From positions 1,408,059 to 1,472,058 of the forward strand of contig JAVKHP010000001.1 of NCBI GenBank assembly GCA_031459855.1: a DNA stretch of 64,000 nt, given 5' to 3'. Position numbers and translations under genes: made by a program. Every line of letters begins with the position of its first letter. The first letter of the stretch is position 1. Shown here in pieces: positions 1-64,000 of this stretch. The notes below the pieces were generated by a model. That model searched no databases, was not told where the DNA came from, and saw only the letters and a program-made list of their open reading frames with translations. The DNA comes from Armatimonadota bacterium. Lineage in GTDB: Bacteria; Sysuimicrobiota; Sysuimicrobiia; Sysuimicrobiales; Humicultoraceae.

Positions 1-2
1 CC

Positions 3-758
3 CACGAGGAGGCCATGCGGATCCGCGACGACGTGGCGTTCTTCCAGGCGGTGCGGGCCGCCCTGGTCAAGCGCGCGCCGGGAGAGCCGAAGGCCGAGGA
101 GGAACTGGACCAGGCCATCCGCCAGATCGTCTCCCGTGCCGTGGCACCCGAGGGCATGGTGGACCTCTTTGCCGCCGCCGGCTTGAAGAAGCCCGACATC
201 TCGATCCTTTCTGACGAGTTCCTGGCCGAGGTCCGGGGTATGGAGCACAAGAATCTGGCCGTGGAGCTTTTGCGCAAGCTCCTCGCCGGTGAGATCCGGA
301 CGCGGCGGCGGAAGAACGTCGTCCAGGCGCGGTCGTTCGCCGAGCTGCTCGAGCAGGCGATCCGGCGCTACGAGAACCGTGCCATCGAGGCGGCACAGGT
401 GATCGAGGAGCTGATCGCCCTCGCCAAGGAGATGCGCGAAGCCGACCAGCGCGGCGAGGCGCTGGGGCTCACTGAAGAGGAGCTCGCCTTCTACGACGCG
501 CTGGAGACCAACGACAGCGCGGTGAAGGTGCTGGGGGAGCCCACGCTGCGGCGGATCGCGCAGGAGCTGGTGCGCACCGTCCGGGACAACGTGACCGTGG
601 ACTGGACGGTGCGTGAGAGCGTGCGGGCGCAGCTTCGGGTGGTCGTCAAGCGCATCCTCCGAAAGTACGGCTACCCGCCGGACAAGCAGGAGAAGGCTAC
701 GCTCACAGTGCTTGAACAGGCGGAAGCGTTGTCGGAGGTGTGGGCGCAGGCGGCATGA
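3..758 (+). CDS. hsdR: Type I restriction enzyme R subunit, C-terminal part (5' partial)
   Basis: The frame is open to the left window edge, so this is the last ~251 residues of a much larger protein. The region is helical and charged, with the features of the DUF3387 C-terminal domain of HsdR: a [10 protein letters not shown] block, a run ending in EELAFYDAL, then [11 protein letters not shown] and the end motif [13 protein letters not shown]. In type I systems this tail docks HsdR onto the HsdM2S methylase core, while the nuclease and helicase motors lie in the N-terminal part outside the window. No methylase or specificity gene is visible here, so they must lie upstream. The gene converges on the gamma-glutamyltransferase gene, with 45 bases between the two stop codons. 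Confidence 0.82.
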
Positions 759-803
759 TGCGGCCTGGCGGGGGATCCGGGCGAGTTCTGGCTCCCGGGT
801 GAC

Positions 804-2525
804 CTACCAACCCACCGCGTAGGACAGCCTGCGGGGATCGGCGGCTGCGGCCACCACGCCCTCGGCGGGGTCGCGCAGCGCCGCGCAGACCCCGCCCGCC
901 TGCGGCGTCCACTGGGGCCAGGACTCCACCCGGTGGCCTCGGGCCTGCAGGTCGGCACGGACTTCCTCGGGGATGCGCGCTTCGGCCCGCACCAGGCCTG
1001 GCTCGTAGCGGTGGGGGTGGGTGGAGGCCGGGAAACTGTAGGTGGCGACCCGGGCCGCCTCCACCGCCTCCTGGGGGTCCATCCCGTACTCGATGAGGTT
1101 GAGGAGAAACTGCAGCATGGCCTGGGGCTGCACGTCGTAGCCGGGCGTCCCGAAGGCCAGGACGAATCCGTCCGCGCGGGTCACCACGGCGGGGCTGGGG
1201 GTCAGCCGGGGGCGCTTGCCCGGCGCCACACAGGCGGGGTGGAAGGGGTCCAGCCAGGACTGGCTGCCCCGCGGCGAGATGACGATCCCTAGCCCCGGCA
1301 CCAGAGGTGTCTCCAGCACGCCGTCGCTGGGCGTGGCGGAAAAGGCGTTGCCGTCGCTGTCGACGATGCACACGTAGCTGGTGTCGGCGGCTCCCTCCCG
1401 CCCGCCGGCCCAACGGGGCTCGGGTGGGGGAACCGGGGCGGCGGGGCGTCCTGCGTCCCCAGGTTCCGGCATGCCGGGGAACGCCCGGCGGGGGTCGATG
1501 CGGTCCCGCCACCTGGCAGCGTACCCTTTGGACAGCAGCACGTCCACCGGCACCGGCACGAAGTCCGGGTCCCCGTAATACGCGTGGCGGTCGGCGAAAG
1601 CCGCCAGTAGCGCCTGCAGGATCAGGTGGAGGCTGTCGGCGGACTTGTGGGGGAGGGAGGCCAGGTCATAGCCTTCTAGGATGTTGAGGGCCTGCAGGAG
1701 CACCGGGCCCTGGCACCACGGCCCGCACCCGAAGACGTCGTATCCCCGGTAGGTGGTGCGCACGGGAGGCTCCTGCCCGACGCGGAAGCGGGCGAGGTCG
1801 TCGGTGGTCAGCAGTCCCCCTTCTTGCTGACAGAACGCGGCCAGCCGCTGCGCGATGTCGCCCCGGTAGAACCGGTCGCGCACCGCCTGCAGGCCCTGCG
1901 CCCGGGAGGTGGTCGTGCCCTCGGCCTCCACCAGCAGGCGCAGGGTGGCGGCCAGCTCGCGCTGGACCAGGACCTCGCCCACCTGCGGCGGGCGGCCGCG
2001 GGGAAGGTAGACGGCGCGGGTGGACGGCCAGCGTTCCAGCGCGGGGGCGGCGGAGGCGAGATTGTCGTGGAGGAACCGGTTGACGGGGAACCCCTGCTCG
2101 GCCAGCTCGATGGCGGGGGCGGCGACGTCGGCGAAGCGCATGGTGCCGAAGGCCGCCAGGGCTTCAACCCACGCGTCCAGGGCGGCGGGGACCACGCTGG
2201 CCAGGATGCCGCTGGAGATGTCCCCGCCGCGGCGGAAGAGCTCGTCGACCGTGGCCGCCTGCGGCCAGCGCCCCAGGCCGCTGATGGTCGCCACCTGGCC
2301 GTCGGCGCGGCGCACCACGATGGGCGCCACCCCTCCCACGTTGGTCATGTCGGGTTGCACCACGTTGAGGCACAGGCCGGCGGCCACGCCGGCGTCCACC
2401 ACGGTACCCCCAGCCTCCAGGATCCGCGCCGCCGCCTGGCTGGCCAGGTGGTGGCCGGAGGCCACCGCGTAGCGGCGCCCCATCACGGGCGGGCGCGTGG
2501 TGGGAAGAGGTCGCAGCGCGATCAC
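804..2525 (-). CDS. Gamma-glutamyltransferase family protein
   Basis: A 573-residue Ntn-hydrolase of the gamma-glutamyltranspeptidase family. The N-terminal half carries the family's GHHLASQAAARIL and DAGVAAGLCLNVVQP blocks. Thr382 in ADTSYVCIVDSDGNA is the expected autoprocessing and catalytic nucleophile, and the small subunit ends with GTPGYDVQPQAM. The GTG start at 2525 is chosen because GGAGG lies nine bases upstream and because the residues before Met15 (TTRPPVMGRR) already match the family. An ATG at 2483 is the alternative. No hydrophobic signal peptide is visible, which favours a cytoplasmic amidase or acylase role. It is the last gene after the peptide-importer genes and may process the imported gamma-glutamyl or acyl compound. 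The substrate is not predictable from sequence. Confidence 0.85.
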   Translation of the reverse strand: MIALRPLPTTRPPVMGRRYAVASGHHLASQAAARILEAGGTVVDAGVAAGLCLNVVQPDMTNVGGVAPIVVRRADGQVATISGLGRWPQAATVDELFRRGGDISSGILASVVPAALDAWVEALAAFGTMRFADVAAPAIELAEQGFPVNRFLHDNLASAAPALERWPSTRAVYLPRGRPPQVGEVLVQRELAATLRLLVEAEGTTTSRAQGLQAVRDRFYRGDIAQRLAAFCQQEGGLLTTDDLARFRVGQEPPVRTTYRGYDVFGCGPWCQGPVLLQALNILEGYDLASLPHKSADSLHLILQALLAAFADRHAYYGDPDFVPVPVDVLLSKGYAARWRDRIDPRRAFPGMPEPGDAGRPAAPVPPPEPRWAGGREGAADTSYVCIVDSDGNAFSATPSDGVLETPLVPGLGIVISPRGSQSWLDPFHPACVAPGKRPRLTPSPAVVTRADGFVLAFGTPGYDVQPQAMLQFLLNLIEYGMDPQEAVEAARVATYSFPASTHPHRYEPGLVRAEARIPEEVRADLQARGHRVESWPQWTPQAGGVCAALRDPAEGVVAAAADPRRLSYAVGW

Positions 2526-2727
2526 GGCGCGCGTCCTCCGTCGGGGAACGCAAGTGCCCACGCGGGGAAGTCCTGGTTCGAGTGCGCCGTCACCGGTCGT
2601 CCCTCTGCACCCGCCTGTGCGCCTGCGGTGCGAACGCGGACGACGAGGATCGCCCCTGTCGGAATCACCACCCGCCGGTGCGCCTGCGGGAACCGTCCGC
2701 GTCGGGAGGACGTTCGCACCGGCGTCC
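2526..2727. repeat. Intergenic spacer with 61-bp-offset direct repeat and long-range inverted repeat
   Basis: No gene is visible in these 202 bases. A 20-base word at 2609-2628 recurs at 2670-2689 with one mismatch (offset 61). GGTGCGAACG at 2627-2636 is exactly inverted at 2711-2720, which could form a large stem in the transcript between the permease and the transferase gene. Confidence 0.6.
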
Positions 2728-3630
2728 TCACAGCTGACCACGCAGCCGCGGGTCGAGGACATCCCGCAGCCGGTCCCCGATCAGGTTGAAGGCCAGGACC
2801 ACCAGGGTGATCGCCAATCCGGGAAGGGTCGGCATCCACCACGCCTGCCACACGACTTCCTGAGACTCGCCGAGCATCTGTCCCAGACTGGGCGTAGGCG
2901 GCTGGATCCCCAGCCCCAGGAAACTGAGCGCGGCCTCCCAGATGATCACCACCGGCAGCTGCAGCGTGGCCAACACCAGCATGGTGGGGAGCACGTTGGG
3001 CAGCACGTGGTGTAGCAGGATCCTCCTCTCCGACGCGCCGGCAGCCCGGGCGGCCGTCACGAACTCGCGCTCGGCCAGCGCCAGGACCTCGGCGCGGATC
3101 ACCCGGGCGTAGGTGGGCCACCCCGCGACGGCGAGGACCAGGATGATCTGCGCGAGCCCGGTGCCCAGCACCGCGACCACGGCGATCATCAGCAGGAGGG
3201 TAGGAATCGCCAGTTGAGTGTCCACGACACGCATCAGGACCAGGTCCAACCACCCCCGGCGGAACCCGGTGACCAGCCCCGCCACCAGGCCTGCGACGGC
3301 GGACAGGGGCACCACTGCCAGGCCCACCAGCAGCGAGATGCGCAGACCGACCACCAGGCGGCTGAGGATGTCGCGTCCGAGCTTGTCCGTCCCCAGCAGG
3401 TGCAGCTGGTCGCGCACGGGTGTCAGGGAAGGAGGGTGGAGCGTCAGGCTGAGGTTCTGGGCCGACGGGTCGTAGGGCGGAACCCAGGACAACCCGAAGC
3501 CGGCGACGACCACCGCGCCGAGCAGCGCGACTGCCACCGCGCCCGACGGCCGGCGCAGCAGGCGGGCGGCTGGCGATGTGCGCCTACGCCCGCGCCGTGG
3601 TTGCGCGAAGGCGAGGGTCCACCCAGCCAT
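2728..3630 (-). CDS. Peptide/opine ABC transporter permease, DppC type
   Basis: A 300-residue inner-membrane permease of the BPD_transp family. It shows the N-terminal transmembrane segment after a basic tail, the HLLGTDKLGRDILSR block typical of DppC/OppC, and the EAA loop (REFVTAARAAGASERRILLHHVLPN) that contacts the ATPase. The C-terminus LIGDRLRDVLDPRLRG is family-typical. Its start overlaps the upstream permease gene by 47 bases with no visible ribosome-binding site, so translation probably depends on coupling. A later non-ATG start cannot be excluded. It pairs with the 3584-4513 permease and the 4648-6183 binding protein. Confidence 0.9.
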   Translation of the reverse strand: MAGWTLAFAQPRRGRRRTSPAARLLRRPSGAVAVALLGAVVVAGFGLSWVPPYDPSAQNLSLTLHPPSLTPVRDQLHLLGTDKLGRDILSRLVVGLRISLLVGLAVVPLSAVAGLVAGLVTGFRRGWLDLVLMRVVDTQLAIPTLLLMIAVVAVLGTGLAQIILVLAVAGWPTYARVIRAEVLALAEREFVTAARAAGASERRILLHHVLPNVLPTMLVLATLQLPVVIIWEAALSFLGLGIQPPTPSLGQMLGESQEVVWQAWWMPTLPGLAITLVVLAFNLIGDRLRDVLDPRLRGQL

Positions 3631-4513
3631 ACAGCAGGTCGATGACGAAGTTCACGGTGAGGAACACGGCGGCCCCCACGATGGTGACGCCCTGCACCAC
3701 CGGGAAATCTCGAGCCAGCACTGCCTGCACCGCCAGCCGTCCCATCCCGGGCCAGGCGAAGATGGACTCCACGATCACCGCGCCGCCCAGCATGCGGCCG
3801 AAGTCCATCCCCAGCACCGTGAGGATGGGCAGCAGCGCGTTGCGCAGCCCGTGGCGCACCAGCACTGCGCGGGAACTCAGCCCTTTGGCCCTGGCGGTGC
3901 GCACGTAGTCCTGGGCCAGGACCTCCAGCAGACTGGCCCGGGTCAGACGGCTGATCTGCGCTCCGTAGAAGCCGCCCAGGACCACGGCCGGCATGAGGAG
4001 GTGGGCGAGGCTACCGTACCCGGAGATGGGCAGCCAGCCCAGGTGCACCCCGAACGCGATGATGAGCAGCAGCCCCAGCCAGAAGCTGGGCACGCTGGTG
4101 CCCACCAGGGCTGCCGTCATGGCAGCTGTATCCCACAGCGACCCCCGGCGGGCGGCGGCCACCAGGCCCAACGTTACGCCCGTGCCCACCGCCACCGCCA
4201 GGCCGGCCAGGGCCAGTTCGAAGGTCGCCCGCAGGCGCTCGACGATGAGCTCGGCCACGGGCAGTCCCTGGCGGAAGGAGTAGCCGAGGTCTCCACGGGC
4301 CACCCGCGCCAGGTAGCGGAGGTACTGCACCCCCAGGGGTTGGTCCAGCCCGTAGGCCCGGCGGATCCGTTCCATGTCCTCGCGCGTGGCGTCCTGGGAT
4401 ACCAGGAGGGTGACGGGGTCTCCGCTGGCGTGCAGCAGGACAAAGACGACTGACACCACGCCCAGCAGCGCCGTCACCGACAGTATCAGTCGCCGGATGG
4501 CCAGCTCACCCAT
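3584..4513 (-). CDS. Peptide/opine ABC transporter permease, DppB type
   Basis: A 309-residue permease with the DppB layout: an N-terminal membrane helix (RRLILSVTALLGVVSVVFVLLH), the RRAYGLDQPLGVQYLRYL segment between helices 1 and 2, the EAA loop (DYVRTARAKGLSSRAVLVRHGLRNAL) and the C-terminus VNFVIDLLYGWVDPRLR. ATG at 4513 is preferred; a GTG at 4528 in the same frame adds five residues. No DppD/DppF ATPase lies in this operon, so the importer must borrow one encoded elsewhere. Confidence 0.9.
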   Translation of the reverse strand: MGELAIRRLILSVTALLGVVSVVFVLLHASGDPVTLLVSQDATREDMERIRRAYGLDQPLGVQYLRYLARVARGDLGYSFRQGLPVAELIVERLRATFELALAGLAVAVGTGVTLGLVAAARRGSLWDTAAMTAALVGTSVPSFWLGLLLIIAFGVHLGWLPISGYGSLAHLLMPAVVLGGFYGAQISRLTRASLLEVLAQDYVRTARAKGLSSRAVLVRHGLRNALLPILTVLGMDFGRMLGGAVIVESIFAWPGMGRLAVQAVLARDFPVVQGVTIVGAAVFLTVNFVIDLLYGWVDPRLRATTARA

Positions 4514-4563
4514 GGCGCCCAACCCCACGCCGACAGCCGTGGCCTTCCGTCCCGCCAGCGGGC

Positions 4564-4579
4564 GTCGGGTCTTCCCGAC
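4564..4579 (-). promoter_or_regulatory. Small hairpin between binding-protein and permease genes
   Basis: GTCGGG-TCTT-CCCGAC forms a perfect 6-bp stem with a 4-base loop, 69 bases after the binding-protein stop codon. No T-run follows. Such hairpins often protect the 3' end of the abundant binding-protein message. The role here is inferred. Confidence 0.35.
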
Positions 4580-4647
4580 CGTGCCGGAGTCCGCTGCGGG
4601 GCCGGTGGTCCACCCCTGGGAAAGGGGAGACCTGTAGGGTCACAGCG

Positions 4648-6183
4648 TCACTTCCAGGCTGCGTCCACCATGGTCAGGAGCAGGTCCGGGCGCGGCGTCC
4701 ACTCCAGGTTGCGGTGCATCCCGTAGACGTTGGGCGCGGTGAACAAAGAGATGGCTGGAGCCTCCTCCACGAACATCGCCTGGATCCGCCGTGAGACCTC
4801 CCGCATCCGTGCCTCGTCCGTTGCGGTGTCGGCGGACTCCATCAGCTGGTCGAACTGTGGGTTGCCGGGGCGCCACAACGACCACTCCCCGCGTGAGTAG
4901 AAGGCCCGGAACGGGATGATGTGGCTGAGACCAAAGAAGTCGGTAAATCGCGTGAACCAGCCGTCTTCGGCCAGCTGGCGGGCCTGCACGGTGCGCAGCT
5001 GCACACCGTACTCGGTCACGTTGACCCGGGCGCGCACTCCCACTCGCGCGAGCTGGTCGGCCACAGCCAGGGTGATGTCGCGGTCGCCCGGATAGGCGCC
5101 GCTGGTCGTGGTGATGGAAAAGTCCACGCCGTCGGCGTAGCCGGCCTCCCGCAACAGCGCTCGGGCGCGGTCGGGGTTGTAGGAGAACCCCGCCAGGGAG
5201 GTGTCGCAGCCCAGCATGACCTCGGTGCAGAACGTACCGACCTGCGATCCCACGCCGCGCATCACGCTGGCCAGGATGGCCTGGCGGTCCACGGCGTAGT
5301 TGAGGGCCTGCCGGACCCGGCGGTCCGCCAGGGGCTTGTCCCGGGGGATGTTCACCAGGTTGTAGATCACGAAGAAGACGCTCAGGCTCTTGCCGGGCAC
5401 CAGCTTGGCACGCCCCGACAGCTGCAGGGGGCGGAAGAGCTCGGGGGGCACCAGGTTGATGAGGTGCACCGACCCGGTCAGCAGTTCGGCCAGGCGGGAC
5501 GACTCGGACGGGATGGCGCGGAAGATCACCCGGCCGATTTGCGGACGGCCGCCCCAGTACGCGGAGTTGGCCTCCAGCTCGACGCGGTCGTCCCGCACCC
5601 ACCGGGCGAACCGGTAGGGCCCGGTGCCCACGGGCTGGCGCACCAGGGCCTCATCCCCGTTTTGGGCCAGGTAGTTCGGAGGGACGATCATGCCGTAGTA
5701 GCCAAGGAAGCGCGGCAGCAGCGGCCAGGGACGCTCGGTGGTGAATCGGACGGTGAAGTCGTCCACTACAGTGACGGACTTGACCAGCCGCAGAGCTCCC
5801 GCACCAGGCCAGCGCGTCCGAGGATCCAGCATGCGCTCGAATGAGAACTTGACTGCCTGGGCGTTGAACGGCTCGCCGTTGTGGAACCGGACGCCCTGGC
5901 GCAACCGGAACTCCCAGGTGGTAGGGTCCACAGCGCGCCACGACACCGCCAGCCCCGGGTGGAGGGTGAGGTCGGCGTCGCGCCGGACCAGAGTCTCATA
6001 GATGTTGGCCAGGACGTTCATAGCGTGGGTCAGGGTCGTCTTGTGAGGGTCGCCGGTCTGGATGTCGACACCCTGGGCCACCACCAGGGCCTCCGGTACC
6101 CGGGGCTGGGCCTGGCCCCAGGTCCCGACGCCCACGACTGTGAGCAGGACCGCCGCTGCAACCACCGCGGACACCACGCGCAC
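4648..6183 (-). CDS. Peptide/opine ABC transporter substrate-binding protein (SBP family 5)
   Basis: About 511 residues with an export signal (VRVVSAVVAAAVLLTVVGVG, cut near GQAQP) and the family-5 binding-protein fold: WEFRLRQGVRFHNGEPFNA near the N-terminus, VGTGPYRF in the middle, and RRVRQALNYAVDRQAI later. It should bind a peptide, opine or related solute outside the membrane and deliver it to the DppB/DppC permeases downstream. The GTG at 6183 is chosen because a GGGGGG run lies seven bases upstream. The frame stays open to 6228, but the extra residues look untranslated. It is the first gene of the four-gene operon ending in the gamma-glutamyltransferase. Confidence 0.88.
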   Translation of the reverse strand: MRVVSAVVAAAVLLTVVGVGTWGQAQPRVPEALVVAQGVDIQTGDPHKTTLTHAMNVLANIYETLVRRDADLTLHPGLAVSWRAVDPTTWEFRLRQGVRFHNGEPFNAQAVKFSFERMLDPRTRWPGAGALRLVKSVTVVDDFTVRFTTERPWPLLPRFLGYYGMIVPPNYLAQNGDEALVRQPVGTGPYRFARWVRDDRVELEANSAYWGGRPQIGRVIFRAIPSESSRLAELLTGSVHLINLVPPELFRPLQLSGRAKLVPGKSLSVFFVIYNLVNIPRDKPLADRRVRQALNYAVDRQAILASVMRGVGSQVGTFCTEVMLGCDTSLAGFSYNPDRARALLREAGYADGVDFSITTTSGAYPGDRDITLAVADQLARVGVRARVNVTEYGVQLRTVQARQLAEDGWFTRFTDFFGLSHIIPFRAFYSRGEWSLWRPGNPQFDQLMESADTATDEARMREVSRRIQAMFVEEAPAISLFTAPNVYGMHRNLEWTPRPDLLLTMVDAAWK

Positions 6184-6494
6184 GCACACTCCCCCCTTCT
6201 GTGGGCCGCCCGTATTCCCGGGCAGCACGCCGGGGACGCGACCCGCGGCCTTCCGGACAACATCCCGCGGCCCGCGCAGAGAGAGTGACGTGCTGCTCGC
6301 CGCTCGACAGCAGGGACACAGGCGGCGTTAACGATGTCGGATGTTCGACCCAGGCGGACGTCCGCCCTGCCCCCACCGACGTGAGTACGCGTGAGGACGA
6401 CTGGTCGTTGGGTGCGGTGATGTGGAAGGCGATCCGGCTCGAGGGGGCACGCAAATTGACGCACTCGCCGCGGCCTCCGTACAATGAACCCACC
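6184..6494. other. Divergent intergenic region with palindrome
   Basis: This 311-base region separates the binding-protein operon (minus) from a small plus-strand gene. It holds a perfect 14-base palindrome, GGCGGACGTCCGCC, at 6353-6366 that could be a regulator site, and the plus-strand promoter described separately. No gene is supported inside it. Confidence 0.5.
6456..6485 (+). promoter_or_regulatory. Sigma-70-type promoter producing a leaderless mRNA
   Basis: TTGACG (6456-6461) and TACAAT (6480-6485) are separated by 18 bases. The -10 box ends nine bases before the ATG at 6495, so transcription should begin at or within about three bases of the start codon. No Shine-Dalgarno sequence precedes that ATG. 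Confidence 0.7.
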
Positions 6495-6863
6495 ATGGCC
6501 CTGATCTTCACCTTCCCCTGCGGGGGCTGCGGGCGGCGGTACACCGTCTACTACCCCAAGGCCCTCATGTACGAGCTGTCGGGCACCGGTACGCGGGAGA
6601 TGGGCGTGAAGGAAGACGAGGCCGAGCGCGCGGCGGGCAACGTCGACGCGGCGCGGCGCCGGGCCGAGGCCCAGGGGAACGTCTGGGTCGACGCGTCCGA
6701 GCGCCTCGAGATGGTGTGCACCTGCGGCAAGAAGCTGAACTTCAACATCGCCCAGCACCCGCGCGTGCCGCAGTCCAAGCAGTCGGCCCAGAAGCGCCAG
6801 ACGGGACTGATCCCCTTCCCCGAGGTGGCGAGGTCCCGGCACGGGCCGAAGGGTCCGGCCTGA
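6495..6863 (+). CDS. Small zinc-ribbon-like protein, function unknown
   Basis: A 122-residue protein I do not recognise. Cys9-Gly-Gly-Cys12 near the N-terminus and Cys75-Thr-Cys77 further on (VCTCGKKLNF) could form a four-cysteine zinc ribbon across a charged helical insertion rich in Glu, Arg and Ala. The C-terminal 35 residues are basic and probably disordered. The start is set by the promoter: the -10 box lies nine bases before this ATG and there is no ribosome-binding site, so the message appears leaderless. It stands alone and converges on the FAH-family gene 17 bases downstream. A housekeeping nucleic-acid-binding role is possible but not shown. Confidence 0.7.
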   Translation: MALIFTFPCGGCGRRYTVYYPKALMYELSGTGTREMGVKEDEAERAAGNVDAARRRAEAQGNVWVDASERLEMVCTCGKKLNFNIAQHPRVPQSKQSAQKRQTGLIPFPEVARSRHGPKGPA

Positions 6864-6880
6864 TCGGGGCCCGCGCCGGG

Positions 6881-7609
6881 TTACTGCCCTGTCACCACCC
6901 GGTTCCGCAGCACGCCGATCCCGCCGATTTCCACCTCGACGACGTCACCCGGCTGCAGGGGACCCACACCGGCGGGGGTGCCGGTGGCGATGACGTCGCC
7001 GGGCTCGAGCGTCATGAAGGACGAGACGACCTCGATGAGCGTCGGCACGTCGAAGATCATGTGGCGGGTGTTGGATGCCTGCGTGGTCTTCCCGTTGACC
7101 CGCGCGGCGATGTCGAGGGCGCCGGGATCGAGGTCGGTGACGATCCACGGCCCCAGCGGCGCCGCGCCGTCGAACGCCTTGGCCCGCACCCACTGGCGCT
7201 CCTCGCGCTGGACGTCGCGCGCGGTGATGTCGTTGAATGCGGTGTAGCCCCACACCACGTCCAGCGCGCGCGCCCGGGGGACCTGCCGGCACCGCCGGCC
7301 GATGACGACGGCCAGCTCGGCCTCGTACTCGAGCTGGCGCGTGTGCGCGGGGTAGGGGATCGGCGCCTCGTGCCCCACCAGGGCGCTGGGCGGTTTGAGG
7401 AAGAGCAGGGGCTCGCGGGGCGGCTCCCACGCCAGCTCGGCCGCGTGGTCCCGGTAGTTGAAGCCGACGCAGACGATCTTGGTGGGGGTGCAGGGCGGGG
7501 CGAAGGTGGCCTGCGCCACGGGCAGGCGCAGCGCCCCCGCCACGACCACGTCGCCCTCGACACGGGCGTCGAGGACGGCACCGTCGTGCACGATGCGGGC
7601 GTGGATCAT
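6881..7609 (-). CDS. Fumarylacetoacetate hydrolase (FAH) family protein
   Basis: A 242-residue enzyme of the FAH superfamily, which hydrolyses or decarboxylates acylpyruvates and related oxo-acids from aromatic breakdown. Visible motifs are KIVCVGFNYRDHAAE, the metal-binding LEYEAELAVVIG, AFNDITARDVQ with the acidic ligand, QWVRAKAFDGAAPLGPW, and the C-terminal GDVIATGTPAGVGPLQPGD. The ATG at 7609 is chosen because AGGGG lies seven bases upstream and the family start MIHARIV follows; the ATG at 7630 adds seven residues. It lies downstream of the LVIVD-repeat gene and probably shares its transcript. Confidence 0.88.
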   Translation of the reverse strand: MIHARIVHDGAVLDARVEGDVVVAGALRLPVAQATFAPPCTPTKIVCVGFNYRDHAAELAWEPPREPLLFLKPPSALVGHEAPIPYPAHTRQLEYEAELAVVIGRRCRQVPRARALDVVWGYTAFNDITARDVQREERQWVRAKAFDGAAPLGPWIVTDLDPGALDIAARVNGKTTQASNTRHMIFDVPTLIEVVSSFMTLEPGDVIATGTPAGVGPLQPGDVVEVEIGGIGVLRNRVVTGQ

Positions 7610-7643
7610 CGGGGTGCCCCTGGTTGCCATCGGTGCTGCTGCC

Positions 7644-7749
7644 TCATGCTTCCTCCAGGATGTCCAGCGTGCCGTCGCGGTCCTGCGCCCGGACTCCCGC
7701 CAGGCGGTCGAGGCGTCATGCTTCCTCCAGAATGTCCAGCGTGCCGTCG
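7644..7749. repeat. Duplicated 3' tail of the LVIVD-repeat gene
   Basis: The last 34 bases of the LVIVD gene (7716-7749) recur at 7644-7677 with a single mismatch, an offset of 72 bases. Read on the minus strand, the extra copy again encodes DGTLDILEEA followed by a stop codon, but it lies just outside the gene. It looks like the remnant of a partial tandem duplication. Confidence 0.75.
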
Positions 7750-8858
7750 AGCCGGTCCACCAGGTAGATCAGCCCGTCGGCGTCGACGTACACGTCGTTG
7801 GACTGTGGCCGCCCGGTGGCGACCGCAGGGACGTACCAGGCGACCTCCTGCGGGCGGAACGGGTCCCGGATGTCGATCACGCGCAGCCCGCCCGCGAAGT
7901 AGGTCAGGTAGACGCGCTCCTCGCTCTGGCGCCCGCCCGGCCGGTTCTCGTGGATGTTGTGCGGGCCGAAGCGGACGTCGGGATCGGCCAGGCCGTCGGG
8001 GTCGACGCGGAACGCCGCCACCGGAATCGGGTTGCGCTCTTCGCGGACGTCGACGACCCACAGGAACTTCTCCCGGTCCGTCCCTTCCCGCCACGGCCGC
8101 AGCGCTTCCTGCGTGCAGAGCACGAGCCGACGGCCGGGCAGGGGCAGCGCCGTGTGCAGCATGTCGCCAAACGGCGGGTGGAAGGTGTGTCGGGTGAGCA
8201 GCCGCGGCTGCGCCCACGACGTCATGTCGAGGATCGCCCAGCCCCAGTCCACGCAGCCCACGTAGCACCGGTCGCCCACCACGAAGGGCGCGCCGTGGAC
8301 GCGCACCCGCCAGTGCGCCGGCCAGTCGGGCACCTCGCCGCCCGCCGCATGCTGGCCGGGGATCCACCAGCGTCCCACCTCCTCGGGCCGGTCGGGGCGC
8401 GCCAGGTCCACGATGCGGTAGATCTGGTCGGTGTAGCCCTCGGCGCCCGCCGACAGGTGCGCGTACCGTCCGTCGACGAACCAGCAGCGGTGCACGCCCG
8501 GCCCGCCGGTCGGGAAGAACGCGAGCTCCCGGGGCCGGGTGGGGTCGTGCACGTCGTAGACGCCGATCCCGGCGGTGAAGTCGGTGCCCCGATACCCGGG
8601 CAGGCGCTCGTAGTTGACCACCATCAGGTCGCCGGCGACCTGGACCTTGTGCATGTGCGTGTTCGGCGGGCAGGGCAGCTGTGCCACGACCCGGGGGCTG
8701 CGCGGGTTGCGCACGTCGACGATGGTCGTGCCCACGTCCTTCATGGGCGCGATGTAGGCGAAGCCGCGGTCCACCACGACCTGCCCGGCACCCACCGGGC
8801 CGTAGGGGGTCCGGCTGACGAGCCGGAGGTTGTGCAGGCGTCCTGGTTCGCTCACCAC
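7716..8858 (-). CDS. LVIVD-repeat beta-propeller-like protein
   Basis: A 380-residue protein made of repeated blocks of the form IVDVRNPRSPRVVAQL, VYDVHDPTRPRELAFF, IVDLARPDRPEEVGRW and VIDIRDPFRPQEVAWY, which match LVIVD repeats and suggest a propeller fold. No signal peptide is visible. The first of two adjacent GTG codons is used as start, with GGAGG just upstream. Function is unknown; proteins of this kind are often secreted or bind ligands. It sits between the TctA-TctB carrier and the FAH-family gene on the same strand, so it may belong to that catabolic unit. Its final 34 bases are duplicated downstream. Confidence 0.72.
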   Translation of the reverse strand: MVSEPGRLHNLRLVSRTPYGPVGAGQVVVDRGFAYIAPMKDVGTTIVDVRNPRSPRVVAQLPCPPNTHMHKVQVAGDLMVVNYERLPGYRGTDFTAGIGVYDVHDPTRPRELAFFPTGGPGVHRCWFVDGRYAHLSAGAEGYTDQIYRIVDLARPDRPEEVGRWWIPGQHAAGGEVPDWPAHWRVRVHGAPFVVGDRCYVGCVDWGWAILDMTSWAQPRLLTRHTFHPPFGDMLHTALPLPGRRLVLCTQEALRPWREGTDREKFLWVVDVREERNPIPVAAFRVDPDGLADPDVRFGPHNIHENRPGGRQSEERVYLTYFAGGLRVIDIRDPFRPQEVAWYVPAVATGRPQSNDVYVDADGLIYLVDRLDGTLDILEEA

Positions 8859-8933
8859 GTGCCTCCTTCCATGCGCGCGTCATGTGCGCTGAGGTCGCAC
8901 TGCGCGAAGGTCGGGCGCGCTGCGCCGCCCCAC

Positions 8934-9005
8934 GCCGTCTGCGTCGCCCCGCGTCGTCTGCGCCGCCCCGCGTCGTCTGCGTCGCCTGGCCGTCTGCGTC
9001 GCCGC
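8934..9005. repeat. Tandem repeat, about four 17-19-base units
   Basis: Between the TctA-TctB gene and the LVIVD gene, four imperfect copies of a unit resembling GCGTCGTCTGCGYCGCCCC follow each other (starting near 8934, 8951, 8970 and 8988). No coding role is seen. Confidence 0.7.
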
Positions 9006-9009
9006 GCGG

Positions 9010-10944
9010 TCACCGCCGCAGCGCGAGCATCCCCTCGGGCCAGTGCACGCCCAGCAGCGTTCCGAAGCCTGCCAGCGCGCCCACCGTCAGCGCGGTGTAC
9101 ACGGTCGCCGGCAGCGGCCGCATGCGCGCCTCGCCTAGCGTCACCGCCAGCATGAATGCGGCTGCCGCCAGGTGGAACCCGACCACCCAGATCAAGACGA
9201 AGAAGACGCCCAGGCTCGCGAAGCCGGCCAGCCCCCGTCGCAGGTCGGCGGCTGTCGGAGGATCTTCGTCGCCGACGCCCGAGCGCCCTTGCAGGGCCCG
9301 GAGCACCTGCAGCGCCGCCAGCCCCAGCCCCGGCGCCGCCACCAGCAGGGGCATCACCCGGGCGCCGGGGACGAAGCCGCGGATCTGGGCCAGGGCGACG
9401 ACGAAGACGCCCGCGACCACCAGGCTGAGCAGCAGGTCGGCCGGCACGCGACCCGCCGCGGCCGCCGCGCGCGCCTGACCGCGGCCCCGCATCCACCGCA
9501 CCAGCCCCCAGACGAACGGCGCGATGAGCACGGCGCCGATGGCGAGCACACCCGGACGAGCGAGCCACGTCCAGCCGTAGAGGTTGTGCGTGACCACGAA
9601 GTAGCGTTCCATCGGTCCGGCCAGCACGAACCCGATGAGCAGCGGGGCGCGCGGCCAGCCCGTCTTGCTCATGGCCCAGCCCAGCAGGCCCAGGAGGAAG
9701 AGCGCCACCAGGTCGCCCATGTCCTGCGTGGTCTGGTAGGCGCCGAGCGCGATGGTGATGAGCACCGGCGCCGCCAGGCGCGCAAACGGCACCTGCGTGA
9801 GCTTCGCCATGGCCGGGCTCGCCGCGAAGCACAGGCCGGCGCCCAGCACGTTGGCCAGCGCGTACGACCAGACGATCACGTAGATCAGCGAGAGGTGGTC
9901 GGTCACGATGCGCGGGCCGGGCAGGATGCCGTAGCGCAGCAGGGCGCCCACCAGCAGGGCCGCCGACGCGCTGCCCGGCACCATGAACAGCAGCGTGGGG
10001 ATGAGGTCGCCGGCGGCCACCGCGTTGTTGGCCGCCTCGGGCGCGATGATCCCGCGGATGTCGCCCTTGCCGAATCGACTGCGGTCGCGGCTGGTGGCGA
10101 CCACGTGCCCGTAGGCCATCCAGGTGCCGGCCGTGGCGCCCAGCGCCGGGAGGATGCCGGCCCAGACGCCGATGAGCGCGCCCCGCAGCACGAGCCAGCG
10201 GTGGGTGAGCACGTCGCGCAGGCCCTGCGCCCACCCGACGCCCAGCGTGGTCGGCGCGTCGGCGATGGCGCCGCCCCGGGAGAGCAGCGTGATCACCTCG
10301 GCGATGCCGAAGACGCCCAGCGCCACCACCACCAGCGGGATGCCGTCCATGAGGTAGAGCCGCCCGAAGTCGAAGCGCACCTGGGCAGCCGCCGGCGACG
10401 GCCCGATCATGCCCAGCAGCAGGCCCACGAGGCCGGCCAGCAGGCCCTTGCGCGCCTCCTTGCCGAGCAGGCTGCCCGCGTAGGAGACGCCCAGCGCGGT
10501 GAGCATGAACAGTTCGGGCGATCCCAGCGCCAGGACCAGCGGGCGCGCCACCGGAATGGCGAGCGTGAGCCCCAGGGCGCCGACGAGGCCGCCGGCCAGC
10601 GACGAGAGGAACGCGGCCGCCAGGGCCCGGGCTGCCTGGCCCTGGCGGGCCAGCTGGTGGCCCTCGATCACCGAGACGGCCGACGCGGCCGAGCCCGGCG
10701 CGCCGATCAGCACCGAGGTGATCGTGTCGGAGGTGTGGACCACCGCCAGGGCCCCGGTCATGATGGCGGCGGCCGCCACGGCGTCGAGCTTGTAGATGTA
10801 GGGCAGGATCAGCGACACCGCGACGATGCCGCCCATGCCGGGCATGACGCCCACCACCAGGCCCGCGAGCACGCCCGCGAAGAGCAGCCCAAGCCGCGCG
10901 GGGTCGGCGAAGATCGCCAGCGCCGAGACTGCCGCCTCACCCAT
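9010..10944 (-). CDS. tctA: Fused tripartite tricarboxylate transporter membrane protein (TctA-TctB)
   Basis: A 644-residue membrane protein. The first ~500 residues are TctA: GVMPGMGGIVAVSLILPYIY near the N-terminus, SVLIGAPGSAASAVSVIEGH, and a second GILPALGATAGTWMAYG repeat with APEAANNAVAAGDLIPTLLF. The last ~150 residues, after a cytoplasmic linker, have four predicted membrane segments as in the separate small subunit TctB, so both membrane subunits are joined in one chain. It should carry a carboxylate captured by a TctC/Bug binding protein. None is encoded next to it; the nearest are the tandem pair at 46.4-48.6 kb. The start has no clear ribosome-binding site. Confidence 0.88.
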   Translation of the reverse strand: MGEAAVSALAIFADPARLGLLFAGVLAGLVVGVMPGMGGIVAVSLILPYIYKLDAVAAAAIMTGALAVVHTSDTITSVLIGAPGSAASAVSVIEGHQLARQGQAARALAAAFLSSLAGGLVGALGLTLAIPVARPLVLALGSPELFMLTALGVSYAGSLLGKEARKGLLAGLVGLLLGMIGPSPAAAQVRFDFGRLYLMDGIPLVVVALGVFGIAEVITLLSRGGAIADAPTTLGVGWAQGLRDVLTHRWLVLRGALIGVWAGILPALGATAGTWMAYGHVVATSRDRSRFGKGDIRGIIAPEAANNAVAAGDLIPTLLFMVPGSASAALLVGALLRYGILPGPRIVTDHLSLIYVIVWSYALANVLGAGLCFAASPAMAKLTQVPFARLAAPVLITIALGAYQTTQDMGDLVALFLLGLLGWAMSKTGWPRAPLLIGFVLAGPMERYFVVTHNLYGWTWLARPGVLAIGAVLIAPFVWGLVRWMRGRGQARAAAAAGRVPADLLLSLVVAGVFVVALAQIRGFVPGARVMPLLVAAPGLGLAALQVLRALQGRSGVGDEDPPTAADLRRGLAGFASLGVFFVLIWVVGFHLAAAAFMLAVTLGEARMRPLPATVYTALTVGALAGFGTLLGVHWPEGMLALRR

Positions 10945-11010
10945 AGGCCGCGTGGCGGGACCGCGCGGGGCCGCCCGCCGGGGTCCTGCGGGGCGCGCGA
11001 CGCAGGCGCG

Positions 11011-13329
11011 TCACCTGCCGGCGAGCAGCTTCCACAGGCGCGGCGGCGTGAAGGGGACGTCGACGTGCCGGATGCCCAGCGGCCGCAGCGCGTCGGCCAC
11101 GGCGTTGGCCACCGCCGGCAGCGTGCCGATGGTGCCCGACTCGCCGATCCCCTTGGCCCCCAGCGGGGTGAACGGCGAGGGAGTCTCCAGGAACGCGGTG
11201 ACGATGGGCGGGACGTGGGGCGCGCGGGGCAGGGCGTAGTCGGCGAAGGTCGCGGTGCGCAGCTGTCCCGTCTCGTCGTAGACGACTTCCTCCCACAGCG
11301 CCTGACCCAGCCCCTGGACGGTCGAGCCGATCACCTGGCCCTCGGCCAGCAGCGGGTTCACCAGGCGCCCGGCGTCGTCGACGGCGACGAAGCGCAGGAT
11401 GCGCACCTCGCCGGTCTCGCGCTCGACCTCCACCACCGCAACGTAGACGCCGTAGGGGAACACCGGGCCACGCAGGGCGATGTACCGTACCGCGTGCAGG
11501 CCGGGTTCCAGGCCCGCCGGCAACTTCGTGGGGTCGTAGGCCGCCGCCGCGACCTGCGCCCACGGCACGGCCCGCGCGGGGAGGCCCCGCACGTGGAGCG
11601 CGCCGTCGGCCCACTCGATGTCGTCGACCGCCGCTTCCAGCAGGTGCGCGGCGATCGCCGAGGCCTTCTCGCGGATCGCGCGCGCACACAGCAGCACCGC
11701 CGACCCGCCGGTGGCCATGGAGCGGCTCCCGAACGTGCCGACGCCCCGCGGGACCACCGCCGAGTCGCCCTGCCGGACCGCGACCTGCGCGGGGTCGAGC
11801 CCCAGCACGTCGGCGGCGATCTGCGCAAAGGTCGTCTCGTGGCCCTGGCCGTGGGCGGTGGACCCGGTTCGCACCACGACGCGGCCGCCCGGATCGACCG
11901 TGACCTCGGCGCTCTCCCAGAACTGCGGTGCGGCGCGCTCGACGTAGAGCGCCAGCCCGATCCCCAGCAGGCGGCCGTCTGCCCGCGCGCGGCGCTGCTC
12001 GGCGCGCCAGCGGTCGTACGCCACGAGGTCCAGGGCGCGGTCCAGCGCCTGCGCGTAGTTCCCCGAGTCGTAGGTCAGGCCCAACGGCGTCGTGTAGGGG
12101 AAGGCCTCAGGCGGAATGACGTTGCGCCGGCGGATCTCCGCGGGATCGAGCCCCACCTCGTGCGCCAGCAGGTCCATCATGCGTTCGACGATCAGCGCGG
12201 CCTCGGGCCGGCCGGCCCCGCGGTAGGGGCCCAGCGGCACCTTGGTGGTCGCCACGCTGAGCACCTCGACCTCGGCGGCCGGCACCGCGTACGCGCCCAC
12301 CAGCAACGTGCCGGTGGTCACGGGCATGTTGGCCGTGGGCGGGAAGAGGTAGGCGCCGCTGTCGGCCACGAGACGGGCGCGCACCGCCAGCACGCGGCCG
12401 TCGGCGTCGGCGGCCACCGCGACGTCGGCGTCGAGCCCGCGCCCCTGGTACGTCGCCTGCAGGTTCTCGCGGCGATCCTCCAGCCAGCGCACCGGCCGCC
12501 CGAGGTCCACCGCGGCGATGGCGGCGAGCGCGGCCTCCGGCGGGAGCGCGCCCTTGACGCCGAACCCGCCGCCGACGTCGGGGGTGATGACCCGGATGCG
12601 GTCCTCGGGGCGGTCGAGCACGCGGGCCAGCTGCGCCCGCGGACGGTGGGGGTCCTGGGCCGAGATCCACAGGGTGAGCACGTCGGTGCCCGGATCGTAC
12701 GCGGCCAGCGCGCCGCGGGGCTCGATGGGCGCGCCGGCGAGCCGCGGGATGTGGAAGGTCTGCCGCACGACGTGGGCAGCGCGCGCGAACGCGCCCTCGA
12801 CGTCGCCGCTGGCCCGCCGCCATCGCGCCAGCACGTTGTCGGCCACGCCGTCGTGCAGCCGCACCTCGCCCCGCAGCGCCTGGTGCGGATCGACCACCGC
12901 CGGCAGGGGCTCGTAGGCGATCTCCAGCAGGTCCGCGGCGTCCTCGGCCGCGGCCTGGCTCTCGGCCACGATGGCGGCCACCGGCTGACCGACGTAGCGG
13001 ACGCGGTCTAGCGGCAGGATCGGGTGCGCGGCCTCGCGCGCCACCGCGGTGCCCTCCTGGGCGGCCACCGGCAGGGGGCGGACCCGCCCGGCGAGCGTCT
13101 GTGCGGTGAGGACCGCCACCACGCCGGGAGCGGCGAGGACACGCCGTGCGTCGATGGGACCCAGCCGCGCGTGCGCGTGCGGGCTGCGCACGACGAGCAG
13201 GTGCAGCATGCCGGGCAGGGTCAGGTCCCCGATGTAGCGCGCCTGCCCGCGCAGGAACCGCTGGTCTTCCAGCCGGCGCAGCGGCCGGCCGATCCACCGG
13301 CCGGCGCCGGGCTGCGCCGTCGCGCTCAT
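11011..13329 (-). CDS. Xanthine dehydrogenase/CoxL-family molybdopterin-binding subunit
   Basis: A 772-residue large (Mo-cofactor) subunit of a hydroxylase of the xanthine oxidase family, which inserts water-derived oxygen into N-heterocycles, aldehydes or CO. Visible are GRPLRRLEDQRFLRG at the N-terminus, ISAQDPHRPRAQLARVL, TPDVGGGFGVKG, the loop PLGPYRGAGRPEAA, GSTAHGQGHETTFAQ and the C-terminal LGAKGIGESGTIG, in which Glu730 is the expected catalytic base. The active-site loop is not the CO-dehydrogenase type. The FAD (CoxM) and 2Fe-2S (CoxS) partners are absent from the window. Its ATG overlaps the stop codon of the M24 gene by four bases (ATGA), so the two are translationally coupled. 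Confidence 0.9.
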   Translation of the reverse strand: MSATAQPGAGRWIGRPLRRLEDQRFLRGQARYIGDLTLPGMLHLLVVRSPHAHARLGPIDARRVLAAPGVVAVLTAQTLAGRVRPLPVAAQEGTAVAREAAHPILPLDRVRYVGQPVAAIVAESQAAAEDAADLLEIAYEPLPAVVDPHQALRGEVRLHDGVADNVLARWRRASGDVEGAFARAAHVVRQTFHIPRLAGAPIEPRGALAAYDPGTDVLTLWISAQDPHRPRAQLARVLDRPEDRIRVITPDVGGGFGVKGALPPEAALAAIAAVDLGRPVRWLEDRRENLQATYQGRGLDADVAVAADADGRVLAVRARLVADSGAYLFPPTANMPVTTGTLLVGAYAVPAAEVEVLSVATTKVPLGPYRGAGRPEAALIVERMMDLLAHEVGLDPAEIRRRNVIPPEAFPYTTPLGLTYDSGNYAQALDRALDLVAYDRWRAEQRRARADGRLLGIGLALYVERAAPQFWESAEVTVDPGGRVVVRTGSTAHGQGHETTFAQIAADVLGLDPAQVAVRQGDSAVVPRGVGTFGSRSMATGGSAVLLCARAIREKASAIAAHLLEAAVDDIEWADGALHVRGLPARAVPWAQVAAAAYDPTKLPAGLEPGLHAVRYIALRGPVFPYGVYVAVVEVERETGEVRILRFVAVDDAGRLVNPLLAEGQVIGSTVQGLGQALWEEVVYDETGQLRTATFADYALPRAPHVPPIVTAFLETPSPFTPLGAKGIGESGTIGTLPAVANAVADALRPLGIRHVDVPFTPPRLWKLLAGR

Positions 13330-14606
13330 ACGGGTGCCACCAGCAGGTCGAGCGGCACCCGGGTGCCCAGCCGCTCGGCGCCCGTCTCGGTGATGATGAA
13401 CGTGTGTCCGAAGAACAGCCCCAGCAGGCCGTCGGGCGTGATCAGGTTGGGTTCCAGCATCACCGTCATCCCCGGTTTCATCACCATGTCGTCGGGATCG
13501 CCGTGCGCGCCGTCCACCCGCACCTCGGGCGCGTGCGTGACCAGGTCCAGCCCGTGCAGGATGATGGGCCGCGACTGGTAGCCGTGGGCGCGGAAGAAGC
13601 CGGCGTGGCGGGCCATGGCCTGGAACGTGTTGCCCGGCCGCAGTTCGCCCGCCAGCAGCTGGAACCCCGGCAGGACCACCTCGTCGAAGATCCGGCGCAC
13701 CCGGTCGCTGGGCGGTCCCACGCAGATCGGCACGCCCATCTGCGCCGTGTACCCCTCGTAGCCTGCGGCCACCTCGTTGAGGACGATGTCGCCCCGCTCC
13801 AGGCGCCGTCCCGAGGGGCGCGGGTTCCCGAAGACCATGCGCGGGGCGTCCATGGGCGTGGCACCCACGATGACGAAGTCGACCTCCCCGCCTCCTTTGA
13901 GCATGGCGCTGGCCGCGGCGGCCTTCAGCTCCCACTCGGTCACCCCGGGCCGCGCCGCGTCGACCATGGCCAGAAGCGCGGCCGCGCACAGCTCGCCCGC
14001 GCGGCGCACCCGGGCCAGCTCTTCGGCGCTCTTCACCACCAGGAACTCGTGGAAGAAGTCGCCCACGAACTCCAGCGTGGCCTCGGGCAGGGCCCGCGCC
14101 AGCGTCACGTACTGGTTCACCGGCAGGTAGTCGTTGTACCGCGGGTCCGCCACGGTGATGCCGATGCGGCCGCGCTCCAGGCCCAGCTCCTTGATGCGGG
14201 CCGCCAGCACCTCGGCGAACTGCCCCCGGCTCGCGGGCCGCACGTCGCGCACCGCCACGGCCCGGCGCGTGGCCTCCGCGTGGGTGCCGCCCATGCCGTA
14301 GAGCAGCGTGGGCTCGCCCTCGCGCGGCACGAAGACGTAGGTGCACATGGCGTGCCACTCGCGGTGGTTGGTCAGCCAGAACACCCCGCCGCCGTACGAC
14401 CAGTGGCTGGGCCCGCCGCAGACGATCAGGCCGTCGAGCCCCAGGCGCGCCATTTTGGCGCGGGTCAGCTCGAAGCGCCGCCGGTGCTCGGCCTCGGAGA
14501 AGCGGTCGTACACGGCGTCGGTGTAGTACGGCGAGTTGACGAAGTCGGCGAAGTGCTTGGGGTTGTCCAGCGTCGTCCGCACGGCCTCGAACTCGAACGG
14601 TGCCAC
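13326..14606 (-). CDS. Creatinase-like M24 family protein (paralog 1)
   Basis: A 426-residue protein with the N-terminal creatinase domain and C-terminal pita-bread fold of the M24 (Xaa-Pro peptidase) family. In the metal site the first two aspartates are replaced: LNEVAAGYEGYTAQ has Glu and Gln where peptidases have Asp and Asp. The His (ILHGLDLV) and both Glu positions (LEPNLI, TETGAERL) remain. This resembles metal-independent creatinase, which hydrolyses a C-N bond, rather than an aminopeptidase. It is followed with a four-base overlap by the molybdopterin subunit and preceded by an NMT1/SsuA-type importer, so it probably acts on what that importer brings in. The substrate is unknown. Confidence 0.85.
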   Translation of the reverse strand: MAPFEFEAVRTTLDNPKHFADFVNSPYYTDAVYDRFSEAEHRRRFELTRAKMARLGLDGLIVCGGPSHWSYGGGVFWLTNHREWHAMCTYVFVPREGEPTLLYGMGGTHAEATRRAVAVRDVRPASRGQFAEVLAARIKELGLERGRIGITVADPRYNDYLPVNQYVTLARALPEATLEFVGDFFHEFLVVKSAEELARVRRAGELCAAALLAMVDAARPGVTEWELKAAAASAMLKGGGEVDFVIVGATPMDAPRMVFGNPRPSGRRLERGDIVLNEVAAGYEGYTAQMGVPICVGPPSDRVRRIFDEVVLPGFQLLAGELRPGNTFQAMARHAGFFRAHGYQSRPIILHGLDLVTHAPEVRVDGAHGDPDDMVMKPGMTVMLEPNLITPDGLLGLFFGHTFIITETGAERLGTRVPLDLLVAPV

Positions 14607-14682
14607 CGGTCACCTCCGTTGCACAGCGTCCGGGCTGCTCCGACCGCGCCGCGCGATCGGGCGGCGCGCCGGGCCCGCCCGG

Positions 14683-15522
14683 TCAGTCGTCGCGCCCCTG
14701 GTGCTGCCAGGGCGCCACCTTGCCCTCCAGCCACCGTAACCCCTGCACCAGCGTGACGCCCAGCAGTGAGAGGGGCAGGATGCCCACGAACATCTGGTCG
14801 ATGCGCACGTGCTGCTGTGCGCGCATGATCAGGTACCCGATCCCCGAGACGGCCACGTAGAGGTCGGAGATCAGCATGCCGACCAGTCCGCGCCCGATGG
14901 CCAGCCGCAGCCCCGCCACGATGAAGGGCAGCGAGGACGGGATGATGACGTCGCCCCACAGCGCGCGCTCGGGGCTGCGGAACGATCGGGCGACCTCCAG
15001 CAGGCGCGGGTCCACGCTCTTCACCCCCTGGTAGGTGTTCAGGAGGATGGGGAAGAGGGCGAAGAGGAAGATCACGGCGGCCTTGGCCCGCAGGCCCAGC
15101 CCGAACCACACGATCACCAGCGGCATCAGGGCCACCGTGGGCGTGGAGTAGAGGGCGATCATCATCGGCTCCAGCGCGAGGTCCAGCACCCGGAACCGCG
15201 CCATGGCCACCCCCACGAGCACTCCTGCCACCGCGCCCAGGCTGAGGCCGACCACGAACACCTTGAGGCTCTCGCTCAGGTACCGCCACAGCTCGCCCGA
15301 GGCGAGCATCTCCGCGGCGGCCGCGGCGATGCGCGAGGGCGGCGCGAACAGGAAGGGGCTCATCTGCCGGCCCACCACCTCCCACAGCACCAGCACCACC
15401 GCCACGGCCGCCGCGCGGACGGCGCCGTCGCGCGCGGCCTGGCGCTGCCGCAGCCGCGCGGCCGCGGCCCGGGCCGTCGCCCGGCGCTCCAGTTCGAGGG
15501 CCACGTTGGACATGGCGCTCAC
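14683..15522 (-). CDS. NMT1/SsuA-type ABC transporter permease
   Basis: A 279-residue permease of the SsuC/TauC/NrtB group with six predicted helices, the family block PTVALMPLVIVWFGLGLRAKA and the EAA-like loop PRLLEVARSFRSPERALWGDVIIPSSLP. Two in-frame ATGs (15522, 15513) are possible starts. It forms an operon with the ATPase (11 bases upstream) and the binding protein. The likely cargo classes are sulfonates, thiamine precursors or other small organic molecules; sequence alone does not decide. Confidence 0.9.
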   Translation of the reverse strand: MSAMSNVALELERRATARAAAARLRQRQAARDGAVRAAAVAVVLVLWEVVGRQMSPFLFAPPSRIAAAAAEMLASGELWRYLSESLKVFVVGLSLGAVAGVLVGVAMARFRVLDLALEPMMIALYSTPTVALMPLVIVWFGLGLRAKAAVIFLFALFPILLNTYQGVKSVDPRLLEVARSFRSPERALWGDVIIPSSLPFIVAGLRLAIGRGLVGMLISDLYVAVSGIGYLIMRAQQHVRIDQMFVGILPLSLLGVTLVQGLRWLEGKVAPWQHQGRDD

Positions 15523-15532
15523 CCTCTCTGGC

Positions 15533-16300
15533 TCACTGCATCTCCTGGCGCAGCAGCTCCCACAGGCGCGTGCGCAGCTCGCCGAACGCCGGGTCGGCCC
15601 GGATCGCGGCCAGCCGCCGCGGGCGCGCGAAGGGGACGGGCACGATCTGCTTCACCCGGCCCGGCCGCGCCGTCAGGACGATCACCCGGTCGCCCAGCAG
15701 GATCGCCTCGTCGATGCTGTGGGTCACGAACACGATGGTCTTGCGCTCTTCCTCGAGGATGCGCAGCGTCTCCTCCTGGAGGAGCTCGCGCGTCTGGGCG
15801 TCCAGCGCCGCAAACGGCTCGTCCATCAGCAGGATCTCGGGGGCCATGGCCAGGGCCCGCGCCAGCCCCACGCGCTGTTGCATGCCGCCCGAGAGCTGAT
15901 ACGGGTAAACGTGCTCGAACCCCTCGAGCCCTACGAGTCTCAACACCCGCTGCACCCGGGCCTCGATCACGTCGCGGGGCGCGCCGGCCAGCTTGAGCCC
16001 GTAGGCGGCGTTGGCCTTCACGGTCTTCCAGGGGAACAGCCCGAAGTGCTGGAAGACCATGGCCACGTTGGGCGGCGGCCCGGTCACCGGTGCGCCGTCG
16101 ATGGTGATCTGCCCCGCGCTCAGGGGGAGCAGGCCGTCCAGGGCCCGCAGGAGCGTGGTCTTGCCGCACCCGCTGGGCCCCACGAGACATGCGATCTCGT
16201 TCTCGTAGACGTCCAGGGTGACGCGATCCAGCGCGAGCACCGCGCCGCCCAGGAACGTGCGCGTGGCGCCCTCGACCCGGATCTTCACCCGTCCGGCCAT
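15533..16300 (-). CDS. NMT1/SsuA-type ABC transporter ATP-binding protein
   Basis: A 255-residue ABC ATPase of the SsuB/TauB type. Walker A GPSGCGKTTLL, the Q-loop in VFQHFGLFPWKTV, signature LSGGMQQRVGLARA, Walker B ILLMDEPFAALD and switch histidine in VFVTHSIDEA are all intact. It starts one base after the binding-protein stop codon and should power the adjacent permease. Confidence 0.92.
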   Translation of the reverse strand: MAGRVKIRVEGATRTFLGGAVLALDRVTLDVYENEIACLVGPSGCGKTTLLRALDGLLPLSAGQITIDGAPVTGPPPNVAMVFQHFGLFPWKTVKANAAYGLKLAGAPRDVIEARVQRVLRLVGLEGFEHVYPYQLSGGMQQRVGLARALAMAPEILLMDEPFAALDAQTRELLQEETLRILEEERKTIVFVTHSIDEAILLGDRVIVLTARPGRVKQIVPVPFARPRRLAAIRADPAFGELRTRLWELLRQEMQ

Positions 16301-16301
16301 G

Positions 16302-17357
16302 CTACTGGCACCCCTGCGGGGTGGGCACCGGGCCGCCTGCCCGCCGCAGCGCCTCGTTGGCGATGGACATGTCGAGGAGCTGGGCGGCCTGGTAGCGCTG
16401 CTTCATCTCGCCGCCCTCGTAGCTGTAGTCGATCGTCCACTGGATGCGCCGGAGGTCCAGCCCCAGGTTGCGGGCCCAGACGCACCGCGCGATCATCTGG
16501 GCGTAGGCGTAGCCGGCGTCCATCTCCTCGGCGCCCGTGAGCTTGACCAGCGCCCGCACGGCCTCGGCGCGGTTGTTGACGGCGTGCCGCACCGCCAGGA
16601 TCGACGCGGCCACCAGGTCGATGAGCGCCTCGCGGTGGCGCTCGACGACGCTGCGCATGGCGCAGTAGACGTGGTACTGGTAGTTGGGCAGGGCGTTCTG
16701 CAGGTCGAAGATCACCCGCGTCCCGGGCACCTGGCGCAGCAGCCGGCTGGCCTGTTCGTAGTGGAAGATGGCCGTGTCGGTCTGCCCGGAAACGAGCGAC
16801 GGCACGCGCCCGGCCGTGGTGGTCTGCACGATGGTGACCTCGTCGGGTCGGATGTTGGCCGCCGCCAGCACGGCCCGGTTCATGCGGTCGATGAACCCGC
16901 CCGGGGCGCTGGACATGCCGATCTTCTTGCCCCGCAGGTCCTTGATGTCCCGGATGGGATCGCGCGCGACCATGACCACCGGCAGCTTGGGCGCGCCCCC
17001 GTAGAAGCCCACCAGGGGCACCCCGTTGCCGAAGGCGTTGACGCAGTCGAGGGTGCCCACCTGCACGTCGCCGGCGATGGCCGCGGTCAGCGCGCGGGTC
17101 GAGCCCTCGAAGTTCTTGATCTCCAGGTCGATGTTGAACCTGTCGGTGAACCCGAACTCCTTGGCCAGCGCCATGGGCGTGTGCACCACGTTGGGCGGCG
17201 CCACCGGCATGCCCAGCACGAGCTTGCGCTTGGGCCCCGGCGCCGGGTAGATCGGCTGGCCCGTCCCGGCCGGGGCCGCGTACGCTATAGGCGGCGCCGG
17301 AAGGCCCAGCGCTGCCGTGATCGCCAGCACTGCGATCGCGCGCAGACGTCCACGCAT
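16302..17357 (-). CDS. NMT1/SsuA-type ABC transporter substrate-binding protein
   Basis: A 351-residue exported binding protein with a signal peptide (MRGRLRAIAVLAITAALGLP) and the NMT1/SsuA core: GMPVAPPNVVHTPMALAKEF, GDVQVGTLDCVNAFGNGVP, DLRGKKIGMSSAPGGFIDR and an EQASRLL block. A strong GGAGGAGGA precedes the ATG. It is the first gene of the importer trio and follows the second creatinase-like M24 gene, suggesting that importer and hydrolase handle the same compound. Confidence 0.88.
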   Translation of the reverse strand: MRGRLRAIAVLAITAALGLPAPPIAYAAPAGTGQPIYPAPGPKRKLVLGMPVAPPNVVHTPMALAKEFGFTDRFNIDLEIKNFEGSTRALTAAIAGDVQVGTLDCVNAFGNGVPLVGFYGGAPKLPVVMVARDPIRDIKDLRGKKIGMSSAPGGFIDRMNRAVLAAANIRPDEVTIVQTTTAGRVPSLVSGQTDTAIFHYEQASRLLRQVPGTRVIFDLQNALPNYQYHVYCAMRSVVERHREALIDLVAASILAVRHAVNNRAEAVRALVKLTGAEEMDAGYAYAQMIARCVWARNLGLDLRRIQWTIDYSYEGGEMKQRYQAAQLLDMSIANEALRRAGGPVPTPQGCQ

Positions 17358-17378
17358 TCGTCCTCCTCCTCTCCCGCG

Positions 17379-18581
17379 TCAGCGGGTGATGTAGTACTGC
17401 ACCGGCAGCCGGTGCAGGCACTCGGCACCGGTCGCCGTGATGAGAAACAGGTTCCCCACCTGTACGCCCGCCCGGAGATCGGGCGTGACCACGTTGGGCT
17501 GGACGACCACGCACATGCCCGCCTCGAAGACGAACGGCCGGTGCGGCCCGTCGGCGGTACGCCGGGTGCGCACCGAGGGCGGCAGCAGGCCCACCACGAA
17601 GCCGTGCAGCACGTCGTCGACGATCGTGTACCCCGCCTCGTGGATGACCTCGGCAGCGTCCAGCACGTCGTCCACGGTGGCCCCGGGCCGCAGCCGCTCC
17701 GCACAGCGGGTGTAGGCCTCGAGGGCCACGTCGCACAGTCGCCGGTACAGGGGGGTGGGCTCGGCCTGGACGAAGATCGGCCGGTGCATCTGCCCCGAGT
17801 AGCCCCAGTACGAGATGCCGATCTCGCAGTTCACCACGTCCCCGCGCTGGAGGACCCGTGCCGAGGGGTTCTGCCGCGGGACGCACACCGCGCCGGCGTC
17901 CTGCGGGGCCGACGAGAGGTAGGCGAGGTGCAGCAGGCCGCCGGCAGGCAGCGCGGCGCCTTCCACCAGCGCGCCCAGCTCGTACTCGCGCATGCCGGGC
18001 CGCAGGCCGTCGATGAGGGCCTGGACGGCCAGGTCGGTCAACGCCGCGCCGCGGCGCGTCCAGGCGATCTCCTCGTCGCTCTTGATCAGGCGCAGCTGGC
18101 GGAAGGCGGCGGTGACGTCGACCAGCGTCCACCCGGGCAGGAAGCGCTGCCAGGTGAGGTACGCCTGCACGGGCACCGGCCCGACGTACCCGAGCGTGCC
18201 CGGCCCCGCCCGGAGCGCGCGGGCATGCGCCGCCACGGTGGCCGCGGCATCCGGGCCGCCCCAGCGCACCTCGACGCTGGCCATCTCGCGGGCATTCGGC
18301 ACGTGGTTGTGCGGGTGCACGAAGAGCACCGGGGCCTCCGTCGCGCCGACGACCACGTAGGTCTGCCGGTTGCCCAGGAAGCCCGACAGCCACAGCACGT
18401 CGGCCTGGGCGTGCCGGTTCAGCGACGACTCGCCGTGGACGACCAGCACGTCGAGGCCCTCTCGCGCCATGAGCGCCCGGGCCGCGGCCCACCGGCGGCC
18501 GAACTCCTGCGCCGAGAACCGCGGGTAGAGCGCCTCGTCCGCGACGGGAGCGCCCGCCGGGCGCTGCGGATCACCGGACAT
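17379..18581 (-). CDS. Creatinase-like M24 family protein (paralog 2)
   Basis: A 400-residue M24-fold protein with a creatinase N-domain. Its metal site is even more degraded than paralog 1: CEIGISYWGYSGQ has Glu and Gln in place of Asp and Asp, VVVQPNVV has Gln for Glu, and ITATGAECL has Ala for the last Glu, leaving only the histidine in VLHGFVVG. A metal-dependent peptidase mechanism is therefore unlikely. The ATG at 18581 is chosen for its GGGAGGG ribosome-binding site; nine more in-frame residues precede it. It lies between a TAXI-TRAP importer and an NMT1-type importer on one strand. Confidence 0.83.
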   Translation of the reverse strand: MSGDPQRPAGAPVADEALYPRFSAQEFGRRWAAARALMAREGLDVLVVHGESSLNRHAQADVLWLSGFLGNRQTYVVVGATEAPVLFVHPHNHVPNAREMASVEVRWGGPDAAATVAAHARALRAGPGTLGYVGPVPVQAYLTWQRFLPGWTLVDVTAAFRQLRLIKSDEEIAWTRRGAALTDLAVQALIDGLRPGMREYELGALVEGAALPAGGLLHLAYLSSAPQDAGAVCVPRQNPSARVLQRGDVVNCEIGISYWGYSGQMHRPIFVQAEPTPLYRRLCDVALEAYTRCAERLRPGATVDDVLDAAEVIHEAGYTIVDDVLHGFVVGLLPPSVRTRRTADGPHRPFVFEAGMCVVVQPNVVTPDLRAGVQVGNLFLITATGAECLHRLPVQYYITR

Positions 18582-18626
18582 CGCATCCCTCCCTGTCTTG
18601 CCGGCCACGGTGGCGCGCCGCCTCCA

Positions 18627-20510
18627 TCAGCCCTGTGGCGCCGGGCCCACCACCGGCGCCAGCAGACGGTGGCCCGCCCGCCGCCGCTGGCGCAGCGCCA
18701 CCGCACCGGCCAGCGCCACGGCGGCAGCCCAGGCCTCCGGGCGGGGGACGAACCCCAGCACCCCCGCCACGGCCAGTGCCACCCATTCCGCCACCGTGGT
18801 GCGCGTGACGAGGTAGGCCGTCCCGACGCTGGCGAAGATCACGGTGCCCAGCGTTGCGGCCACGATGGCGGCCAGGTTCTCCCACACCGACCCCGTCAGC
18901 AACAGATGGGTGTACGCGAACAGGACCGGCATGACGTAGATGATCTTGGCGAAGCGGAAGCAGTTCCATCCCGCGCGCATGGGGTCGGCCTGGGCGATGG
19001 CCGCCGCAGCGAACGGGCCCAGCGCCACCGGCGGGGTGATGTTGGAGTCGAGGCTCAGCCAGAAGACGATCATGTGCGCCACCAGCAGCGGCACCCCCAG
19101 CTCGCGCAGCACGGGCACGGCGATCACGGCCACGATCAGGTAGGTGGCGGTGATGGGCAGCGCCAGGCCCAGCACCAGCGTCGAGACCGCCACCAGCAGC
19201 AGCGTCAGCCAGAGCTCTCCCGCCGCCAGGGCCACCACGATGTACGAGAACCGGATGCCGATCCCCGTGAGGGCCAGCACGCCGATGACGATGCCGACGG
19301 CGCCGGTCAGCGCGCCGACGAACAGCGACGAGCGGGCTCCCTCGACCAGCGCCTCCCAGATCGCCCGCACCCCCATGCGGGTCTCGCGGCGCACCCAGCT
19401 CACGGCCACGGTGGCCAGGATGGCGAAGACGGCCGCCCGCTCGGTGGAGACGTGCGCCACCAGCAGAGCGATCAGCACCGCCACCGGGAGGAACAGGTAC
19501 CACCCGCGCCGCAGCGTCGAGCCCAGCGGTGGCAGCTCATCGGCGGCCAGACCGCGCAGGCCCAGCTTGCGCGATTCGAAGTAGACCATGAGCCCCACCG
19601 AGAGGAAGTACAGCAGGCCCGGGATCGCGGCGACCTTCACGATCTCGGCGTAGGGCGTGGCGGTCATCTCGGCCATGATGAACGCCCCGGCGCCCATTAC
19701 CGGCGGCAGGACCATGGCCCCCGTGGAGGCCGCCCCCTCCACCGCCGCCGCGATGTGGGGCGGGAACCCGGCGCGTTTCATCAGGGGGATGGTGATCGTG
19801 CCGGTGGTGACGGTGTTGGCCACCGGGCTGCCCTGAATCGTCCCCAGCAGCGCGCTGGACATGACCGCGGCCTGGGCCGGGCCGCCGGCGATGCGGCCGA
19901 ACAGCGCCAGCGCCAGGTCGATGAAGACCCGCGCCGCCCCGGCCCGCTGCAGGAACGCGCCGAACACCACGAAGGGGATGATGAACTCGGCCAGCACCTC
20001 GGCCATCACGCCGAAGATGCCGTCGGAGGTCAGGTAGACGTACTCCACCACCCGTCGGAGCGTGAACCCGCGGTGGCCGACGATCGGCGGGAGGTAGTGC
20101 CCGAACAGGGCGTAGGCGATGGGCAGGAGCGCCACCAGCGCCATGCTGCGACCCAGCACGCGCCGGGCAGTCTCGACGGCCAGGGCGGTCACCACTGCGC
20201 CCATGGCCACGTCGAGGGTGGTGTACGCGCCGGCGCGGTAGGCCATGGCCTCGTGCTCGACGATCCAGTAGGCCACGCCGGCTACGGCCGCCAGCGCCAG
20301 CACCACGTCCACCGCCGCGGGCGCGTCGTCGCGGTCGCGCCGCCAGCCGCGGTAGAGCAGCAGCGGCACCACCAGGCTGTACAGCACGGCGATGCCGCGG
20401 TAGTACTGCAGCGACGCCGCACCGTACCAGGCCAGCCACAGGTAGTAGAGCGAGGTGGCGCCCAGGAGGACCTGGGCCACGAGGTCCCACGGCCGGCCCA
20501 GCGCGCGCAT
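18627..20510 (-). CDS. TRAP transporter fused permease (4TM/12TM, TAXI type)
   Basis: A 627-residue polytopic protein joining the small (DctQ-like) and large (DctM-like) TRAP membrane subunits, as is usual for TAXI systems. Family blocks include LPPIVGHRGFTLRRVVEY, GSPVANTVTTGTITIPLMKR, EGAASTGAMVLPPVMGAGAF and LSLDSNITPPVALGPFAAAA. It should use an ion gradient to import the solute captured by the TAXI binding protein encoded 21 bases upstream. AGGAG precedes the ATG at 20510. Confidence 0.92.
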   Translation of the reverse strand: MRALGRPWDLVAQVLLGATSLYYLWLAWYGAASLQYYRGIAVLYSLVVPLLLYRGWRRDRDDAPAAVDVVLALAAVAGVAYWIVEHEAMAYRAGAYTTLDVAMGAVVTALAVETARRVLGRSMALVALLPIAYALFGHYLPPIVGHRGFTLRRVVEYVYLTSDGIFGVMAEVLAEFIIPFVVFGAFLQRAGAARVFIDLALALFGRIAGGPAQAAVMSSALLGTIQGSPVANTVTTGTITIPLMKRAGFPPHIAAAVEGAASTGAMVLPPVMGAGAFIMAEMTATPYAEIVKVAAIPGLLYFLSVGLMVYFESRKLGLRGLAADELPPLGSTLRRGWYLFLPVAVLIALLVAHVSTERAAVFAILATVAVSWVRRETRMGVRAIWEALVEGARSSLFVGALTGAVGIVIGVLALTGIGIRFSYIVVALAAGELWLTLLLVAVSTLVLGLALPITATYLIVAVIAVPVLRELGVPLLVAHMIVFWLSLDSNITPPVALGPFAAAAIAQADPMRAGWNCFRFAKIIYVMPVLFAYTHLLLTGSVWENLAAIVAATLGTVIFASVGTAYLVTRTTVAEWVALAVAGVLGFVPRPEAWAAAVALAGAVALRQRRRAGHRLLAPVVGPAPQG

Positions 20511-20531
20511 CAGCGCTCCTGCGGCTGCCGC

Positions 20532-21560
20532 TTACCGTGCCCGGATCGCATCGGGGATCTCCAGCCCCACCGACCGCCAGTGCGCCTCGGCGCCGCGGTG
20601 CAGGGGGATGGTGATGCCCTGCAGCGCCTGGCGCGGGCGCATGTCGGCGGCAGCGGAATGCACCCGGAGCATGTGCTCGTGCCCCTTGGTGCTGTACGCG
20701 GCCGCGACGATGGTCTGCACCAGCGGCGCCGGCACGTCGACGTGGGCCAGCCACAGGAGCGGCACGCCCAGTGCCGGCACCGGTTCGGTCACCCCCGGGT
20801 AGCCGCCGGGCGGGAAGACGTACCGCGAGTAGTACGGGTACTGGCGCAGGAAGCCCGCAGCCACCGCCGGGGTGTAGACGTCCAGGATCCGGATGGGCTT
20901 CACCGTCGCGGCCTCGATGGTACCCCGGTCGGGGTAGGGGCCCGTGAAGAAGAACGCGTCCACGCGGCCGTCCTGCAGCGCCTGGCTGGCTGCCCCGCCC
21001 AGGAGCGGCACGCGCGACAGGCGGTCCCACAGCCCGATGGCGCGGAACGCGCGCTCGGCGGTGGCGAACGTTCCGGAGCCGGGCGTGCCCACCGCGACGC
21101 GCTTGCCCGCCAGGTCGGCGGCGGTGCGGATCCCGCTGTCCTGGTAGGTGACCACGTGCGAGGCGCCGACGAAGACCAGGCCCAGCGCCCGCAGGTTGGT
21201 GTGCGCCGTGCCGCGGAAGATCTCCAGGCCGTGGTAGGCTTCGTGGGCGTCGGACGCGAACGCCAGGCCCATCTCGGCGTTCTTCGCCTGGAGCCGCCGC
21301 ACGTTCTCGGTGGAGCCGCCGGTGGCGGCCACCGACACGTCGATCTCGGGCACGGCACCGTTGAGGAAGGTGGCGATGCCCGTGGCGAAGATGCCGAAGA
21401 CGCCGGCGGGCGGGCCGCCCAGGATCGTCAGGCGCACCTTGGGCGCCGCCAGCAGCGGCCCCGGTGCCGACATCGCCAGCAGCGCGACCGCCAGGCCCAG
21501 CAGCACCGCTGGTCTCAGCGCTGCCGCAGGGCGTCCCCCGTGTCTCGACCGCGTGTCCAT
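20532..21560 (-). CDS. TAXI family TRAP transporter substrate-binding protein
   Basis: A 342-residue exported binding protein. A signal segment (LRPAVLLGLAVALLAMSAPG) is followed by LTILGGPPAGVFGIFATGIA, the TAXI ATGGSTENVRRLQAKNAEMG block, and GKRVAVGTPGSGTFATAERA. ATG at 21560 is chosen because GGAGG lies seven bases upstream and overlaps an earlier in-frame ATG that is not needed. TAXI proteins typically bind glutamate-like or other carboxylates. It is co-transcribed with the fused permease. Confidence 0.88.
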   Translation of the reverse strand: MDTRSRHGGRPAAALRPAVLLGLAVALLAMSAPGPLLAAPKVRLTILGGPPAGVFGIFATGIATFLNGAVPEIDVSVAATGGSTENVRRLQAKNAEMGLAFASDAHEAYHGLEIFRGTAHTNLRALGLVFVGASHVVTYQDSGIRTAADLAGKRVAVGTPGSGTFATAERAFRAIGLWDRLSRVPLLGGAASQALQDGRVDAFFFTGPYPDRGTIEAATVKPIRILDVYTPAVAAGFLRQYPYYSRYVFPPGGYPGVTEPVPALGVPLLWLAHVDVPAPLVQTIVAAAYSTKGHEHMLRVHSAAADMRPRQALQGITIPLHRGAEAHWRSVGLEIPDAIRAR

Positions 21561-21677
21561 CCCTGCACCTCCTCGCATGCGCGCTCCACCAGGGCGTGGG
21601 TCATCGTGCGGTGCGGGCGCCGACCTCCGGTCACCACGGCATGCCTCCCGCTCCAGCGCATGCCAGCTGCCAACCGG

Positions 21678-21695
21678 GGTCTGCGAGCGCAGACC
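21678..21695. promoter_or_regulatory. 18-base palindrome upstream of the TAXI-TRAP genes
   Basis: GGTCTGCG-AG-CGCAGACC is a perfect 8-bp inverted repeat with a 2-base centre, 118 bases upstream of the TAXI binding-protein start, in a 204-base spacer. This is the shape of a dimeric regulator site. No cognate regulator is encoded next to it. Confidence 0.45.
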
Positions 21696-21764
21696 TGTCA
21701 CCACGTCTGGCACCTCGGGCGCCCGGGCTGTCCGTTCCAGGGCGACACCGCCGACGCCCGCATG

Positions 21765-22754
21765 CTACGCCCCTCGCGCCAGCAGCCGTGCCGCGTTGCC
21801 GCCCAGGATCTTCGCCTCCTCCTCGGGCGGCAGGCCCAGCGCTCGCACCGCCTCGGCCGGCTGTTCCACGCCCATGTCGAACGGGTAGTCCGAGCCCAGC
21901 ACCACCTGCTCCGGGCTCGCGTACGCCACGAGCCCGCGCAACAGGTCGACGTCGTGGGTCACCGTGTCGTAGTAGAACCGCCGCAGCGACGCGTCGACCG
22001 GTTCGCGCAGGCGCGCCCGCGCCGGCGCCGTCACCCGGTGTGCGTGCCGCAGGCGGCCGCGCAGCGCGGGCAGGGCCCCGCCGCCGTGGGCCAGCACCAC
22101 CTTGAGGCGCGGGTGCGCCTCCAGCACGCCCGCCAGCACCATTTGCGCTGCCGCGATCGTCGTCTCCAGCGGGTTGCCCACGGCGTTCCACAGGTAGTAG
22201 TCGGCCAGCGCCGGCAGGTCGAACCCGCGGGTGGTGGGGTGGACGAAGACCACCGCCCCGGTGGCCTCGGCGGCGGCCCAGAAGGGCCGAAAGCGGTCGT
22301 CGCCCAGGTAGGCGCCGTTGACGCTGGCTGCGACCTCCACGCCGCACAGCCCCGGCAGGCGCAGCACCGTCTCCAGCTCGCGCGCCGCGAGCTCCGGGTC
22401 CTGGAGCGGCACAGTGCCCAGGGCGCGGATGCGCGTGGGATGGGCCTCGGCCAGGCGGGCCAGCCCCTCGTTGTAGAGGCGGCTGGTGCGCAGCCCTTCC
22501 ACAGGCGGCACGTCGTAGCGCAGCAACGACGCCCACGGGCTCAGCACGACGCAGTCCACCCCGGCAGCGTCCTGCGCCGCCAGGATGCCATCTGGGTCCA
22601 CGAACTCCCGCACCGCCGAGGTGAGCCGACGGCCGCCGTGCTCGATCACCTGGCGGCCCGCGTCCCAGTAGACCCGCGGACGCCAGGCCTCGGCGGGCGC
22701 GGCGTCGCGCAGGAGCGCGGGCACGATGACATGGGCGTGGAGGTCGACGATCAC
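21765..22754 (-). CDS. ACMSD-like amidohydrolase (decarboxylase/hydrolase family)
   Basis: A 329-residue TIM-barrel amidohydrolase of the COG2159 type. The metal site is visible as DLHAHV at the N-terminus, VFVHPTT in the middle, LAHGGGALP and the C-terminal GSDYPFDMG aspartate. Relatives decarboxylate or hydrolyse aromatic-derived acids. GTG at 22754 is used as start, following a GGGGG ribosome-binding site and giving VIVDLHAHV; the frame is open 20 residues further. It follows the DMT permease gene with 16 bases between them. Confidence 0.82.
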   Translation of the reverse strand: MIVDLHAHVIVPALLRDAAPAEAWRPRVYWDAGRQVIEHGGRRLTSAVREFVDPDGILAAQDAAGVDCVVLSPWASLLRYDVPPVEGLRTSRLYNEGLARLAEAHPTRIRALGTVPLQDPELAARELETVLRLPGLCGVEVAASVNGAYLGDDRFRPFWAAAEATGAVVFVHPTTRGFDLPALADYYLWNAVGNPLETTIAAAQMVLAGVLEAHPRLKVVLAHGGGALPALRGRLRHAHRVTAPARARLREPVDASLRRFYYDTVTHDVDLLRGLVAYASPEQVVLGSDYPFDMGVEQPAEAVRALGLPPEEEAKILGGNAARLLARGA

Positions 22755-22770
22755 GGCCGCGCCCCCGTCG

Positions 22771-23748
22771 TCACGACGCCAGGACCAGGAGCAGGACCCC
22801 CGCAACGGTCGCACCCGCGCCCAGCCACAGGCGCCCGGACACCGCTTCCCCGTGCCGCTCCCCCAGCAGTCGAGAGAGGACCAGCACCAGCGGCACCGAG
22901 ATCTGGGACAGCGCCAGCACCACGCCCACCGGGGCCAGGTCCAGGGCGATCCACCGGGCCCACTGCGACAGGCCCACCAGGGCGCCCGCCGCCACCTTGA
23001 CGGCGAACGCCGTCGAGTGCAGCACGGCGCGCACCTCCTCCCGTCGCGCCAGCATGCCCACCGCGTAGGCCACCACGCACGGCACGAGCCCCAGCGTGAG
23101 GCCCAGCAGCGGCGAGGGCAACCCGGCCAGGCCGCGGCGCACGAACACCGGGCTGATCGCCCAGCACAGCGAGGCTCCCAGACCGTAGAGCACGCCGGTG
23201 CGGCCGGTCCGCGACGCTCGCGTGTCGTGCACCGCTGCGGCCCCCGGTGCCGCCGCGGCCGCAGGGACCGTGGTACCAGGCCCTGTCGGGGGCACGTCTG
23301 GTGTCGCCGCCGACGCCTCCGCGGGCTGTTCTCCCGCGATCGCGCACACGCCCGCGACCGTGACGGCGATGCCCGCCAGCGCTGGCGGCGACGGGAGCTC
23401 GCGCAGCACAGCGGCGGCGATCGCGGTGGCGAACAGGGGGCTCGTGCTGATCAGCGGGCTCGTCCGCGCCGCGCCGATCCGCTTCTGGCTTGCGTTGAGC
23501 AGGGTCCAGCCCACGACGAAGTGCACGAACGCCCCGATCGCGAACTGCACGACCGCCGCCCGCGGAGCGTGCCAGACGCGGCGGACGTCCGTCGTCGCCC
23601 AGGCGATGGCGGCCAGCACCGCCGTGCTCACCACCAGCTGGAGGAACGTCGACACGTACACGCTCATCCGGCGCACCGCGATGCGGTTGATGGTCTGGAA
23701 GGTGCCGAAGCCAAGTCCCGCCAGCAGTGCCCATAGCGCACCGCTCAT
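22771..23748 (-). CDS. DMT superfamily (EamA) transporter
   Basis: A 325-residue membrane protein with two five-helix EamA repeats joined by a long non-membrane Ala/Pro-rich loop around residues 135-180. The first repeat starts LWALLAGLGFGTFQTINRIA; the second carries YGLGASLCWAISPVFVRR. It probably exports or exchanges a metabolite. Cargo cannot be inferred. It is transcribed with the amidohydrolase. Confidence 0.85.
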   Translation of the reverse strand: MSGALWALLAGLGFGTFQTINRIAVRRMSVYVSTFLQLVVSTAVLAAIAWATTDVRRVWHAPRAAVVQFAIGAFVHFVVGWTLLNASQKRIGAARTSPLISTSPLFATAIAAAVLRELPSPPALAGIAVTVAGVCAIAGEQPAEASAATPDVPPTGPGTTVPAAAAAPGAAAVHDTRASRTGRTGVLYGLGASLCWAISPVFVRRGLAGLPSPLLGLTLGLVPCVVAYAVGMLARREEVRAVLHSTAFAVKVAAGALVGLSQWARWIALDLAPVGVVLALSQISVPLVLVLSRLLGERHGEAVSGRLWLGAGATVAGVLLLVLAS

Positions 23749-23812
23749 CTGGCCGCACGCCGGCAGGGGAGCGAGGGCCCCCGTACGATCCGCGCGCGCG
23801 GCCCGCGACGGC

Positions 23813-24874
23813 TCATGCCTGCGGGTCCACGACGATCTTGCCCGTGGCGCGCCGCGTGGCCAGCGCCAGCAGGCCGTCGTCGACCAGGTCGTCGAGGGCG
23901 ATGACGCGGTCCAGGACCCGCGCCGCCACGTCGGTGGTGGCCAGCAACCGGATCGCCGCGGGCAGGTCGGTCGGGCAGACGTGGGCGACGGTGGTGAGCA
24001 GCGTCACCTCGCGCAGCACGAGGTCGCGCACGTCCATGGGGTGACGGTCGTGGGGCAGCCCCACCTGCAGGAGACGCCCGCCGCGCCGCACCAGGCCTGG
24101 CGCCAGGTCCATCGACGCCGGGACGCCCGCGCTCTCGATCACCACGTCGGCGCCGTCGCCGTCGGTGACGTCGTGCACGACCCGGACGGGGTCGTCGGCG
24201 CCCAGGTGGACCACCCGGGTTGCCCCCAGGGCCTCTGCGACGCGCAGGCGGTGGGGGTCGACGTCGACGGCCACCAGGGACCGGACGCCCCGGGCGCGCG
24301 CGGCGGCCACGATCAGCGACCCGATGCCACCGACCCCCAGCACCACCAGGTGCTCGTGCGGCGCCACACCGCTGCGCGTCACCGCGTGCATCGCCACGGC
24401 CAGCGGCTGCGCCAGCGCCGCCGCCTCGTCGCTGCACCCGTCGGGCACGGGCGCGCACGTCTTGGCCGGCACGCGGACGTACGTGGCCAGCCCGCCGTCG
24501 GCCTGCAGCCCCAGCGTGTAGTAGCGCGCGCACAGGTTGGGCCGGCCTGCCCGGCACCAGGCGCACGCCTCGCACCACACCCCCGCGCCGCTGGCCACCC
24601 GCTGTCCCGGGGAGAGCTCCGCAACGCCAGGTCCGACGGCCACCACCCGCCCCGCGAACTCGTGGCCGAGGATCACCGGCCCCTGGTACCCCGTGACCGG
24701 ATCGGGGCGACGGACGGGGATCGCATGCGGTCCATGCAGGTACTCCGAGACGTCGGTCCCGCAGATGCCGGCCCGGCTCACTGCCAGGAGCACCTCGCCG
24801 GGGCCGGGGGGCGGCGGGTCGGGGCGGTGTTCGATGCGCACGTCGCGGGTCCCGTAGTAGACGGCCGCCTTCAT
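23813..24874 (-). CDS. Zinc-dependent alcohol dehydrogenase family protein
   Basis: A 353-residue medium-chain dehydrogenase. Catalytic zinc residues lie in GICGTDVSEYLH and ILGHEFAGRV, the four structural cysteines in WCEACAWCRAGRPNLC, and the nucleotide-binding fold in VVLGVGGIGSLIVAAARA followed by VDVDPHRL. It resembles L-threonine/polyol dehydrogenases in layout. Its ATG shares one base with the livM stop codon (TGATG), so it is translationally coupled to the liv permease genes and may oxidise the imported solute. Confidence 0.9.
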   Translation of the reverse strand: MKAAVYYGTRDVRIEHRPDPPPPGPGEVLLAVSRAGICGTDVSEYLHGPHAIPVRRPDPVTGYQGPVILGHEFAGRVVAVGPGVAELSPGQRVASGAGVWCEACAWCRAGRPNLCARYYTLGLQADGGLATYVRVPAKTCAPVPDGCSDEAAALAQPLAVAMHAVTRSGVAPHEHLVVLGVGGIGSLIVAAARARGVRSLVAVDVDPHRLRVAEALGATRVVHLGADDPVRVVHDVTDGDGADVVIESAGVPASMDLAPGLVRRGGRLLQVGLPHDRHPMDVRDLVLREVTLLTTVAHVCPTDLPAAIRLLATTDVAARVLDRVIALDDLVDDGLLALATRRATGKIVVDPQA

Positions 24875-25890
24875 CAGACCCCCAACCTCCTGGCCCGCAC
24901 GGGCCGGAGCACGCCCATCAACCCCTCCCGCGCGTAGAGGGCGATCAGGATCAGCGCACACCCGAGCACGACCCGGTTGAACTCCACGGGCACGCGCGTG
25001 CCGAACAGCGCCACCTTCGTGACCCCGACCCGCAGCAGTTCCGCCAGGAGCATCACCAGCGGGACGCCGAGGATCGGCCCCTGCCACGTCCCCGCGCCGC
25101 CCACCATGGTCATCAGCACCACGTCGATGGAGATGTCGAGGCTGAAGGTGCCCGTCGGCTCGATGTACCCGATGCGCTGGGTGTACAGCCCGCCGGCGAC
25201 GCCTGCCAGCAGCGCCCCCGCCAGCAGCGCGCCGATCTTGATCCGGGTGGTGCGCACACCCAGGATCTCGGCGGCGTCCTCGTCTTCGCGGATGGCCACC
25301 AGCGCGTATCCGAATCGCGACCGTTCCACCCTGGCCACGAACCACGTCACGACGAACGCCAGCGCCAGGTAGGTGAAGTAGAACACCTGCTCCACCGTGT
25401 GCCGGTCCCAGGGCAACGGCGTGACGTAGATCCCCATGGCGCCGCGGGTCACGGCGGCGTTGTAGGCCAGGGACTGCACCAGGAAGCCCAGGATCATGGT
25501 CAGGATGGCGAAGTACGGCCCGCGCACCCGCAGGCTGGGGATGCCCACGGCCGCGGCCCACACGACCGCCGTGAGTCCGGCCAGCGGCGCGGTCGCCAGG
25601 GGCGGCCAGCCGTAGCGGTAGGCGAGAATTCCCGTCGTGTACGCGCCTACCCCGAAGAAGACCGCCATGCCCAGGTTCAGGTAGCCGGCGTACCCGCCGA
25701 GCAGGTTCCAGGCCTGCGCCAGCACCACGAACAGGAACACGGTGGTCAGGGTGCTGAGCAGCCCCAGCGCCTCGACCGTCGCGCCCACCACCGCCAGCCC
25801 TGCGGCCGCGGCGGCTGCCAGCCACGGCGTCGCCCTGTCCACGGCCGCCGCGCGGGGCGTGAGGGAGCGGTGGAGGACCCGTTCGCTCAT
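24874..25890 (-). CDS. livM: Branched-chain amino acid type ABC transporter permease LivM (set 1)
   Basis: A 338-residue permease with the LivM motifs NLLGGYAGYLNLGMAVFFGV, RVRGPYFAILTMILGF, and the EAA-like loop RFGYALVAIREDEDAAEILG. It starts at ATG 25890, five bases before the livH stop codon. It belongs with livH, but the ATPases are encoded in the next operon upstream, beyond a candidate terminator. HAAT-family importers carry a wide range of amino acids, amides and ureas, so the name does not fix the substrate. Confidence 0.9.
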   Translation of the reverse strand: MSERVLHRSLTPRAAAVDRATPWLAAAAAAGLAVVGATVEALGLLSTLTTVFLFVVLAQAWNLLGGYAGYLNLGMAVFFGVGAYTTGILAYRYGWPPLATAPLAGLTAVVWAAAVGIPSLRVRGPYFAILTMILGFLVQSLAYNAAVTRGAMGIYVTPLPWDRHTVEQVFYFTYLALAFVVTWFVARVERSRFGYALVAIREDEDAAEILGVRTTRIKIGALLAGALLAGVAGGLYTQRIGYIEPTGTFSLDISIDVVLMTMVGGAGTWQGPILGVPLVMLLAELLRVGVTKVALFGTRVPVEFNRVVLGCALILIALYAREGLMGVLRPVRARRLGV

Positions 25891-25894
25891 CGAC

Positions 25895-26776
25895 CTAGAC
25901 GGTCCGCTCCCGCACCGTGGCCAGCCCCTGGCCCCGCAGCAACAGCGCCGCCGCCAGGAGGCCGTAGACCACGAGGTAGACGTACTGGAAGGGCAGGAGC
26001 ACACCGCTCAGCGTCTCCACCTCGCCCACCAGGAGCCCGGCCGCCAGGCTGCTCCGTACGCCCCCGAGCCCGCCCACCACGACCACCAGGAACGCCCACG
26101 CCAGCCAGCGGACGTGGTCTTGCGGTGCGAAGGGGAAGATCATGGCCAGGGCGACGCCGCCCACCGCGGCGGAGGCGGCGCCCAGCCCCATCACCACCAG
26201 GCCGATGCGGCGCGGGTCGACGCCCAGCACCAGCGCCGCATCGGGATTCTGGCCCACCGCGCGGATGGCTTTCCCCAGGAGCGTGCGGCGCAGCAGCGCG
26301 TCCAGCAGCAGCACCATGCCCAACGCCAGCGCCGCTGCCACCAGGCGGGACAGCGGCAGCGTCAGCCCGCCCAGCGCGAGCGTGGCCTGGCCGGCGCGCC
26401 AGGGGAGGACACGGGTATCGGTGGTCCAGAGCAGGATGGCGGCGCTCTCGAGGACGATCATGAGGCCGAAGAGGACCAGCAACCCGACGGCCTGGGGCGC
26501 CGCGGCGACCCGCCGCACGAGCGTGCGGTCCACCGCGGCCCCGACCAGAAAGAAGAGCGGCACCGCCAGCACCATGGCGGCAAGCGGCGAGAGCGCGGCC
26601 CGGTGCAGCAGTTCCCAGGCGAAGAACGCGCCCAGGATGACCAGCGTGCTGTGAGCGACGTTGACGATGCCCAGCACTCCGAGCGTCAGGCTCAGACCCA
26701 CGCCGATCAGGGTGTAGACCAGGCCCAGCAGCAGGCCGTTGACGGCCGCTTGCCCGAGCAGGGCCAGCGTGATCAT
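25895..26776 (-). CDS. livH: Branched-chain amino acid type ABC transporter permease LivH (set 1)
   Basis: A 293-residue permease with LivH features: an N-terminal helix QAAVNGLLLGLVYTLIGVGL, GIVNVAHSTLVILGAFFAW, and the coupling loop RRTLLGKAIRAVGQNPDAAL. It leads into livM and the alcohol dehydrogenase gene. The palindrome AGGCGT-N5-ACGCCT about 40 bases upstream (26817-26833) could be a control site. Confidence 0.9.
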   Translation of the reverse strand: MITLALLGQAAVNGLLLGLVYTLIGVGLSLTLGVLGIVNVAHSTLVILGAFFAWELLHRAALSPLAAMVLAVPLFFLVGAAVDRTLVRRVAAAPQAVGLLVLFGLMIVLESAAILLWTTDTRVLPWRAGQATLALGGLTLPLSRLVAAALALGMVLLLDALLRRTLLGKAIRAVGQNPDAALVLGVDPRRIGLVVMGLGAASAAVGGVALAMIFPFAPQDHVRWLAWAFLVVVVGGLGGVRSSLAAGLLVGEVETLSGVLLPFQYVYLVVYGLLAAALLLRGQGLATVRERTV

Positions 26777-26856
26777 GCCGCCGCTGGCGCGACGCTGCCC
26801 CGGCGGCGCAGTGGCAGGCGTCCGACACGCCTCACCGCATCCTCACCCCACGCCGT

Positions 26857-26880
26857 AAAAAACCGCCCTGAGCGCGCGGT
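26857..26880 (-). terminator. Possible intrinsic terminator after livF (set 1)
   Basis: On the minus strand ACCGC, a short spacer and GCGGT are followed directly by six T residues, about 100 bases after the livF stop codon. The stem is short, so termination may be partial. It would separate the GntR/E1/E2/livJGF transcript from livH-livM. Confidence 0.45.
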
Positions 26881-26962
26881 GGCAGAACGCGTCGGTGCCC
26901 ACGCGCGGCGGCCGGGACAGCCGCCCGGATCCCTGCTCACCGTGCGGCGCACGAGGCGGCAG

Positions 26963-27727
26963 CTAAACACGCAACCAGCTCCGCACCACGGTCCCCAGCT
27001 TGCCGTCGAACTCGGCGCGTGGGCCTTCCAGCTGGTTGCGACCGAATTCCAGGGTGTACACGTAGTCGGCCAGCGCCACCGCAGCCCGGACGTTCTGATC
27101 CACCAGGACGATCGTGCGCCCTTCCTCGCGCAGGCGGGCGACCTCCGCGTAGACCTGGTCGGCGACCACGGGCGCCAGCCCCGCGGAGGGCTCGTCCAGC
27201 AGCAGCACCGAGGGGTCGGTGACCATCATGCGCGCGATCTCCACCGTGCGCTGCTGCCCGCCGCTCAGGCTGCCGGCCAGCCGGGTGCGCCACGCCTCCA
27301 GCATGGGGTAGCGCGCGTAGACGCGTGCGACCGCTTCCCGGCGGCGGGACGGGGGCAGGCTCCAGGCACCCAGCTCCAGGTTCTCGTGGACGGTCAGGCC
27401 GGGGAAGACCGACCGGCCCTGCGGGAGCAGGCCGAGGCCCAGCGTGACCCGCTGGTGCACGGGCACGGTGGTGATGTCGCGGTCCTGCATGACGACCCGT
27501 CCGCGCCGCGGGTGCACCAGCCCGTACAGCACCCGCAGAGCCGTCGACTTGCCCGACCCGTTGGGGCCCAGCACCGCCGTCAGGCTGCCCGCACGGGCGA
27601 CGAGCGTCACGTCGTCGAGCACCACCTGCTCAGGGTAGTAACCAGCCACCACGTGCTCCATGCGCAGCTCCGCCGGCGCCGGCGGGCGCTGGATGCCCGT
27701 ACGGGTGGCGTCAGGCGCCGGTCGCAT
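26963..27727 (-). CDS. livF: Branched-chain amino acid type ABC transporter ATP-binding protein LivF (set 1)
   Basis: A 254-residue ABC ATPase of the LivF type: Walker A GPNGSGKSTALR, LLPQGRSVFPGLTVHENLEL, signature LSGGQQRTVEIARM, Walker B VLLLDEPSAGLAP, and VDQNVRAA in place of the usual switch-histidine context, as is normal for LivF. The start at 27727 overlaps livG by 17 bases; Met23 (27661) is an alternative that matches the usual LivF N-terminus better. Confidence 0.9.
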   Translation of the reverse strand: MRPAPDATRTGIQRPPAPAELRMEHVVAGYYPEQVVLDDVTLVARAGSLTAVLGPNGSGKSTALRVLYGLVHPRRGRVVMQDRDITTVPVHQRVTLGLGLLPQGRSVFPGLTVHENLELGAWSLPPSRRREAVARVYARYPMLEAWRTRLAGSLSGGQQRTVEIARMMVTDPSVLLLDEPSAGLAPVVADQVYAEVARLREEGRTIVLVDQNVRAAVALADYVYTLEFGRNQLEGPRAEFDGKLGTVVRSWLRV

Positions 27728-28430
27728 GGCCGAGGTACGCCTCGATGACCGCGCGGTCGTTGCGGACGCTGGCCGGGGTGCCGTCGGCGATGATGCGCCC
27801 CTGGTGCAGGCAGACGATCCGTTGCGACAGCGCCATCAGCACCGGGATCTCGTGACTCACCACGATGAACGCCACGCCCTCCCGGCGCAGGGCGTCGATC
27901 CGCGCCGTCATCACCTGGGTCACCTCGGGGTGGACGCCCGCGAAGGGCTCGTCCATCAGGACCAGGCGGGGTGCCGTCATGAGGGCGCGGGCGAACTCCA
28001 GCAGGCGCTGCTGGCCGCCCGAGAGCTGGCTGGCCGGCACGTCCGCGTGGCGGTCCAGGCCGACCGCAGCCAGCAGGTCCAGCGCCCGTGCGCGCGCGGT
28101 ACCGGGATCCACCGGCTGGTGCAGGAGCGGCACCAGCATGTTCTGCAGCACCGTCAGCGTGCGGAACACGCGGGTGTGCTGGAACGTGCGCATCACGCCC
28201 AGCGCCGCCAGCCGGTGCGGGGGCAGGCCCGCCGCGGGCTGTCCGTCGAGCCGCACCGTGCCGCGATCGGGCGCGTGGACGCCGTTGAGGGTGTTCAGCA
28301 GCGTGGTCTTCCCCGACCCGTTGGGGCCGATCACGCCCAGCACCGTGCCGGTCGGGAGGTCGAACGAGACCCCGTCCAGCGCCACGATGCCACCGAACGT
28401 CTTGGTCAGCGTCCTGACCTCCAGCAACAC
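27711..28430 (-). CDS. livG: Branched-chain amino acid type ABC transporter ATP-binding protein LivG (set 1)
   Basis: A 239-residue LivG-type ATPase with Walker A GPNGSGKTTLLN, the LivG-specific MRTFQHTRVFRTLTVLQNML segment, signature LSGGQQRLLEFARA, Walker B LVLMDEPFAGVHP and switch histidine VVSHEI. It lies 14 bases downstream of the livJ stop codon and upstream of livF. Confidence 0.91.
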   Translation of the reverse strand: MLLEVRTLTKTFGGIVALDGVSFDLPTGTVLGVIGPNGSGKTTLLNTLNGVHAPDRGTVRLDGQPAAGLPPHRLAALGVMRTFQHTRVFRTLTVLQNMLVPLLHQPVDPGTARARALDLLAAVGLDRHADVPASQLSGGQQRLLEFARALMTAPRLVLMDEPFAGVHPEVTQVMTARIDALRREGVAFIVVSHEIPVLMALSQRIVCLHQGRIIADGTPASVRNDRAVIEAYLGHATGA

Positions 28431-28444
28431 GGGGCCCCCGCACC

Positions 28445-29662
28445 TCAGGGCATGGGGATGACGGGTTTGGCCGTCGCCCGCGCGGGCGGCCAGATCACCT
28501 GGTTGCGGCCCCCGAGGAACTGGACCAGCACCTGGTTGTAGCTCGGGATGCCGTCCTTGTCGTACTCGATGAGCCCGTGCGCGGTGGCGAACTTGCGGCC
28601 CACCACGTAGGCCCGCAGCCTGGCCTGGTCGAGGGTGCCGGCGCCCTTGACCGCCTGCTCGAGCACCTGGAGGATCGTCAACGCTACGGTGGCGTACGCG
28701 GGGATCTCGCGGTACCCGAGCTTGGTCTGGAGGAAGGTGTGCAGCACCCCGATCTCCTTGAACTTGTCGGTCTGCGTGGCCATGGTGGTGCCGATGATGC
28801 CCTCACCCGCCGGGCCCAGGTCGCGCCAGTAGGGCAGCGTCGTCACCTGCGAGCCACACGCGCAGTAGATGGCGGGCTTGAAGCCCTGCTCGCGTGCGGT
28901 GCGCGCCAGCAGCGCCGCCGGGTTGGGCAACGAGAGGGCGAAGAAGAGGTCGACCCCGGCGGCTTTGGCCCGCTGGATCAACCCGCTCACGTCGCTGACC
29001 GTCGGCGCGTACTCCTCGTTCAGCACCACGGGGATCCCGCGCTGCCGGGCGAAGTTCAGCACGCCGCCGTACCCCTGGTAGCCGTTCTTCACCACCAGGG
29101 TGAAGGGGTTCTGCTCGGTGACCACGCCGATGCGGCGCGGCCGCTGGTCCGGCGGCAGGCTGTCGACCAGCTCGAAGATCCCCCGCGGGTAGTCGGGCTC
29201 CTGGTAGGTGTAGGCGCCCACGATCCACCGCGACTTCTTGAACAGCTCGATGCCGACGAACCCGCCGTTCCACAGGACCTTCTGGGCGGACTCCACGATG
29301 GGGATGACCGCTCCGCCCACGAGCGTGGTGTAGGGCGCCAGGACGAGGTCGACGTTGTCCTCTTTGAGCAGGCGCTGGTAGAGCGCCTGCGCCACCGCGG
29401 GCTTGCCCTCGTCGTCGTAGATGATCAGCCGCACCGGGCGGCCCAGCAGCCCGCCCTCGCGATTCACGCGGTCGGCCCAGTACTCGTAGATCGCCTTGTA
29501 GACCGCCGACGGACCGGAGAACGGGCCCGTCAGCCCCAGGCTGCCGCCGATCAGGACCGGTTTCGCCTCGGCCGGCCCGCCCGTGCCGGGCAGCCCGGCG
29601 ACGGCGACCAGTACGAGCGCGGCCAGGGCCGCCGCCAGCCCGCGGCGTGTTCCGTACGTCAT
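28445..29662 (-). CDS. livJ: Branched-chain amino acid type ABC transporter substrate-binding protein LivJ (set 1)
   Basis: A 405-residue exported binding protein: signal peptide GLAAALAALVLVAVAGLPGT, then LIGGSLGLTGPFSGPSAVYK, the NREGGLLGRPVRLIIYDDEG block and LAPYTTLVGGAVIPIVES. AGGAGG precedes the ATG. It follows the lipoyl E2 gene by 49 bases on the same strand, linking this importer to the 2-oxo-acid (or acetoin-type) dehydrogenase operon. The solute is probably amino-acid- or keto-acid-like. Confidence 0.9.
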   Translation of the reverse strand: MTYGTRRGLAAALAALVLVAVAGLPGTGGPAEAKPVLIGGSLGLTGPFSGPSAVYKAIYEYWADRVNREGGLLGRPVRLIIYDDEGKPAVAQALYQRLLKEDNVDLVLAPYTTLVGGAVIPIVESAQKVLWNGGFVGIELFKKSRWIVGAYTYQEPDYPRGIFELVDSLPPDQRPRRIGVVTEQNPFTLVVKNGYQGYGGVLNFARQRGIPVVLNEEYAPTVSDVSGLIQRAKAAGVDLFFALSLPNPAALLARTAREQGFKPAIYCACGSQVTTLPYWRDLGPAGEGIIGTTMATQTDKFKEIGVLHTFLQTKLGYREIPAYATVALTILQVLEQAVKGAGTLDQARLRAYVVGRKFATAHGLIEYDKDGIPSYNQVLVQFLGGRNQVIWPPARATAKPVIPMP

Positions 29663-29711
29663 GTGCCGTCACCTCCTGGTCGTGCGCTGCCAGATGCGCG
29701 CAGTGCACGTC

Positions 29712-31109
29712 TCACTGCAGCAACCCCAGCGGTTCCTCGATCAGGTCGGCCAGCGTCTGCAGGAACGCTGCCCCCCGCGCGCCGTCGACGACCCGGTGGT
29801 CGCACGACAGCGCGAGCCACACCATCGGCCGGATCGCTGCGCGGGTGCCGGCGGGCACGACGCGCGGCGCGATGCGCCCCACGGCCAGGATGGCGGCCTG
29901 GGGCGGGTTGATGATGGCCGTGAAGGCGTCGATGCCGTACATGCCCAGGTTGCTGATGGTGAAGGTGCCGCCGGCTAGGTCCTCGGGGCGCAGCCGGCCG
30001 GCCCGCGCCCGCTCCACCAGCGTCGCGCGACGCCGGGCGATCTCGTCCAGCGGCAGCCGGTCGGCGCCGGCGATCACCGGCACCACCAGCCCGTCGTCCG
30101 TGGCCACCGCGATGCCCACGTTGATCGCCTCGCCGTCGACGATCGTGCCCTGGTGCCACCGCGCGTACACCCGTGGGTGCTCGCGCAGCGCCATCGCCAC
30201 CAGCTTCACCAGCAGGTCGGTGTAGGTCAGGTCGACCCCAAGCCGCGCCGCGGCCTTCTCCCGCCAGGTCACGAGCCGTCCGGCGTGCACCTCGCGCAGC
30301 AGGAAGAAATGGGGCACCGACGTCCAGCTCTGCGTCGTGCGCTCGGCCATCAGCCGCCAGACGGTCGGCAGGGCGGCAGCCGCGGCCGGCGCTGCCGCCG
30401 GCGCCGGGCCGGCTGCGGGCGCGGCACCCGGTCCCACCAGGAGCGCCGGGCCGGCTGCGGACGCGGCACTCGGCCCTGCCACGGGCGCCGGACCCGCCAC
30501 CGGCGCGGCCGCACCCGCACCCGTCCGCACGGCCGCCAGCACGTCGGCAGCGAGCACCGCACCTCCCGGGCCGGAGCCGGACCCGGCCAGCGTCCGCAGG
30601 TCGACCCCGTGTTCGGCCGCCAGCCGCCGCGCTTTGGGTGAGGCGGCCACACGACCGCCCCGTGCGGCAGACGCCGGGGCCGATCCAGGTGCCGGGGGCA
30701 GCGCGGCTGCAGGCGACGCAGAGGCCGCAGACGCAGCTTCAGCCGGCACCACGCTCGCTGGCGCCTGCGCGGGTGCTGGCGGCGACGGTGCCACCGTCGC
30801 TGGCGCGGCTGGGGCGGCCCCAGCCTCGACGATGGACGGCCCCACCTGCTCCGCTTGGCCCCGGGCCTCCGCCGGCGCCAGGATCCGCGCGATGACCCGG
30901 CCCACCGGCACCTCGTCGCCCTCGGCCGCCGACACCTCGGCCAGCACCCCCGAGGCCGGCGCCTCCAGCTCGACGGTGGCCTTGTCGGTCTCGATCTCCA
31001 GCAGCGGCTCGCCCTCGCGGACGCTGTCGCCCTCGCGCTTGAGCCAGCGCAGCACCTTGCCCGTTTCCTGGGCCATGCCCAGGGCCGGCATGATGACGTC
31101 GGTCGGCAC
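29712..31109 (-). CDS. Lipoyl-dependent acyltransferase E2 of a 2-oxo-acid/acetoin dehydrogenase complex
   Basis: A 465-residue E2 core protein. It has one N-terminal lipoyl domain with the lipoylated Lys43 in EIETDKATVELEAP, a very Ala/Pro-rich flexible linker, an E3-binding domain (ASPKARRLAAEHGVDLRTLAG), a second Ala/Pro linker, and the C-terminal acetyltransferase domain with His438 and Asp442 in SCDHRVVDGARG. A GTG start follows AGGAGG. It transfers the acyl group made by E1 to CoA. E1-alpha and E1-beta are in the same operon; no E3 (dihydrolipoyl dehydrogenase) is in the window. Confidence 0.92.
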   Translation of the reverse strand: MPTDVIMPALGMAQETGKVLRWLKREGDSVREGEPLLEIETDKATVELEAPASGVLAEVSAAEGDEVPVGRVIARILAPAEARGQAEQVGPSIVEAGAAPAAPATVAPSPPAPAQAPASVVPAEAASAASASPAAALPPAPGSAPASAARGGRVAASPKARRLAAEHGVDLRTLAGSGSGPGGAVLAADVLAAVRTGAGAAAPVAGPAPVAGPSAASAAGPALLVGPGAAPAAGPAPAAAPAAAAALPTVWRLMAERTTQSWTSVPHFFLLREVHAGRLVTWREKAAARLGVDLTYTDLLVKLVAMALREHPRVYARWHQGTIVDGEAINVGIAVATDDGLVVPVIAGADRLPLDEIARRRATLVERARAGRLRPEDLAGGTFTISNLGMYGIDAFTAIINPPQAAILAVGRIAPRVVPAGTRAAIRPMVWLALSCDHRVVDGARGAAFLQTLADLIEEPLGLLQ

Positions 31110-31118
31110 GCGCGCCTC

Positions 31119-32465
31119 CTACCGCGCCGGCGCCTGGCTGCCTTCGACCGCGGCGCCGGCCATCACGGCCTCCAGCGGGCTCGTCGCCCGGTTCTTGTGC
31201 GACTCGGTCTCCCGGGTGGTCTCCAGCGGGCCCGTGGCCGTGTAGTAGCGGCGCCCGGCCACCATGAGCTTCTCGGCCGGGAAGCGGGTGATGACCTCGC
31301 AGCCGTCCTTCGTCACCACCAGCTGTTCCTCGATGCGCGCCGCCGACCACCCATCGGCCGCGGGCCAGAACGTCTCCAGGGCGAACACCATGTTCTCCTC
31401 GATGACCTCGGGGGCGTCGAACGACACCAGCCGGCTGAAGATCGGCTTCTCCCAGATCGAGAGGCCGACGCCGTGGCCGTACTGCAGCGCGAACGCCGCT
31501 TCCTCGTTGGGGAAGCCGAACTCCTGTGCCTTGGGCCACACCCGCACCACGTCGGCCGTGGTGGCGCCGGGACGGATCAGGGCGATGGCCGCGTCCAGGT
31601 AGTCGCGGCACCGCTTGTAGGCGTCCACCTGCGCCTGGCTCGCGCTGCCGATGACGAAGGTGCGGTAGTAGCACGTGCGGTACCCCAGGAAGGCGTGCAG
31701 GATGTCGAAGTAGACCGGGTCGCCCGGCCGCAGCACCCGGTCGGTGTAGACGTGCGGGTGCGGGCTGCAGCGCTCGCCCGAGATGGCGTTGACGCCCTCC
31801 ACGTGCTCGGAGCCCAGCTCGTAGAGCACCTTGTTCACCAGCGCCACGCACTCGTTCTCCCGCATACCGGGCCGCATCGCCTCGTAGAGCGCCTCGTAGG
31901 CCGCATCCACCATCATGCAGGCCGTGGTCAGCAGGACGATCTCGTCCTGGGTCTTGATCTTGCGGACCTCCTGCATCAGCGCCTGGCCGTCCACCACCGT
32001 GAGGCCCTCGGCCCGCAGGGCCTCCAGGACCGGCACCTCCACCACGTCCACGCCCAGGGGCTCGCGGTGCAGGTTGCGGGCCTCGAGCTCGACGCGGATC
32101 TTGCGGGCGACGTCCCGCGCCTGTCCCGGGTAGGCGCCGCGCAGGGTCGAGATGCCGGCCCGCGACCGCTCGCCCAGCCACGGGCAGTAGAGCTGGTGGT
32201 GGCGCGCCGCCGAGCCGAAGTCCCACAGGATCGGCTCGTCGTCCTGGGGCAGCAGCGCAAAGCGCACCAGCTTGTCCATGGCCCAGGTGCCGATGTGGGT
32301 GGCGGTGATGTACCGGATGTTGTTCATGTCGAAGCACAGCAGCGCGCCCAGCTCCGAGGCCTTCAGGAACCGCTTGGCGCGGGCCAGCCGCTCGCGGCGG
32401 AGCCGCTCCATGTCGACCCGCTGCTCCCAGTCCACGTGCATGAGGCCGAACGTCTTGAGTCCCAT
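31119..32465 (-). CDS. Creatinase-like M24 family protein (paralog 3)
   Basis: A 448-residue M24-fold protein inserted between the E1 and E2 genes. Its metal site keeps the first Asp (VYFDILHAF), the His (QYGHGVGLS) and both Glu residues (ALETFWPA, ARIEEQLVV), but the second Asp is replaced by Cys in GYRTCYYRTF. It may bind one metal or none. It starts at ATG 32465 with GGGAGGGAGG upstream and ends nine bases before the E2 start. A hydrolase that prepares the substrate of the adjacent dehydrogenase complex is a reasonable guess, not a demonstrated role. Confidence 0.85.
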   Translation of the reverse strand: MGLKTFGLMHVDWEQRVDMERLRRERLARAKRFLKASELGALLCFDMNNIRYITATHIGTWAMDKLVRFALLPQDDEPILWDFGSAARHHQLYCPWLGERSRAGISTLRGAYPGQARDVARKIRVELEARNLHREPLGVDVVEVPVLEALRAEGLTVVDGQALMQEVRKIKTQDEIVLLTTACMMVDAAYEALYEAMRPGMRENECVALVNKVLYELGSEHVEGVNAISGERCSPHPHVYTDRVLRPGDPVYFDILHAFLGYRTCYYRTFVIGSASQAQVDAYKRCRDYLDAAIALIRPGATTADVVRVWPKAQEFGFPNEEAAFALQYGHGVGLSIWEKPIFSRLVSFDAPEVIEENMVFALETFWPAADGWSAARIEEQLVVTKDGCEVITRFPAEKLMVAGRRYYTATGPLETTRETESHKNRATSPLEAVMAGAAVEGSQAPAR

Positions 32466-32493
32466 CGTCCTCCCTCCCGTCGCGCAGGCGGTC

Positions 32494-33519
32494 TCAGCGC
32501 GTGCCGCAGAGTTCCCGCGCCACGGCCGCGACCCGCTCGGCCGTCGGCACGGTCAGGTCCTCCAGCACCGGCGAGAACGGCACCGGCACGTGCATGGCGC
32601 CGAGCCGCCGCACCGGCGCGTCGAGGTCGTAGAAGGCGCCCTCGGCGATCACCGCGGCGAGCTCCCCGGTGACCCCGTACTTCTCGTAGCCCTCGTCCAC
32701 CACGATGACGCGGCCGGTCTTGCGGGCCGACGCCACCAGGGTCTCCACGTCCAGGGGCACGGTGGTCCGCGGGTCCACCACCTCGGCCTCGATCCCCTCG
32801 CCGGCCAGCAGCTCGGCGGCGGCCAGTGCCACGTGCACCATGCTGCTGGTGGCCACGATGGTCACGTCGCGCCCCGCGCGTTTCACGTCGGCGACGCCCA
32901 GGGGGATCACGTAGTCGTCCGCCGGCACCGGCCCCTTGAGCTGGTAGGTCATCTTGTCCTCGAAGACGATCACCGGGTTGTCGTCGCGGATGGCGGCTTT
33001 CAGCAGGCCCTTGGCGTCGTAGGGCGTGGAGGGCAGGGCCACCTTCAGGCCGGGGACGTGGCAGAGCCAGGCGTGCAGGCTCTGGCTGTGCTGGGCGGCC
33101 GAGCGGCGCGTGGCGCCCAGCGTCGTGCGGACGACCATGGGGACCCTGAGCTTGCCGCCCGACATGTAGTGGACCTTGGCGGCCTGGTTGACGATCTGGT
33201 CCATGGCCAGCGTGATGAAGTCGCCGAACATGATGTCCACCACGGGCCGCATGCCGGTCATGGCGGCGCCGACGGCGATGCCCGTGAATCCCGCCTCGGA
33301 GATGGGCGTGTCGATGACGCGGTCGCGGCCGAACTCCTCGACCAGGCCCGTCAGCACCTTGAAGGGGTGGCCCGCTTCGGCCACGTCCTCGCCGATGATG
33401 AACACCCGCGGGTCGCGGCGCATCTCCTCGGCCAACGCCTCGCGCACCGCCTGCGCGAAGGTGAGCTCCCGGACCTCCGGGGCAGTGGCGGGCTGGACCT
33501 GCGCGCTAGGCATAGACAT
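32494..33519 (-). CDS. Dehydrogenase complex E1 component, beta subunit
   Basis: A 341-residue thiamine-diphosphate enzyme subunit of the transketolase family: FAQAVREALAEEMRRDP, the GEDVAEAGHPFKVLTGL segment, DTPISEAGFTGIAVGAAMTG, and the C-terminal VIVDEGYEKYGVTGELAA. With E1-alpha it decarboxylates a 2-oxo acid (or cleaves an acetoin-like diketone) and acylates the E2 lipoate. ATGs at 33519 and 33513 both overlap the end of E1-alpha, so the subunits are coupled in translation. Confidence 0.93.
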   Translation of the reverse strand: MSMPSAQVQPATAPEVRELTFAQAVREALAEEMRRDPRVFIIGEDVAEAGHPFKVLTGLVEEFGRDRVIDTPISEAGFTGIAVGAAMTGMRPVVDIMFGDFITLAMDQIVNQAAKVHYMSGGKLRVPMVVRTTLGATRRSAAQHSQSLHAWLCHVPGLKVALPSTPYDAKGLLKAAIRDDNPVIVFEDKMTYQLKGPVPADDYVIPLGVADVKRAGRDVTIVATSSMVHVALAAAELLAGEGIEAEVVDPRTTVPLDVETLVASARKTGRVIVVDEGYEKYGVTGELAAVIAEGAFYDLDAPVRRLGAMHVPVPFSPVLEDLTVPTAERVAAVARELCGTR

Positions 33520-34507
33520 GCTGGTCCACCTCGCTCGCGTCGGGATAGGGGGCGTCCAGCGCGAAGGCCAGGCCACGGGCGATCTCCTCCCGCACCTTGG
33601 CGTCGAGCTGCGCCAGCAGGGCGGCGTCGGCGATGCCGTGGGCCGTCATCCACCGGGCCAGCAGCGTCAGCGGGTCACGCTCGGTCATCCACCACTGTTC
33701 CTCCTCGCGCGTGCGGTAGGCCCGGTTGACGTCGCCCACGTGGTGACCGCGGTACCGGTAGGTGTGGCAGAGCAGGAACGACGGCCCCTCGCCGGCCCGC
33801 GCCCGCGCCACCGCCGCGCGCGCCGCGCGCAGCACGGCGCGGACGTCCTGGCCGTCCACCTCCGTGCAGGGAATCCCAAACGCTTCGGGCCGCGCCGTCA
33901 TGGAGCCGGCGGTCGTCTCGCTGGCCGGCGTGTACTCGTTGTAGAGGTTGTTCTCGCACACGTAGACGACCGGCAGGCGCCACAGCGATGCCATGTTCAT
34001 CGCCTCGTAGAGCAGGCCCTGGCCCAGCGCGCCCTCCCCGAAGAAGCACACCGCCACCTGGTCCGTCCCGCGCATCCTGGCCGACAGTGCCGCGCCGGCG
34101 GCGATGCCGGCCGAGCCCCCCACGATGGCGTTGGCGCCCAGGTTGCCCACCTCGGGGTCGGCGATGTGCATCGACCCGCCCTTGCCTCGACAGTAGCCCG
34201 CGGCCTTCCCCAGCAGCTCGGCGAACATGCGGTCCACCGATGCGCCCTTGGCCAGGCAGTGGCCGTGGCCGCGGTGGGTGCTGGTGATGTAGTCGTCGCG
34301 CCGCAGCGCGGCGCACACCCCCACGGCCACCGCCTCCTCGCCGATGTAGAGGTGGGCGAGTCCGGGCATGCGGGCGCTGGTGTACAGCTCGTTGACCTGT
34401 TCTTCGAACCGCCGGATGGTCAGCATCTGCCGGTACAGGGCCCGCCACTGCTCGGGCCGGACGTCGGCCAGCTCGTCGCGGGGCGAGATCTCGGTCGCTC
34501 GCGTCAT
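33506..34507 (-). CDS. Dehydrogenase complex E1 component, alpha subunit
   Basis: A 333-residue thiamine-diphosphate-binding subunit. The cofactor motif is GEGALGQGLLYEAMNMA ... CENNLYNEYTP, with family blocks HLYIGEEAVAVGVCAALRRD, TSTHRGHGHCLAKG and CRGKGGSMHIADPEVGNLGA. The last resembles acetoin and pyruvate dehydrogenase alpha chains; the true substrate cannot be told apart by eye. Its ATG overlaps the preceding dehydrogenase gene by four bases (ATGA). Confidence 0.93.
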   Translation of the reverse strand: MTRATEISPRDELADVRPEQWRALYRQMLTIRRFEEQVNELYTSARMPGLAHLYIGEEAVAVGVCAALRRDDYITSTHRGHGHCLAKGASVDRMFAELLGKAAGYCRGKGGSMHIADPEVGNLGANAIVGGSAGIAAGAALSARMRGTDQVAVCFFGEGALGQGLLYEAMNMASLWRLPVVYVCENNLYNEYTPASETTAGSMTARPEAFGIPCTEVDGQDVRAVLRAARAAVARARAGEGPSFLLCHTYRYRGHHVGDVNRAYRTREEEQWWMTERDPLTLLARWMTAHGIADAALLAQLDAKVREEIARGLAFALDAPYPDASEVDQHVYA

Positions 34508-35391
34508 GGGTGCCCTCCCCCACCGGCCATGTCGGCCAGCACGTTGAACAGCGCCGCGAAGTCGCGATGGCCGTAGCCCATGGCGCGTGCCGCGCTCAGG
34601 AACTCGTTGGTCAGGGCGGTGGTGGGCAGCGGCACGCCCGCCTGGCGGCCCAGCTCCAGCGCCAGCAGCAGGTCCTTCTGCATCATGCGGCAGTCGAACC
34701 AGGCCTCCGGCGGCGGGGCCAGCACCAGCGGGCCCCGGTAGACCAGCATCGGCGAGGCGGCGACGCTGCGCAGCAGCACCTCCACGGCCGTCGCGCGCGG
34801 GATCCCGTTCTTCTCGGCCAGCAGCACGCCCTCTGAGAACGCCAGCATCTGCACGGCTAGGCTCAGGTTGGTGGCGATCTTCATGGTGACGGCCAGCCCC
34901 TGGGCGCCCACGTAGGTCACCGTCGGCCCGATCGCTTCCAGGACCGGCCGCACCCGCTCCAGGACCTCGCGGTCCCCGCCCACCATGATGGAGAGCCGGC
35001 CTTCCTCCAGCGTGGTCACGCTGCCCGAGACCGGGGCGTCGAGCATGTGCGCCCCGCGCGCCGCGACCTCGGCGGCCAGGGCCCGGCTCTCCGCGGGGCT
35101 CACGGTGCTCATGTCGATGTACACCGTGCCGGGGCGCAGGCCCGCCAGGATGCCGTCGGGCCCGCGGGTCACCGCGCGCAGGGCGTCGGTGTCCGCCATC
35201 ATGGTGATGACCACGTCGGCCGCCTCGGCCACCGCCCGCGGCGAGTCGGCCCAGCGCATGCCCAGGTCCACCAGCCACTGCGCCTTGGCCCGGGTGCGGT
35301 TGTAGCCGACCACCGGGTACCCGGCGTCCAGCAGCCGCTTGGCCATGCGGCTGCCCATCACGCCCAGTCCGACGAACCCGACCTGCGTCAT
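34504..35391 (-). CDS. 3-hydroxyisobutyrate dehydrogenase family NAD(P) oxidoreductase
   Basis: A 295-residue beta-hydroxyacid dehydrogenase: nucleotide-binding VGFVGLGVMGSRMAKRLLDA, substrate-binding DAPVSGSVTTLEEGRLSIM, and the catalytic Lys in GAQGLAVTMKIATNLS. The family oxidises 3-hydroxyisobutyrate, tartronate semialdehyde or similar C3-C4 hydroxy acids. It overlaps its neighbours on both sides by four bases, so it is firmly within the GntR-E1-E2 operon and could supply or drain the oxo acid for the complex. Confidence 0.9.
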   Translation of the reverse strand: MTQVGFVGLGVMGSRMAKRLLDAGYPVVGYNRTRAKAQWLVDLGMRWADSPRAVAEAADVVITMMADTDALRAVTRGPDGILAGLRPGTVYIDMSTVSPAESRALAAEVAARGAHMLDAPVSGSVTTLEEGRLSIMVGGDREVLERVRPVLEAIGPTVTYVGAQGLAVTMKIATNLSLAVQMLAFSEGVLLAEKNGIPRATAVEVLLRSVAASPMLVYRGPLVLAPPPEAWFDCRMMQKDLLLALELGRQAGVPLPTTALTNEFLSAARAMGYGHRDFAALFNVLADMAGGGGHP

Positions 35392-36110
35392 GCCTCACCC
35401 TGCCCCAGCAACACGCTGCGGATGTCCCGCTCGACCCGGCCCAGGTGCTCGCGCATCCGACGGCGGGCGGCCTCCGCGTCGCCGGCGCTGATCGCCGCCA
35501 CGATCTGCCGGTGCTGCTGGATCGACCGCTGCGGGCTGCCGGGAATGTGGTAGACCTGCGCCAGCGCCCGGTGCAGGGTGTCGCGGATCGCGTGCATCAT
35601 GCGAAGCGCCAGGCGGTTGCGGGTGGCCGTGGCCACGGCCAGGTGGAACCGCAGGTCGGCGCCGATGTACTGGTCCTGGGCGCCCAGCCCGGCCTCCATG
35701 TCGGCGATGGCGGCCGCCATCTGCCGGAGGTCGTCGTCGCTCCGGCGCAGCGCGGCCAGCCCCGCCGCTTCCACCTCGAGGATCTTGCGGACCTCGTAGA
35801 CCTCCAGCAGGGTAGCCTCCTCGAGCTCGAGGAGGAGGTGGAGGGAGTGGCGCAGCGGGTTGCCGTAGTCGGCCACCTGGAACGTACCGTTGGCCGACGC
35901 CCGGATGAGGCCGCGCGACTCCAGCATGCGCAGGGCCTCGCGCACCGAGGAGCGCCCGACCCGGTACCGCTGCATCAGCTCGCGCTCGGTGGGCAGCGGG
36001 TCGCCCGGGCGCAGCCCGCGGTCGCCGATCAGCTCCTCCAGCCGCTCGGCCACCAGCTCGTAGACCTTGCGGCGTTCGATGGGCGCGGTCGCGATGTCGA
36101 TGTGTGGCAA
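35388..36110 (-). CDS. GntR family transcriptional regulator (FadR/FCD subfamily)
   Basis: About 240 residues. An N-terminal winged helix (LRPGDPLPTERELMQRYRVG, SVREALRMLESRGLI) is followed by an all-helical FCD ligand domain with the Asp/His metal-type residues in ADLRFHLAVATATRN and the C-terminal QQHRQIVAAISAGDAEAARR. A TTG start at 36110 is preferred because AGGAGG lies seven bases upstream; an in-frame start at 36152 would place the reading frame across the operator. It is the first gene of the long operon and ends in a four-base overlap. It probably represses its own operon through the double GTCnGAC site just upstream and releases on binding a small acid. Confidence 0.88.
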   Translation of the reverse strand: MPHIDIATAPIERRKVYELVAERLEELIGDRGLRPGDPLPTERELMQRYRVGRSSVREALRMLESRGLIRASANGTFQVADYGNPLRHSLHLLLELEEATLLEVYEVRKILEVEAAGLAALRRSDDDLRQMAAAIADMEAGLGAQDQYIGADLRFHLAVATATRNRLALRMMHAIRDTLHRALAQVYHIPGSPQRSIQQHRQIVAAISAGDAEAARRRMREHLGRVERDIRSVLLGQGEA

Positions 36111-36127
36111 GCTGCTACCTCCTGGAT

Positions 36128-36150
36128 GTCGGACCAGCTGATCGTCTGAC
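36128..36150. promoter_or_regulatory. Candidate FadR-type double operator at the GntR operon
   Basis: GTCGGAC (36128-36134) and GTCTGAC (36144-36150) are each palindromic GTCnGAC boxes, exactly nine bases apart, ending 18 bases before the GntR start codon and overlapping the leader. The first extends to GTCGGACCAG, which matches the TGGTCnGACCA-type core known for FadR-like regulators. The same arrangement, 18 of 23 bases identical, recurs at 44876-44898. Confidence 0.6.
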
Positions 36151-36207
36151 ACGAGCCCTCAGGAGACTTCCCTCCGCACCTGGCGTCTTCCTCCGACACG
36201 GGCGGCT

Positions 36208-36285
36208 GCGGCACGTCCCGACCGGCGGGCGCTGCGCTCGCCGCGCAGCGCCGCGAATGCCGCTGGCGGCACGTCCCCACCGGCG
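36208..36285. repeat. Operon-boundary spacer: 58-bp-offset repeat and 10-bp stem
   Basis: A 20-base word at 36208-36227 recurs at 36266-36285 with one mismatch. Between them GGCGCTGCGC-TCGCC-GCGCAGCGCC (36228-36252) forms a perfect 10-bp hairpin. It lies about 140 bases after the DUF6282 gene and may mark the end of that operon, although no T-run follows. Confidence 0.55.
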
Positions 36286-36394
36286 CTGCCGACATCTGCC
36301 CGCCTGCGCTACTCGATGCCGCGCCTCCGGGTTCGCCTCGTGCAGAACCTCTTCCCACGTGCGCGTGCCGCTCGTTGCCGCGCCCCCCACGGGT

Positions 36395-37408
36395 TCACCC
36401 CGCGAGCAACTGGGCCGGGTTGCGCCGGCCCATCAGGTCCAGCTCCCGGTCGGTGATGCCGTGCGCCCGCAGCTCCCGCACGAAGGCCAGGAAGCCCTCT
36501 GCCGGCGTCAGGCACGGAGAAGCGCCCAGGTCGCTGGCCAGGATGCAGCGCTCGGCGCCCACGGCTTTGATCGCGGCCGCCATCTGCGCGACGGACACCC
36601 CGCGCCACCCGCGGAAGCGTTCCACGGGCGACTGCGGGCCGAGGAACACGCCGATGTACGCGTGCTCGATGTAGGCGCCCAGCCGGGCCGCCTCGCGCTG
36701 GTCCTCGATGCTCATGTTGATGGGATCGTAGTCGGCGTGGGTGCAGACGATCCGCTCGACGCCCGCCGCCCGGGCTTCCCGGATCAGCGCGAGCGCCTCG
36801 GGCGCGGAGAGGTGGCTGGTCTGCAGCACCAGCCCGTGGGCGGCGCACAGCGCCAGGATCTCCCGCATGGCTGGCACGAGCCGGGTACCGTCGAACACGT
36901 CGACGCCGGGCTGCGCGATGCCGAACCGCTCGTGGTGGTTGCGGGCGTTGATGCTGGGCAACCACACCACCCGTCCCAGCCGCTCCGCGCCGGCGCCACG
37001 GAACGCCAGCATCGCCTCGACGGCCGCAGGGTTGATGCCGCCCATGGGCCAGTTGAGGACCACCCCGCCGAACACCTGGAGCCCGTCCACCGCGGCCCGA
37101 GCCTGCGCCGCCCGGGTCACGGTCTCGAACGCGCCGCCCTTGAGCACGATCGCGCGCATGCCCAGCGCCCGGGCCGCGCGCGCGGCCTCCACCGCGTCCA
37201 CGGTGCGGTCGAAGTTGTCGGGCGCGGTGTGCACGTGGAAGTCGATCATCCCTTCGGTCTCGTCCCGCACCGCCTGCAGGCGCTCGGCCTGCTCCTCGGC
37301 CGCGGGCGCCGCGTGGAGGACAGGCGCCGCGGAAGCCGGGGCGCACCCCAGCGCCCGGGCGCGCGCAACGTGCGCAACAGGAACGCAGGCTGCAGCACCC
37401 CAGCACAT
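36395..37408 (-). CDS. DUF6282/amidohydrolase-like protein
   Basis: A 337-residue protein of the metal-dependent hydrolase fold. IDFHVHTAPDNFDRTVDAVE gives the HxH metal pair; further candidates are the His in QTSHLSAPE, the His in VCTHADYD and the Asp in ILASDLGASPC. It resembles the DUF6282 group of unknown function. The first ~50 residues are Ala-rich and poorly conserved-looking, so translation may start later, at VRDETEG or MIDFHVH. It is the last gene of the second liv operon, 11 bases after RidA. Confidence 0.72.
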   Translation of the reverse strand: MCWGAAACVPVAHVARARALGCAPASAAPVLHAAPAAEEQAERLQAVRDETEGMIDFHVHTAPDNFDRTVDAVEAARAARALGMRAIVLKGGAFETVTRAAQARAAVDGLQVFGGVVLNWPMGGINPAAVEAMLAFRGAGAERLGRVVWLPSINARNHHERFGIAQPGVDVFDGTRLVPAMREILALCAAHGLVLQTSHLSAPEALALIREARAAGVERIVCTHADYDPINMSIEDQREAARLGAYIEHAYIGVFLGPQSPVERFRGWRGVSVAQMAAAIKAVGAERCILASDLGASPCLTPAEGFLAFVRELRAHGITDRELDLMGRRNPAQLLAG

Positions 37409-37419
37409 CGCCAGCCGCC

Positions 37420-37896
37420 TCAGGCCGTCCCGTCGGGCCCTGCGGTCGCGACCCGCGCCGCGACGTCCGCCGGCGCCACGGCCAGCGCCTCGATCTCGAC
37501 GCGCGCGTCCGGCACCACCAGGGCCGCCACCTGCACCGTGGTGCTGGCCACCTGGTGGTCGCCCAAAACTTCGCGCTGGACCGCGTTGAGCTCGTCCTGC
37601 TCGCGCATGTCGGTGAGGTAGCGCGTCACCTTCACCACGTGCCGCCAGGTCAACCCCAGGGCGTCCAGGGAGAGCTGGATGTTCTGGAAGACCCGCCGGG
37701 CCTGGTCGCGCATGGCCGGCGGCAGCACGTGCTCCTCCGGTACGTGCGGGTGGTGGTGGTACACGGGCGAGGCGTGGCACCCCGAGATCAGGACCAGCGC
37801 CGCCCCGGGCGGGACCACCACCGCGGGCGCGTAGGGCATCGTCACCTTGCCCCGCAGCGGATGGGGCGGGAACACGGGGATGCCGTACTCGGGCAC
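37420..37896 (-). CDS. RidA family protein (enamine/imine deaminase-like)
   Basis: A 158-residue YjgF/YER057c/UK114-fold protein: AALVLISGCHASPVYH near the start, QNIQLSLDALGLTWRHVVKV, and the C-terminal TTVQVAALVVPDARVEIEALAV. RidA proteins hydrolyse reactive imines formed by PLP or amino-acid-oxidising enzymes; this one carries a His-rich insertion (YHHHPHVPEEH), which is unusual. The start lies one base after the livF stop codon, so it is part of the importer operon. Confidence 0.85.
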   Translation of the reverse strand: MPEYGIPVFPPHPLRGKVTMPYAPAVVVPPGAALVLISGCHASPVYHHHPHVPEEHVLPPAMRDQARRVFQNIQLSLDALGLTWRHVVKVTRYLTDMREQDELNAVQREVLGDHQVASTTVQVAALVVPDARVEIEALAVAPADVAARVATAGPDGTA

Positions 37897-37897
37897 G

Positions 37898-38605
37898 TCA
37901 ACTCACCCCCAGGTAGGCTTCCTGGACCTGCCGGTCGCGCAACAGCTCCTCGCGCGTGCCCTGGACGACGATGCGGCCACGGTCCATGACCGCCGCGCGG
38001 TCGGCCGCCGCCAGGGCCCGGATCGCGTTCTGCTCGACGAGGAGCACCGACGTGCCCAGGCGTCGGACGTCCTCCACGAACCCGAACACGACGTCGGCCA
38101 TCACCGGCGCCAGCCCCAGCGACGGTTCGTCCATCAGCAGCAGCTTCGGGCGGCTCATGAGCGCCCTGCCGATGGCGAGCATCTGCTGTTCGCCGCCGCT
38201 GAGGGTGCCTGCCCGCTGGCCCAGGCGCTCGCGCAGCCGCGGGAACAGCGCCAGGACCTGGTCCAGCGTCTCGCGCGCCCGACCGCGCGCCCGCCGGGCG
38301 AACGCACCCAGTTCCAGGTTCTCCCGCACCGTCAGGTCCGCGAACACCCTGCGTCCCTCGGGGACCACGGCGATGCCGCGCTCGCACACCTGTTCCGGCG
38401 GCAACCCCGTGATGGGCTCGTCCAGGAACTCCACGACCCCCCGCCAGGGCCGCACCCACCCCGCGATGCTCTTCACCAGCGTGCTCTTGCCCACGCCGTT
38501 GGGCCCCAGGACGGCCACCACCTCGCCGTCGCCCACGGTCAGGCTCACCCCGTCCAGAGCGCGGGCCTCGCCGTAGCGCACGTCCAGGTCGCGGACCTTA
38601 AGCAT
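37898..38605 (-). CDS. livF: Branched-chain amino acid type ABC transporter ATP-binding protein LivF (set 2)
   Basis: A 235-residue LivF-type ATPase: Walker A GPNGVGKSTLVK, RGIAVVPEGRRVFADLTVRE, signature LSGGEQQMLAIGRA, Walker B LLLMDEPSLGLAP, and VEQNAIRAL. It overlaps livG by eight bases. Confidence 0.92.
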   Translation of the reverse strand: MLKVRDLDVRYGEARALDGVSLTVGDGEVVAVLGPNGVGKSTLVKSIAGWVRPWRGVVEFLDEPITGLPPEQVCERGIAVVPEGRRVFADLTVRENLELGAFARRARGRARETLDQVLALFPRLRERLGQRAGTLSGGEQQMLAIGRALMSRPKLLLMDEPSLGLAPVMADVVFGFVEDVRRLGTSVLLVEQNAIRALAAADRAAVMDRGRIVVQGTREELLRDRQVQEAYLGVS

Positions 38606-39341
38606 GGCCGCCGTGGCTTCCCAGGTACGCCGCGCGCACGCGTTCGTCGCGCAGCACGTCTTCGGGGGCGCCTTCCGCGAGCACCGTGCCCTCGTGCAAC
38701 ACCACGATCCGGTCGGCCAGCGTCCGCACCGCCTTCACGTTGTGCTCGACCACCAGGAGGGCGACGCCCATGGCCCGGATGGTGCGGATCGCATCCAGCA
38801 CCCGCTCGATCTCGGCAGGCGTCAACCCCGCCAGCACCTCGTCGGCGAGGATGATCCGCGGGTGGCTCGCGAGCGCCCGGGCGAGCTCCAACAGGCGGCG
38901 TTCCTGCAGCGTCAGGCGGTGCACGGGATGCGGGGCCGCACGGTCCATGCCCAGCAGGTGCAGCCACCGCTGCGCTGCGCCCTGTGCGTCCGCCGGTGCC
39001 CTGCCGCCGTCGCCCGCGCCGAACAGCGCTCCCACCGCCACGTTGTCCTGGGCGCTCATCGAGCCGAACGGCCGGGGGTGCTGGTACGTGCGGGCCAGCC
39101 CCATGGCGGCCCGGCGGTGCGGGGCCAGGCCGGTGATGTCGACGCCGCGGAACAGCAACGTCCCCGCATCAGCGCGGTAGTACCCTGCGGTCACGTTGAT
39201 CAGCGTCGACTTCCCCGACCCGTTGGGGCCGATGAGCCCGACGGTCTCGCCCTCGCCGACCGCCAGCGACACACCCCGCAGCGCGCGCACGCCGCCGAAG
39301 TTCTTGCGCACGTCGCGCACCTGCAACAGCGGGTCAGCCAC
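38598..39341 (-). CDS. livG: Branched-chain amino acid type ABC transporter ATP-binding protein LivG (set 2)
   Basis: A 247-residue LivG-type ATPase with Walker A GPNGSGKSTLIN, LARTYQHPRPFGSMSAQDN and Walker B IILADEVLAGLTP. The ABC signature reads LTLQERRLLELARA instead of LSGGQ, a variant I associate with one LivG subfamily rather than damage. It overlaps livM by eight bases. Confidence 0.9.
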   Translation of the reverse strand: MADPLLQVRDVRKNFGGVRALRGVSLAVGEGETVGLIGPNGSGKSTLINVTAGYYRADAGTLLFRGVDITGLAPHRRAAMGLARTYQHPRPFGSMSAQDNVAVGALFGAGDGGRAPADAQGAAQRWLHLLGMDRAAPHPVHRLTLQERRLLELARALASHPRIILADEVLAGLTPAEIERVLDAIRTIRAMGVALLVVEHNVKAVRTLADRIVVLHEGTVLAEGAPEDVLRDERVRAAYLGSHGGHA

Positions 39342-40461
39342 CGGTGACCTCCACCCCTCGCTGTCGCCTGGCCGGCCAGCGGCCGCCGCTCAGCCGTGCC
39401 GGGGCCACCAGCACCACCATGAAGGCGCCCACGCCGAGGGCCACCGCGTCCAGCAGCCCGGTCCCCGCGGCGGCGGCCATCCCCAGGGCCGCCAGCCCCA
39501 CCGCCCCCGCCACGGCCCCGCGCTCGCGCAGCCGGCCGTAGATGCCCTCGGGCAGCGCGGCCACCACCACCATGAGCAGCAGGCCCATGAGCACCTCGCT
39601 CACCGTGCCCAGGCCCGGACCGCTGAGGCGGTCGTTGATCGCGTGCACCACGCCCGCGCCCAGCACCGGTCCCAGCCAGTGCCGCCGGCCGCCCAGCACG
39701 CACATCATGATCACCAGCAGCGGCACGCGCAGGGAGAACACCGCGTCGGCCGTCACGTAGCGGACCTGGAGCGCGTGCAGCCCGCCGCTCAGGCCGGCGA
39801 CGGCGCCGCTCAGCACCAGGGCCGCCATCTTGTAGGCGAACGTCGGCACGCCCAGGCCTTCCGCGACCGGCTCGTCGTCGTGGATCGCCCGCAGTCCCCA
39901 ACCGTGTCGGCTGCGATAGGTCCACCATCCGATCCCCACGGCTACCAGGCCCACGAGCAGCCCGGCGTAGTACAGGAACTGCACGTCCGCCAGGCCAAAC
40001 GGATAGACGAGCTTGGGCAACGGAATCCCGCGTCCGCCGTCCAGGTAGCCCACGTTGTTCACCAGGCTGTGCAGTGCCACCGCGACCGCCAGGGTCACCA
40101 GGGCGAACACGGGCCCGCGGATCTGCCGCAGGCGGAACACCACCAGGCCGATCCCGCAGGCGACGGCTGCGCTCGCCGCGGCGCCCGCCAGGATCGCCAG
40201 ACCGTAGGGCACCCCGTGCCGGTCGATCAACACCGCCGCCCCGTACACGCCCGCGCCGTAGAAGGCGCCCTGGCCGAAGCTGAAGTAGCCGGCGTATCCG
40301 GAGATCACGTTCCAGCTGGTGGCCTGCGCCGCCCAGAAGAAGAAGAAGTACAGGAAGACCAGGTAGTAGGCCGGCAGGCCCAGGCGGTGGACCGCGACGG
40401 GCACGGCCAGCAGCGCCGCCACGGCAGCACCCATCGCCCAGCCCGCCCGTGACCGCCTCAT
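39334..40461 (-). CDS. livM: Branched-chain amino acid type ABC transporter permease LivM (set 2)
   Basis: A 375-residue permease: NVISGYAGYFSFGQGAFYGA, RQIRGPVFALVTLAVAVA, and the loop RHGWGLRAIHDDEPVAEGLG. After the usual LivM end there are two extra hydrophobic segments (AVGLAALGMAAAAGTGLL and DAVALGVGAFMVVLVA) that lengthen it beyond typical LivM. Its ATG overlaps the livH stop codon by four bases. Confidence 0.9.
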   Translation of the reverse strand: MRRSRAGWAMGAAVAALLAVPVAVHRLGLPAYYLVFLYFFFFWAAQATSWNVISGYAGYFSFGQGAFYGAGVYGAAVLIDRHGVPYGLAILAGAAASAAVACGIGLVVFRLRQIRGPVFALVTLAVAVALHSLVNNVGYLDGGRGIPLPKLVYPFGLADVQFLYYAGLLVGLVAVGIGWWTYRSRHGWGLRAIHDDEPVAEGLGVPTFAYKMAALVLSGAVAGLSGGLHALQVRYVTADAVFSLRVPLLVIMMCVLGGRRHWLGPVLGAGVVHAINDRLSGPGLGTVSEVLMGLLLMVVVAALPEGIYGRLRERGAVAGAVGLAALGMAAAAGTGLLDAVALGVGAFMVVLVAPARLSGGRWPARRQRGVEVTGG

Positions 40462-41336
40462 CCGTCCCGCCGCACCAGCGCGCTGGGGAGCAGGCCTTCC
40501 GGGCGCACCAGCAGGCCTGCCAGCAACGCGCAGGCGCCGACCAGCCGTGCGACCGCGGTGGCGCCCAGCGCCTGCGCGATGGCCTCGCCCACGCCGATGA
40601 CCATCCCGCCCAGGACGACACCCGCGGGGTTGCCGATGCCCCCGAGGATGACCGCGGCGAACAGCAGGCCGATCCACTGCTCGGCCGCGTTGGGGTAGAG
40701 CGCGTGGTTCATCGCGATCAGCACCCCGGCGACCCCGGCGGTAGCGCCCCCGAGCGCCGCCATCAGCAGGCGCAGCCGCTCCACGTCGGCGCCGCACGCC
40801 CGCGCCATCTCCTCGTCGGACACCGCGGCCCGCAGCGCCCTGCCCGGGTACGTGGCCCGCAGCCACACGGCCACGGCCACGGCGACGAGCATCGCCACGG
40901 TGAACGACAGCACCTGGGTGATCGGCAGCGCCAGCTCGCCCAGAGCGAGCGCGCCGGCGGCGTAGGGGTTCTGGGCCACGGGGATGCGGCGGTAGTCGGC
41001 CGTCCACACCATCTTGGAGAGGCCCTCGAAGACCACCAGGACCCCGAACGTGAAGACCAGCGAGCGGGCCGCGTCCAGGCGCAGGCGGCGCATCAGGAAG
41101 CGCCAGCCGGCACCCGCGGCAGCGCCCAGCGGCGCCACCACCAGCAGCACCGCCAGCGGGTCCATCCCGCGGGTCGCGAGCTCGTAGGTGACGTACCCGA
41201 ACCCGAAGATGAACGCGAAGTGCGCGAAGTCGATGGTGTCGAGGAACCCCCAGGCCAGCGTGAGGCCCAGCGCCAGGAGGGCGTAGAACCCGCCCATCAG
41301 GATCCCCGACGCGCCGGCCTGCACCAGTTCGAGCAT
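40458..41336 (-). CDS. livH: Branched-chain amino acid type ABC transporter permease LivH (set 2)
   Basis: A 292-residue permease with ILMGGFYALLALGLTLAWGF, DTIDFAHFAFIFGFGYVTY and the coupling loop TYPGRALRAAVSDEEMARAC. It begins 180 bases after livJ, beyond a strong hairpin that may reduce transcription into the membrane genes. Confidence 0.91.
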   Translation of the reverse strand: MLELVQAGASGILMGGFYALLALGLTLAWGFLDTIDFAHFAFIFGFGYVTYELATRGMDPLAVLLVVAPLGAAAGAGWRFLMRRLRLDAARSLVFTFGVLVVFEGLSKMVWTADYRRIPVAQNPYAAGALALGELALPITQVLSFTVAMLVAVAVAVWLRATYPGRALRAAVSDEEMARACGADVERLRLLMAALGGATAGVAGVLIAMNHALYPNAAEQWIGLLFAAVILGGIGNPAGVVLGGMVIGVGEAIAQALGATAVARLVGACALLAGLLVRPEGLLPSALVRRDG

Positions 41337-41386
41337 GGGACGTGCCCTCAGCCGGCCGGGTGCGTCACCCGCACGGGACGCCTGCG

Positions 41387-41422
41387 GGGGCCGCGCGGGC
41401 GGTTCCCCGCCCGCGCGGCCCC
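41387..41422 (-). terminator. Perfect 16-bp stem-loop between livJ and livH (set 2)
   Basis: A perfect 16-bp inverted repeat with loop TTCC (41403-41406) lies 95 bases after the livJ stop codon. The arms are all G/C. No T-run follows, so it may act as a partial terminator or as a 3' stabiliser that keeps binding-protein mRNA more abundant than permease mRNA. Confidence 0.65.
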
Positions 41423-41430
41423 GTGCTCTT

Positions 41431-41532
41431 GCCGCAGCGCGCGGCGGTCACCGGGGCTGCCGGTACGACGGCGGCCACGACGGACACGGTGACCTCCCTG
41501 CCGCAGCGCGCGGCCCTCACCGCAGCTGCCGG
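41431..41532. repeat. Duplicated livJ 3' tail, offset 69
   Basis: The last bases of livJ including the stop region (41500-41532) recur at 41431-41463 with about 28 of 33 bases identical. The extra copy lies outside the gene and encodes nothing recognisable. Confidence 0.65.
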
Positions 41533-42755
41533 CCTTCCGCGGCCATCGACTGCGGCCAGACCGCCCACCACCGGCCGTCCTGGATCTGCATCACGGCCTG
41601 GATGTCGTCGCCGTAGTTCTGCTGCTGCCGGTCGAACCGCAGCATGCCCTGGACCGTGGGCACGGGCTTGGAGAGCAGCACCTCGGCGATCGTCGCGTGG
41701 TCCAGGCAGCGGCACTCCTGTACCCCGAAGGTCAGGACCTGCCAGGCCGACCACGAGGCCGCGGACTGCACGTCGGGTTCGCTGTAGGCCAGCCCGGTGG
41801 CCTTGGCCCACGCGCGGTAGCGGTTGACGAAGTCCCGCGCCCCCGGGTACGAGAGGTAGGGCTCGTGGGGCACGAAGATCGTCACGCTGGTGGCGCGGTC
41901 GGTGAGTGGCAGCGCCGCCAGCATCGCGCCCGGCGACGGCCACTGGTGGAAGTGGTGTCGGGGCCGCCAGCCCAGCTGGGCCAGGGCCTGGAGCAGGTTC
42001 ACGCCGTCCAGTGCCAACCCGGCGACGTAGAGGAGGTCGGGGTTGGCGCGCCGCACCTGCTGGGCGATCGGCACCCAGTCGGTGGTGCCGAGGTCGAACG
42101 AGAGGTCCAGCACCGTCCGCAGCCCCTTCTGCTCGGCGACGCGCACCGCCCCGCCGGCGTTCTGCCGCCCGTACGCCAGGAACTGGGTGCCGGGGAACTT
42201 GTTCACCACGAAGCCGACGGTCTGCGGCCGTCGGCTACCCGGCAGGCTGCGGTAGGCGTCGAACACCTTGGCCGGGGTCGTCATGTGGGTATTGAGGCCC
42301 ACGTACCACGTCGGGAAGTGCCGCCGGTAGGTGTAGGCGTAGGTCAGGCTCGCGGTGTGGTGGGGGAACACGTAGCCGTACTTCTCGGCCACCCGCATCG
42401 CCGCCGTGATGGATGCGGTGCCGTACGGCCCGATGATCAGGTCGACCTTGTCCTCGGTGATGAGGCGCTCGTAGAGGGCCGCGGCCTTGTCGGGCTGCGA
42501 CTCGTCGTCGAGCAGCACCCACTCCAGCTGTCGGCCGAGCAGGCCGCCCTTCTCGTTGGTCATCTGCACGAAGGCCCGGCCTGCGGCCTCGTGCACCTTG
42601 CCCTGTGCGGCGAACACCCCGGTGAGGGGCAGCGTCCCGCCGACCCTGATCGGCCGGGGCTGGGCACTGGTCTGCGCCTGCAGCACCACCAGCGCCAGCA
42701 CGACGCCCAGGGCGGCCCACGGTCCGACTGCCTTGCTCGCGTGCCTGACGTGCAT
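41517..42755 (-). CDS. livJ: Branched-chain amino acid type ABC transporter substrate-binding protein LivJ (set 2)
   Basis: A 412-residue exported binding protein: signal peptide GPWAALGVVLALVVLQAQTS, then VGGTLPLTGVFAAQGKVHEA, TNEKGGLLGRQLEWVLLDDE, LIIGPYGTASITAAMRVAEK and TDWVPIAQQVRRANPDLLYV. GGAGGGGG lies nine bases before the ATG at 42755. The cupin gene upstream and the permeases downstream place it in the second liv operon. Confidence 0.91.
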   Translation of the reverse strand: MHVRHASKAVGPWAALGVVLALVVLQAQTSAQPRPIRVGGTLPLTGVFAAQGKVHEAAGRAFVQMTNEKGGLLGRQLEWVLLDDESQPDKAAALYERLITEDKVDLIIGPYGTASITAAMRVAEKYGYVFPHHTASLTYAYTYRRHFPTWYVGLNTHMTTPAKVFDAYRSLPGSRRPQTVGFVVNKFPGTQFLAYGRQNAGGAVRVAEQKGLRTVLDLSFDLGTTDWVPIAQQVRRANPDLLYVAGLALDGVNLLQALAQLGWRPRHHFHQWPSPGAMLAALPLTDRATSVTIFVPHEPYLSYPGARDFVNRYRAWAKATGLAYSEPDVQSAASWSAWQVLTFGVQECRCLDHATIAEVLLSKPVPTVQGMLRFDRQQQNYGDDIQAVMQIQDGRWWAVWPQSMAAEGRQLR

Positions 42756-42808
42756 GGTCACGCACCCCCTCCTGCAGTCTGTACTGCGGTGTGGCCTGTC
42801 GTCGGTGC

Positions 42809-43732
42809 TCACGTCCCTGCCGTGGCCGATGGCGCCGCCAGCAGCTGCTCCAGGTAGTCCCACTCCCGGTTGAAGCGGTACGAGTGGTTCCGCGGCGGCT
42901 GCGGCGCCTGTGTCTCGATCCACCGGACTTTGCGGTTCGACCGGTTGTAGAAGGCGTGGATCGTCCCCACGCCGGTCCAGAAGAAGTCGCCCGCTCGCAG
43001 CCGGTAGGTCTGCCCGTCGGCCACGGCGTCCACTTCCCCGTCGACGATCAGGTAGGCCTCCTCCAGCGGGTGGTCGTGCGGGTGCGCCACGCCCCCGGGC
43101 TCGTACTCGACCATGAACATCGTCAGCAGGTTGGCGTCCTGCCGCTGGTCCACCAGCATCTTGATCCCGATGCCGCTGTAGACGAGCAGCGCCGTCACCA
43201 TGCTGGGCGAGACCGTGGGAGCGTCCACCCGGCTCCCCCGGCGGGCGCTGTCCAGGTCCATCTGCCCCAGCTCGAAGTGGAAGAAGGACCGGCAGCGCGG
43301 GTCGCGGGCGTCCACGCGTCGGGGGGCGCCGGCCGTGCGCGGGGGCGGTGCAAAGAAGACATCGGCCGGCTCCCCGGGCTGTCGGGGACGCGGCGCCACC
43401 ATCTCCACCCACGTGCACGGCTGCGCGCCGGGGTTGCGCAGGGCGTGGAGGGCGCCGACCGGAATCAGCCCGCCCTCGTCCTTGCCCAGGCGCACGGTCT
43501 CGCCGTGCAGCGTCAGCTCGAGCTCACCCTCGAGCACGTAGATGGCCTCCTCGTACGATTGGACGTGGGCGGCGACGTGCCCGCCGCCGTCCAGTTCGCA
43601 CGCGGCAAACCCCATGTGCACGGACCCGGTCGTCCCGTCCACCAGCGACTGCCGGCGAAAGCCCGTGCTGTGCGCCGCGAAGCGCTCCGGCACGGTCATC
43701 TGCGTGCGGTCGATCCGTGTCACGCGATGCAT
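42809..43732 (-). CDS. Bicupin protein
   Basis: A 307-residue protein with two cupin barrels. The first has GGHVAAHVQSYEEAIYVLEG, the second PGGVAHPHDHPLEEAYLIVDG with the full His/His/Glu metal set, followed by FFWTGVGTIHAFYN carrying the last His. The layout resembles ureidoglycine aminohydrolase and other two-domain cupins that act on small nitrogenous or keto compounds. It lies 53 bases upstream of livJ and is probably co-transcribed. The substrate is not known. Confidence 0.83.
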   Translation of the reverse strand: MHRVTRIDRTQMTVPERFAAHSTGFRRQSLVDGTTGSVHMGFAACELDGGGHVAAHVQSYEEAIYVLEGELELTLHGETVRLGKDEGGLIPVGALHALRNPGAQPCTWVEMVAPRPRQPGEPADVFFAPPPRTAGAPRRVDARDPRCRSFFHFELGQMDLDSARRGSRVDAPTVSPSMVTALLVYSGIGIKMLVDQRQDANLLTMFMVEYEPGGVAHPHDHPLEEAYLIVDGEVDAVADGQTYRLRAGDFFWTGVGTIHAFYNRSNRKVRWIETQAPQPPRNHSYRFNREWDYLEQLLAAPSATAGT

Positions 43733-43903
43733 CCCGCCGTCGACCCTCCTCGTGCTCCGACGTGACGCCGGCGCGCCCGGCGCCAGCTCCTGATCACCCG
43801 TGAGCGCCCGTCCCTGTCGGCCCCCGCCGCGGCTGCCCGGACCGCTGGCGGTTATACCTCCGCCCTCGTCCGCCGTCGTCCGCCGGGGTCGACCACCGGG
43901 CCC

Positions 43904-44605
43904 CTAGCCGAAGACCCAGCCCCCGTCCACGTAGAGCTCGACCCCGTTGACCGCCGGGTTCTCCAGCAGGAACGCCACCGCGTCGACCACGTCCTGCATG
44001 CGCACCAGGCGGCCCGTGGGCGTCCGGGCCTTGACCCGGTCGAGCATGGCCTGGTTGTTGGCCCAGTAGGGACTATCGCCCACGATCCCGGGGTGGATGG
44101 CGTTCACCCGCACCGGCGCCAGCTCGGTGGCCAGGGTCCGCACCAGGCCCGACACGCCCGCATTGATCGTCGTGACGGTGGTCGAGCCCGGATAGGGACG
44201 TTCCTTCGCCAGACCGCCGAAGATGACGATGGCGCCATCGGTCGCGAGGCGGCTGTGGAGCGCATGGACGACGGCGGTGTAGCCCACCAGTTTGAGGGTC
44301 ACGAGGTTCAGAGCCCCCGCGACGTCGTACTCGCGCACGCTGTTCCGGTCGCGGTCGATCGCCGCCAGCACCAGGCCGCTCACGGGGCCCACGTCGGCGA
44401 GGCGGCCCGCCACCTCGTGGGGGCGGGTGAGGTCGACGCCGACGCCGCGGACGGTGCTGCCCAGTTCGCGGGCGACCGCGCCCGCGCGGTCAGCGTCACG
44501 CCCCGAGATGATTACCGCGCGGCCCTGCCCCGCGTAGTGCCTGGCCACCTCCTTGCCGATGCCCGAAGTGCCGCCGATGACGACCACCGCGCCCGCCCGA
44601 TCCAT
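43904..44605 (-). CDS. Short-chain dehydrogenase/reductase family protein lacking the YxxxK motif
   Basis: A 233-residue Rossmann protein: cofactor motif VVVIGGTSGIGKEVARHYAG, then ISGRDADRAG, DLTRPHEVAG, a helix with NLVTLKLVG, and the C-terminal LENPAVNGVELYVDGGW. Aligned by the conserved RTLA helix, the catalytic Tyr and Lys positions are Val and Asn (VTTINAGVSGLVRTLA), so ordinary SDR chemistry is doubtful. It is the first gene of the second liv operon. A GAGGAGGG ribosome-binding site precedes the ATG, and this leader is duplicated upstream. Confidence 0.84.
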   Translation of the reverse strand: MDRAGAVVVIGGTSGIGKEVARHYAGQGRAVIISGRDADRAGAVARELGSTVRGVGVDLTRPHEVAGRLADVGPVSGLVLAAIDRDRNSVREYDVAGALNLVTLKLVGYTAVVHALHSRLATDGAIVIFGGLAKERPYPGSTTVTTINAGVSGLVRTLATELAPVRVNAIHPGIVGDSPYWANNQAMLDRVKARTPTGRLVRMQDVVDAVAFLLENPAVNGVELYVDGGWVFG

Positions 44606-44609
44606 GCCT

Positions 44610-44704
44610 GCCCTCCTCTATGCGTAGCGCCTCGATGTGCGGCCGCGCGTCTTCGCTCTCCGCGACGGCCCGCCCTCCTCTATGCTGCAGCGCGTCGATG
44701 TGCG
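44610..44704. repeat. Duplicated ribosome-binding leader of the SDR gene
   Basis: The 32 bases just upstream of the SDR start, including the GAGGAGGGC site, recur 62 bases further upstream with a few differences. The extra copy has no ATG in position and appears non-functional. Confidence 0.65.
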
Positions 44705-44875
44705 CAGGTCCTCGGCAGGGCACAGGTCCCTGGCAGTGTCCCGCAGGGTGTGCTGTGCCCCGCACGGCCTGTTGCCCGCGCCCGCGCGTCGTTCCACGGC
44801 CGGACGTTCGGTCCGTGGCCACGCGGACCGCCCGCTCTTTCCCCGGCCGCCCTGACCAATCCGCGCCACGGGTCT

Positions 44876-44898
44876 GTCAGACCAGCAGACGGTCCGAC
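44876..44898. promoter_or_regulatory. Candidate FadR-type double operator upstream of the SDR/liv operon
   Basis: GTCAGAC (44876-44882) and GTCCGAC (44892-44898) are separated by exactly nine bases, like the pair at 36128-36150, in the same orientation on the plus strand. The left box extends to GTCAGACCAG and is flanked by a GGTCTG...CAGACC palindrome. It lies 271 bases upstream of the SDR start and 40 bases past the amidohydrolase stop codon. Confidence 0.58.
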
Positions 44899-44937
44899 TT
44901 GTTAGCCAGCTGCACGCGGACTTCCTGCTCGGCCCGC

Positions 44938-46284
44938 TCAGATCTGCGGCAGCTGGAACCCCGAGGCGGCCACCACGTGGTCGCGGGAGGCGTAGGCCAG
45001 CCGCCGCAGGCGGTCCAGGTCCACCCCCAGCAGCTGGCCGTTGCGCTTGAGCGGGCGCCCGGCCACGAAGACCGAGTCCACGTTGCCGGTATCCATCCCC
45101 CAGACCACCGCGCCGATCGGGTCGTTGACGGGGAAGACGTTGGGGCGGTCCATGCGGAGCATGATGATGTCGGCGTCCTTGCCCGGCGTCAGCGTGCCGA
45201 TCCGGTCGGCCAGGCCGTTGGCGCGCGCGCCCTCCACGGTGGCGTACTCCAGCACGTCGCGCGTGGTGATCGGCGCGGGTGCGGCCTCGTTGCCGGCCAG
45301 TCGCTGCTCGAACACCAGGGCGTGCTGCAGGGCGATCGTGGCGCGCATCTGGGTGAACATGTCGTTGGGCACGTTGGTTTCGACGTCCACGCTCAGGCTG
45401 GGCCGCAGGCCCCGGTCCAGGAACCGCTGGATCGGCGGCATGCCGTGCCCCATCATCATCTCCACGGGGCAGGCCAGCGACACGGTGGCGCCCGAGTCCA
45501 CGATCAGCTGGACCTCGGCGTCCTGCAGCGTGCAACAGTGGATGAAGGTGGTGTCCGGCCCGTACAGCCCTGTCTGGCCCACCGCGCCCACCTTGCCGTG
45601 GCGGCCGAACGTGCCGACGCCCACGTGGGCGGTGATGCGCGCGTCGAGCTCGCGGGCGAGCTGCCAGTCCGCCCGGCAGCCCTCCAGGGAGTCGAACTCG
45701 GGGCCGAAGACCGCCAGGGCCAGGGTCAACAGCTGGTCCTTGGACGCGAAGTACTGCGCCGCCGCCCGGCGAATCCACGTGGGGTGCTCCGGCTTGGGCG
45801 CTTCGAACCAGGGACGGCCGTAGGCGAAGACGGCGCGGATGCCCGACTCCCGCAGCGCGCTGACCGCCGCGTCGGTATGGTCCGGGGTGGTCTGGATGTG
45901 CGACCAGTCCAGGACCGTGGTGATGCCGGCGTCGATGCAGCCGATGGCGCTGACCAGGGTGCCGGCGTAGACGTCCTCGGGGCGGTAGGCGGGCGCCAGG
46001 GTGTTCAGGACGAAGGCCAGGTAGCTGACCGGGCCCTCCAGCGGCACGTCGGTGCCGATGTTGCGCAGGATGCCCTCCCAGCAGTGGCGGTGGGTGTCGA
46101 TGAAGCCCGGCATGACGACCATCTGGGAGGCGTCGATCACCTCGGCGTCTGCGACCGCAAGGTGGGGCCCCACGGCGGCGATGCGCGAGCCCTCGATGAG
46201 CACGTCCCCCCGCGGGAAGTTGCCGATCTGCCGGTCGAGCGTGAGCACACACCCGCCCTGCAAGAGCGTGCGGCGCGCTGTCAT
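44938..46284 (-). CDS. TrzA/AtzA-type amidohydrolase (cytosine deaminase-like)
   Basis: A 448-residue amidohydrolase: a small beta-domain start (LLQGGCVLTLDRQIGNFPRG), the metal pair in GFIDTHRHCWEG, His in RITAHVGVG, His in TTFIHCCTL and Asp in LSVDVETNVPND, then the closing GTLTPGKDADIIMLR segment. The family deaminates or dechlorinates N-heterocycles and related compounds; the substrate is open. GGGGGAG precedes the ATG. It lies 71 bases after the TctC-type binding-protein gene. Confidence 0.88.
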   Translation of the reverse strand: MTARRTLLQGGCVLTLDRQIGNFPRGDVLIEGSRIAAVGPHLAVADAEVIDASQMVVMPGFIDTHRHCWEGILRNIGTDVPLEGPVSYLAFVLNTLAPAYRPEDVYAGTLVSAIGCIDAGITTVLDWSHIQTTPDHTDAAVSALRESGIRAVFAYGRPWFEAPKPEHPTWIRRAAAQYFASKDQLLTLALAVFGPEFDSLEGCRADWQLARELDARITAHVGVGTFGRHGKVGAVGQTGLYGPDTTFIHCCTLQDAEVQLIVDSGATVSLACPVEMMMGHGMPPIQRFLDRGLRPSLSVDVETNVPNDMFTQMRATIALQHALVFEQRLAGNEAAPAPITTRDVLEYATVEGARANGLADRIGTLTPGKDADIIMLRMDRPNVFPVNDPIGAVVWGMDTGNVDSVFVAGRPLKRNGQLLGVDLDRLRRLAYASRDHVVAASGFQLPQI

Positions 46285-46355
46285 CGTTGCTCCCCCCTTG
46301 GCGGATACTGGCGCCCGGCCCCGCCTCGACCCGCTCGCGCGGCGCCCCGGGCGCG

Positions 46356-47459
46356 TCAGATCACCTGTCCGTACTTCTCGCGCATCAGGTCCCTGATGAA
46401 CTTCGACACGTCGAGGGTCACCCGCAGGGCCCGGTGGACCTGGGCCTCGACGCGGTCGCCGCGGTAGAGGGGGTAACCTTCCATGAGCTTGCGGGCCTGG
46501 TCCTGGAACTCGCGGTCGGCGTTCATGCGGTCGATGCCCTCCCACAGGGTGCGCAGCGCCTCGGGCGGGGTGCCCTCGGGGGCCCAGATGCCGCGGCCGT
46601 AGGTCCAGGAGGCGGCCACGAGGGCGCGGAAGGCCTTCCAGCGCAGGAGGCCGTCGGGCTTTTTCTGGAAGAGCTGCTGGTAGACCTCGTAGACGGTGGG
46701 CAGGTCGGGCACGGCCGGATCGCGGACCATCTCGCCCTTCTCGTTGATGAAGCCCAGCGTCATGAGCCCCACGGCCTTGCCCTCGCGCACCAGGGGCAGC
46801 ACCTGCGAGGCGTAGACGAACGACGCCTGGAAGTCCAGCGAGAGCTCGCCCCGCTCGAAGGCCAGGCGGATGGGGCCGCGGGACTCGAAGCCGAAGACCA
46901 CCTTGGGGGCGATCCCCAGCAGCTCGAAAGCCAGGAGTGCCGGCAGCTCGACCCCGGGTGGGGTGTTGCTGCCGAAGACCAGGCCCGTGGCCTTGGGCAG
47001 GTCGGCGGCGGTGCGCACGCCGGCCCGCGGCGACGCGTAGATCACCGCCCCGGAGCCGTTGATCGACACCAGGCGCCAGCGTGTGAAGTCGTAGCGCACG
47101 GCGGGGTTGCCGAGCATGTAGGCCACCTTGGACGCCACCGTGCTCGCCAGCAGCATGGAGCCATCGGGCTTGGCGTTGGCGGCGAACCAGTTCATCCCCA
47201 GCAGCGTCCCGCCCCCGGGCATGTTGCGGATGCGCACGGTGGGATTCCCGGGGATGTGCTTCTCGAGGTAGGGGGCCAGGAAGCGGTTGAGGATATCGGT
47301 GGCGCCGCCCACGGCCGTGGGCACTACCAGGTCGATCGTCTTGCCGGCGTAGAACGGCGCCTGCGCGCCGCCCGGCGTGCTCGCGCACAGGGCGAGCGCC
47401 AGGACGGCGATCAGCCAGGCGGTGTGTCGTACCCTCCGGCGTGCCGCGGGGTTCGCCAC
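46356..47459 (-). CDS. TctC/Bug family substrate-binding protein, copy 1
   Basis: About 367 residues: signal peptide TAWLIAVLALALCASTPGG followed by YAGKTIDLVVPTAVGGATDI, GNPTVRIRNMPGGGTLLGMN and, at the C-terminus, REKYGQVI. These proteins capture carboxylates or related solutes for TctAB carriers. The GTG at 47459 is preferred because AGGAGG lies eight bases upstream. Residues from about 175 onward are almost identical at DNA level to copy 2, while the middle differs. No TctA/TctB genes adjoin; the fused carrier at 9.0-10.9 kb is the only one in the window. Confidence 0.88.
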   Translation of the reverse strand: MANPAARRRVRHTAWLIAVLALALCASTPGGAQAPFYAGKTIDLVVPTAVGGATDILNRFLAPYLEKHIPGNPTVRIRNMPGGGTLLGMNWFAANAKPDGSMLLASTVASKVAYMLGNPAVRYDFTRWRLVSINGSGAVIYASPRAGVRTAADLPKATGLVFGSNTPPGVELPALLAFELLGIAPKVVFGFESRGPIRLAFERGELSLDFQASFVYASQVLPLVREGKAVGLMTLGFINEKGEMVRDPAVPDLPTVYEVYQQLFQKKPDGLLRWKAFRALVAASWTYGRGIWAPEGTPPEALRTLWEGIDRMNADREFQDQARKLMEGYPLYRGDRVEAQVHRALRVTLDVSKFIRDLMREKYGQVI

Positions 47460-48537
47460 AGCGTCCACCTCCTCGTATGTCTCGCCCCTCCCAACGCCGC
47501 CCGCGCCGTGCGCGGTGCCGGGTGCGCTGCAGACGGCGCCCCCGGCGTCAGTCCGGAAGGGGCGGCCTCAGATCGTCTGGCCGTACTTCTCCCGCAACAG
47601 ATCGCGTACGTACCTGGTCACGTCCAGCGTCACCCGCAGGGCCCGGTGGACCTGAGCCTCGACGCGGTCGCCGCGGTAGAGGGGGTAACCTTCCATGAGC
47701 TTGCGGGCTTGGTCCTGGAACTCACGGTCGGCGTTCATGCGGTCGATGCCCTCCCACAGGGTGCGCAGCGCCTCGGGCGGGGTGCCCTCGGGGGCCCAGA
47801 TGCCGCGGCCGTAGGTCCAGGAGGCGGCCACGAGGGCGCGGAAGGCCTTCCAGCGCAGGAGGCCGTCGGGCTTTTTCTGGAAGAGCTGCTGGTAGACCTC
47901 GTAGACGGTGGGCAGGTCGGGCACGGCCGGGTCGCGGACCATCTCGCCCTTCTCGTTGATGAAGCCCAGCGTCATGAGCCCCACGGCCTTGCCCTCGCGC
48001 ACCAGGGGCAGCACCTGCGAGGCGTAGACGAACGACGCCTGGAAGTCCAGCGAGAGCTCGCCCCGCTCGAAGGCCAGGCGGATGGGGCCGCGGGACTCGA
48101 AGCCGAAGACCACCTTGGGGGCGATCCCCAGCAGCTCGAAAGCCAGGAGGGCTGGCACCGTGGCCCCGGGCGGCGAGTTGCTGCCGAAGGTCAGGTCGGT
48201 CGCCTTCGGGAGGTCGGCCGCCCGCCGCACCCCGGCCCGCGGCGCCGCATAGAAGACCCCGCCGCTGCCGTTGATGGCCACGAGCCGCATGCGCCGGAAG
48301 TCGTACCGCACCGCGGGGTTCTCCATCATGTACGCCACCTTGGACGACACGGTGCTGGCGAACAGCATGAGCCCGTCGGGTTTCGCGTTCGCCGCGAACC
48401 AGTTGCCGCCCAGGATGCTCCCGCCCCCGGGCATGTTGCGGATGCGCACGGTGGGATTCCCGGGGATGTGCTTCTCGAGGTAGGGGGCCAGGAACCGGTT
48501 GAGGATGTCGGTGGCGCCGCCCACGGCGCTGGGCACC
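46418..48537. repeat. Homogenised tracts shared by the two TctC-type genes
   Basis: At a constant offset of 1,212 bases, 46418-46936 matches 47630-48148 with only a handful of mismatches, and 47208-47325 matches 48420-48537 nearly as well. The ~270 bases between these tracts, and the signal-peptide ends, have diverged. The mosaic pattern indicates gene conversion between tandem copies rather than a single recent duplication. Confidence 0.8.
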
Positions 48538-48647
48538 ACCAGCTCGACGGTCTTCCCGGCGTAGTACGGCGTCTGAGCCCTGGCGGCGGGCAGGCTGGCC
48601 GCCAGCAGCAGCCCGGCGGCCGCGATCAGGGTCCGCGTTCGCATCAT
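47568..48647 (-). CDS. TctC/Bug family substrate-binding protein, copy 2
   Basis: A 359-residue exported binding protein: signal peptide TRTLIAAAGLLLAASLPAA, then YAGKTVELVVPSAVGGATDI and GNPTVRIRNMPGGGSILGGN, ending REKYGQTI. It is co-linear with copy 1 without gaps. The regions that differ (about residues 75-165) include VAINGSGGVFYAAPRAG and would line the ligand cleft, so the two copies may bind different solutes. GGAGG lies eight bases before the ATG pair at 48647. It is the first gene of the 48.6-44.9 kb unit. Confidence 0.88.
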   Translation of the reverse strand: MMRTRTLIAAAGLLLAASLPAARAQTPYYAGKTVELVVPSAVGGATDILNRFLAPYLEKHIPGNPTVRIRNMPGGGSILGGNWFAANAKPDGLMLFASTVSSKVAYMMENPAVRYDFRRMRLVAINGSGGVFYAAPRAGVRRAADLPKATDLTFGSNSPPGATVPALLAFELLGIAPKVVFGFESRGPIRLAFERGELSLDFQASFVYASQVLPLVREGKAVGLMTLGFINEKGEMVRDPAVPDLPTVYEVYQQLFQKKPDGLLRWKAFRALVAASWTYGRGIWAPEGTPPEALRTLWEGIDRMNADREFQDQARKLMEGYPLYRGDRVEAQVHRALRVTLDVTRYVRDLLREKYGQTI

Positions 48648-48748
48648 GGTCGTGTCCTCCCGCGATCGTGTATATACTGGGCATGCTGGGTTGGCCCTGC
48701 CCCAGCAGGATCGAGACGGACCACAGGACAGCACCCGAGGGATGAGGG

Positions 48749-51244
48749 ATGTCGCAGCAGACCACGCATGGTGACGAGTTTCGCGCCCGGCACCGGGTTC
48801 CCGCCGACCAGGTCCGGTGGACCTGTGCCCCCGAGGACCTGCCCTTCGAGACCACCGCCGGCCTGGCGATCGAGGACAGCATCGTGGGACAGGATCGGGC
48901 GGTGCGGGCTTTGGACTTCGGCCTCTCGGTGCCCCAGCCCGGGTACAACATCTTCGTCTCGGGACCCACCGGGACCGGCCGGACGACCTACACGCTCAGC
49001 CAGGTCACGCGGATCGCTGCGGCGCAGCCCGTGCCCTCCGACTGGGTGTACGTGCACAACTTCCAGCAGCCCGATCAGCCCCTTGCCATCAGCCTGCCGC
49101 CCGGGGAAGGCAGCCGGCTGCGGCGCGATGTCGACCGCCTCATCGAGGAGCTGAAGGATAGCATCCGCAAGCTGTTCGCCAGCGAAACATTCGAGGCCAA
49201 GCGGAGCGGGCTCCTGCACAGTTTCGAGCAGCGGGCCGGGGCCATCTGGCGGGAGCTGGAGCAGGAGGCGCGCCGGCTGGGCTTCGCCCTCCAGCGGACG
49301 CCCATGGGGATCGTGACGATCCCGGTCGGCCCCTCGGGCGACCCCCTGGCCGACGAACAGCTGCAGCAACTGGGCGCCGCGCATCGGGACGAGCTCGAGC
49401 GCCGGGCCCGCGCGCTGCAGGAATCGGTGGCGGAGGCCACCCGGAAGGTCCGCACCATCGAACGCGAGGCCCGCGAGGCCCTGCAGGATCTGGAGCGGTC
49501 GGCCGTGCGCAGCGTGGCCAGCGTCGCCCTGGAGCCCCTGCGCCAGCGCTACGCCGACCACCCCAAGATCGTGGCCTGGCTCGACGCGTTCCTGGCCGAC
49601 GTGGTCGAGCGGCACGACGACTTCAAGGAAGACGGGGAGCCGCACCCCCCGCTCCCGCTGCCGTTCCGGCGGCCCGACTTCACCCGGTACCGGGTCAACC
49701 TGTTCATCGACCACAGCAAGACCACCGGCGCCCCGGTCGTCTTCGAGTCGAACCCCACCTACTACAACCTGCTGGGGAAGGTGGAGTACCGCGGCGAGTT
49801 CGGCGCGCTGGTCACCGACTTCACCATGATCAAGCCCGGCGCGCTGCACCGCGCCAATGGCGGGTACCTGGTCCTCCAGGCGCGGGACGTGCTGCTGGCG
49901 CCGCTGGCCTGGGAGGCCCTCAAGCGCGCGCTGAAGAGCCGGGAGGTCCGCATCGAGAACATCGCCGAGCAGTACGGCCTGGTGCCCACCGCCAGCCTGC
50001 GCCCCGAGCCGATCCCCCTCGACGTGAAAGTGGTCGTCATCGGAGGCACGCTGCTCTACCATCTGCTCTACCTCCTCGACGACGACTTCGCCAAGTTGTT
50101 CAAGATCAAGTCTGACTTCGACGTGGACATCGAGCGGACGCCGGAGACCATGGTGCAGTACTGCCAGGCGCTGGGCACCATCTGCCGGCGCCAGGGCCTG
50201 CTGCCCTTCGATCGGACCGCCGTGGCGCGCACGCTGGAGCAGAGCGCGCGCCTGGCCGAGCACCAGCGGCGGCTCTCGATGCGGTTCAACGACGTGGTGG
50301 ACGTCCTCTACGAGGCCTCGGCCTGGGCCCGACGCGAGGGCGCCGCGGTGGTCACCGCCGCCCACGTGCGCCGGGCCATCGAGGAGCGCATCTACCGCAG
50401 CAACCGCATCGAGGAGCGGATCCGGCAGCTGATCCGCGAGGGGCAGCTGCTCGTCAGCGTCGACGGGGCGGTCGTGGGGCAGGTGAACGGCCTGTCAGTG
50501 CTGCAGCTGGGCGACTACGCTTTCGGGCGTCCGACGCGCATCACCGCCCGCACCTACGTGGGCGGCCGCGGCGTGGTCAACATCGAGCGCGAGACCCAGC
50601 TGTCGGGCCGCATCCACACCAAGGGCGTGTTCACCCTGGCCGCCTACCTGGGCGGGAAGTACGCCCAGCAGCGGCCGCTCTCCATGTCGGCGTCGATCAC
50701 CTTCGAGCAGACCTACGAGGAGGTCGAGGGCGACTCCGCCTCCTCGACCGAACTGTACGCCCTGCTCTCGGACCTGGCGGGCGTGCCCATCGATCAGGGG
50801 ATCGCCGTGACCGGCTCGGTCAACCAGAAGGGCGAGGTGCAGCCCATCGGCGGCGTCAACGAGAAGATCGAGGGGTTCTACTACACGTGCAAGGCCCTGG
50901 GGCTCACCGGGCGGCAGGGCGTGTTGATCCCCTACCAGAACCTGCCCAACCTCATGCTGAACGAAGAGGTGACCGAGGCGATCCGCGCGGGGCAGTTCCA
51001 CGTCTGGGCGGTGCGGACCATCGACGAGGGGCTGGAGGTCCTGACCGGCATGCCGGCCGGCGAGGCCGATGCCACCGGCGCCTTCCCCGACGGGACGCTC
51101 AACGCCCTGGTCAGCAAGCGGCTGGGCGAGCTCGCCGACCGCCTGCGCCGCTTCGGCCCGCTCGCCCGGGGCCGCGACGAGGGGCGCGAGGAGGGCCGCG
51201 AGGAGGCCGAGCGCAACGCACCCGACCCGCCGGCGCGGCCATGA
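48749..51244 (+). CDS. Lon-like AAA ATP-dependent protease
   Basis: An 831-residue protein of the Lon-related AAA_32/YcbZ group. Residues ~70-80 carry a Walker A variant, GPTGTGRTT, with Arg78 in place of Lys; a long coiled insertion rich in Glu/Arg follows (about 130-260); the C-terminal Lon proteolytic domain has the Ser663-Lys706 dyad in EGDSASSTE and GGVNEKIEGF, 43 residues apart as in E. coli Lon. It degrades proteins in the cytoplasm. A GAGGGATGAGGG ribosome-binding site precedes the ATG, and a TATACT -10-like box lies at 48669-48674. It is coupled to the reductase gene downstream by a four-base overlap. Confidence 0.9.
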   Translation: MSQQTTHGDEFRARHRVPADQVRWTCAPEDLPFETTAGLAIEDSIVGQDRAVRALDFGLSVPQPGYNIFVSGPTGTGRTTYTLSQVTRIAAAQPVPSDWVYVHNFQQPDQPLAISLPPGEGSRLRRDVDRLIEELKDSIRKLFASETFEAKRSGLLHSFEQRAGAIWRELEQEARRLGFALQRTPMGIVTIPVGPSGDPLADEQLQQLGAAHRDELERRARALQESVAEATRKVRTIEREAREALQDLERSAVRSVASVALEPLRQRYADHPKIVAWLDAFLADVVERHDDFKEDGEPHPPLPLPFRRPDFTRYRVNLFIDHSKTTGAPVVFESNPTYYNLLGKVEYRGEFGALVTDFTMIKPGALHRANGGYLVLQARDVLLAPLAWEALKRALKSREVRIENIAEQYGLVPTASLRPEPIPLDVKVVVIGGTLLYHLLYLLDDDFAKLFKIKSDFDVDIERTPETMVQYCQALGTICRRQGLLPFDRTAVARTLEQSARLAEHQRRLSMRFNDVVDVLYEASAWARREGAAVVTAAHVRRAIEERIYRSNRIEERIRQLIREGQLLVSVDGAVVGQVNGLSVLQLGDYAFGRPTRITARTYVGGRGVVNIERETQLSGRIHTKGVFTLAAYLGGKYAQQRPLSMSASITFEQTYEEVEGDSASSTELYALLSDLAGVPIDQGIAVTGSVNQKGEVQPIGGVNEKIEGFYYTCKALGLTGRQGVLIPYQNLPNLMLNEEVTEAIRAGQFHVWAVRTIDEGLEVLTGMPAGEADATGAFPDGTLNALVSKRLGELADRLRRFGPLARGRDEGREEGREEAERNAPDPPARP

Positions 51245-52206
51245 ACGTCACGGTCGTCGGCGCCGGCGGCCTTGGCGGCTACTACGGCGGCCTCCTGGCG
51301 CGGGCGGGGCATGCCGTCACCTTCGTGGCCCGCGGCGCCCACCTCGAGGCGTTGCGCCACCAGGGCGGCGTGCGCGTCCAGGCCGCCGACGGCGAGTTCT
51401 TCGGCCCGGGGCGCGCGGTGGCCACGCCTGCCCAGGCGCCGCCGGCCGACCTGGTGCTCTTCACCGTGAAGTCGTTCGACACCCGCGTGGCCGCCGAGGC
51501 GCTGGCCGGTAGCCTGGCGCCCCAGACCGTGATCCTCTCGCTGCAGAACGGGGTGGACAACGAGGACGTGCTGGCCGCGGTCTGCGGCGCCGACCGCATC
51601 CTGGGCGGGACGGCCTACGTCTTCGCCACCATCGCGGCTCCGGGTACGATCGCCCAGACCGGCGGGCCGCGACGCGTCGTCATGGGCGCGTGGCCCCGTG
51701 GGGCCAGCCCTCGCGTCGAGCGCCTTGCGGCCACGTGTCGCGACGCAGGGTGGATCGTCGAGACGACCGACGACATCCTGCGCGAGAAGTGGATCAAGTA
51801 CGCCTTTATCTGCGCCCAGGCCGGCATGACCGCGGTGACCCGCCTGCCGGTGGGTGTGCTCCGCGCCTGTCCGCCCACGTGGGCGATGTTCCGCCAGCTC
51901 CTCGAGGAAGCCACCGCTGTGGGCCGCGCCCGCGGCGTGCACCTGCCCGACGACCTCGTCGAGCGCCACCTGGCGCTCGCCGCGCGCCTCGAGCCCCACG
52001 TCTCGTCGTCGCTCGCGTCCGACCTGGCGCAGGGGAAGCGCCTCGAGGTGGAGGCGTTGCACGGGACCCTGGTGCGCTACGGGCAGGACGCGCGCATTCC
52101 CACGCCGGCCGCTGCCGCCGTGTACGCGGCGCTGCTCCCGCACCACCTGCTGGCCACAGGTGCCCTCGGCTCCGACGGATCGATGACAGCGCCACTGCCA
52201 GGGTAG
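51241..52206 (+). CDS. panE: 2-dehydropantoate 2-reductase (ketopantoate reductase family)
   Basis: A 321-residue reductase: nucleotide-binding VTVVGAGGLGGYYGGLLARA, FTVKSFDTRVAAEAL, LSLQNGVDNEDVL, then the catalytic Lys in REKWIKYAFICAQAGMTAV and the C-terminal SSSLASDLAQGKRLEVEALHG. The enzyme reduces ketopantoate to pantoate in coenzyme A synthesis; some family members act on other keto acids. ATG overlaps the protease stop codon (ATGA). Confidence 0.88.
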   Translation: MNVTVVGAGGLGGYYGGLLARAGHAVTFVARGAHLEALRHQGGVRVQAADGEFFGPGRAVATPAQAPPADLVLFTVKSFDTRVAAEALAGSLAPQTVILSLQNGVDNEDVLAAVCGADRILGGTAYVFATIAAPGTIAQTGGPRRVVMGAWPRGASPRVERLAATCRDAGWIVETTDDILREKWIKYAFICAQAGMTAVTRLPVGVLRACPPTWAMFRQLLEEATAVGRARGVHLPDDLVERHLALAARLEPHVSSSLASDLAQGKRLEVEALHGTLVRYGQDARIPTPAAAAVYAALLPHHLLATGALGSDGSMTAPLPG

Positions 52207-52239
52207 GCCCGCGCGCGGTGGCCGCGACACCGCCGCCGT

Positions 52240-52531
52240 CGGCGACCACCGGTCTCTCTCGCCAGCTGCAGCCGCAACGCGCTGCCATCCTGCGGCCCGA
52301 GGAGCACGTCTTCGGCGATCACCGGTCTCTCTCGCCAGCTGCGGACAGCCGACGCGGCCCCGGCGTCGTCTTCTGTCGTCCACCCGCGCGGCGCAGGCAT
52401 CAACGCATGACCGGCGGATAGCCGAAACGACACCGGCGTTGTCTTGTGCTGTCCACCCGCGCGGCGTAGGCATCGGCACATCACCTGCGGATGGCCGACG
52501 CAGCACCGGCGGGCAGAAGGCGTCGCCGCGC
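52240..52531. repeat. Diverged tandem repeat, period 73 bases, about four units
   Basis: Units begin near 52240, 52313, 52386 and 52459. Units 1-2 share their first ~30 bases, units 2-3 their last ~43, and units 3-4 their first ~60, all at an offset of exactly 73. No reading frame is conserved. It fills the spacer between panE and the SRP RNA gene. Confidence 0.78.
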
Positions 52532-52610
52532 CTACAGCGCACCGTCGTGGTCAGCCGAACAGTGGCCGTGCACCCCCCGTCGACGACCGTCCCCCGGGCG
52601 GTGTCCGCGC

Positions 52611-52834
52611 CGCTGGCTCAGGCCAGGTGCCCCTGCGGCACACGGAAGCGCTGACGTACCGTTGCTCCCTTCCGGGCCTGGCGGGGTTGGTCAGTTTCCG
52701 TTGCACAGGACCCGGCCGTCGTCGCTGCGCGCGCGGGCCTGACCCCACGAGACGACGCCTCGGGGTGGGAGTTCAGCCCCGCTGTAGCGGCTTGCGGGTA
52801 CAGGGAACCGCTAGCTCCCCGCCTAGCACGGCCG
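52611..52834 (-). ncRNA. ffs: Signal recognition particle RNA, long bacterial form
   Basis: Read on the minus strand, the 5' half is an Alu domain (GTGCTAGGCGGGGAGC, GGTTCCCTGTACCCGCAA, CCGCTACAGCGGGG) and the 3' half contains the universal SRP54-binding core GCCAGGCCCGGAAGGGAGC followed by AACGG. Helix 8 is closed by CTGAC/GTCAG and ACGGAA/TTCCGT, and a lower stem pairs TCAGGCC with GGCCTGA. The RNA scaffolds Ffh at the ribosome for co-translational membrane targeting. Ends are estimated from pairing. A TATGAT -10 box lies at 52840-52845. Confidence 0.92.
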
Positions 52835-52839
52835 CATCC

Positions 52840-52845
52840 ATCATA
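52840..52845 (-). promoter_or_regulatory. -10 box of the SRP RNA gene
   Basis: TATGAT on the minus strand, about six bases before the estimated RNA start. No convincing -35 element is seen at 16-18 bases. Confidence 0.55.
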
Positions 52846-53107
52846 GCACGGCAACGCCCGAGACGCGGGCACCTGCTGTCGCGCCAGCGGATGCCCATGA
52901 GCGCAGGAGCCCGGTGGAGAGCCGTCGTCCCGGGCCGCGGTCGGCGCGCGCCGGGACGGCCCCGAGTCGCAGGAAGCCCCTGGCCGGCCGCGAACGTCCT
53001 CGGACGGCACCTCCCACCACCGGCTGATGGAGTGGCCTCCGTGCACGCCGTTGGTGCACCGGGGGCATGGCTTATCCGGGACGGGTCGCGAGCAGGGGGC
53101 GGGGGCG

Positions 53108-54838
53108 GTGGCGGACAGCGGGATCTTGGTGGGCTACCCCTGGTACCGCTGGTACGAGCCCGGCGTGCCGTGGACCATCCAGGTCCCTGACCATCCCGTC
53201 CACGGGTTCCTCGACCAGAGCGCCCGGCGGTTTCCGCGGCACGTCGCGCTGATCCAGGCCGGGCCCAGGTTCGACCGGCGCCTCACGTACGCTGCCCTGG
53301 ACCAGCTCACCGACCGCTTCGCCCGTGCCCTCGTCGCCCATGGCCTGCAGCCCGGCGATCGCGTGGCGGTGATCCTGCCCAACTGCCCGCAGTACGTGGT
53401 CGCCGCGTTTGGCATCTGGAAGGCCGGCGGCATCCTCGTGCAGACGAATCCGCTCTACAAGGGCCGGGACCTCGCGTTCGTCCTGCAGGACGCCGGCGCG
53501 CGGTTCGCGGTGGGACTGTCGCGGCTCTACGACCAGCTCCGCGAGGTGCGACCGCACACGGCGCTGGAGACGGTCTTCCTCACCAACCTTCACGACTTCT
53601 TCCCGCTGCGCTGGCGCCTGCTGTACGGGTGGCGCCGGGCACGGAAGGAAGGCGACGTGGTGCCAGCCACGGCAGGCGTCGTGCCGTTCGCGACGGCACT
53701 GCAGGCTCCCCGTCTCGCACAGCGTCCGGCGGTTGCCCCCGACGAGGTCGCCGTCCTGCAGTACACGGGCGGCACCACCGGTGTGCCCAAGGCCGCGATG
53801 CTCACGCACCGCAACCTCGTGGCCAACGCCCTGCAGGCCCGAGCCTGGCTCCCCGATCTCCGGGAAGGCGCCGAGCGTATCCTGGCCGTAGTGCCGTTCT
53901 TCCACGTGTTCGGGCTCACTGTGTGCCTGAACGTGGCCGTCGCCCTCGCCGCCACCACGATCGTACTGCTCATGCGCCTGTTCGAGGCGAAGACGGTCGT
54001 GGAGGCGATGGCGCGCTACCGGCCCACGATCTTCCCCGGTGTCCCCGCCATGTACCTGGCCATCACGCAGATGCGGGGCGTCGAGCGCTACGACCTCAGG
54101 TCGATCCGGGCGTGCGTCTCCGGCGCGGCCCCGCTGCCTGGCGAGGTTCAGCGGCGCTTCGAAGAGCTGACCGGCGGACGCATCGTCGAGGGGTACGGCC
54201 TTTCGGAAGCCTCGCCGCTCACCCACGCCAATCCCATCCACGGCACGCGCAAGGTGGGCTCCATCGGCCTCCCCGTGCCGTCGACCGAGGCCAAGATCGT
54301 CGACGCCGAGACTGGCACGCGCGACCTGCCTCCTGGCGAGCTCGGCGAGCTCGTGATCCGCGGCCCGCAGGTGATGAAAGGTTACTGGCGCAAGCCCGGG
54401 GAGACGGCGGGGGCGCTTCGCAACGGCTGGCTGTACACGGGCGACATCGCCCGCATGGACGAGGACGGCTTTTTCTTCCTCGAGGATCGCAAGAAAGACA
54501 TGGTGAACATCGGTGGGTTCAAGGTCTTCCCCCGGGAAGTCGAGGAGGTGCTCTACGCCCATCCCCACGTCCAGGAGGCGGCCGTCGTGGGGGTGCGCCA
54601 CCGGATCCGGGGCGAGATGCTGGTGGCCCATGTCGTGCCCCGGGAGAGGGTGGACCCCCGGATGTTTGCGCGCGAGCTGTACGACCACTGCGCGCGCCAC
54701 CTCTCGGCGTACAAGGTGCCCCGTCGCTTCGAGATCGTCGACGAGATTCCCAAGACGCTCCTGGGCAAGGCCCTCCGGCGCGCGATCCGCGAGCGAGAAG
54801 AAGCGCGGGCTGCGGCGGATGAAGGCGAGGAGACCTAG
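53108..54838 (+). CDS. Long-chain fatty acid--CoA ligase (AMP-dependent synthetase family)
   Basis: A 576-residue adenylate-forming enzyme that activates a fatty or other carboxylic acid to its CoA thioester. Motifs: P-loop YTGGTTGVPKAAMLTHRN, VVPFFHVFGLTV, GYGLSEASPLTHANP, GWLYTGDIARMDEDGFFFLE, the hinge RKKDMVNIGGFKV and C-terminal catalytic Lys in PKTLLGKALRR. GTG at 53108 is chosen because GGGGGCGGGG precedes it; the frame runs 27 residues further upstream without similarity. The 270 bases between the SRP promoter and this gene hold no other gene; GTGCAC occurs twice as an inverted pair near 53040-53060. Confidence 0.88.
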   Translation: MADSGILVGYPWYRWYEPGVPWTIQVPDHPVHGFLDQSARRFPRHVALIQAGPRFDRRLTYAALDQLTDRFARALVAHGLQPGDRVAVILPNCPQYVVAAFGIWKAGGILVQTNPLYKGRDLAFVLQDAGARFAVGLSRLYDQLREVRPHTALETVFLTNLHDFFPLRWRLLYGWRRARKEGDVVPATAGVVPFATALQAPRLAQRPAVAPDEVAVLQYTGGTTGVPKAAMLTHRNLVANALQARAWLPDLREGAERILAVVPFFHVFGLTVCLNVAVALAATTIVLLMRLFEAKTVVEAMARYRPTIFPGVPAMYLAITQMRGVERYDLRSIRACVSGAAPLPGEVQRRFEELTGGRIVEGYGLSEASPLTHANPIHGTRKVGSIGLPVPSTEAKIVDAETGTRDLPPGELGELVIRGPQVMKGYWRKPGETAGALRNGWLYTGDIARMDEDGFFFLEDRKKDMVNIGGFKVFPREVEEVLYAHPHVQEAAVVGVRHRIRGEMLVAHVVPRERVDPRMFARELYDHCARHLSAYKVPRRFEIVDEIPKTLLGKALRRAIREREEARAAADEGEET

Positions 54839-54876
54839 GAGCCGACTCGTCTTGATCGTCAAATCGCGCATTCAAC

Positions 54877-55059
54877 ATGCAGGCTCGAGGAGGGACCGAA
54901 CAGGCTCTGCTGGGGGTTCCGGGCGAGCCGGTGCCCGACCTCGGCGCTTGGACCTTCAGTGACCTGCAACGAGCAGGAGTCCAGCAAATGCTAGTGGAAC
55001 TCCGGCTCACGCTCGCGGGCGACTCTGTGTGGTCCTGGTGGATCCCATGGCCACGATGA
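54877..55059 (+). CDS. Possible 60-residue leader ORF before the cyclase/LuxR gene
   Basis: This short frame ends in a TGA that overlaps the ATG at 55056 by four bases, the same coupling seen between real genes here. It has no ribosome-binding site and no recognisable domain; the C-terminus [11 protein letters not shown] is Trp-rich. It could be a coupling peptide or chance. Confidence 0.25.
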
Positions 55060-58000
55060 GCGGCACCGTCACCTTCCTGTTCACGGACATCGAGGGATCG
55101 ACGTTGGCGTGGCAGGATCTGGGGGACGCCGGGCACGTCGGCGTGCTGGCAGACTACCGCCGCCTGCTGCGCGAGGCCTGCGCCGAGTGCGGGGGCCGCG
55201 AGCTCGAGGCCCCGGGCGACGGCTTGCTCTTCGCCTTCCCGTGCGCCCTGGACGCACTGCTGGCGGCGGTGGCCGCGCAACGCCTCATCGCCCAGCACGC
55301 CTGGCCGGGGGGAGCCCGCGTCCGCGTGCGGATGGGATTGCACACCGGAGACCCGTTGCCGGCCGAGAGCGGCTACGCCGAGATCGACGTCCACCGCGCG
55401 GCCCGGATCTGTGCCGCGGCGCGCGGCGGGCAGATCCTGGCCTCCCAGACGACCTGCGACCTGGTGGCCGCGGGCCTGCCGGAGGGCATCGACGTGCGGG
55501 ATCTCGGCGAGCACCGGCTGAAAGATCTCAAGCGGCCGCAGCGCCTCTTCCTGATCACCGCCGCCGATCTGCCCGCCGACTTCTCTCCGCCGGCGTCGTC
55601 CGGTGCCGCCCCCGACCCGCTCCGCCCAGCGCCCCTCCCCGCGCGGCCGACCCCGCTGATCGGGCGGGACCGCGAGCTCTCGGCGGTGGTGCAGTCGATC
55701 CGCGCGGGCGTGAGACTGCTCACCCTCACCGGCGCGCCGGGTATCGGCAAGTCTCGCCTGGCGCTGGAAGCGGCGACCCGGTTGCAGGATGCGTTCGCGG
55801 GCGGGGTGGCGCTGGCGGATCTCGTGCCCGTCAGCGACCCCGGACGGATCGGCGCCGTGATCGCGCGTGCGCTGGGATTGGCGGATGCGGAGCAACCGCC
55901 GCTGGCGCGGGCCGCCGAGGCGCTGGGCGACCGCCCGTTCCTATTGGTCCTCGACAACGTCGAGCACCTGGTCGATGGCGCGCCGCAGGTGGCCGAGCTG
56001 CTGGCAGCGTGTGCAGGCCTGCAGATCCTGGCGACCAGCCGCGTGCCACTGCACCTGTCCTGGGAGCGGGAATTCCCCGTCCCGACGCTGCCGGTCCCTG
56101 ATGCCGACGTCCCGGTGGCGGTGCCGGCGCTCGCCGCCTGCGCGTCGGTGGCGCTGTTCGTGTCCCGGGCCCAGGCGGTCATCCCGGACTTTGCGCTCTC
56201 CGAGGCCAACGCCCGCGCCGTGGCCGAGATCTGCCGCCGGCTCGATGGCCTCCCCCTGGCCATTGAGCTGGCCGCTCCCCGCGTGAAGCTGCTGCCCGTC
56301 CACACCGTCGCGCAGCGCCTGCAGCATCGCCTGGACTTCCTCCGCCGCATCGGCCGCGATCTGCCGGCGCGGCATCAGACGCTGCGGGCGGCGGTCGGCT
56401 GGAGCTACGCGCTGCTCCAGCCGCACGAGCAGGCCCTGCTGCGGCGGCTGGCCGTCTTCGTCGGCGGCTTCACCCTCGACGGCGTAGAGGCGGTGTGCTG
56501 GTCGTCTGATCAGCCGGGGGAGGCCGTGGACGCCCTGACGGCCCTTGTGGACGCCAGCCTCGTGGTGCGGGAGACCGACGAGGCACCTCGCTTCCGCATG
56601 CTGGAGACGATACGAGAGTTCGGCGTCGAGCAGCTCACCGCCACCGGGGAGCTGTCGCGGATCCAGCGCTATCACGCCGCGTACTTCCTGGCGCTGGCCG
56701 AGCACGCGGCGGCCCGTCTGCATGGACCCGAGGAGAGGTTCTGGCTGGTCCTGCTCGAGCGGGAGCACGACAACCTCCGTGCCGCGCTGGCCTGGGCCCT
56801 TGCACAGGGCGAGGGGCCGGCGGCCCTGCGGCTGGCCACCGCCCTGTGGTGGTTCTGGTACGTGCGGGGCTACCTGGAGGAGGGGCGCGCCTGCCTGGAA
56901 CGCGCGTTGCGCGCGGCGGGCGCAGGGGACCCCCGGATCCGGGCGCGGGGGCTGCACGCCGCCGGCGTGCTGGCTTGGCGCCAGGGCGAGTTCGAGCGGG
57001 CCGCGGAGTACGGCGACGAGAGCCTGCGCATCCACCGCGACCTTGGGGACCGGTGGGGGATGGCCAACGCCCTGTTCCTGCAGGAGATGGTGGCGCGCTC
57101 CCACGGCGACTACGCCCGCGCGGCGGCGCTGATCGAAGAGAGCCTGGCCCTGTTCACCGAGGTGAACGATCACTGGGGGGTTGCGACGTCCCTGCTCGGC
57201 GTGGCGACCATCCTGCGGCTGCGGGGGGACCACGAGCGGGCGGCGACCCTCCATGAGGAGAGCCTGCAGCGGTTCCGTCGGCTGCAGGACGACTCGGGGA
57301 TCGCAGCCTCGCTGTACGCGCTGGGGATGGTCGAGCGCGAGCGCGGCAACATCGCGCGGGCGGCCGCGTTGAGCGAGGAGTCTCTCGCGGTCGCGCGACG
57401 GCTGAACGACGTCTCCCGCGAGGCGTTCGCCCGACACCTGCAGGGGCTGGTGGCCCGCGACCGCGGCGAGTACACCGGCGCCGCCGCCGCACTCGAGCAC
57501 AGCCGCGTCCTGTTTCAGCAGATCGGCGACACCTGGGGAGTCGCCTACACGCTCGGCAGCCTGGGCACCGTCGCCCGCCTGCAGGGCGACCTTCCGGCTT
57601 CGGTGGCGCTGTTCAAGGACAGCCTGGCCCTGCGTGTCAGGGTCGGGGACCGGTGGGGCATCGCCGAATGCCTGGAAGGGCTGGCTGGCGTCGCCGCGGC
57701 CCAGGAACGCAGCGAGCAGGCCGCCCAGCTGTTTGCCGCCGCCGCGGCGCTGCGCGAGAGGCTGGGCACGCCGCTGGGACCGGCGGACCGACCTCGCCAC
57801 GAGCGCAGCGTCGCCGCCGTCCGCGCGATGCTGGGGAAGCGGAGGTTCGACGCCGCCTGGCAGGCGGGCCAGACCTCGCCCGTGGACGTCCTGATCGGCG
57901 AGCTCCTGGCGGAGGAGCCTGAACCCGCCGCGACGCCTGCCCGACGGCGGGCACCCGGGCCGCTCTCCCCACGGGAGCTGGAGGTGGCGGAGTTGATCGC

Positions 58001-58166
58001 CCGGGGGATGACGAACCAGGAGATCGCCCGCGCCCTGTACGTCAGCGCCGGCACGGTGGCCACCCACGTGCAGCACATCCTGAGCAAGTTGGGCTTTTCG
58101 TCCCGCGCCCAGATCGCGGCCTGGGCGGCCGCGCGAGGGGCACCCCGCGGGCCCGCCCCGGAGTAG
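55047..58166 (+). CDS. Cyclase-like/STAND ATPase/TPR/LuxR multidomain regulator
   Basis: A ~1,039-residue regulator. Residues ~5-165 form a class III cyclase-like domain ([22 protein letters not shown]), but the catalytic Asn-Arg pair reads VHRAAR, with His for Asn, so it may bind nucleotide without making cAMP. A NB-ARC/STAND ATPase follows (Walker [17 protein letters not shown], Walker [24 protein letters not shown]), then about eight TPR-like repeats (~600-900) with a recurring ALxEESLxxxRxLxD pattern, and a C-terminal LuxR helix-turn-helix ([22 protein letters not shown]). ATG 55056, in the four-base overlap with the short upstream frame, is an equally good start. The DUF4242 gene follows on the same strand. 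Confidence 0.9.
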
Positions 58167-58184
58167 CCCGAGAATCTGCGGCCG

Positions 58185-58204
58185 CATCTACTGTCTTGTA
58201 GATG
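58185..58204. promoter_or_regulatory. Inverted repeat between the LuxR-type and DUF4242 genes
   Basis: CATCTAC-TGTCTT-GTAGATG is a perfect 7-bp inverted repeat 18 bases after the regulator stop codon. It may be a regulator site or a weak terminator. A TAGGAT box follows at about 30 bases before the DUF4242 start. Confidence 0.4.
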
Positions 58205-58261
58205 TCGGCGGCGGCGTCGGCCGGTAGGATGAGGGCAATTCGGACAGGGAGGTGGAGGGAC

Positions 58262-58528
58262 ATGAAAGTCTACATGGCCGATCGGGACCTCCCGGGGATC
58301 ACCCTGGAGCAGCTCGCGGACGCCCAGCGCCGGGCCATCGAGACCAGCCGCCGGTTCACCCAGGAGGGGAAGCCGGTCCGCTACATCCGGAGCACGTTTG
58401 TGCCCGGCGAGTCCCACGTCATGTGCCTGTTCGAGGCCGCCAGCGCTGCGCTGGTCGAAGAGGTGAATCGGGCCGCCGGCATTCCCTTCGTCCGGGTCGT
58501 CGAAGCGCTCGACCTCACGCCCCGGTAA
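58262..58528 (+). CDS. DUF4242 family small protein
   Basis: An 88-residue protein starting MKVYMADRDLPGITLEQLA with the family's RYIRSTFVPGESHVMCLFEA core and a C-terminal IPFVRVVEALDL. The fold is a ferredoxin-like alpha/beta dimer; a streptomycete relative binds nickel. GGAGGTGGAGGGA precedes the ATG. It lies 95 bases downstream of the LuxR-type regulator gene and may be its target. Confidence 0.78.
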   Translation: MKVYMADRDLPGITLEQLADAQRRAIETSRRFTQEGKPVRYIRSTFVPGESHVMCLFEAASAALVEEVNRAAGIPFVRVVEALDLTPR

Positions 58529-58549
58529 CGCTTTCCACCTGCCGGCTCC

Positions 58550-58582
58550 AGGAGACGGGACGCGATTCCCGTCCCGTCTCCT
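58550..58582. terminator. Bidirectional stem-loop between convergent genes
   Basis: A perfect 13-bp inverted repeat (AGGAGACGGGACG and its complement) with a 7-base loop lies between the DUF4242 and lepB stop codons. There is no T-run, but the position between convergent genes fits a terminator. Confidence 0.65.
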
Positions 58583-58615
58583 GTGCTGTCGGGGGTGGCG
58601 GTCCCCGGGAGAGCC

Positions 58616-59185
58616 CTACGGCAGCAGCCGCGCGCGATGCGGCGGCCAGTAGATGAGGATCGCCGGGCCGACGATCTGCTCCCGCCGCAGGAACCCGAAG
58701 ACCCGGGAGTCCTCGCTGTTGTTCCGGTTGTCCCCCAGCACGAAGTAGCTGTCGGGCGGCACCACCTCCGGGCCCCAATCCCCGGTCGGCGGGCCCTGGA
58801 TGCCGTTGAGGTAGACCTCCTCGACCGGCCGATCGTCGACCAGCAGCTGCCCCGCCCGAATCTCGACGCGGGCGCCGGGGCCCGCCACGAGCCGCTTGAT
58901 GTAGTTGCGGGTCGGATCGCGCGGGTAGCGGAGCACCACCACGTCGCCGGGGCGCGGGGCGCGGAGCCGGTAGACCAGCTTGTTGACCAGCACGCGGTCG
59001 TGCGGGAGCAGCGTGGGTTCCATCGAGGACTGCTCGACCTGGTAGGCCTGCGCCACCGACGTCATCACCAGCTGCGCGAGGACGACGGCCACCAGCACGA
59101 TGGCCAGCACGTCGCGCGCCCCGCGCACGGTGCGACGGAGCGCCTCCCACGCCCGGGCGGCCTGCAACTGCGGGATGGTCCTCAT
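58616..59185 (-). CDS. lepB: Signal peptidase I
   Basis: A 189-residue membrane-anchored serine protease that removes export signals. One transmembrane helix (residues ~24-45, DVLAIVLVAVVLAQLVMTSV) precedes the catalytic Ser54 in QSSMEPTLLPHDRVL; the general base Lys97 lies in RNYIKRLVAGPG; the conserved GDNRNNSEDSRVFG box is near the C-terminus. ATG at 59185 follows GGAGG. It lies just downstream of the tRNA-Ser(GGA) gene on the same strand. Confidence 0.93.
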   Translation of the reverse strand: MRTIPQLQAARAWEALRRTVRGARDVLAIVLVAVVLAQLVMTSVAQAYQVEQSSMEPTLLPHDRVLVNKLVYRLRAPRPGDVVVLRYPRDPTRNYIKRLVAGPGARVEIRAGQLLVDDRPVEEVYLNGIQGPPTGDWGPEVVPPDSYFVLGDNRNNSEDSRVFGFLRREQIVGPAILIYWPPHRARLLP

Positions 59186-59313
59186 GCGTCCTCCGCGTCC
59201 GTCGGTCCGCGTCGGTGGGAGCGCGCCCTCATCGGCGTCGGCCGGGCGGCCTGCCACCGCGCCGGGCCTCCCCCGACGTCGTCGCGTGCCCCTGGGGCCG
59301 AACCGACGTACGG

Positions 59314-59408
59314 TGGCGGAGGGGGTGGGATTCGAACCCACGAGGCAGGCTCGACGCCCACCTACACGCTCTCCAGGCGTGCCGATTCAACCGCTCTCGC
59401 ACCCCTCC
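59314..59408 (-). tRNA. tRNA-Ser (anticodon GGA)
   Basis: The 7-bp acceptor stem GGAGGGG/CCCCTCC, a D arm beginning GCGAGAGCGG, anticodon stem CACGC/GCGTG with loop CTGGAGA (anticodon GGA), a long class II variable arm and T arm GTGGGTTCGAATCCCAC are all visible. The CCA end is present in the DNA (59314-59316). Confidence 0.95.
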
Positions 59409-59516
59409 GCGGTCGTCTTTCAGTATAGCGTGCGCGCATGCGCACCGACCAGGTGGGCTGGCGGCGCACTGAACGGGGTTGGTGACCGGACACAGGCCGC
59501 CGCCGCGTCCGGGACA

Positions 59517-60230
59517 TCATGGCGCCGACGGACCACTGAGCTCGCCGGACGCGCCGGGCTCCGGGGGCACGAACCGGTAGCCGAACCCGCGCACGGTGAC
59601 GATCACCTTCGGCTGGCCGGGGTGCTCCTCGATCTTGGCCCGCAGCATGTGCACGTACTTCTTCACGTCCTCGGCGGCTGCGTCGTCGCGGTCGGGCCAG
59701 ACCGCCGCCACGATCTCGTCGGTCGAGAACACCTTCCCGGGGCGCGCGGCCAGCAGCCGGAGCAGCTCGTACTCCTTGGGCGACAGCACCACCGGCCGGC
59801 CCCGCACCACCACCTCTTTGCGTTCGTCGTCCAGCGTCAGCGCACCGGCGCGGATCAGCCGGGGCGCGGTGGGGTAGGCCCGCCGGGCGACGGCGGTGAT
59901 CCGGGCGTCCAGCTCGCGCAGATCGAACGGCTTGGTGATGTAGTCGTCCGCGCCCAGGTCCAGACCGGCCACCTTGTCCTGCGGCGTGTCGTGGACCGTG
60001 ACCATGATGACCGGGACCCGGCTGACCTTGCGCACCGCCTCCAGCACGCGCCAGCCGTCCATGACCGGCAGGTTCACGTCCAGCAGCACGAGCTCGGGGT
60101 CGTGGGCCGCCACCGCCGCCAGGGCGCGGCCGCCATCGTCCGCGGTGATCACCTGGTGCCCCTTGGCGGTGAGGTAGCGCACCAGGAGGTCGCGCGAGCG
60201 CGCGTCGTCCTCGACGACCAGGATCCTCAT
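59517..60230 (-). CDS. OmpR/PhoB family response regulator
   Basis: A 237-residue two-component regulator: receiver domain with acidic pair VVEDDARS, phosphoacceptor Asp51 in LVLLDVNLP and Lys in YITKPFDLREL; then a winged-helix DNA-binding domain (LSPKEYELLRLLAARPGKVF, VKKYVHMLRAKIEE, VRGFGYRF). Its ATG overlaps the kinase stop codon by four bases, so it is coupled to the histidine kinase. Confidence 0.93.
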   Translation of the reverse strand: MRILVVEDDARSRDLLVRYLTAKGHQVITADDGGRALAAVAAHDPELVLLDVNLPVMDGWRVLEAVRKVSRVPVIMVTVHDTPQDKVAGLDLGADDYITKPFDLRELDARITAVARRAYPTAPRLIRAGALTLDDERKEVVVRGRPVVLSPKEYELLRLLAARPGKVFSTDEIVAAVWPDRDDAAAEDVKKYVHMLRAKIEEHPGQPKVIVTVRGFGYRFVPPEPGASGELSGPSAP

Positions 60231-61666
60231 GCCGTCCTCCCCCGGGGCAGAGCGACGTAGAACGTCGTCCCGCCCTGCGGACCGCTCTCGAACCAGATGC
60301 GGCCGTCCAGCAGTTCCACGTACCGGCGGACCACGGCCAGGCCCAGCCCGATGCCGTCCACCTCGCGGCGGGCCGCGTCGCCCGCGCGCCGAAACGGTTC
60401 GAACACCGTGGCGGCGTCCTCGGGGGCGATGCCGGGGCCGGTGTCGGCGACGCTGAAGACCACCTGGCCGTCGGCGGGCGCAACGCCCACCGTGATGCTC
60501 CCCCGGGCGGTGTACTTGATGGCGTTGTGCAGGAGGTTGATCAGGATCTGCCGCAGCATCGTCTCGTCGGCGCGCGCCGTCACCGTGCCGTCGATGCGGG
60601 TCTCGATGCCGAGGCCCTTGGCGCGGGCCAGGTGGGCCACGTTCTGACACGCCTGCTCGACGACCCCGGCCGCGGGCACGTCGGCCAGCTGCGGGGTGAT
60701 GCCGCCCGCCTCCAGCGCCGAGTAGCGCAGGATCGCCTCGATGAGGTGGAGCAGGTGGTCCCCGGCCGCGTGGATCGCCTCCAGGTCGCGGCGCTGGGCG
60801 TCGGTGAGCGGGCCGTCGATGCCCTCCAGCATGAGCTGGGCATAGGCGCGGATGGCGTGCAGCGGCGTCTTGAGCTCGTGGCTCATGGCTGCCGAGAACT
60901 CGTCCTTGATGCGGTTGGCCCGGCGCAGGGCCTCGTTGACCCGGGCCAGCTCCCGGTCGCGCGCCTCGATGGCGGCGGCCATGGCGTTGAACTCCTCCGC
61001 CAGCAGCTGCAGCTCGTCGCGGGTCGTCGCCTGCACGCGGGCGGCGTAGTTGCCGCGGCGCACGTCGCGAATGCCCGCGGCCAGCCGCTCCACCGGGCCC
61101 AGGATCGCCCGCGACAGCCCCACGGCGGCCAGCGTGCCCGCGGCCAGCAGCAGCGCCCCGGCCAGCGCGATCATGCGCGTCTCCCGCCGGATGGCGCGGG
61201 CGACGTCCGAGAGCGGAAACCCCACGCGGACGAAGACCTGCCGCTCCAGCGGGAACTCGGGGACGGCCCGCAGGAGGTCGAGGTAGGGCGTGCCCGAGGG
61301 CGAGCGGCGCATGTAGATCGCCATCGGGCGGTCCAGCGGCGGGACGGCGACGGCCAGATCGGCGCGCCCGTCGGTGAACTGCAGGCGGCCGTCGCGGTAG
61401 ATCTGCGCGTACAACACGGTCCCGGCCACCAGCCGGCGCGTGAGGCGGCTGCTGGTGGGCCCGGGCGTCAGGCCTTCCGGGGTGCGCAGGAACGACGACG
61501 CTTCGCGCGCCAGCTCTTCGGCCACCACCTTGGCCCGCAGCCGCACCTGCTCGCCAAGCGCGGCGCGCAGGCGCGAGGCCGCCAGCACTCCGAAGACCGC
61601 CGCGAACAGCGCGGCCAGCCCGACGAAGGCCAGCAGGAACTTGCGCCGCAGGCCAGGCCCGCTCAC
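60227..61666 (-). CDS. Sensor histidine kinase (HAMP, HisKA, HATPase)
   Basis: A 479-residue membrane kinase. An N-terminal helix (FLLAFVGLAALFAAVFGVLA), a ~130-residue extracytoplasmic sensor region, a second helix (MIALAGALLLAAGTLAAVGL), HAMP, then the H-box AAMSHELKTPLHAIRAY, N-box ILINLLHNAIKYTARG, G1 VADTGPGIAPED and G2 IGLGLAVVRRYVE. GTG at 61666 is used as start: a TATAGA box ends seven bases before it, so this transcript also looks leaderless. The frame upstream of that codon has no similarity. Confidence 0.9.
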   Translation of the reverse strand: MSGPGLRRKFLLAFVGLAALFAAVFGVLAASRLRAALGEQVRLRAKVVAEELAREASSFLRTPEGLTPGPTSSRLTRRLVAGTVLYAQIYRDGRLQFTDGRADLAVAVPPLDRPMAIYMRRSPSGTPYLDLLRAVPEFPLERQVFVRVGFPLSDVARAIRRETRMIALAGALLLAAGTLAAVGLSRAILGPVERLAAGIRDVRRGNYAARVQATTRDELQLLAEEFNAMAAAIEARDRELARVNEALRRANRIKDEFSAAMSHELKTPLHAIRAYAQLMLEGIDGPLTDAQRRDLEAIHAAGDHLLHLIEAILRYSALEAGGITPQLADVPAAGVVEQACQNVAHLARAKGLGIETRIDGTVTARADETMLRQILINLLHNAIKYTARGSITVGVAPADGQVVFSVADTGPGIAPEDAATVFEPFRRAGDAARREVDGIGLGLAVVRRYVELLDGRIWFESGPQGGTTFYVALPRGRTA

Positions 61667-62036
61667 GTCAAGATCTATAGTACCCCAATCGCTGCAGAGT
61701 ACGCCGTGGCCGCACGATACGCCGGCGCCCCGGCGGCACCGTGCAGCCGTCGGCACGCTGCCAGGCGCCGACGCGCGTCTCCGACACTGGCACGAACGCG
61801 GGCGGCGCGCCGGCTGGCGCGCCGCCCGGGGGCATATGATGCACGGGCACAGGCGATCTATCCGCAGCGGCGCAGGGGTTCTTCGCGCCGCGTGCCCGCG
61901 CCGTCTCCTTACGCCGTCCTCCGCTCCGTATCCGTCTCTGGGGTACCAGAGCGAAGCGGTGCGAAGGCAGCGGTTTGCCGTCTCCTTACGCCGTCTTCCG
62001 CTCCGTACCCCGTCTTCCGCTCCGTACCCCGTCTCC
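61667..62036. repeat. Spacer with 77-bp-offset repeat and 19-bp tandem units
   Basis: These 370 bases hold no gene. A ~34-base word at 61900-61933 recurs at 61977-62010 with a few changes, and a 19-base unit resembling CCGTCTTCCGCTCCGTACC is repeated in tandem at 61991-62009 and 62010-62028. The minus-strand frame across it spells repeating GYGAEDGV, which I take as a by-product of the DNA repeat. Confidence 0.7.
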
Positions 62037-62963
62037 CTAGCGGTCGATCGCGATCTGGACGATCTTCTTCGCCGTCTCGAGGGTGCGCACCACCGCCTGC
62101 ATGAGCTGCGCTGCCTCGTCGGAGACCCGCGCGGTCTGCACGTCGCCCTCCAGCCCGCCACCGCCGCCGGCTGGCTGCGTCCGCGCCGCGAGGGTCAGGG
62201 CTTCGGCTGCCTGCCGGATCGCGCGGTCGACGAGCTGCTGGGCCTGCTCCTCCGGCCGCATCCCGCGGGTGCCTAGCACGCCGCTGGGTCCGACCGTCGC
62301 GGAGAGGTCCAGCGCTGGCTGCGCGGGCTGTGGGGTCGTGGTCTCGGGGGCGGTCCCTGCCTGGGCGAGCTCGGCCACCTTCCTGGCCGCCGCCTCGGTC
62401 CGGCGCTGCATCGCCGCGATCCACTGGACCTCGGCCGCCTCGCGGACCACCCGGGCCTGGATCAGCAGGGGCCGGACGCCCTTGTAGGTGTTGGGATCTC
62501 CGGCGATCAGCCGGAACTGGGGCTCCCCGGCCCCCGCAAGCAGGTTCACCGACTCCTGGATGTGCCGCTGCTGCGCCGCCGCGTCCACCGCCACGACCGC
62601 GAGCTTGGCTTCGTGGAGCGCGCGGTCGAGCTCGGCCATGGCCTGCATCAGGGGGGTCTTGTCCACGACCAGTTCGGGCAGCGGTTCGTCCTTCTCTTCT
62701 TCGACCTGCGTCGGCACCTGACCCGTGGTCGCCTCCTGCTGCTGCGGCTTGGGGGGCTCGCTCTGGGCGACGACGGTCTTGCGGACCTCCGGCGCAAGGG
62801 CGGGCGCCTGGGGGGCGGGCGCATCGGCTGCGACCGGCGCGATCACGGTCTCCTCGGCCGGCGGCGCGACCTCGTCGAGCGGATGCGTGTAGATGTGCGT
62901 GAACGCCAGTGACGCCGTGGCCAGGATCGTCACCGGCACCAGCGCCAGCAGGAATCGCTTCAC
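62037..62963 (-). CDS. Secreted or membrane-anchored DUF5667-like protein
   Basis: A 308-residue protein with a signal or anchor segment (FLLALVPVTILATASLAFT), a Pro/Ala/Glu-rich linker (about residues 30-95), then a long helical region (LDRALHEAKLAVVAVDAAAQ, IQARVVREAAEVQW) like the helical DUF5667 domain. The C-terminal third is Ala/Gln-rich. Function is unknown; a cell-envelope role near lepB and the sensor kinase is plausible. Confidence 0.6.
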   Translation of the reverse strand: MKRFLLALVPVTILATASLAFTHIYTHPLDEVAPPAEETVIAPVAADAPAPQAPALAPEVRKTVVAQSEPPKPQQQEATTGQVPTQVEEEKDEPLPELVVDKTPLMQAMAELDRALHEAKLAVVAVDAAAQQRHIQESVNLLAGAGEPQFRLIAGDPNTYKGVRPLLIQARVVREAAEVQWIAAMQRRTEAAARKVAELAQAGTAPETTTPQPAQPALDLSATVGPSGVLGTRGMRPEEQAQQLVDRAIRQAAEALTLAARTQPAGGGGGLEGDVQTARVSDEAAQLMQAVVRTLETAKKIVQIAIDR

Positions 62964-63250
62964 CGTGACACCTCCGGGGATTCAGGATCGTTCCCGTCTT
63001 TCTTATAAGGGTGCCAGCCGGCCGGGCGCCCGACCATGGTAGGGCCGTTCCCGGAAGGTGGAAATTCGGTCAGCGGCCCCGGACGGTCGAGGTCGTGGGG
63101 ACCCCAGACGACCACGGAGCGGGACGTCCGGACGCTGCCACGACGTGCGGTCTCCGCGGCGCCGCTGACGGGCAGACGATGGCGGCGCCCACGTGCCCGC
63201 GCGCACCATGCGACACCAGGATCCCTGCGGAATCGGTAACGCCCGGACGA

Positions 63251-63340
63251 TGGCGGAGGAGGTGGGATTTGAACCCACGAGGCGCGCATGCGCCCAACGG
63301 TTTTCGAGACCGTCCGGGTACCGGGCTCCCGAACTCCTCC
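63251..63340 (-). tRNA. tRNA-Ser (anticodon CGA)
   Basis: Acceptor stem GGAGGAG/CTCCTCC, anticodon stem ACGGT/ACCGT with loop CTCGAAA (anticodon CGA), class II variable arm and T arm GTGGGTTCAAATCCCAC. The CCA end is encoded (63251-63253). Confidence 0.95.
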
Positions 63341-63368
63341 AACGTCTCAATGTACCATGTCGCGGCCC

Positions 63369-63398
63369 TTGACGCCATGCGAGCCGGTGCGGTGTAAT
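63369..63398 (+). promoter_or_regulatory. Promoter producing a leaderless mRNA for the DUF1646 gene
   Basis: TTGACG (63369-63374) and TGTAAT (63393-63398) are 18 bases apart. Only eight bases separate the -10 box from the GTG start, and there is no Shine-Dalgarno sequence. The arrangement duplicates the 6456-6485 promoter. Confidence 0.65.
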
Positions 63399-63406
63399 CC
63401 TGAACC

Positions 63407-64000
63407 GTGCCGTTCCCCATCCTCGCCAACCTCGTCGTCCTGCTGGTGGTCCTGGCGGGCCCGTTCCTCTCCCGCCGGATCGAGCAGAACCTCGAGGCAT
63501 TCCTGTTCGTCGCCGGCGTGGCCTCGGCCCTGGCGTCGGGGGTGCTCACGGTGCCCCTGATCGGTGAGGCGCTGCGCCATCCGCTGCCGATCACCGCAGC
63601 GGTCTTCGGGTTCGGCCTGCTCTTCCTGTGGGCGCGCACCCACGTGGGGCAGGCCGTCGACTGGGCCCAGGCCCGGATCGGCGCCGGCGCCCTCGTGGCG
63701 GTGGCCACCGTGGGGCTGGGGCTGGCCGCGAGTGTCGTCACGGCGATCATCGCCTCGCTGGTGCTCGTGGAGTTCATCTCGGCCCTGCGCCTGCCCCGGC
63801 GCACCGAGACCCGCATCGTGGTGTTCGCCTGCTTCGCCATCGGCCTGGGCGCCGCGCTCACGCCGGTCGGCGAGCCGCTGTCGACCATCGCCACGGCCAA
63901 GCTCCGGCAGGAGTTCTGGTTCCTGCTGCGGCTGCTGGGGCCCTACGTCGTCCCGGGCGTGGTGGCGCTGGGAGTGCTGGCGCGCGTGGCAGCGCGGGAC
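63407..64000 (+). CDS. DUF1646 family integral membrane protein (3' partial)
   Basis: 198 residues are visible before the window ends. A hydrophobic start (PFPILANLVVLLVVLAGPFL) is followed by SRRIEQNLEAFLFVAGVASA, several further membrane segments, ASVVTAIIASLVLVEFISAL, and the signature IGLGAALTPVGEPLSTIATA typical of DUF1646, a group related to ion-transporter-type membrane proteins. GTG at 63407 is the first possible start because an in-frame TGA lies two codons upstream; it sits eight bases after a -10 box. Transported ion or solute unknown. Confidence 0.78.
   Translation, partial: MPFPILANLVVLLVVLAGPFLSRRIEQNLEAFLFVAGVASALASGVLTVPLIGEALRHPLPITAAVFGFGLLFLWARTHVGQAVDWAQARIGAGALVAVATVGLGLAASVVTAIIASLVLVEFISALRLPRRTETRIVVFACFAIGLGAALTPVGEPLSTIATAKLRQEFWFLLRLLGPYVVPGVVALGVLARVAARD

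Follow-up and report, generated by a model that had tools for sequence, protein, structure and literature searches.

The question raised by this locus is whether one GntR-type regulator controls two sets of transport and enzyme genes through a shared operator. An earlier note on the analyzed stretch of 64,000 bases (hereafter the window) had described two intergenic sites, each with a pair of palindromic GTCnGAC boxes nine bases apart, and had proposed that the nearby GntR protein co-regulates both gene sets. The proposal has gained strong comparative support, because it agrees with a matrix trained by leaving out clades, with sites that track the leading gene of each transcription unit and with gene clusters that are merged in two related genomes. 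It was nevertheless incomplete, as the form of the sites, their extension and the position of the operons had to be corrected. In the corrected form we consider it highly probable that both sites serve as operators for the GntR protein encoded at 35388-36110, which would co-regulate both operons by binding cooperatively to an array.

Genes and predicted operators in the window

The genes of interest here extend from about 13 to 48 kb, all on the minus strand. Operon B (44605 to 36395) encodes an SDR oxidoreductase (43904-44605), a two-cupin protein (42809-43732), liv ABC importer B (37898-42857; livJ 41517-42857, livH 40458-41336, livM 39334-40461, livG 38598-39341 and livF 37898-38605), a RidA-like protein (37420-37896) and, as the final gene product, a DUF6282 protein (36395-37420). 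It is directly followed by gntR (35388-36110), which starts with a TTG codon (36110) preceded by the Shine-Dalgarno sequence AGGAGG, and whose product, composed of a GntR HTH and an FCD domain, is the predicted repressor of both units. The gntR gene leads operon A, in which it is followed by genes for a protein similar to 3-hydroxyisobutyrate dehydrogenase and tartronate-semialdehyde reductase (34504-35391; adjoining gntR in most relatives), for 2-oxoacid dehydrogenase E1 alpha (33506-34507) and E1 beta (32494-33576), for an M24 metallopeptidase-like protein of the creatinase/DddP/DoeA superfamily (31119-32465; under all specific cut-offs), for 2-oxoacid dehydrogenase E2 (29712-31109), for liv ABC importer A (24874-29662; livJ 28445-29662, livG 27711-28430, livF 26963-27727, livH 25895-26776 and livM 24874-26004) and for a zinc alcohol dehydrogenase-like protein (23813-24874), the family of which was judged from sequence alone. 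The same alcohol dehydrogenase gene follows livM in the genomes G018 and G021. The two operons had been called distant; they in fact adjoin on one strand, operon B ending at 36395 and gntR starting at 36110.

Farther downstream on the same strand are an EamA-type gene, an amidohydrolase gene, a TAXI-TRAP transporter (18627-21713; substrate-binding protein 20532-21713, fused permease 18627-20510) and an NMT1-ABC importer with M24 genes. The TAXI-TRAP genes of the window lack a site of their own, whereas in relatives the operator leads the TAXI-TRAP genes; those of the window are possibly transcribed by read-through from operon A. Upstream of the second site lies a gene for an amidohydrolase of the PRK08204 subfamily (44938-46350), which in G018 and G021 lies within the cluster of gntR. 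Directly upstream of it, on the same strand, two adjoining genes of strong coding composition (46356-48734; 370 and 388 amino acids) gave no Pfam or NCBIfam match. The regulon's transporters and enzymes probably serve one pathway. Profile models did not name its substrate, as DddP, DoeA and tartronate-semialdehyde reductase all scored under their cut-offs.

Both pairs of boxes are exact, lie where the earlier note had placed them and share 18 of 23 positions. The locations that it had given them, before gntR and before the SDR operon, also held, both being in the claimed promoter regions. The boxes do not form an independent pair, being units 1 and 3 of an array of three units with a phase of 8 bases, in which unit 2 is a central half-box. 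Predicted operator 1 (36127-36150, minus strand) reads GTCAGACG-ATCAGCTG-GTCCGACA and is located directly 5' of the gntR Shine-Dalgarno sequence, and predicted operator 2 (44875-44898, minus strand) reads GTCGGACC-GTCTGCTG-GTCTGACA and is located about 270 bases 5' of the SDR start codon (44605). In gene direction the consensus of the two is GTCnGACn-RTCnGnnn-GTCnGACA. A consensus sigma-70 promoter was found at neither site, nor was a terminator. In the leader of operon B (44605-44706) the ribosome-binding region is nearly duplicated, with CGCACATCGAnGCGCTnnGCATAGAGGAGGGC occurring twice about 65 bases apart and only the second copy having the SDR start codon after it.

The possibility that these elements represent a chance likeness of GTC/GAC-rich words in a genome of 72% G+C can be considered negligible. 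Single GTCnGAC boxes are indeed not enriched in the window (16 versus about 21 expected from base composition), which would fit chance, and which also implies that the arrangement is what matters. Against chance, the exact double box GTCnGAC-N9-GTCnGAC, which had been claimed to be unexpected from composition, was absent from all 100 dinucleotide-preserving shuffles of the 64-kb window. A search of the whole genome (3,186,079 bases) did not return many copies in coding regions but just two, both intergenic, 8.7 kb apart and identical to the two window sites. The exact word RTCNGNNNGTCNGACA likewise occurs twice in the genome, at these sites only. Moreover, the conservation in relatives described below already refutes chance. 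A recent duplication, in which one promoter was copied from the other, was ruled out: the 60-base flanks are unrelated (15 of 60 identical on each side), and the likeness of the two sites is thus confined to the element itself.

Conservation of the sites and gene clusters

The genomes of the phylum in the comparison set belong to one order (43 genomes). Clear gntR orthologs are present in 13 relatives, at 59-67% identity with the next best matches at 43% or less, and a fourteenth ortholog outside the window genome was found in L014, an environmental genome labelled Bacillota. The same dehydrogenase gene clusters with the ortholog in 13 of the 13 relatives, as do those for E1 and M24 in each case in which the examined stretch is long enough; in L014 the contig ends after gntR, so that it holds no downstream gene. 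In G018 and G021 the counterparts of operons A and B are merged into one cluster that contains gntR, the amidohydrolase, SDR and cupin genes, livJHMGF, the dehydrogenase gene and E1 alpha, with livJGFHM, the alcohol dehydrogenase gene and TRAP upstream. This merging alone would make joint control of both operons plausible. The liv, alcohol dehydrogenase and TRAP blocks are ordered differently in the two genomes (L086 and L088), as in a super-operon undergoing rearrangement.

A related site precedes the transcription unit of every gntR ortholog examined (13 relatives and L014), and its position follows the leading gene. Where gntR leads the unit, the site is found before gntR (G000, G007, G001, G020, G014 and L014), and where gntR is internal, it is found before the leading gene for the TRAP substrate-binding protein (G002, G009, G010, G024, G027, G030 and G033); in G018 and G021 sites are present before both TRAP and livJ. 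An NMT1-ABC-M24 unit of G014, homologous to window positions 13326-17357, bears the same array (L083, position 10496), and the predicted regulon of that genome takes in yet another importer.

The conservation that the earlier note had looked for thus applies to the phase and not to the exact double box. The latter was rejected as a marker, being no commoner than its control in most genomes, because the relatives keep the phase rather than the exact pair: they carry two to five units at the same 8-base phase, such as GTCTGACA-GTCAGACC-GTCGGAGA in G024 and five consecutive units in G010. When phases of 4 to 24 were scanned, 8 stood out, with 16 as its harmonic; the signal at phase 4 was inflated by overlap of the box with itself. 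A three-unit score of at least 14 out of 18 was reached by 14 of 19 leader promoters, which had been picked with the hit positions already known so that the scoring was not blind, versus 0 of 813 control segments (330 bases each, from the same loci). The weak promoters by this score were both G018 sites (11) and that of G020 (12). A 16-base matrix (RTCWGMTTGTCNGACA-like) was also trained on relatives with each clade left out, which holds for its weights and not for its register, as the sites had been aligned by eye from all promoters. Applied to the window, none of whose sequence had entered its training, the matrix ranked the two sites 1 and 2 among 127,970 positions. Of the 19 promoters, 17 had their site in first place, or in second place behind nothing but the sister site of the same cluster.

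The extension GTCnGACCAG, which had been proposed for the box, was not borne out, since the relatives keep GACA and GACCA is typical of paralogous regulators. In all genomes with the ortholog, the form GTCnGACA accompanies it and its neighbours. The mere presence of RTCWGNNKGTCNGACA anywhere in a genome was rejected as a test for the regulator, as 32 of 43 genomes have one. Because matches in coding sequence are common, genomes that have the ortholog cannot be told from those that lack it by the presence of the motif; in the latter, most of the matches examined were in coding-like frames.

Proposed control and competing readings

According to the reading that we favour, several GntR dimers would load side by side and cooperatively on the 8-base-phased array. 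Its occupancy at the promoter, or a short distance downstream of it, and over the transcription start would repress operon B together with gntR and operon A, the latter by autoregulation. Binding of a carboxylate to the FCD metal site would release the protein and thereby induce uptake by the two liv importers, and perhaps by the adjoining TRAP transporter through read-through, along with the E1/E2, dehydrogenase, SDR, cupin, RidA and M24 enzymes. In G003, where the sequence was read directly, the array is preceded by a good promoter, TTGACA-N17-CATAAT, a position that fits a repressor covering the transcription start. If correct, this provides a concrete and testable regulon in an apparently uncultured lineage, in which two operators place a chain of transporters and enzymes under one regulator.

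The alternative that deserves most attention, although we hold it to be unlikely, is cross-regulation, in which the sites are real FCD-GntR operators that belong to, or are shared with, another regulator of this family. The genome encodes seven FCD-GntR proteins, and the six others might bind the window sites too. Several paralogs in the order have similar 8-base-phased boxes, including one exact double box in G007. On the other hand, the paralog at 595 kb in the window genome is provided with a different array of its own (GTTGGACCATTGGACC), GTCnGACA is tied to the ortholog and the genes around it as described above, and the recognition helix, GRSSVREALR, hardly varies among 15 orthologs but differs in most paralogs. 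Still less probable is that only operator 1 is functional, in autoregulation, and that operator 2 is a chance likeness or a relic with operon B being controlled otherwise. Such a reading could draw on the distance of operator 2 from the SDR start codon and on its lack of an orthologous promoter in relatives, which arises because no genomes other than G000, G018 and G021 have the SDR and cupin genes, and in G018 and G021 these are internal. But operator 2 scores above operator 1 with the matrix of the relatives (19.1 versus 17.6), it is one of just two exact copies in 3.19 Mb, and its genes share a cluster with gntR in G018 and G021.

Relation to known FCD regulators and to the paralogs

The GntR protein matches PF00392 (66.6 bits) and PF07729 (113 bits), each above the cut-off, which assigns it to the FadR/FCD subfamily of the GntR superfamily. 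Its best solved relative is LldR of Corynebacterium glutamicum (PDB 2di3), with which the residues of the FCD metal site (Asp-x3-His, His and His) align and are all present, at a score of about 72 bits only and with a different regulon.

Palindromic GntR operators with weaker extra half-sites 7-12 bases away, as well as the direct repeats of NanR, have been noted before (Suvorova et al. 2015, PMC4494728). In line with the FadR-subfamily operators of that study, a palindromic GT-N3-AC core, here in the form of GTCnGAC units, is found upstream of gntR in the window and in the relatives where gntR leads. Autoregulation of gntR is predicted, and the extra box lies within the reported distance from the palindrome centre. 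In contrast to these operators, with their A/T-rich core and weaker single half-sites, the core of the window sites is G+C-rich, and in the orthologous promoters two to five units follow one another at exactly 8 bases. Three dimers of E. coli NanR bind the three repeats of a (GGTATA)3 operator, with a cooperativity that stems from a 32-residue N-terminal extension (Horne et al. 2021, PMC8012715). NanR is likewise an FCD regulator with three closely spaced repeats in its operator, and it is the best NCBIfam model for the window protein, which nevertheless scores well below the cut-off (147.3 versus 260 bits). Moreover, the NanR repeats are purely direct whereas the window units are palindromic, and the genes next to the window protein are those of E1/E2, M24, liv and TRAP instead of sialic acid genes. 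The N terminus is also shorter than that of NanR: residue 7 aligns with NanR residue 22, and most orthologs align only from residue 10-11. The window protein thus is not NanR, but by analogy may work in a similar way. Adjacent extra half-sites and the NanR repeats are already known, and the 8-base-phased array of palindromic units is a variation on them.

The same phase is found at paralogous FCD-GntR genes. In the upstream regions of 64 such paralogs in the order, 53 TGG/CCA pairs were counted at lag 8, compared with 8.6 in shuffles (at most 15), and 15 GGTC pairs, compared with 0.8 (at most 2). Because the paralogs are partly orthologous to one another, these are not independent counts. A control set of 31 FCD-GntR promoters, taken from other phyla, showed no increase at lag 8. 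The presence of the phase at the paralogs and its absence from this control suggest that FadR-type regulators more widely load their dimers side by side, a mode of binding that has been worked out so far for NanR. More specifically, the FCD-GntR proteins of this lineage as a group may read strictly 8-base-phased operators of two to five boxes, stacking dimers without the NanR extension, with the number of boxes setting the strength of control; we regard this wider proposal as slightly less probable than its opposite. If true, stacking on successive helix faces would be a general multi-dimer mode of FadR-type repression.

Several further features of the paralog promoters can be mentioned. Direct repeats of CnGACCA-type half-sites at an 8-base phase were seen in L151, L062, L064, L075 (for example GTCAGACCAGCAGACCACCAGGCC), L157, L182, L185 and others, and some of the arrays are close to the start codon. 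TGG/CCA pairs at lag 12 are likewise raised (31 versus 9.3 expected). The exact GTCnGAC-N9-GTCnGAC of G007 (L089, position 9708) has the sequence TTGACA-N17-GATTGT upstream of it and is followed by a paralogous FCD-GntR gene with 35% identity.
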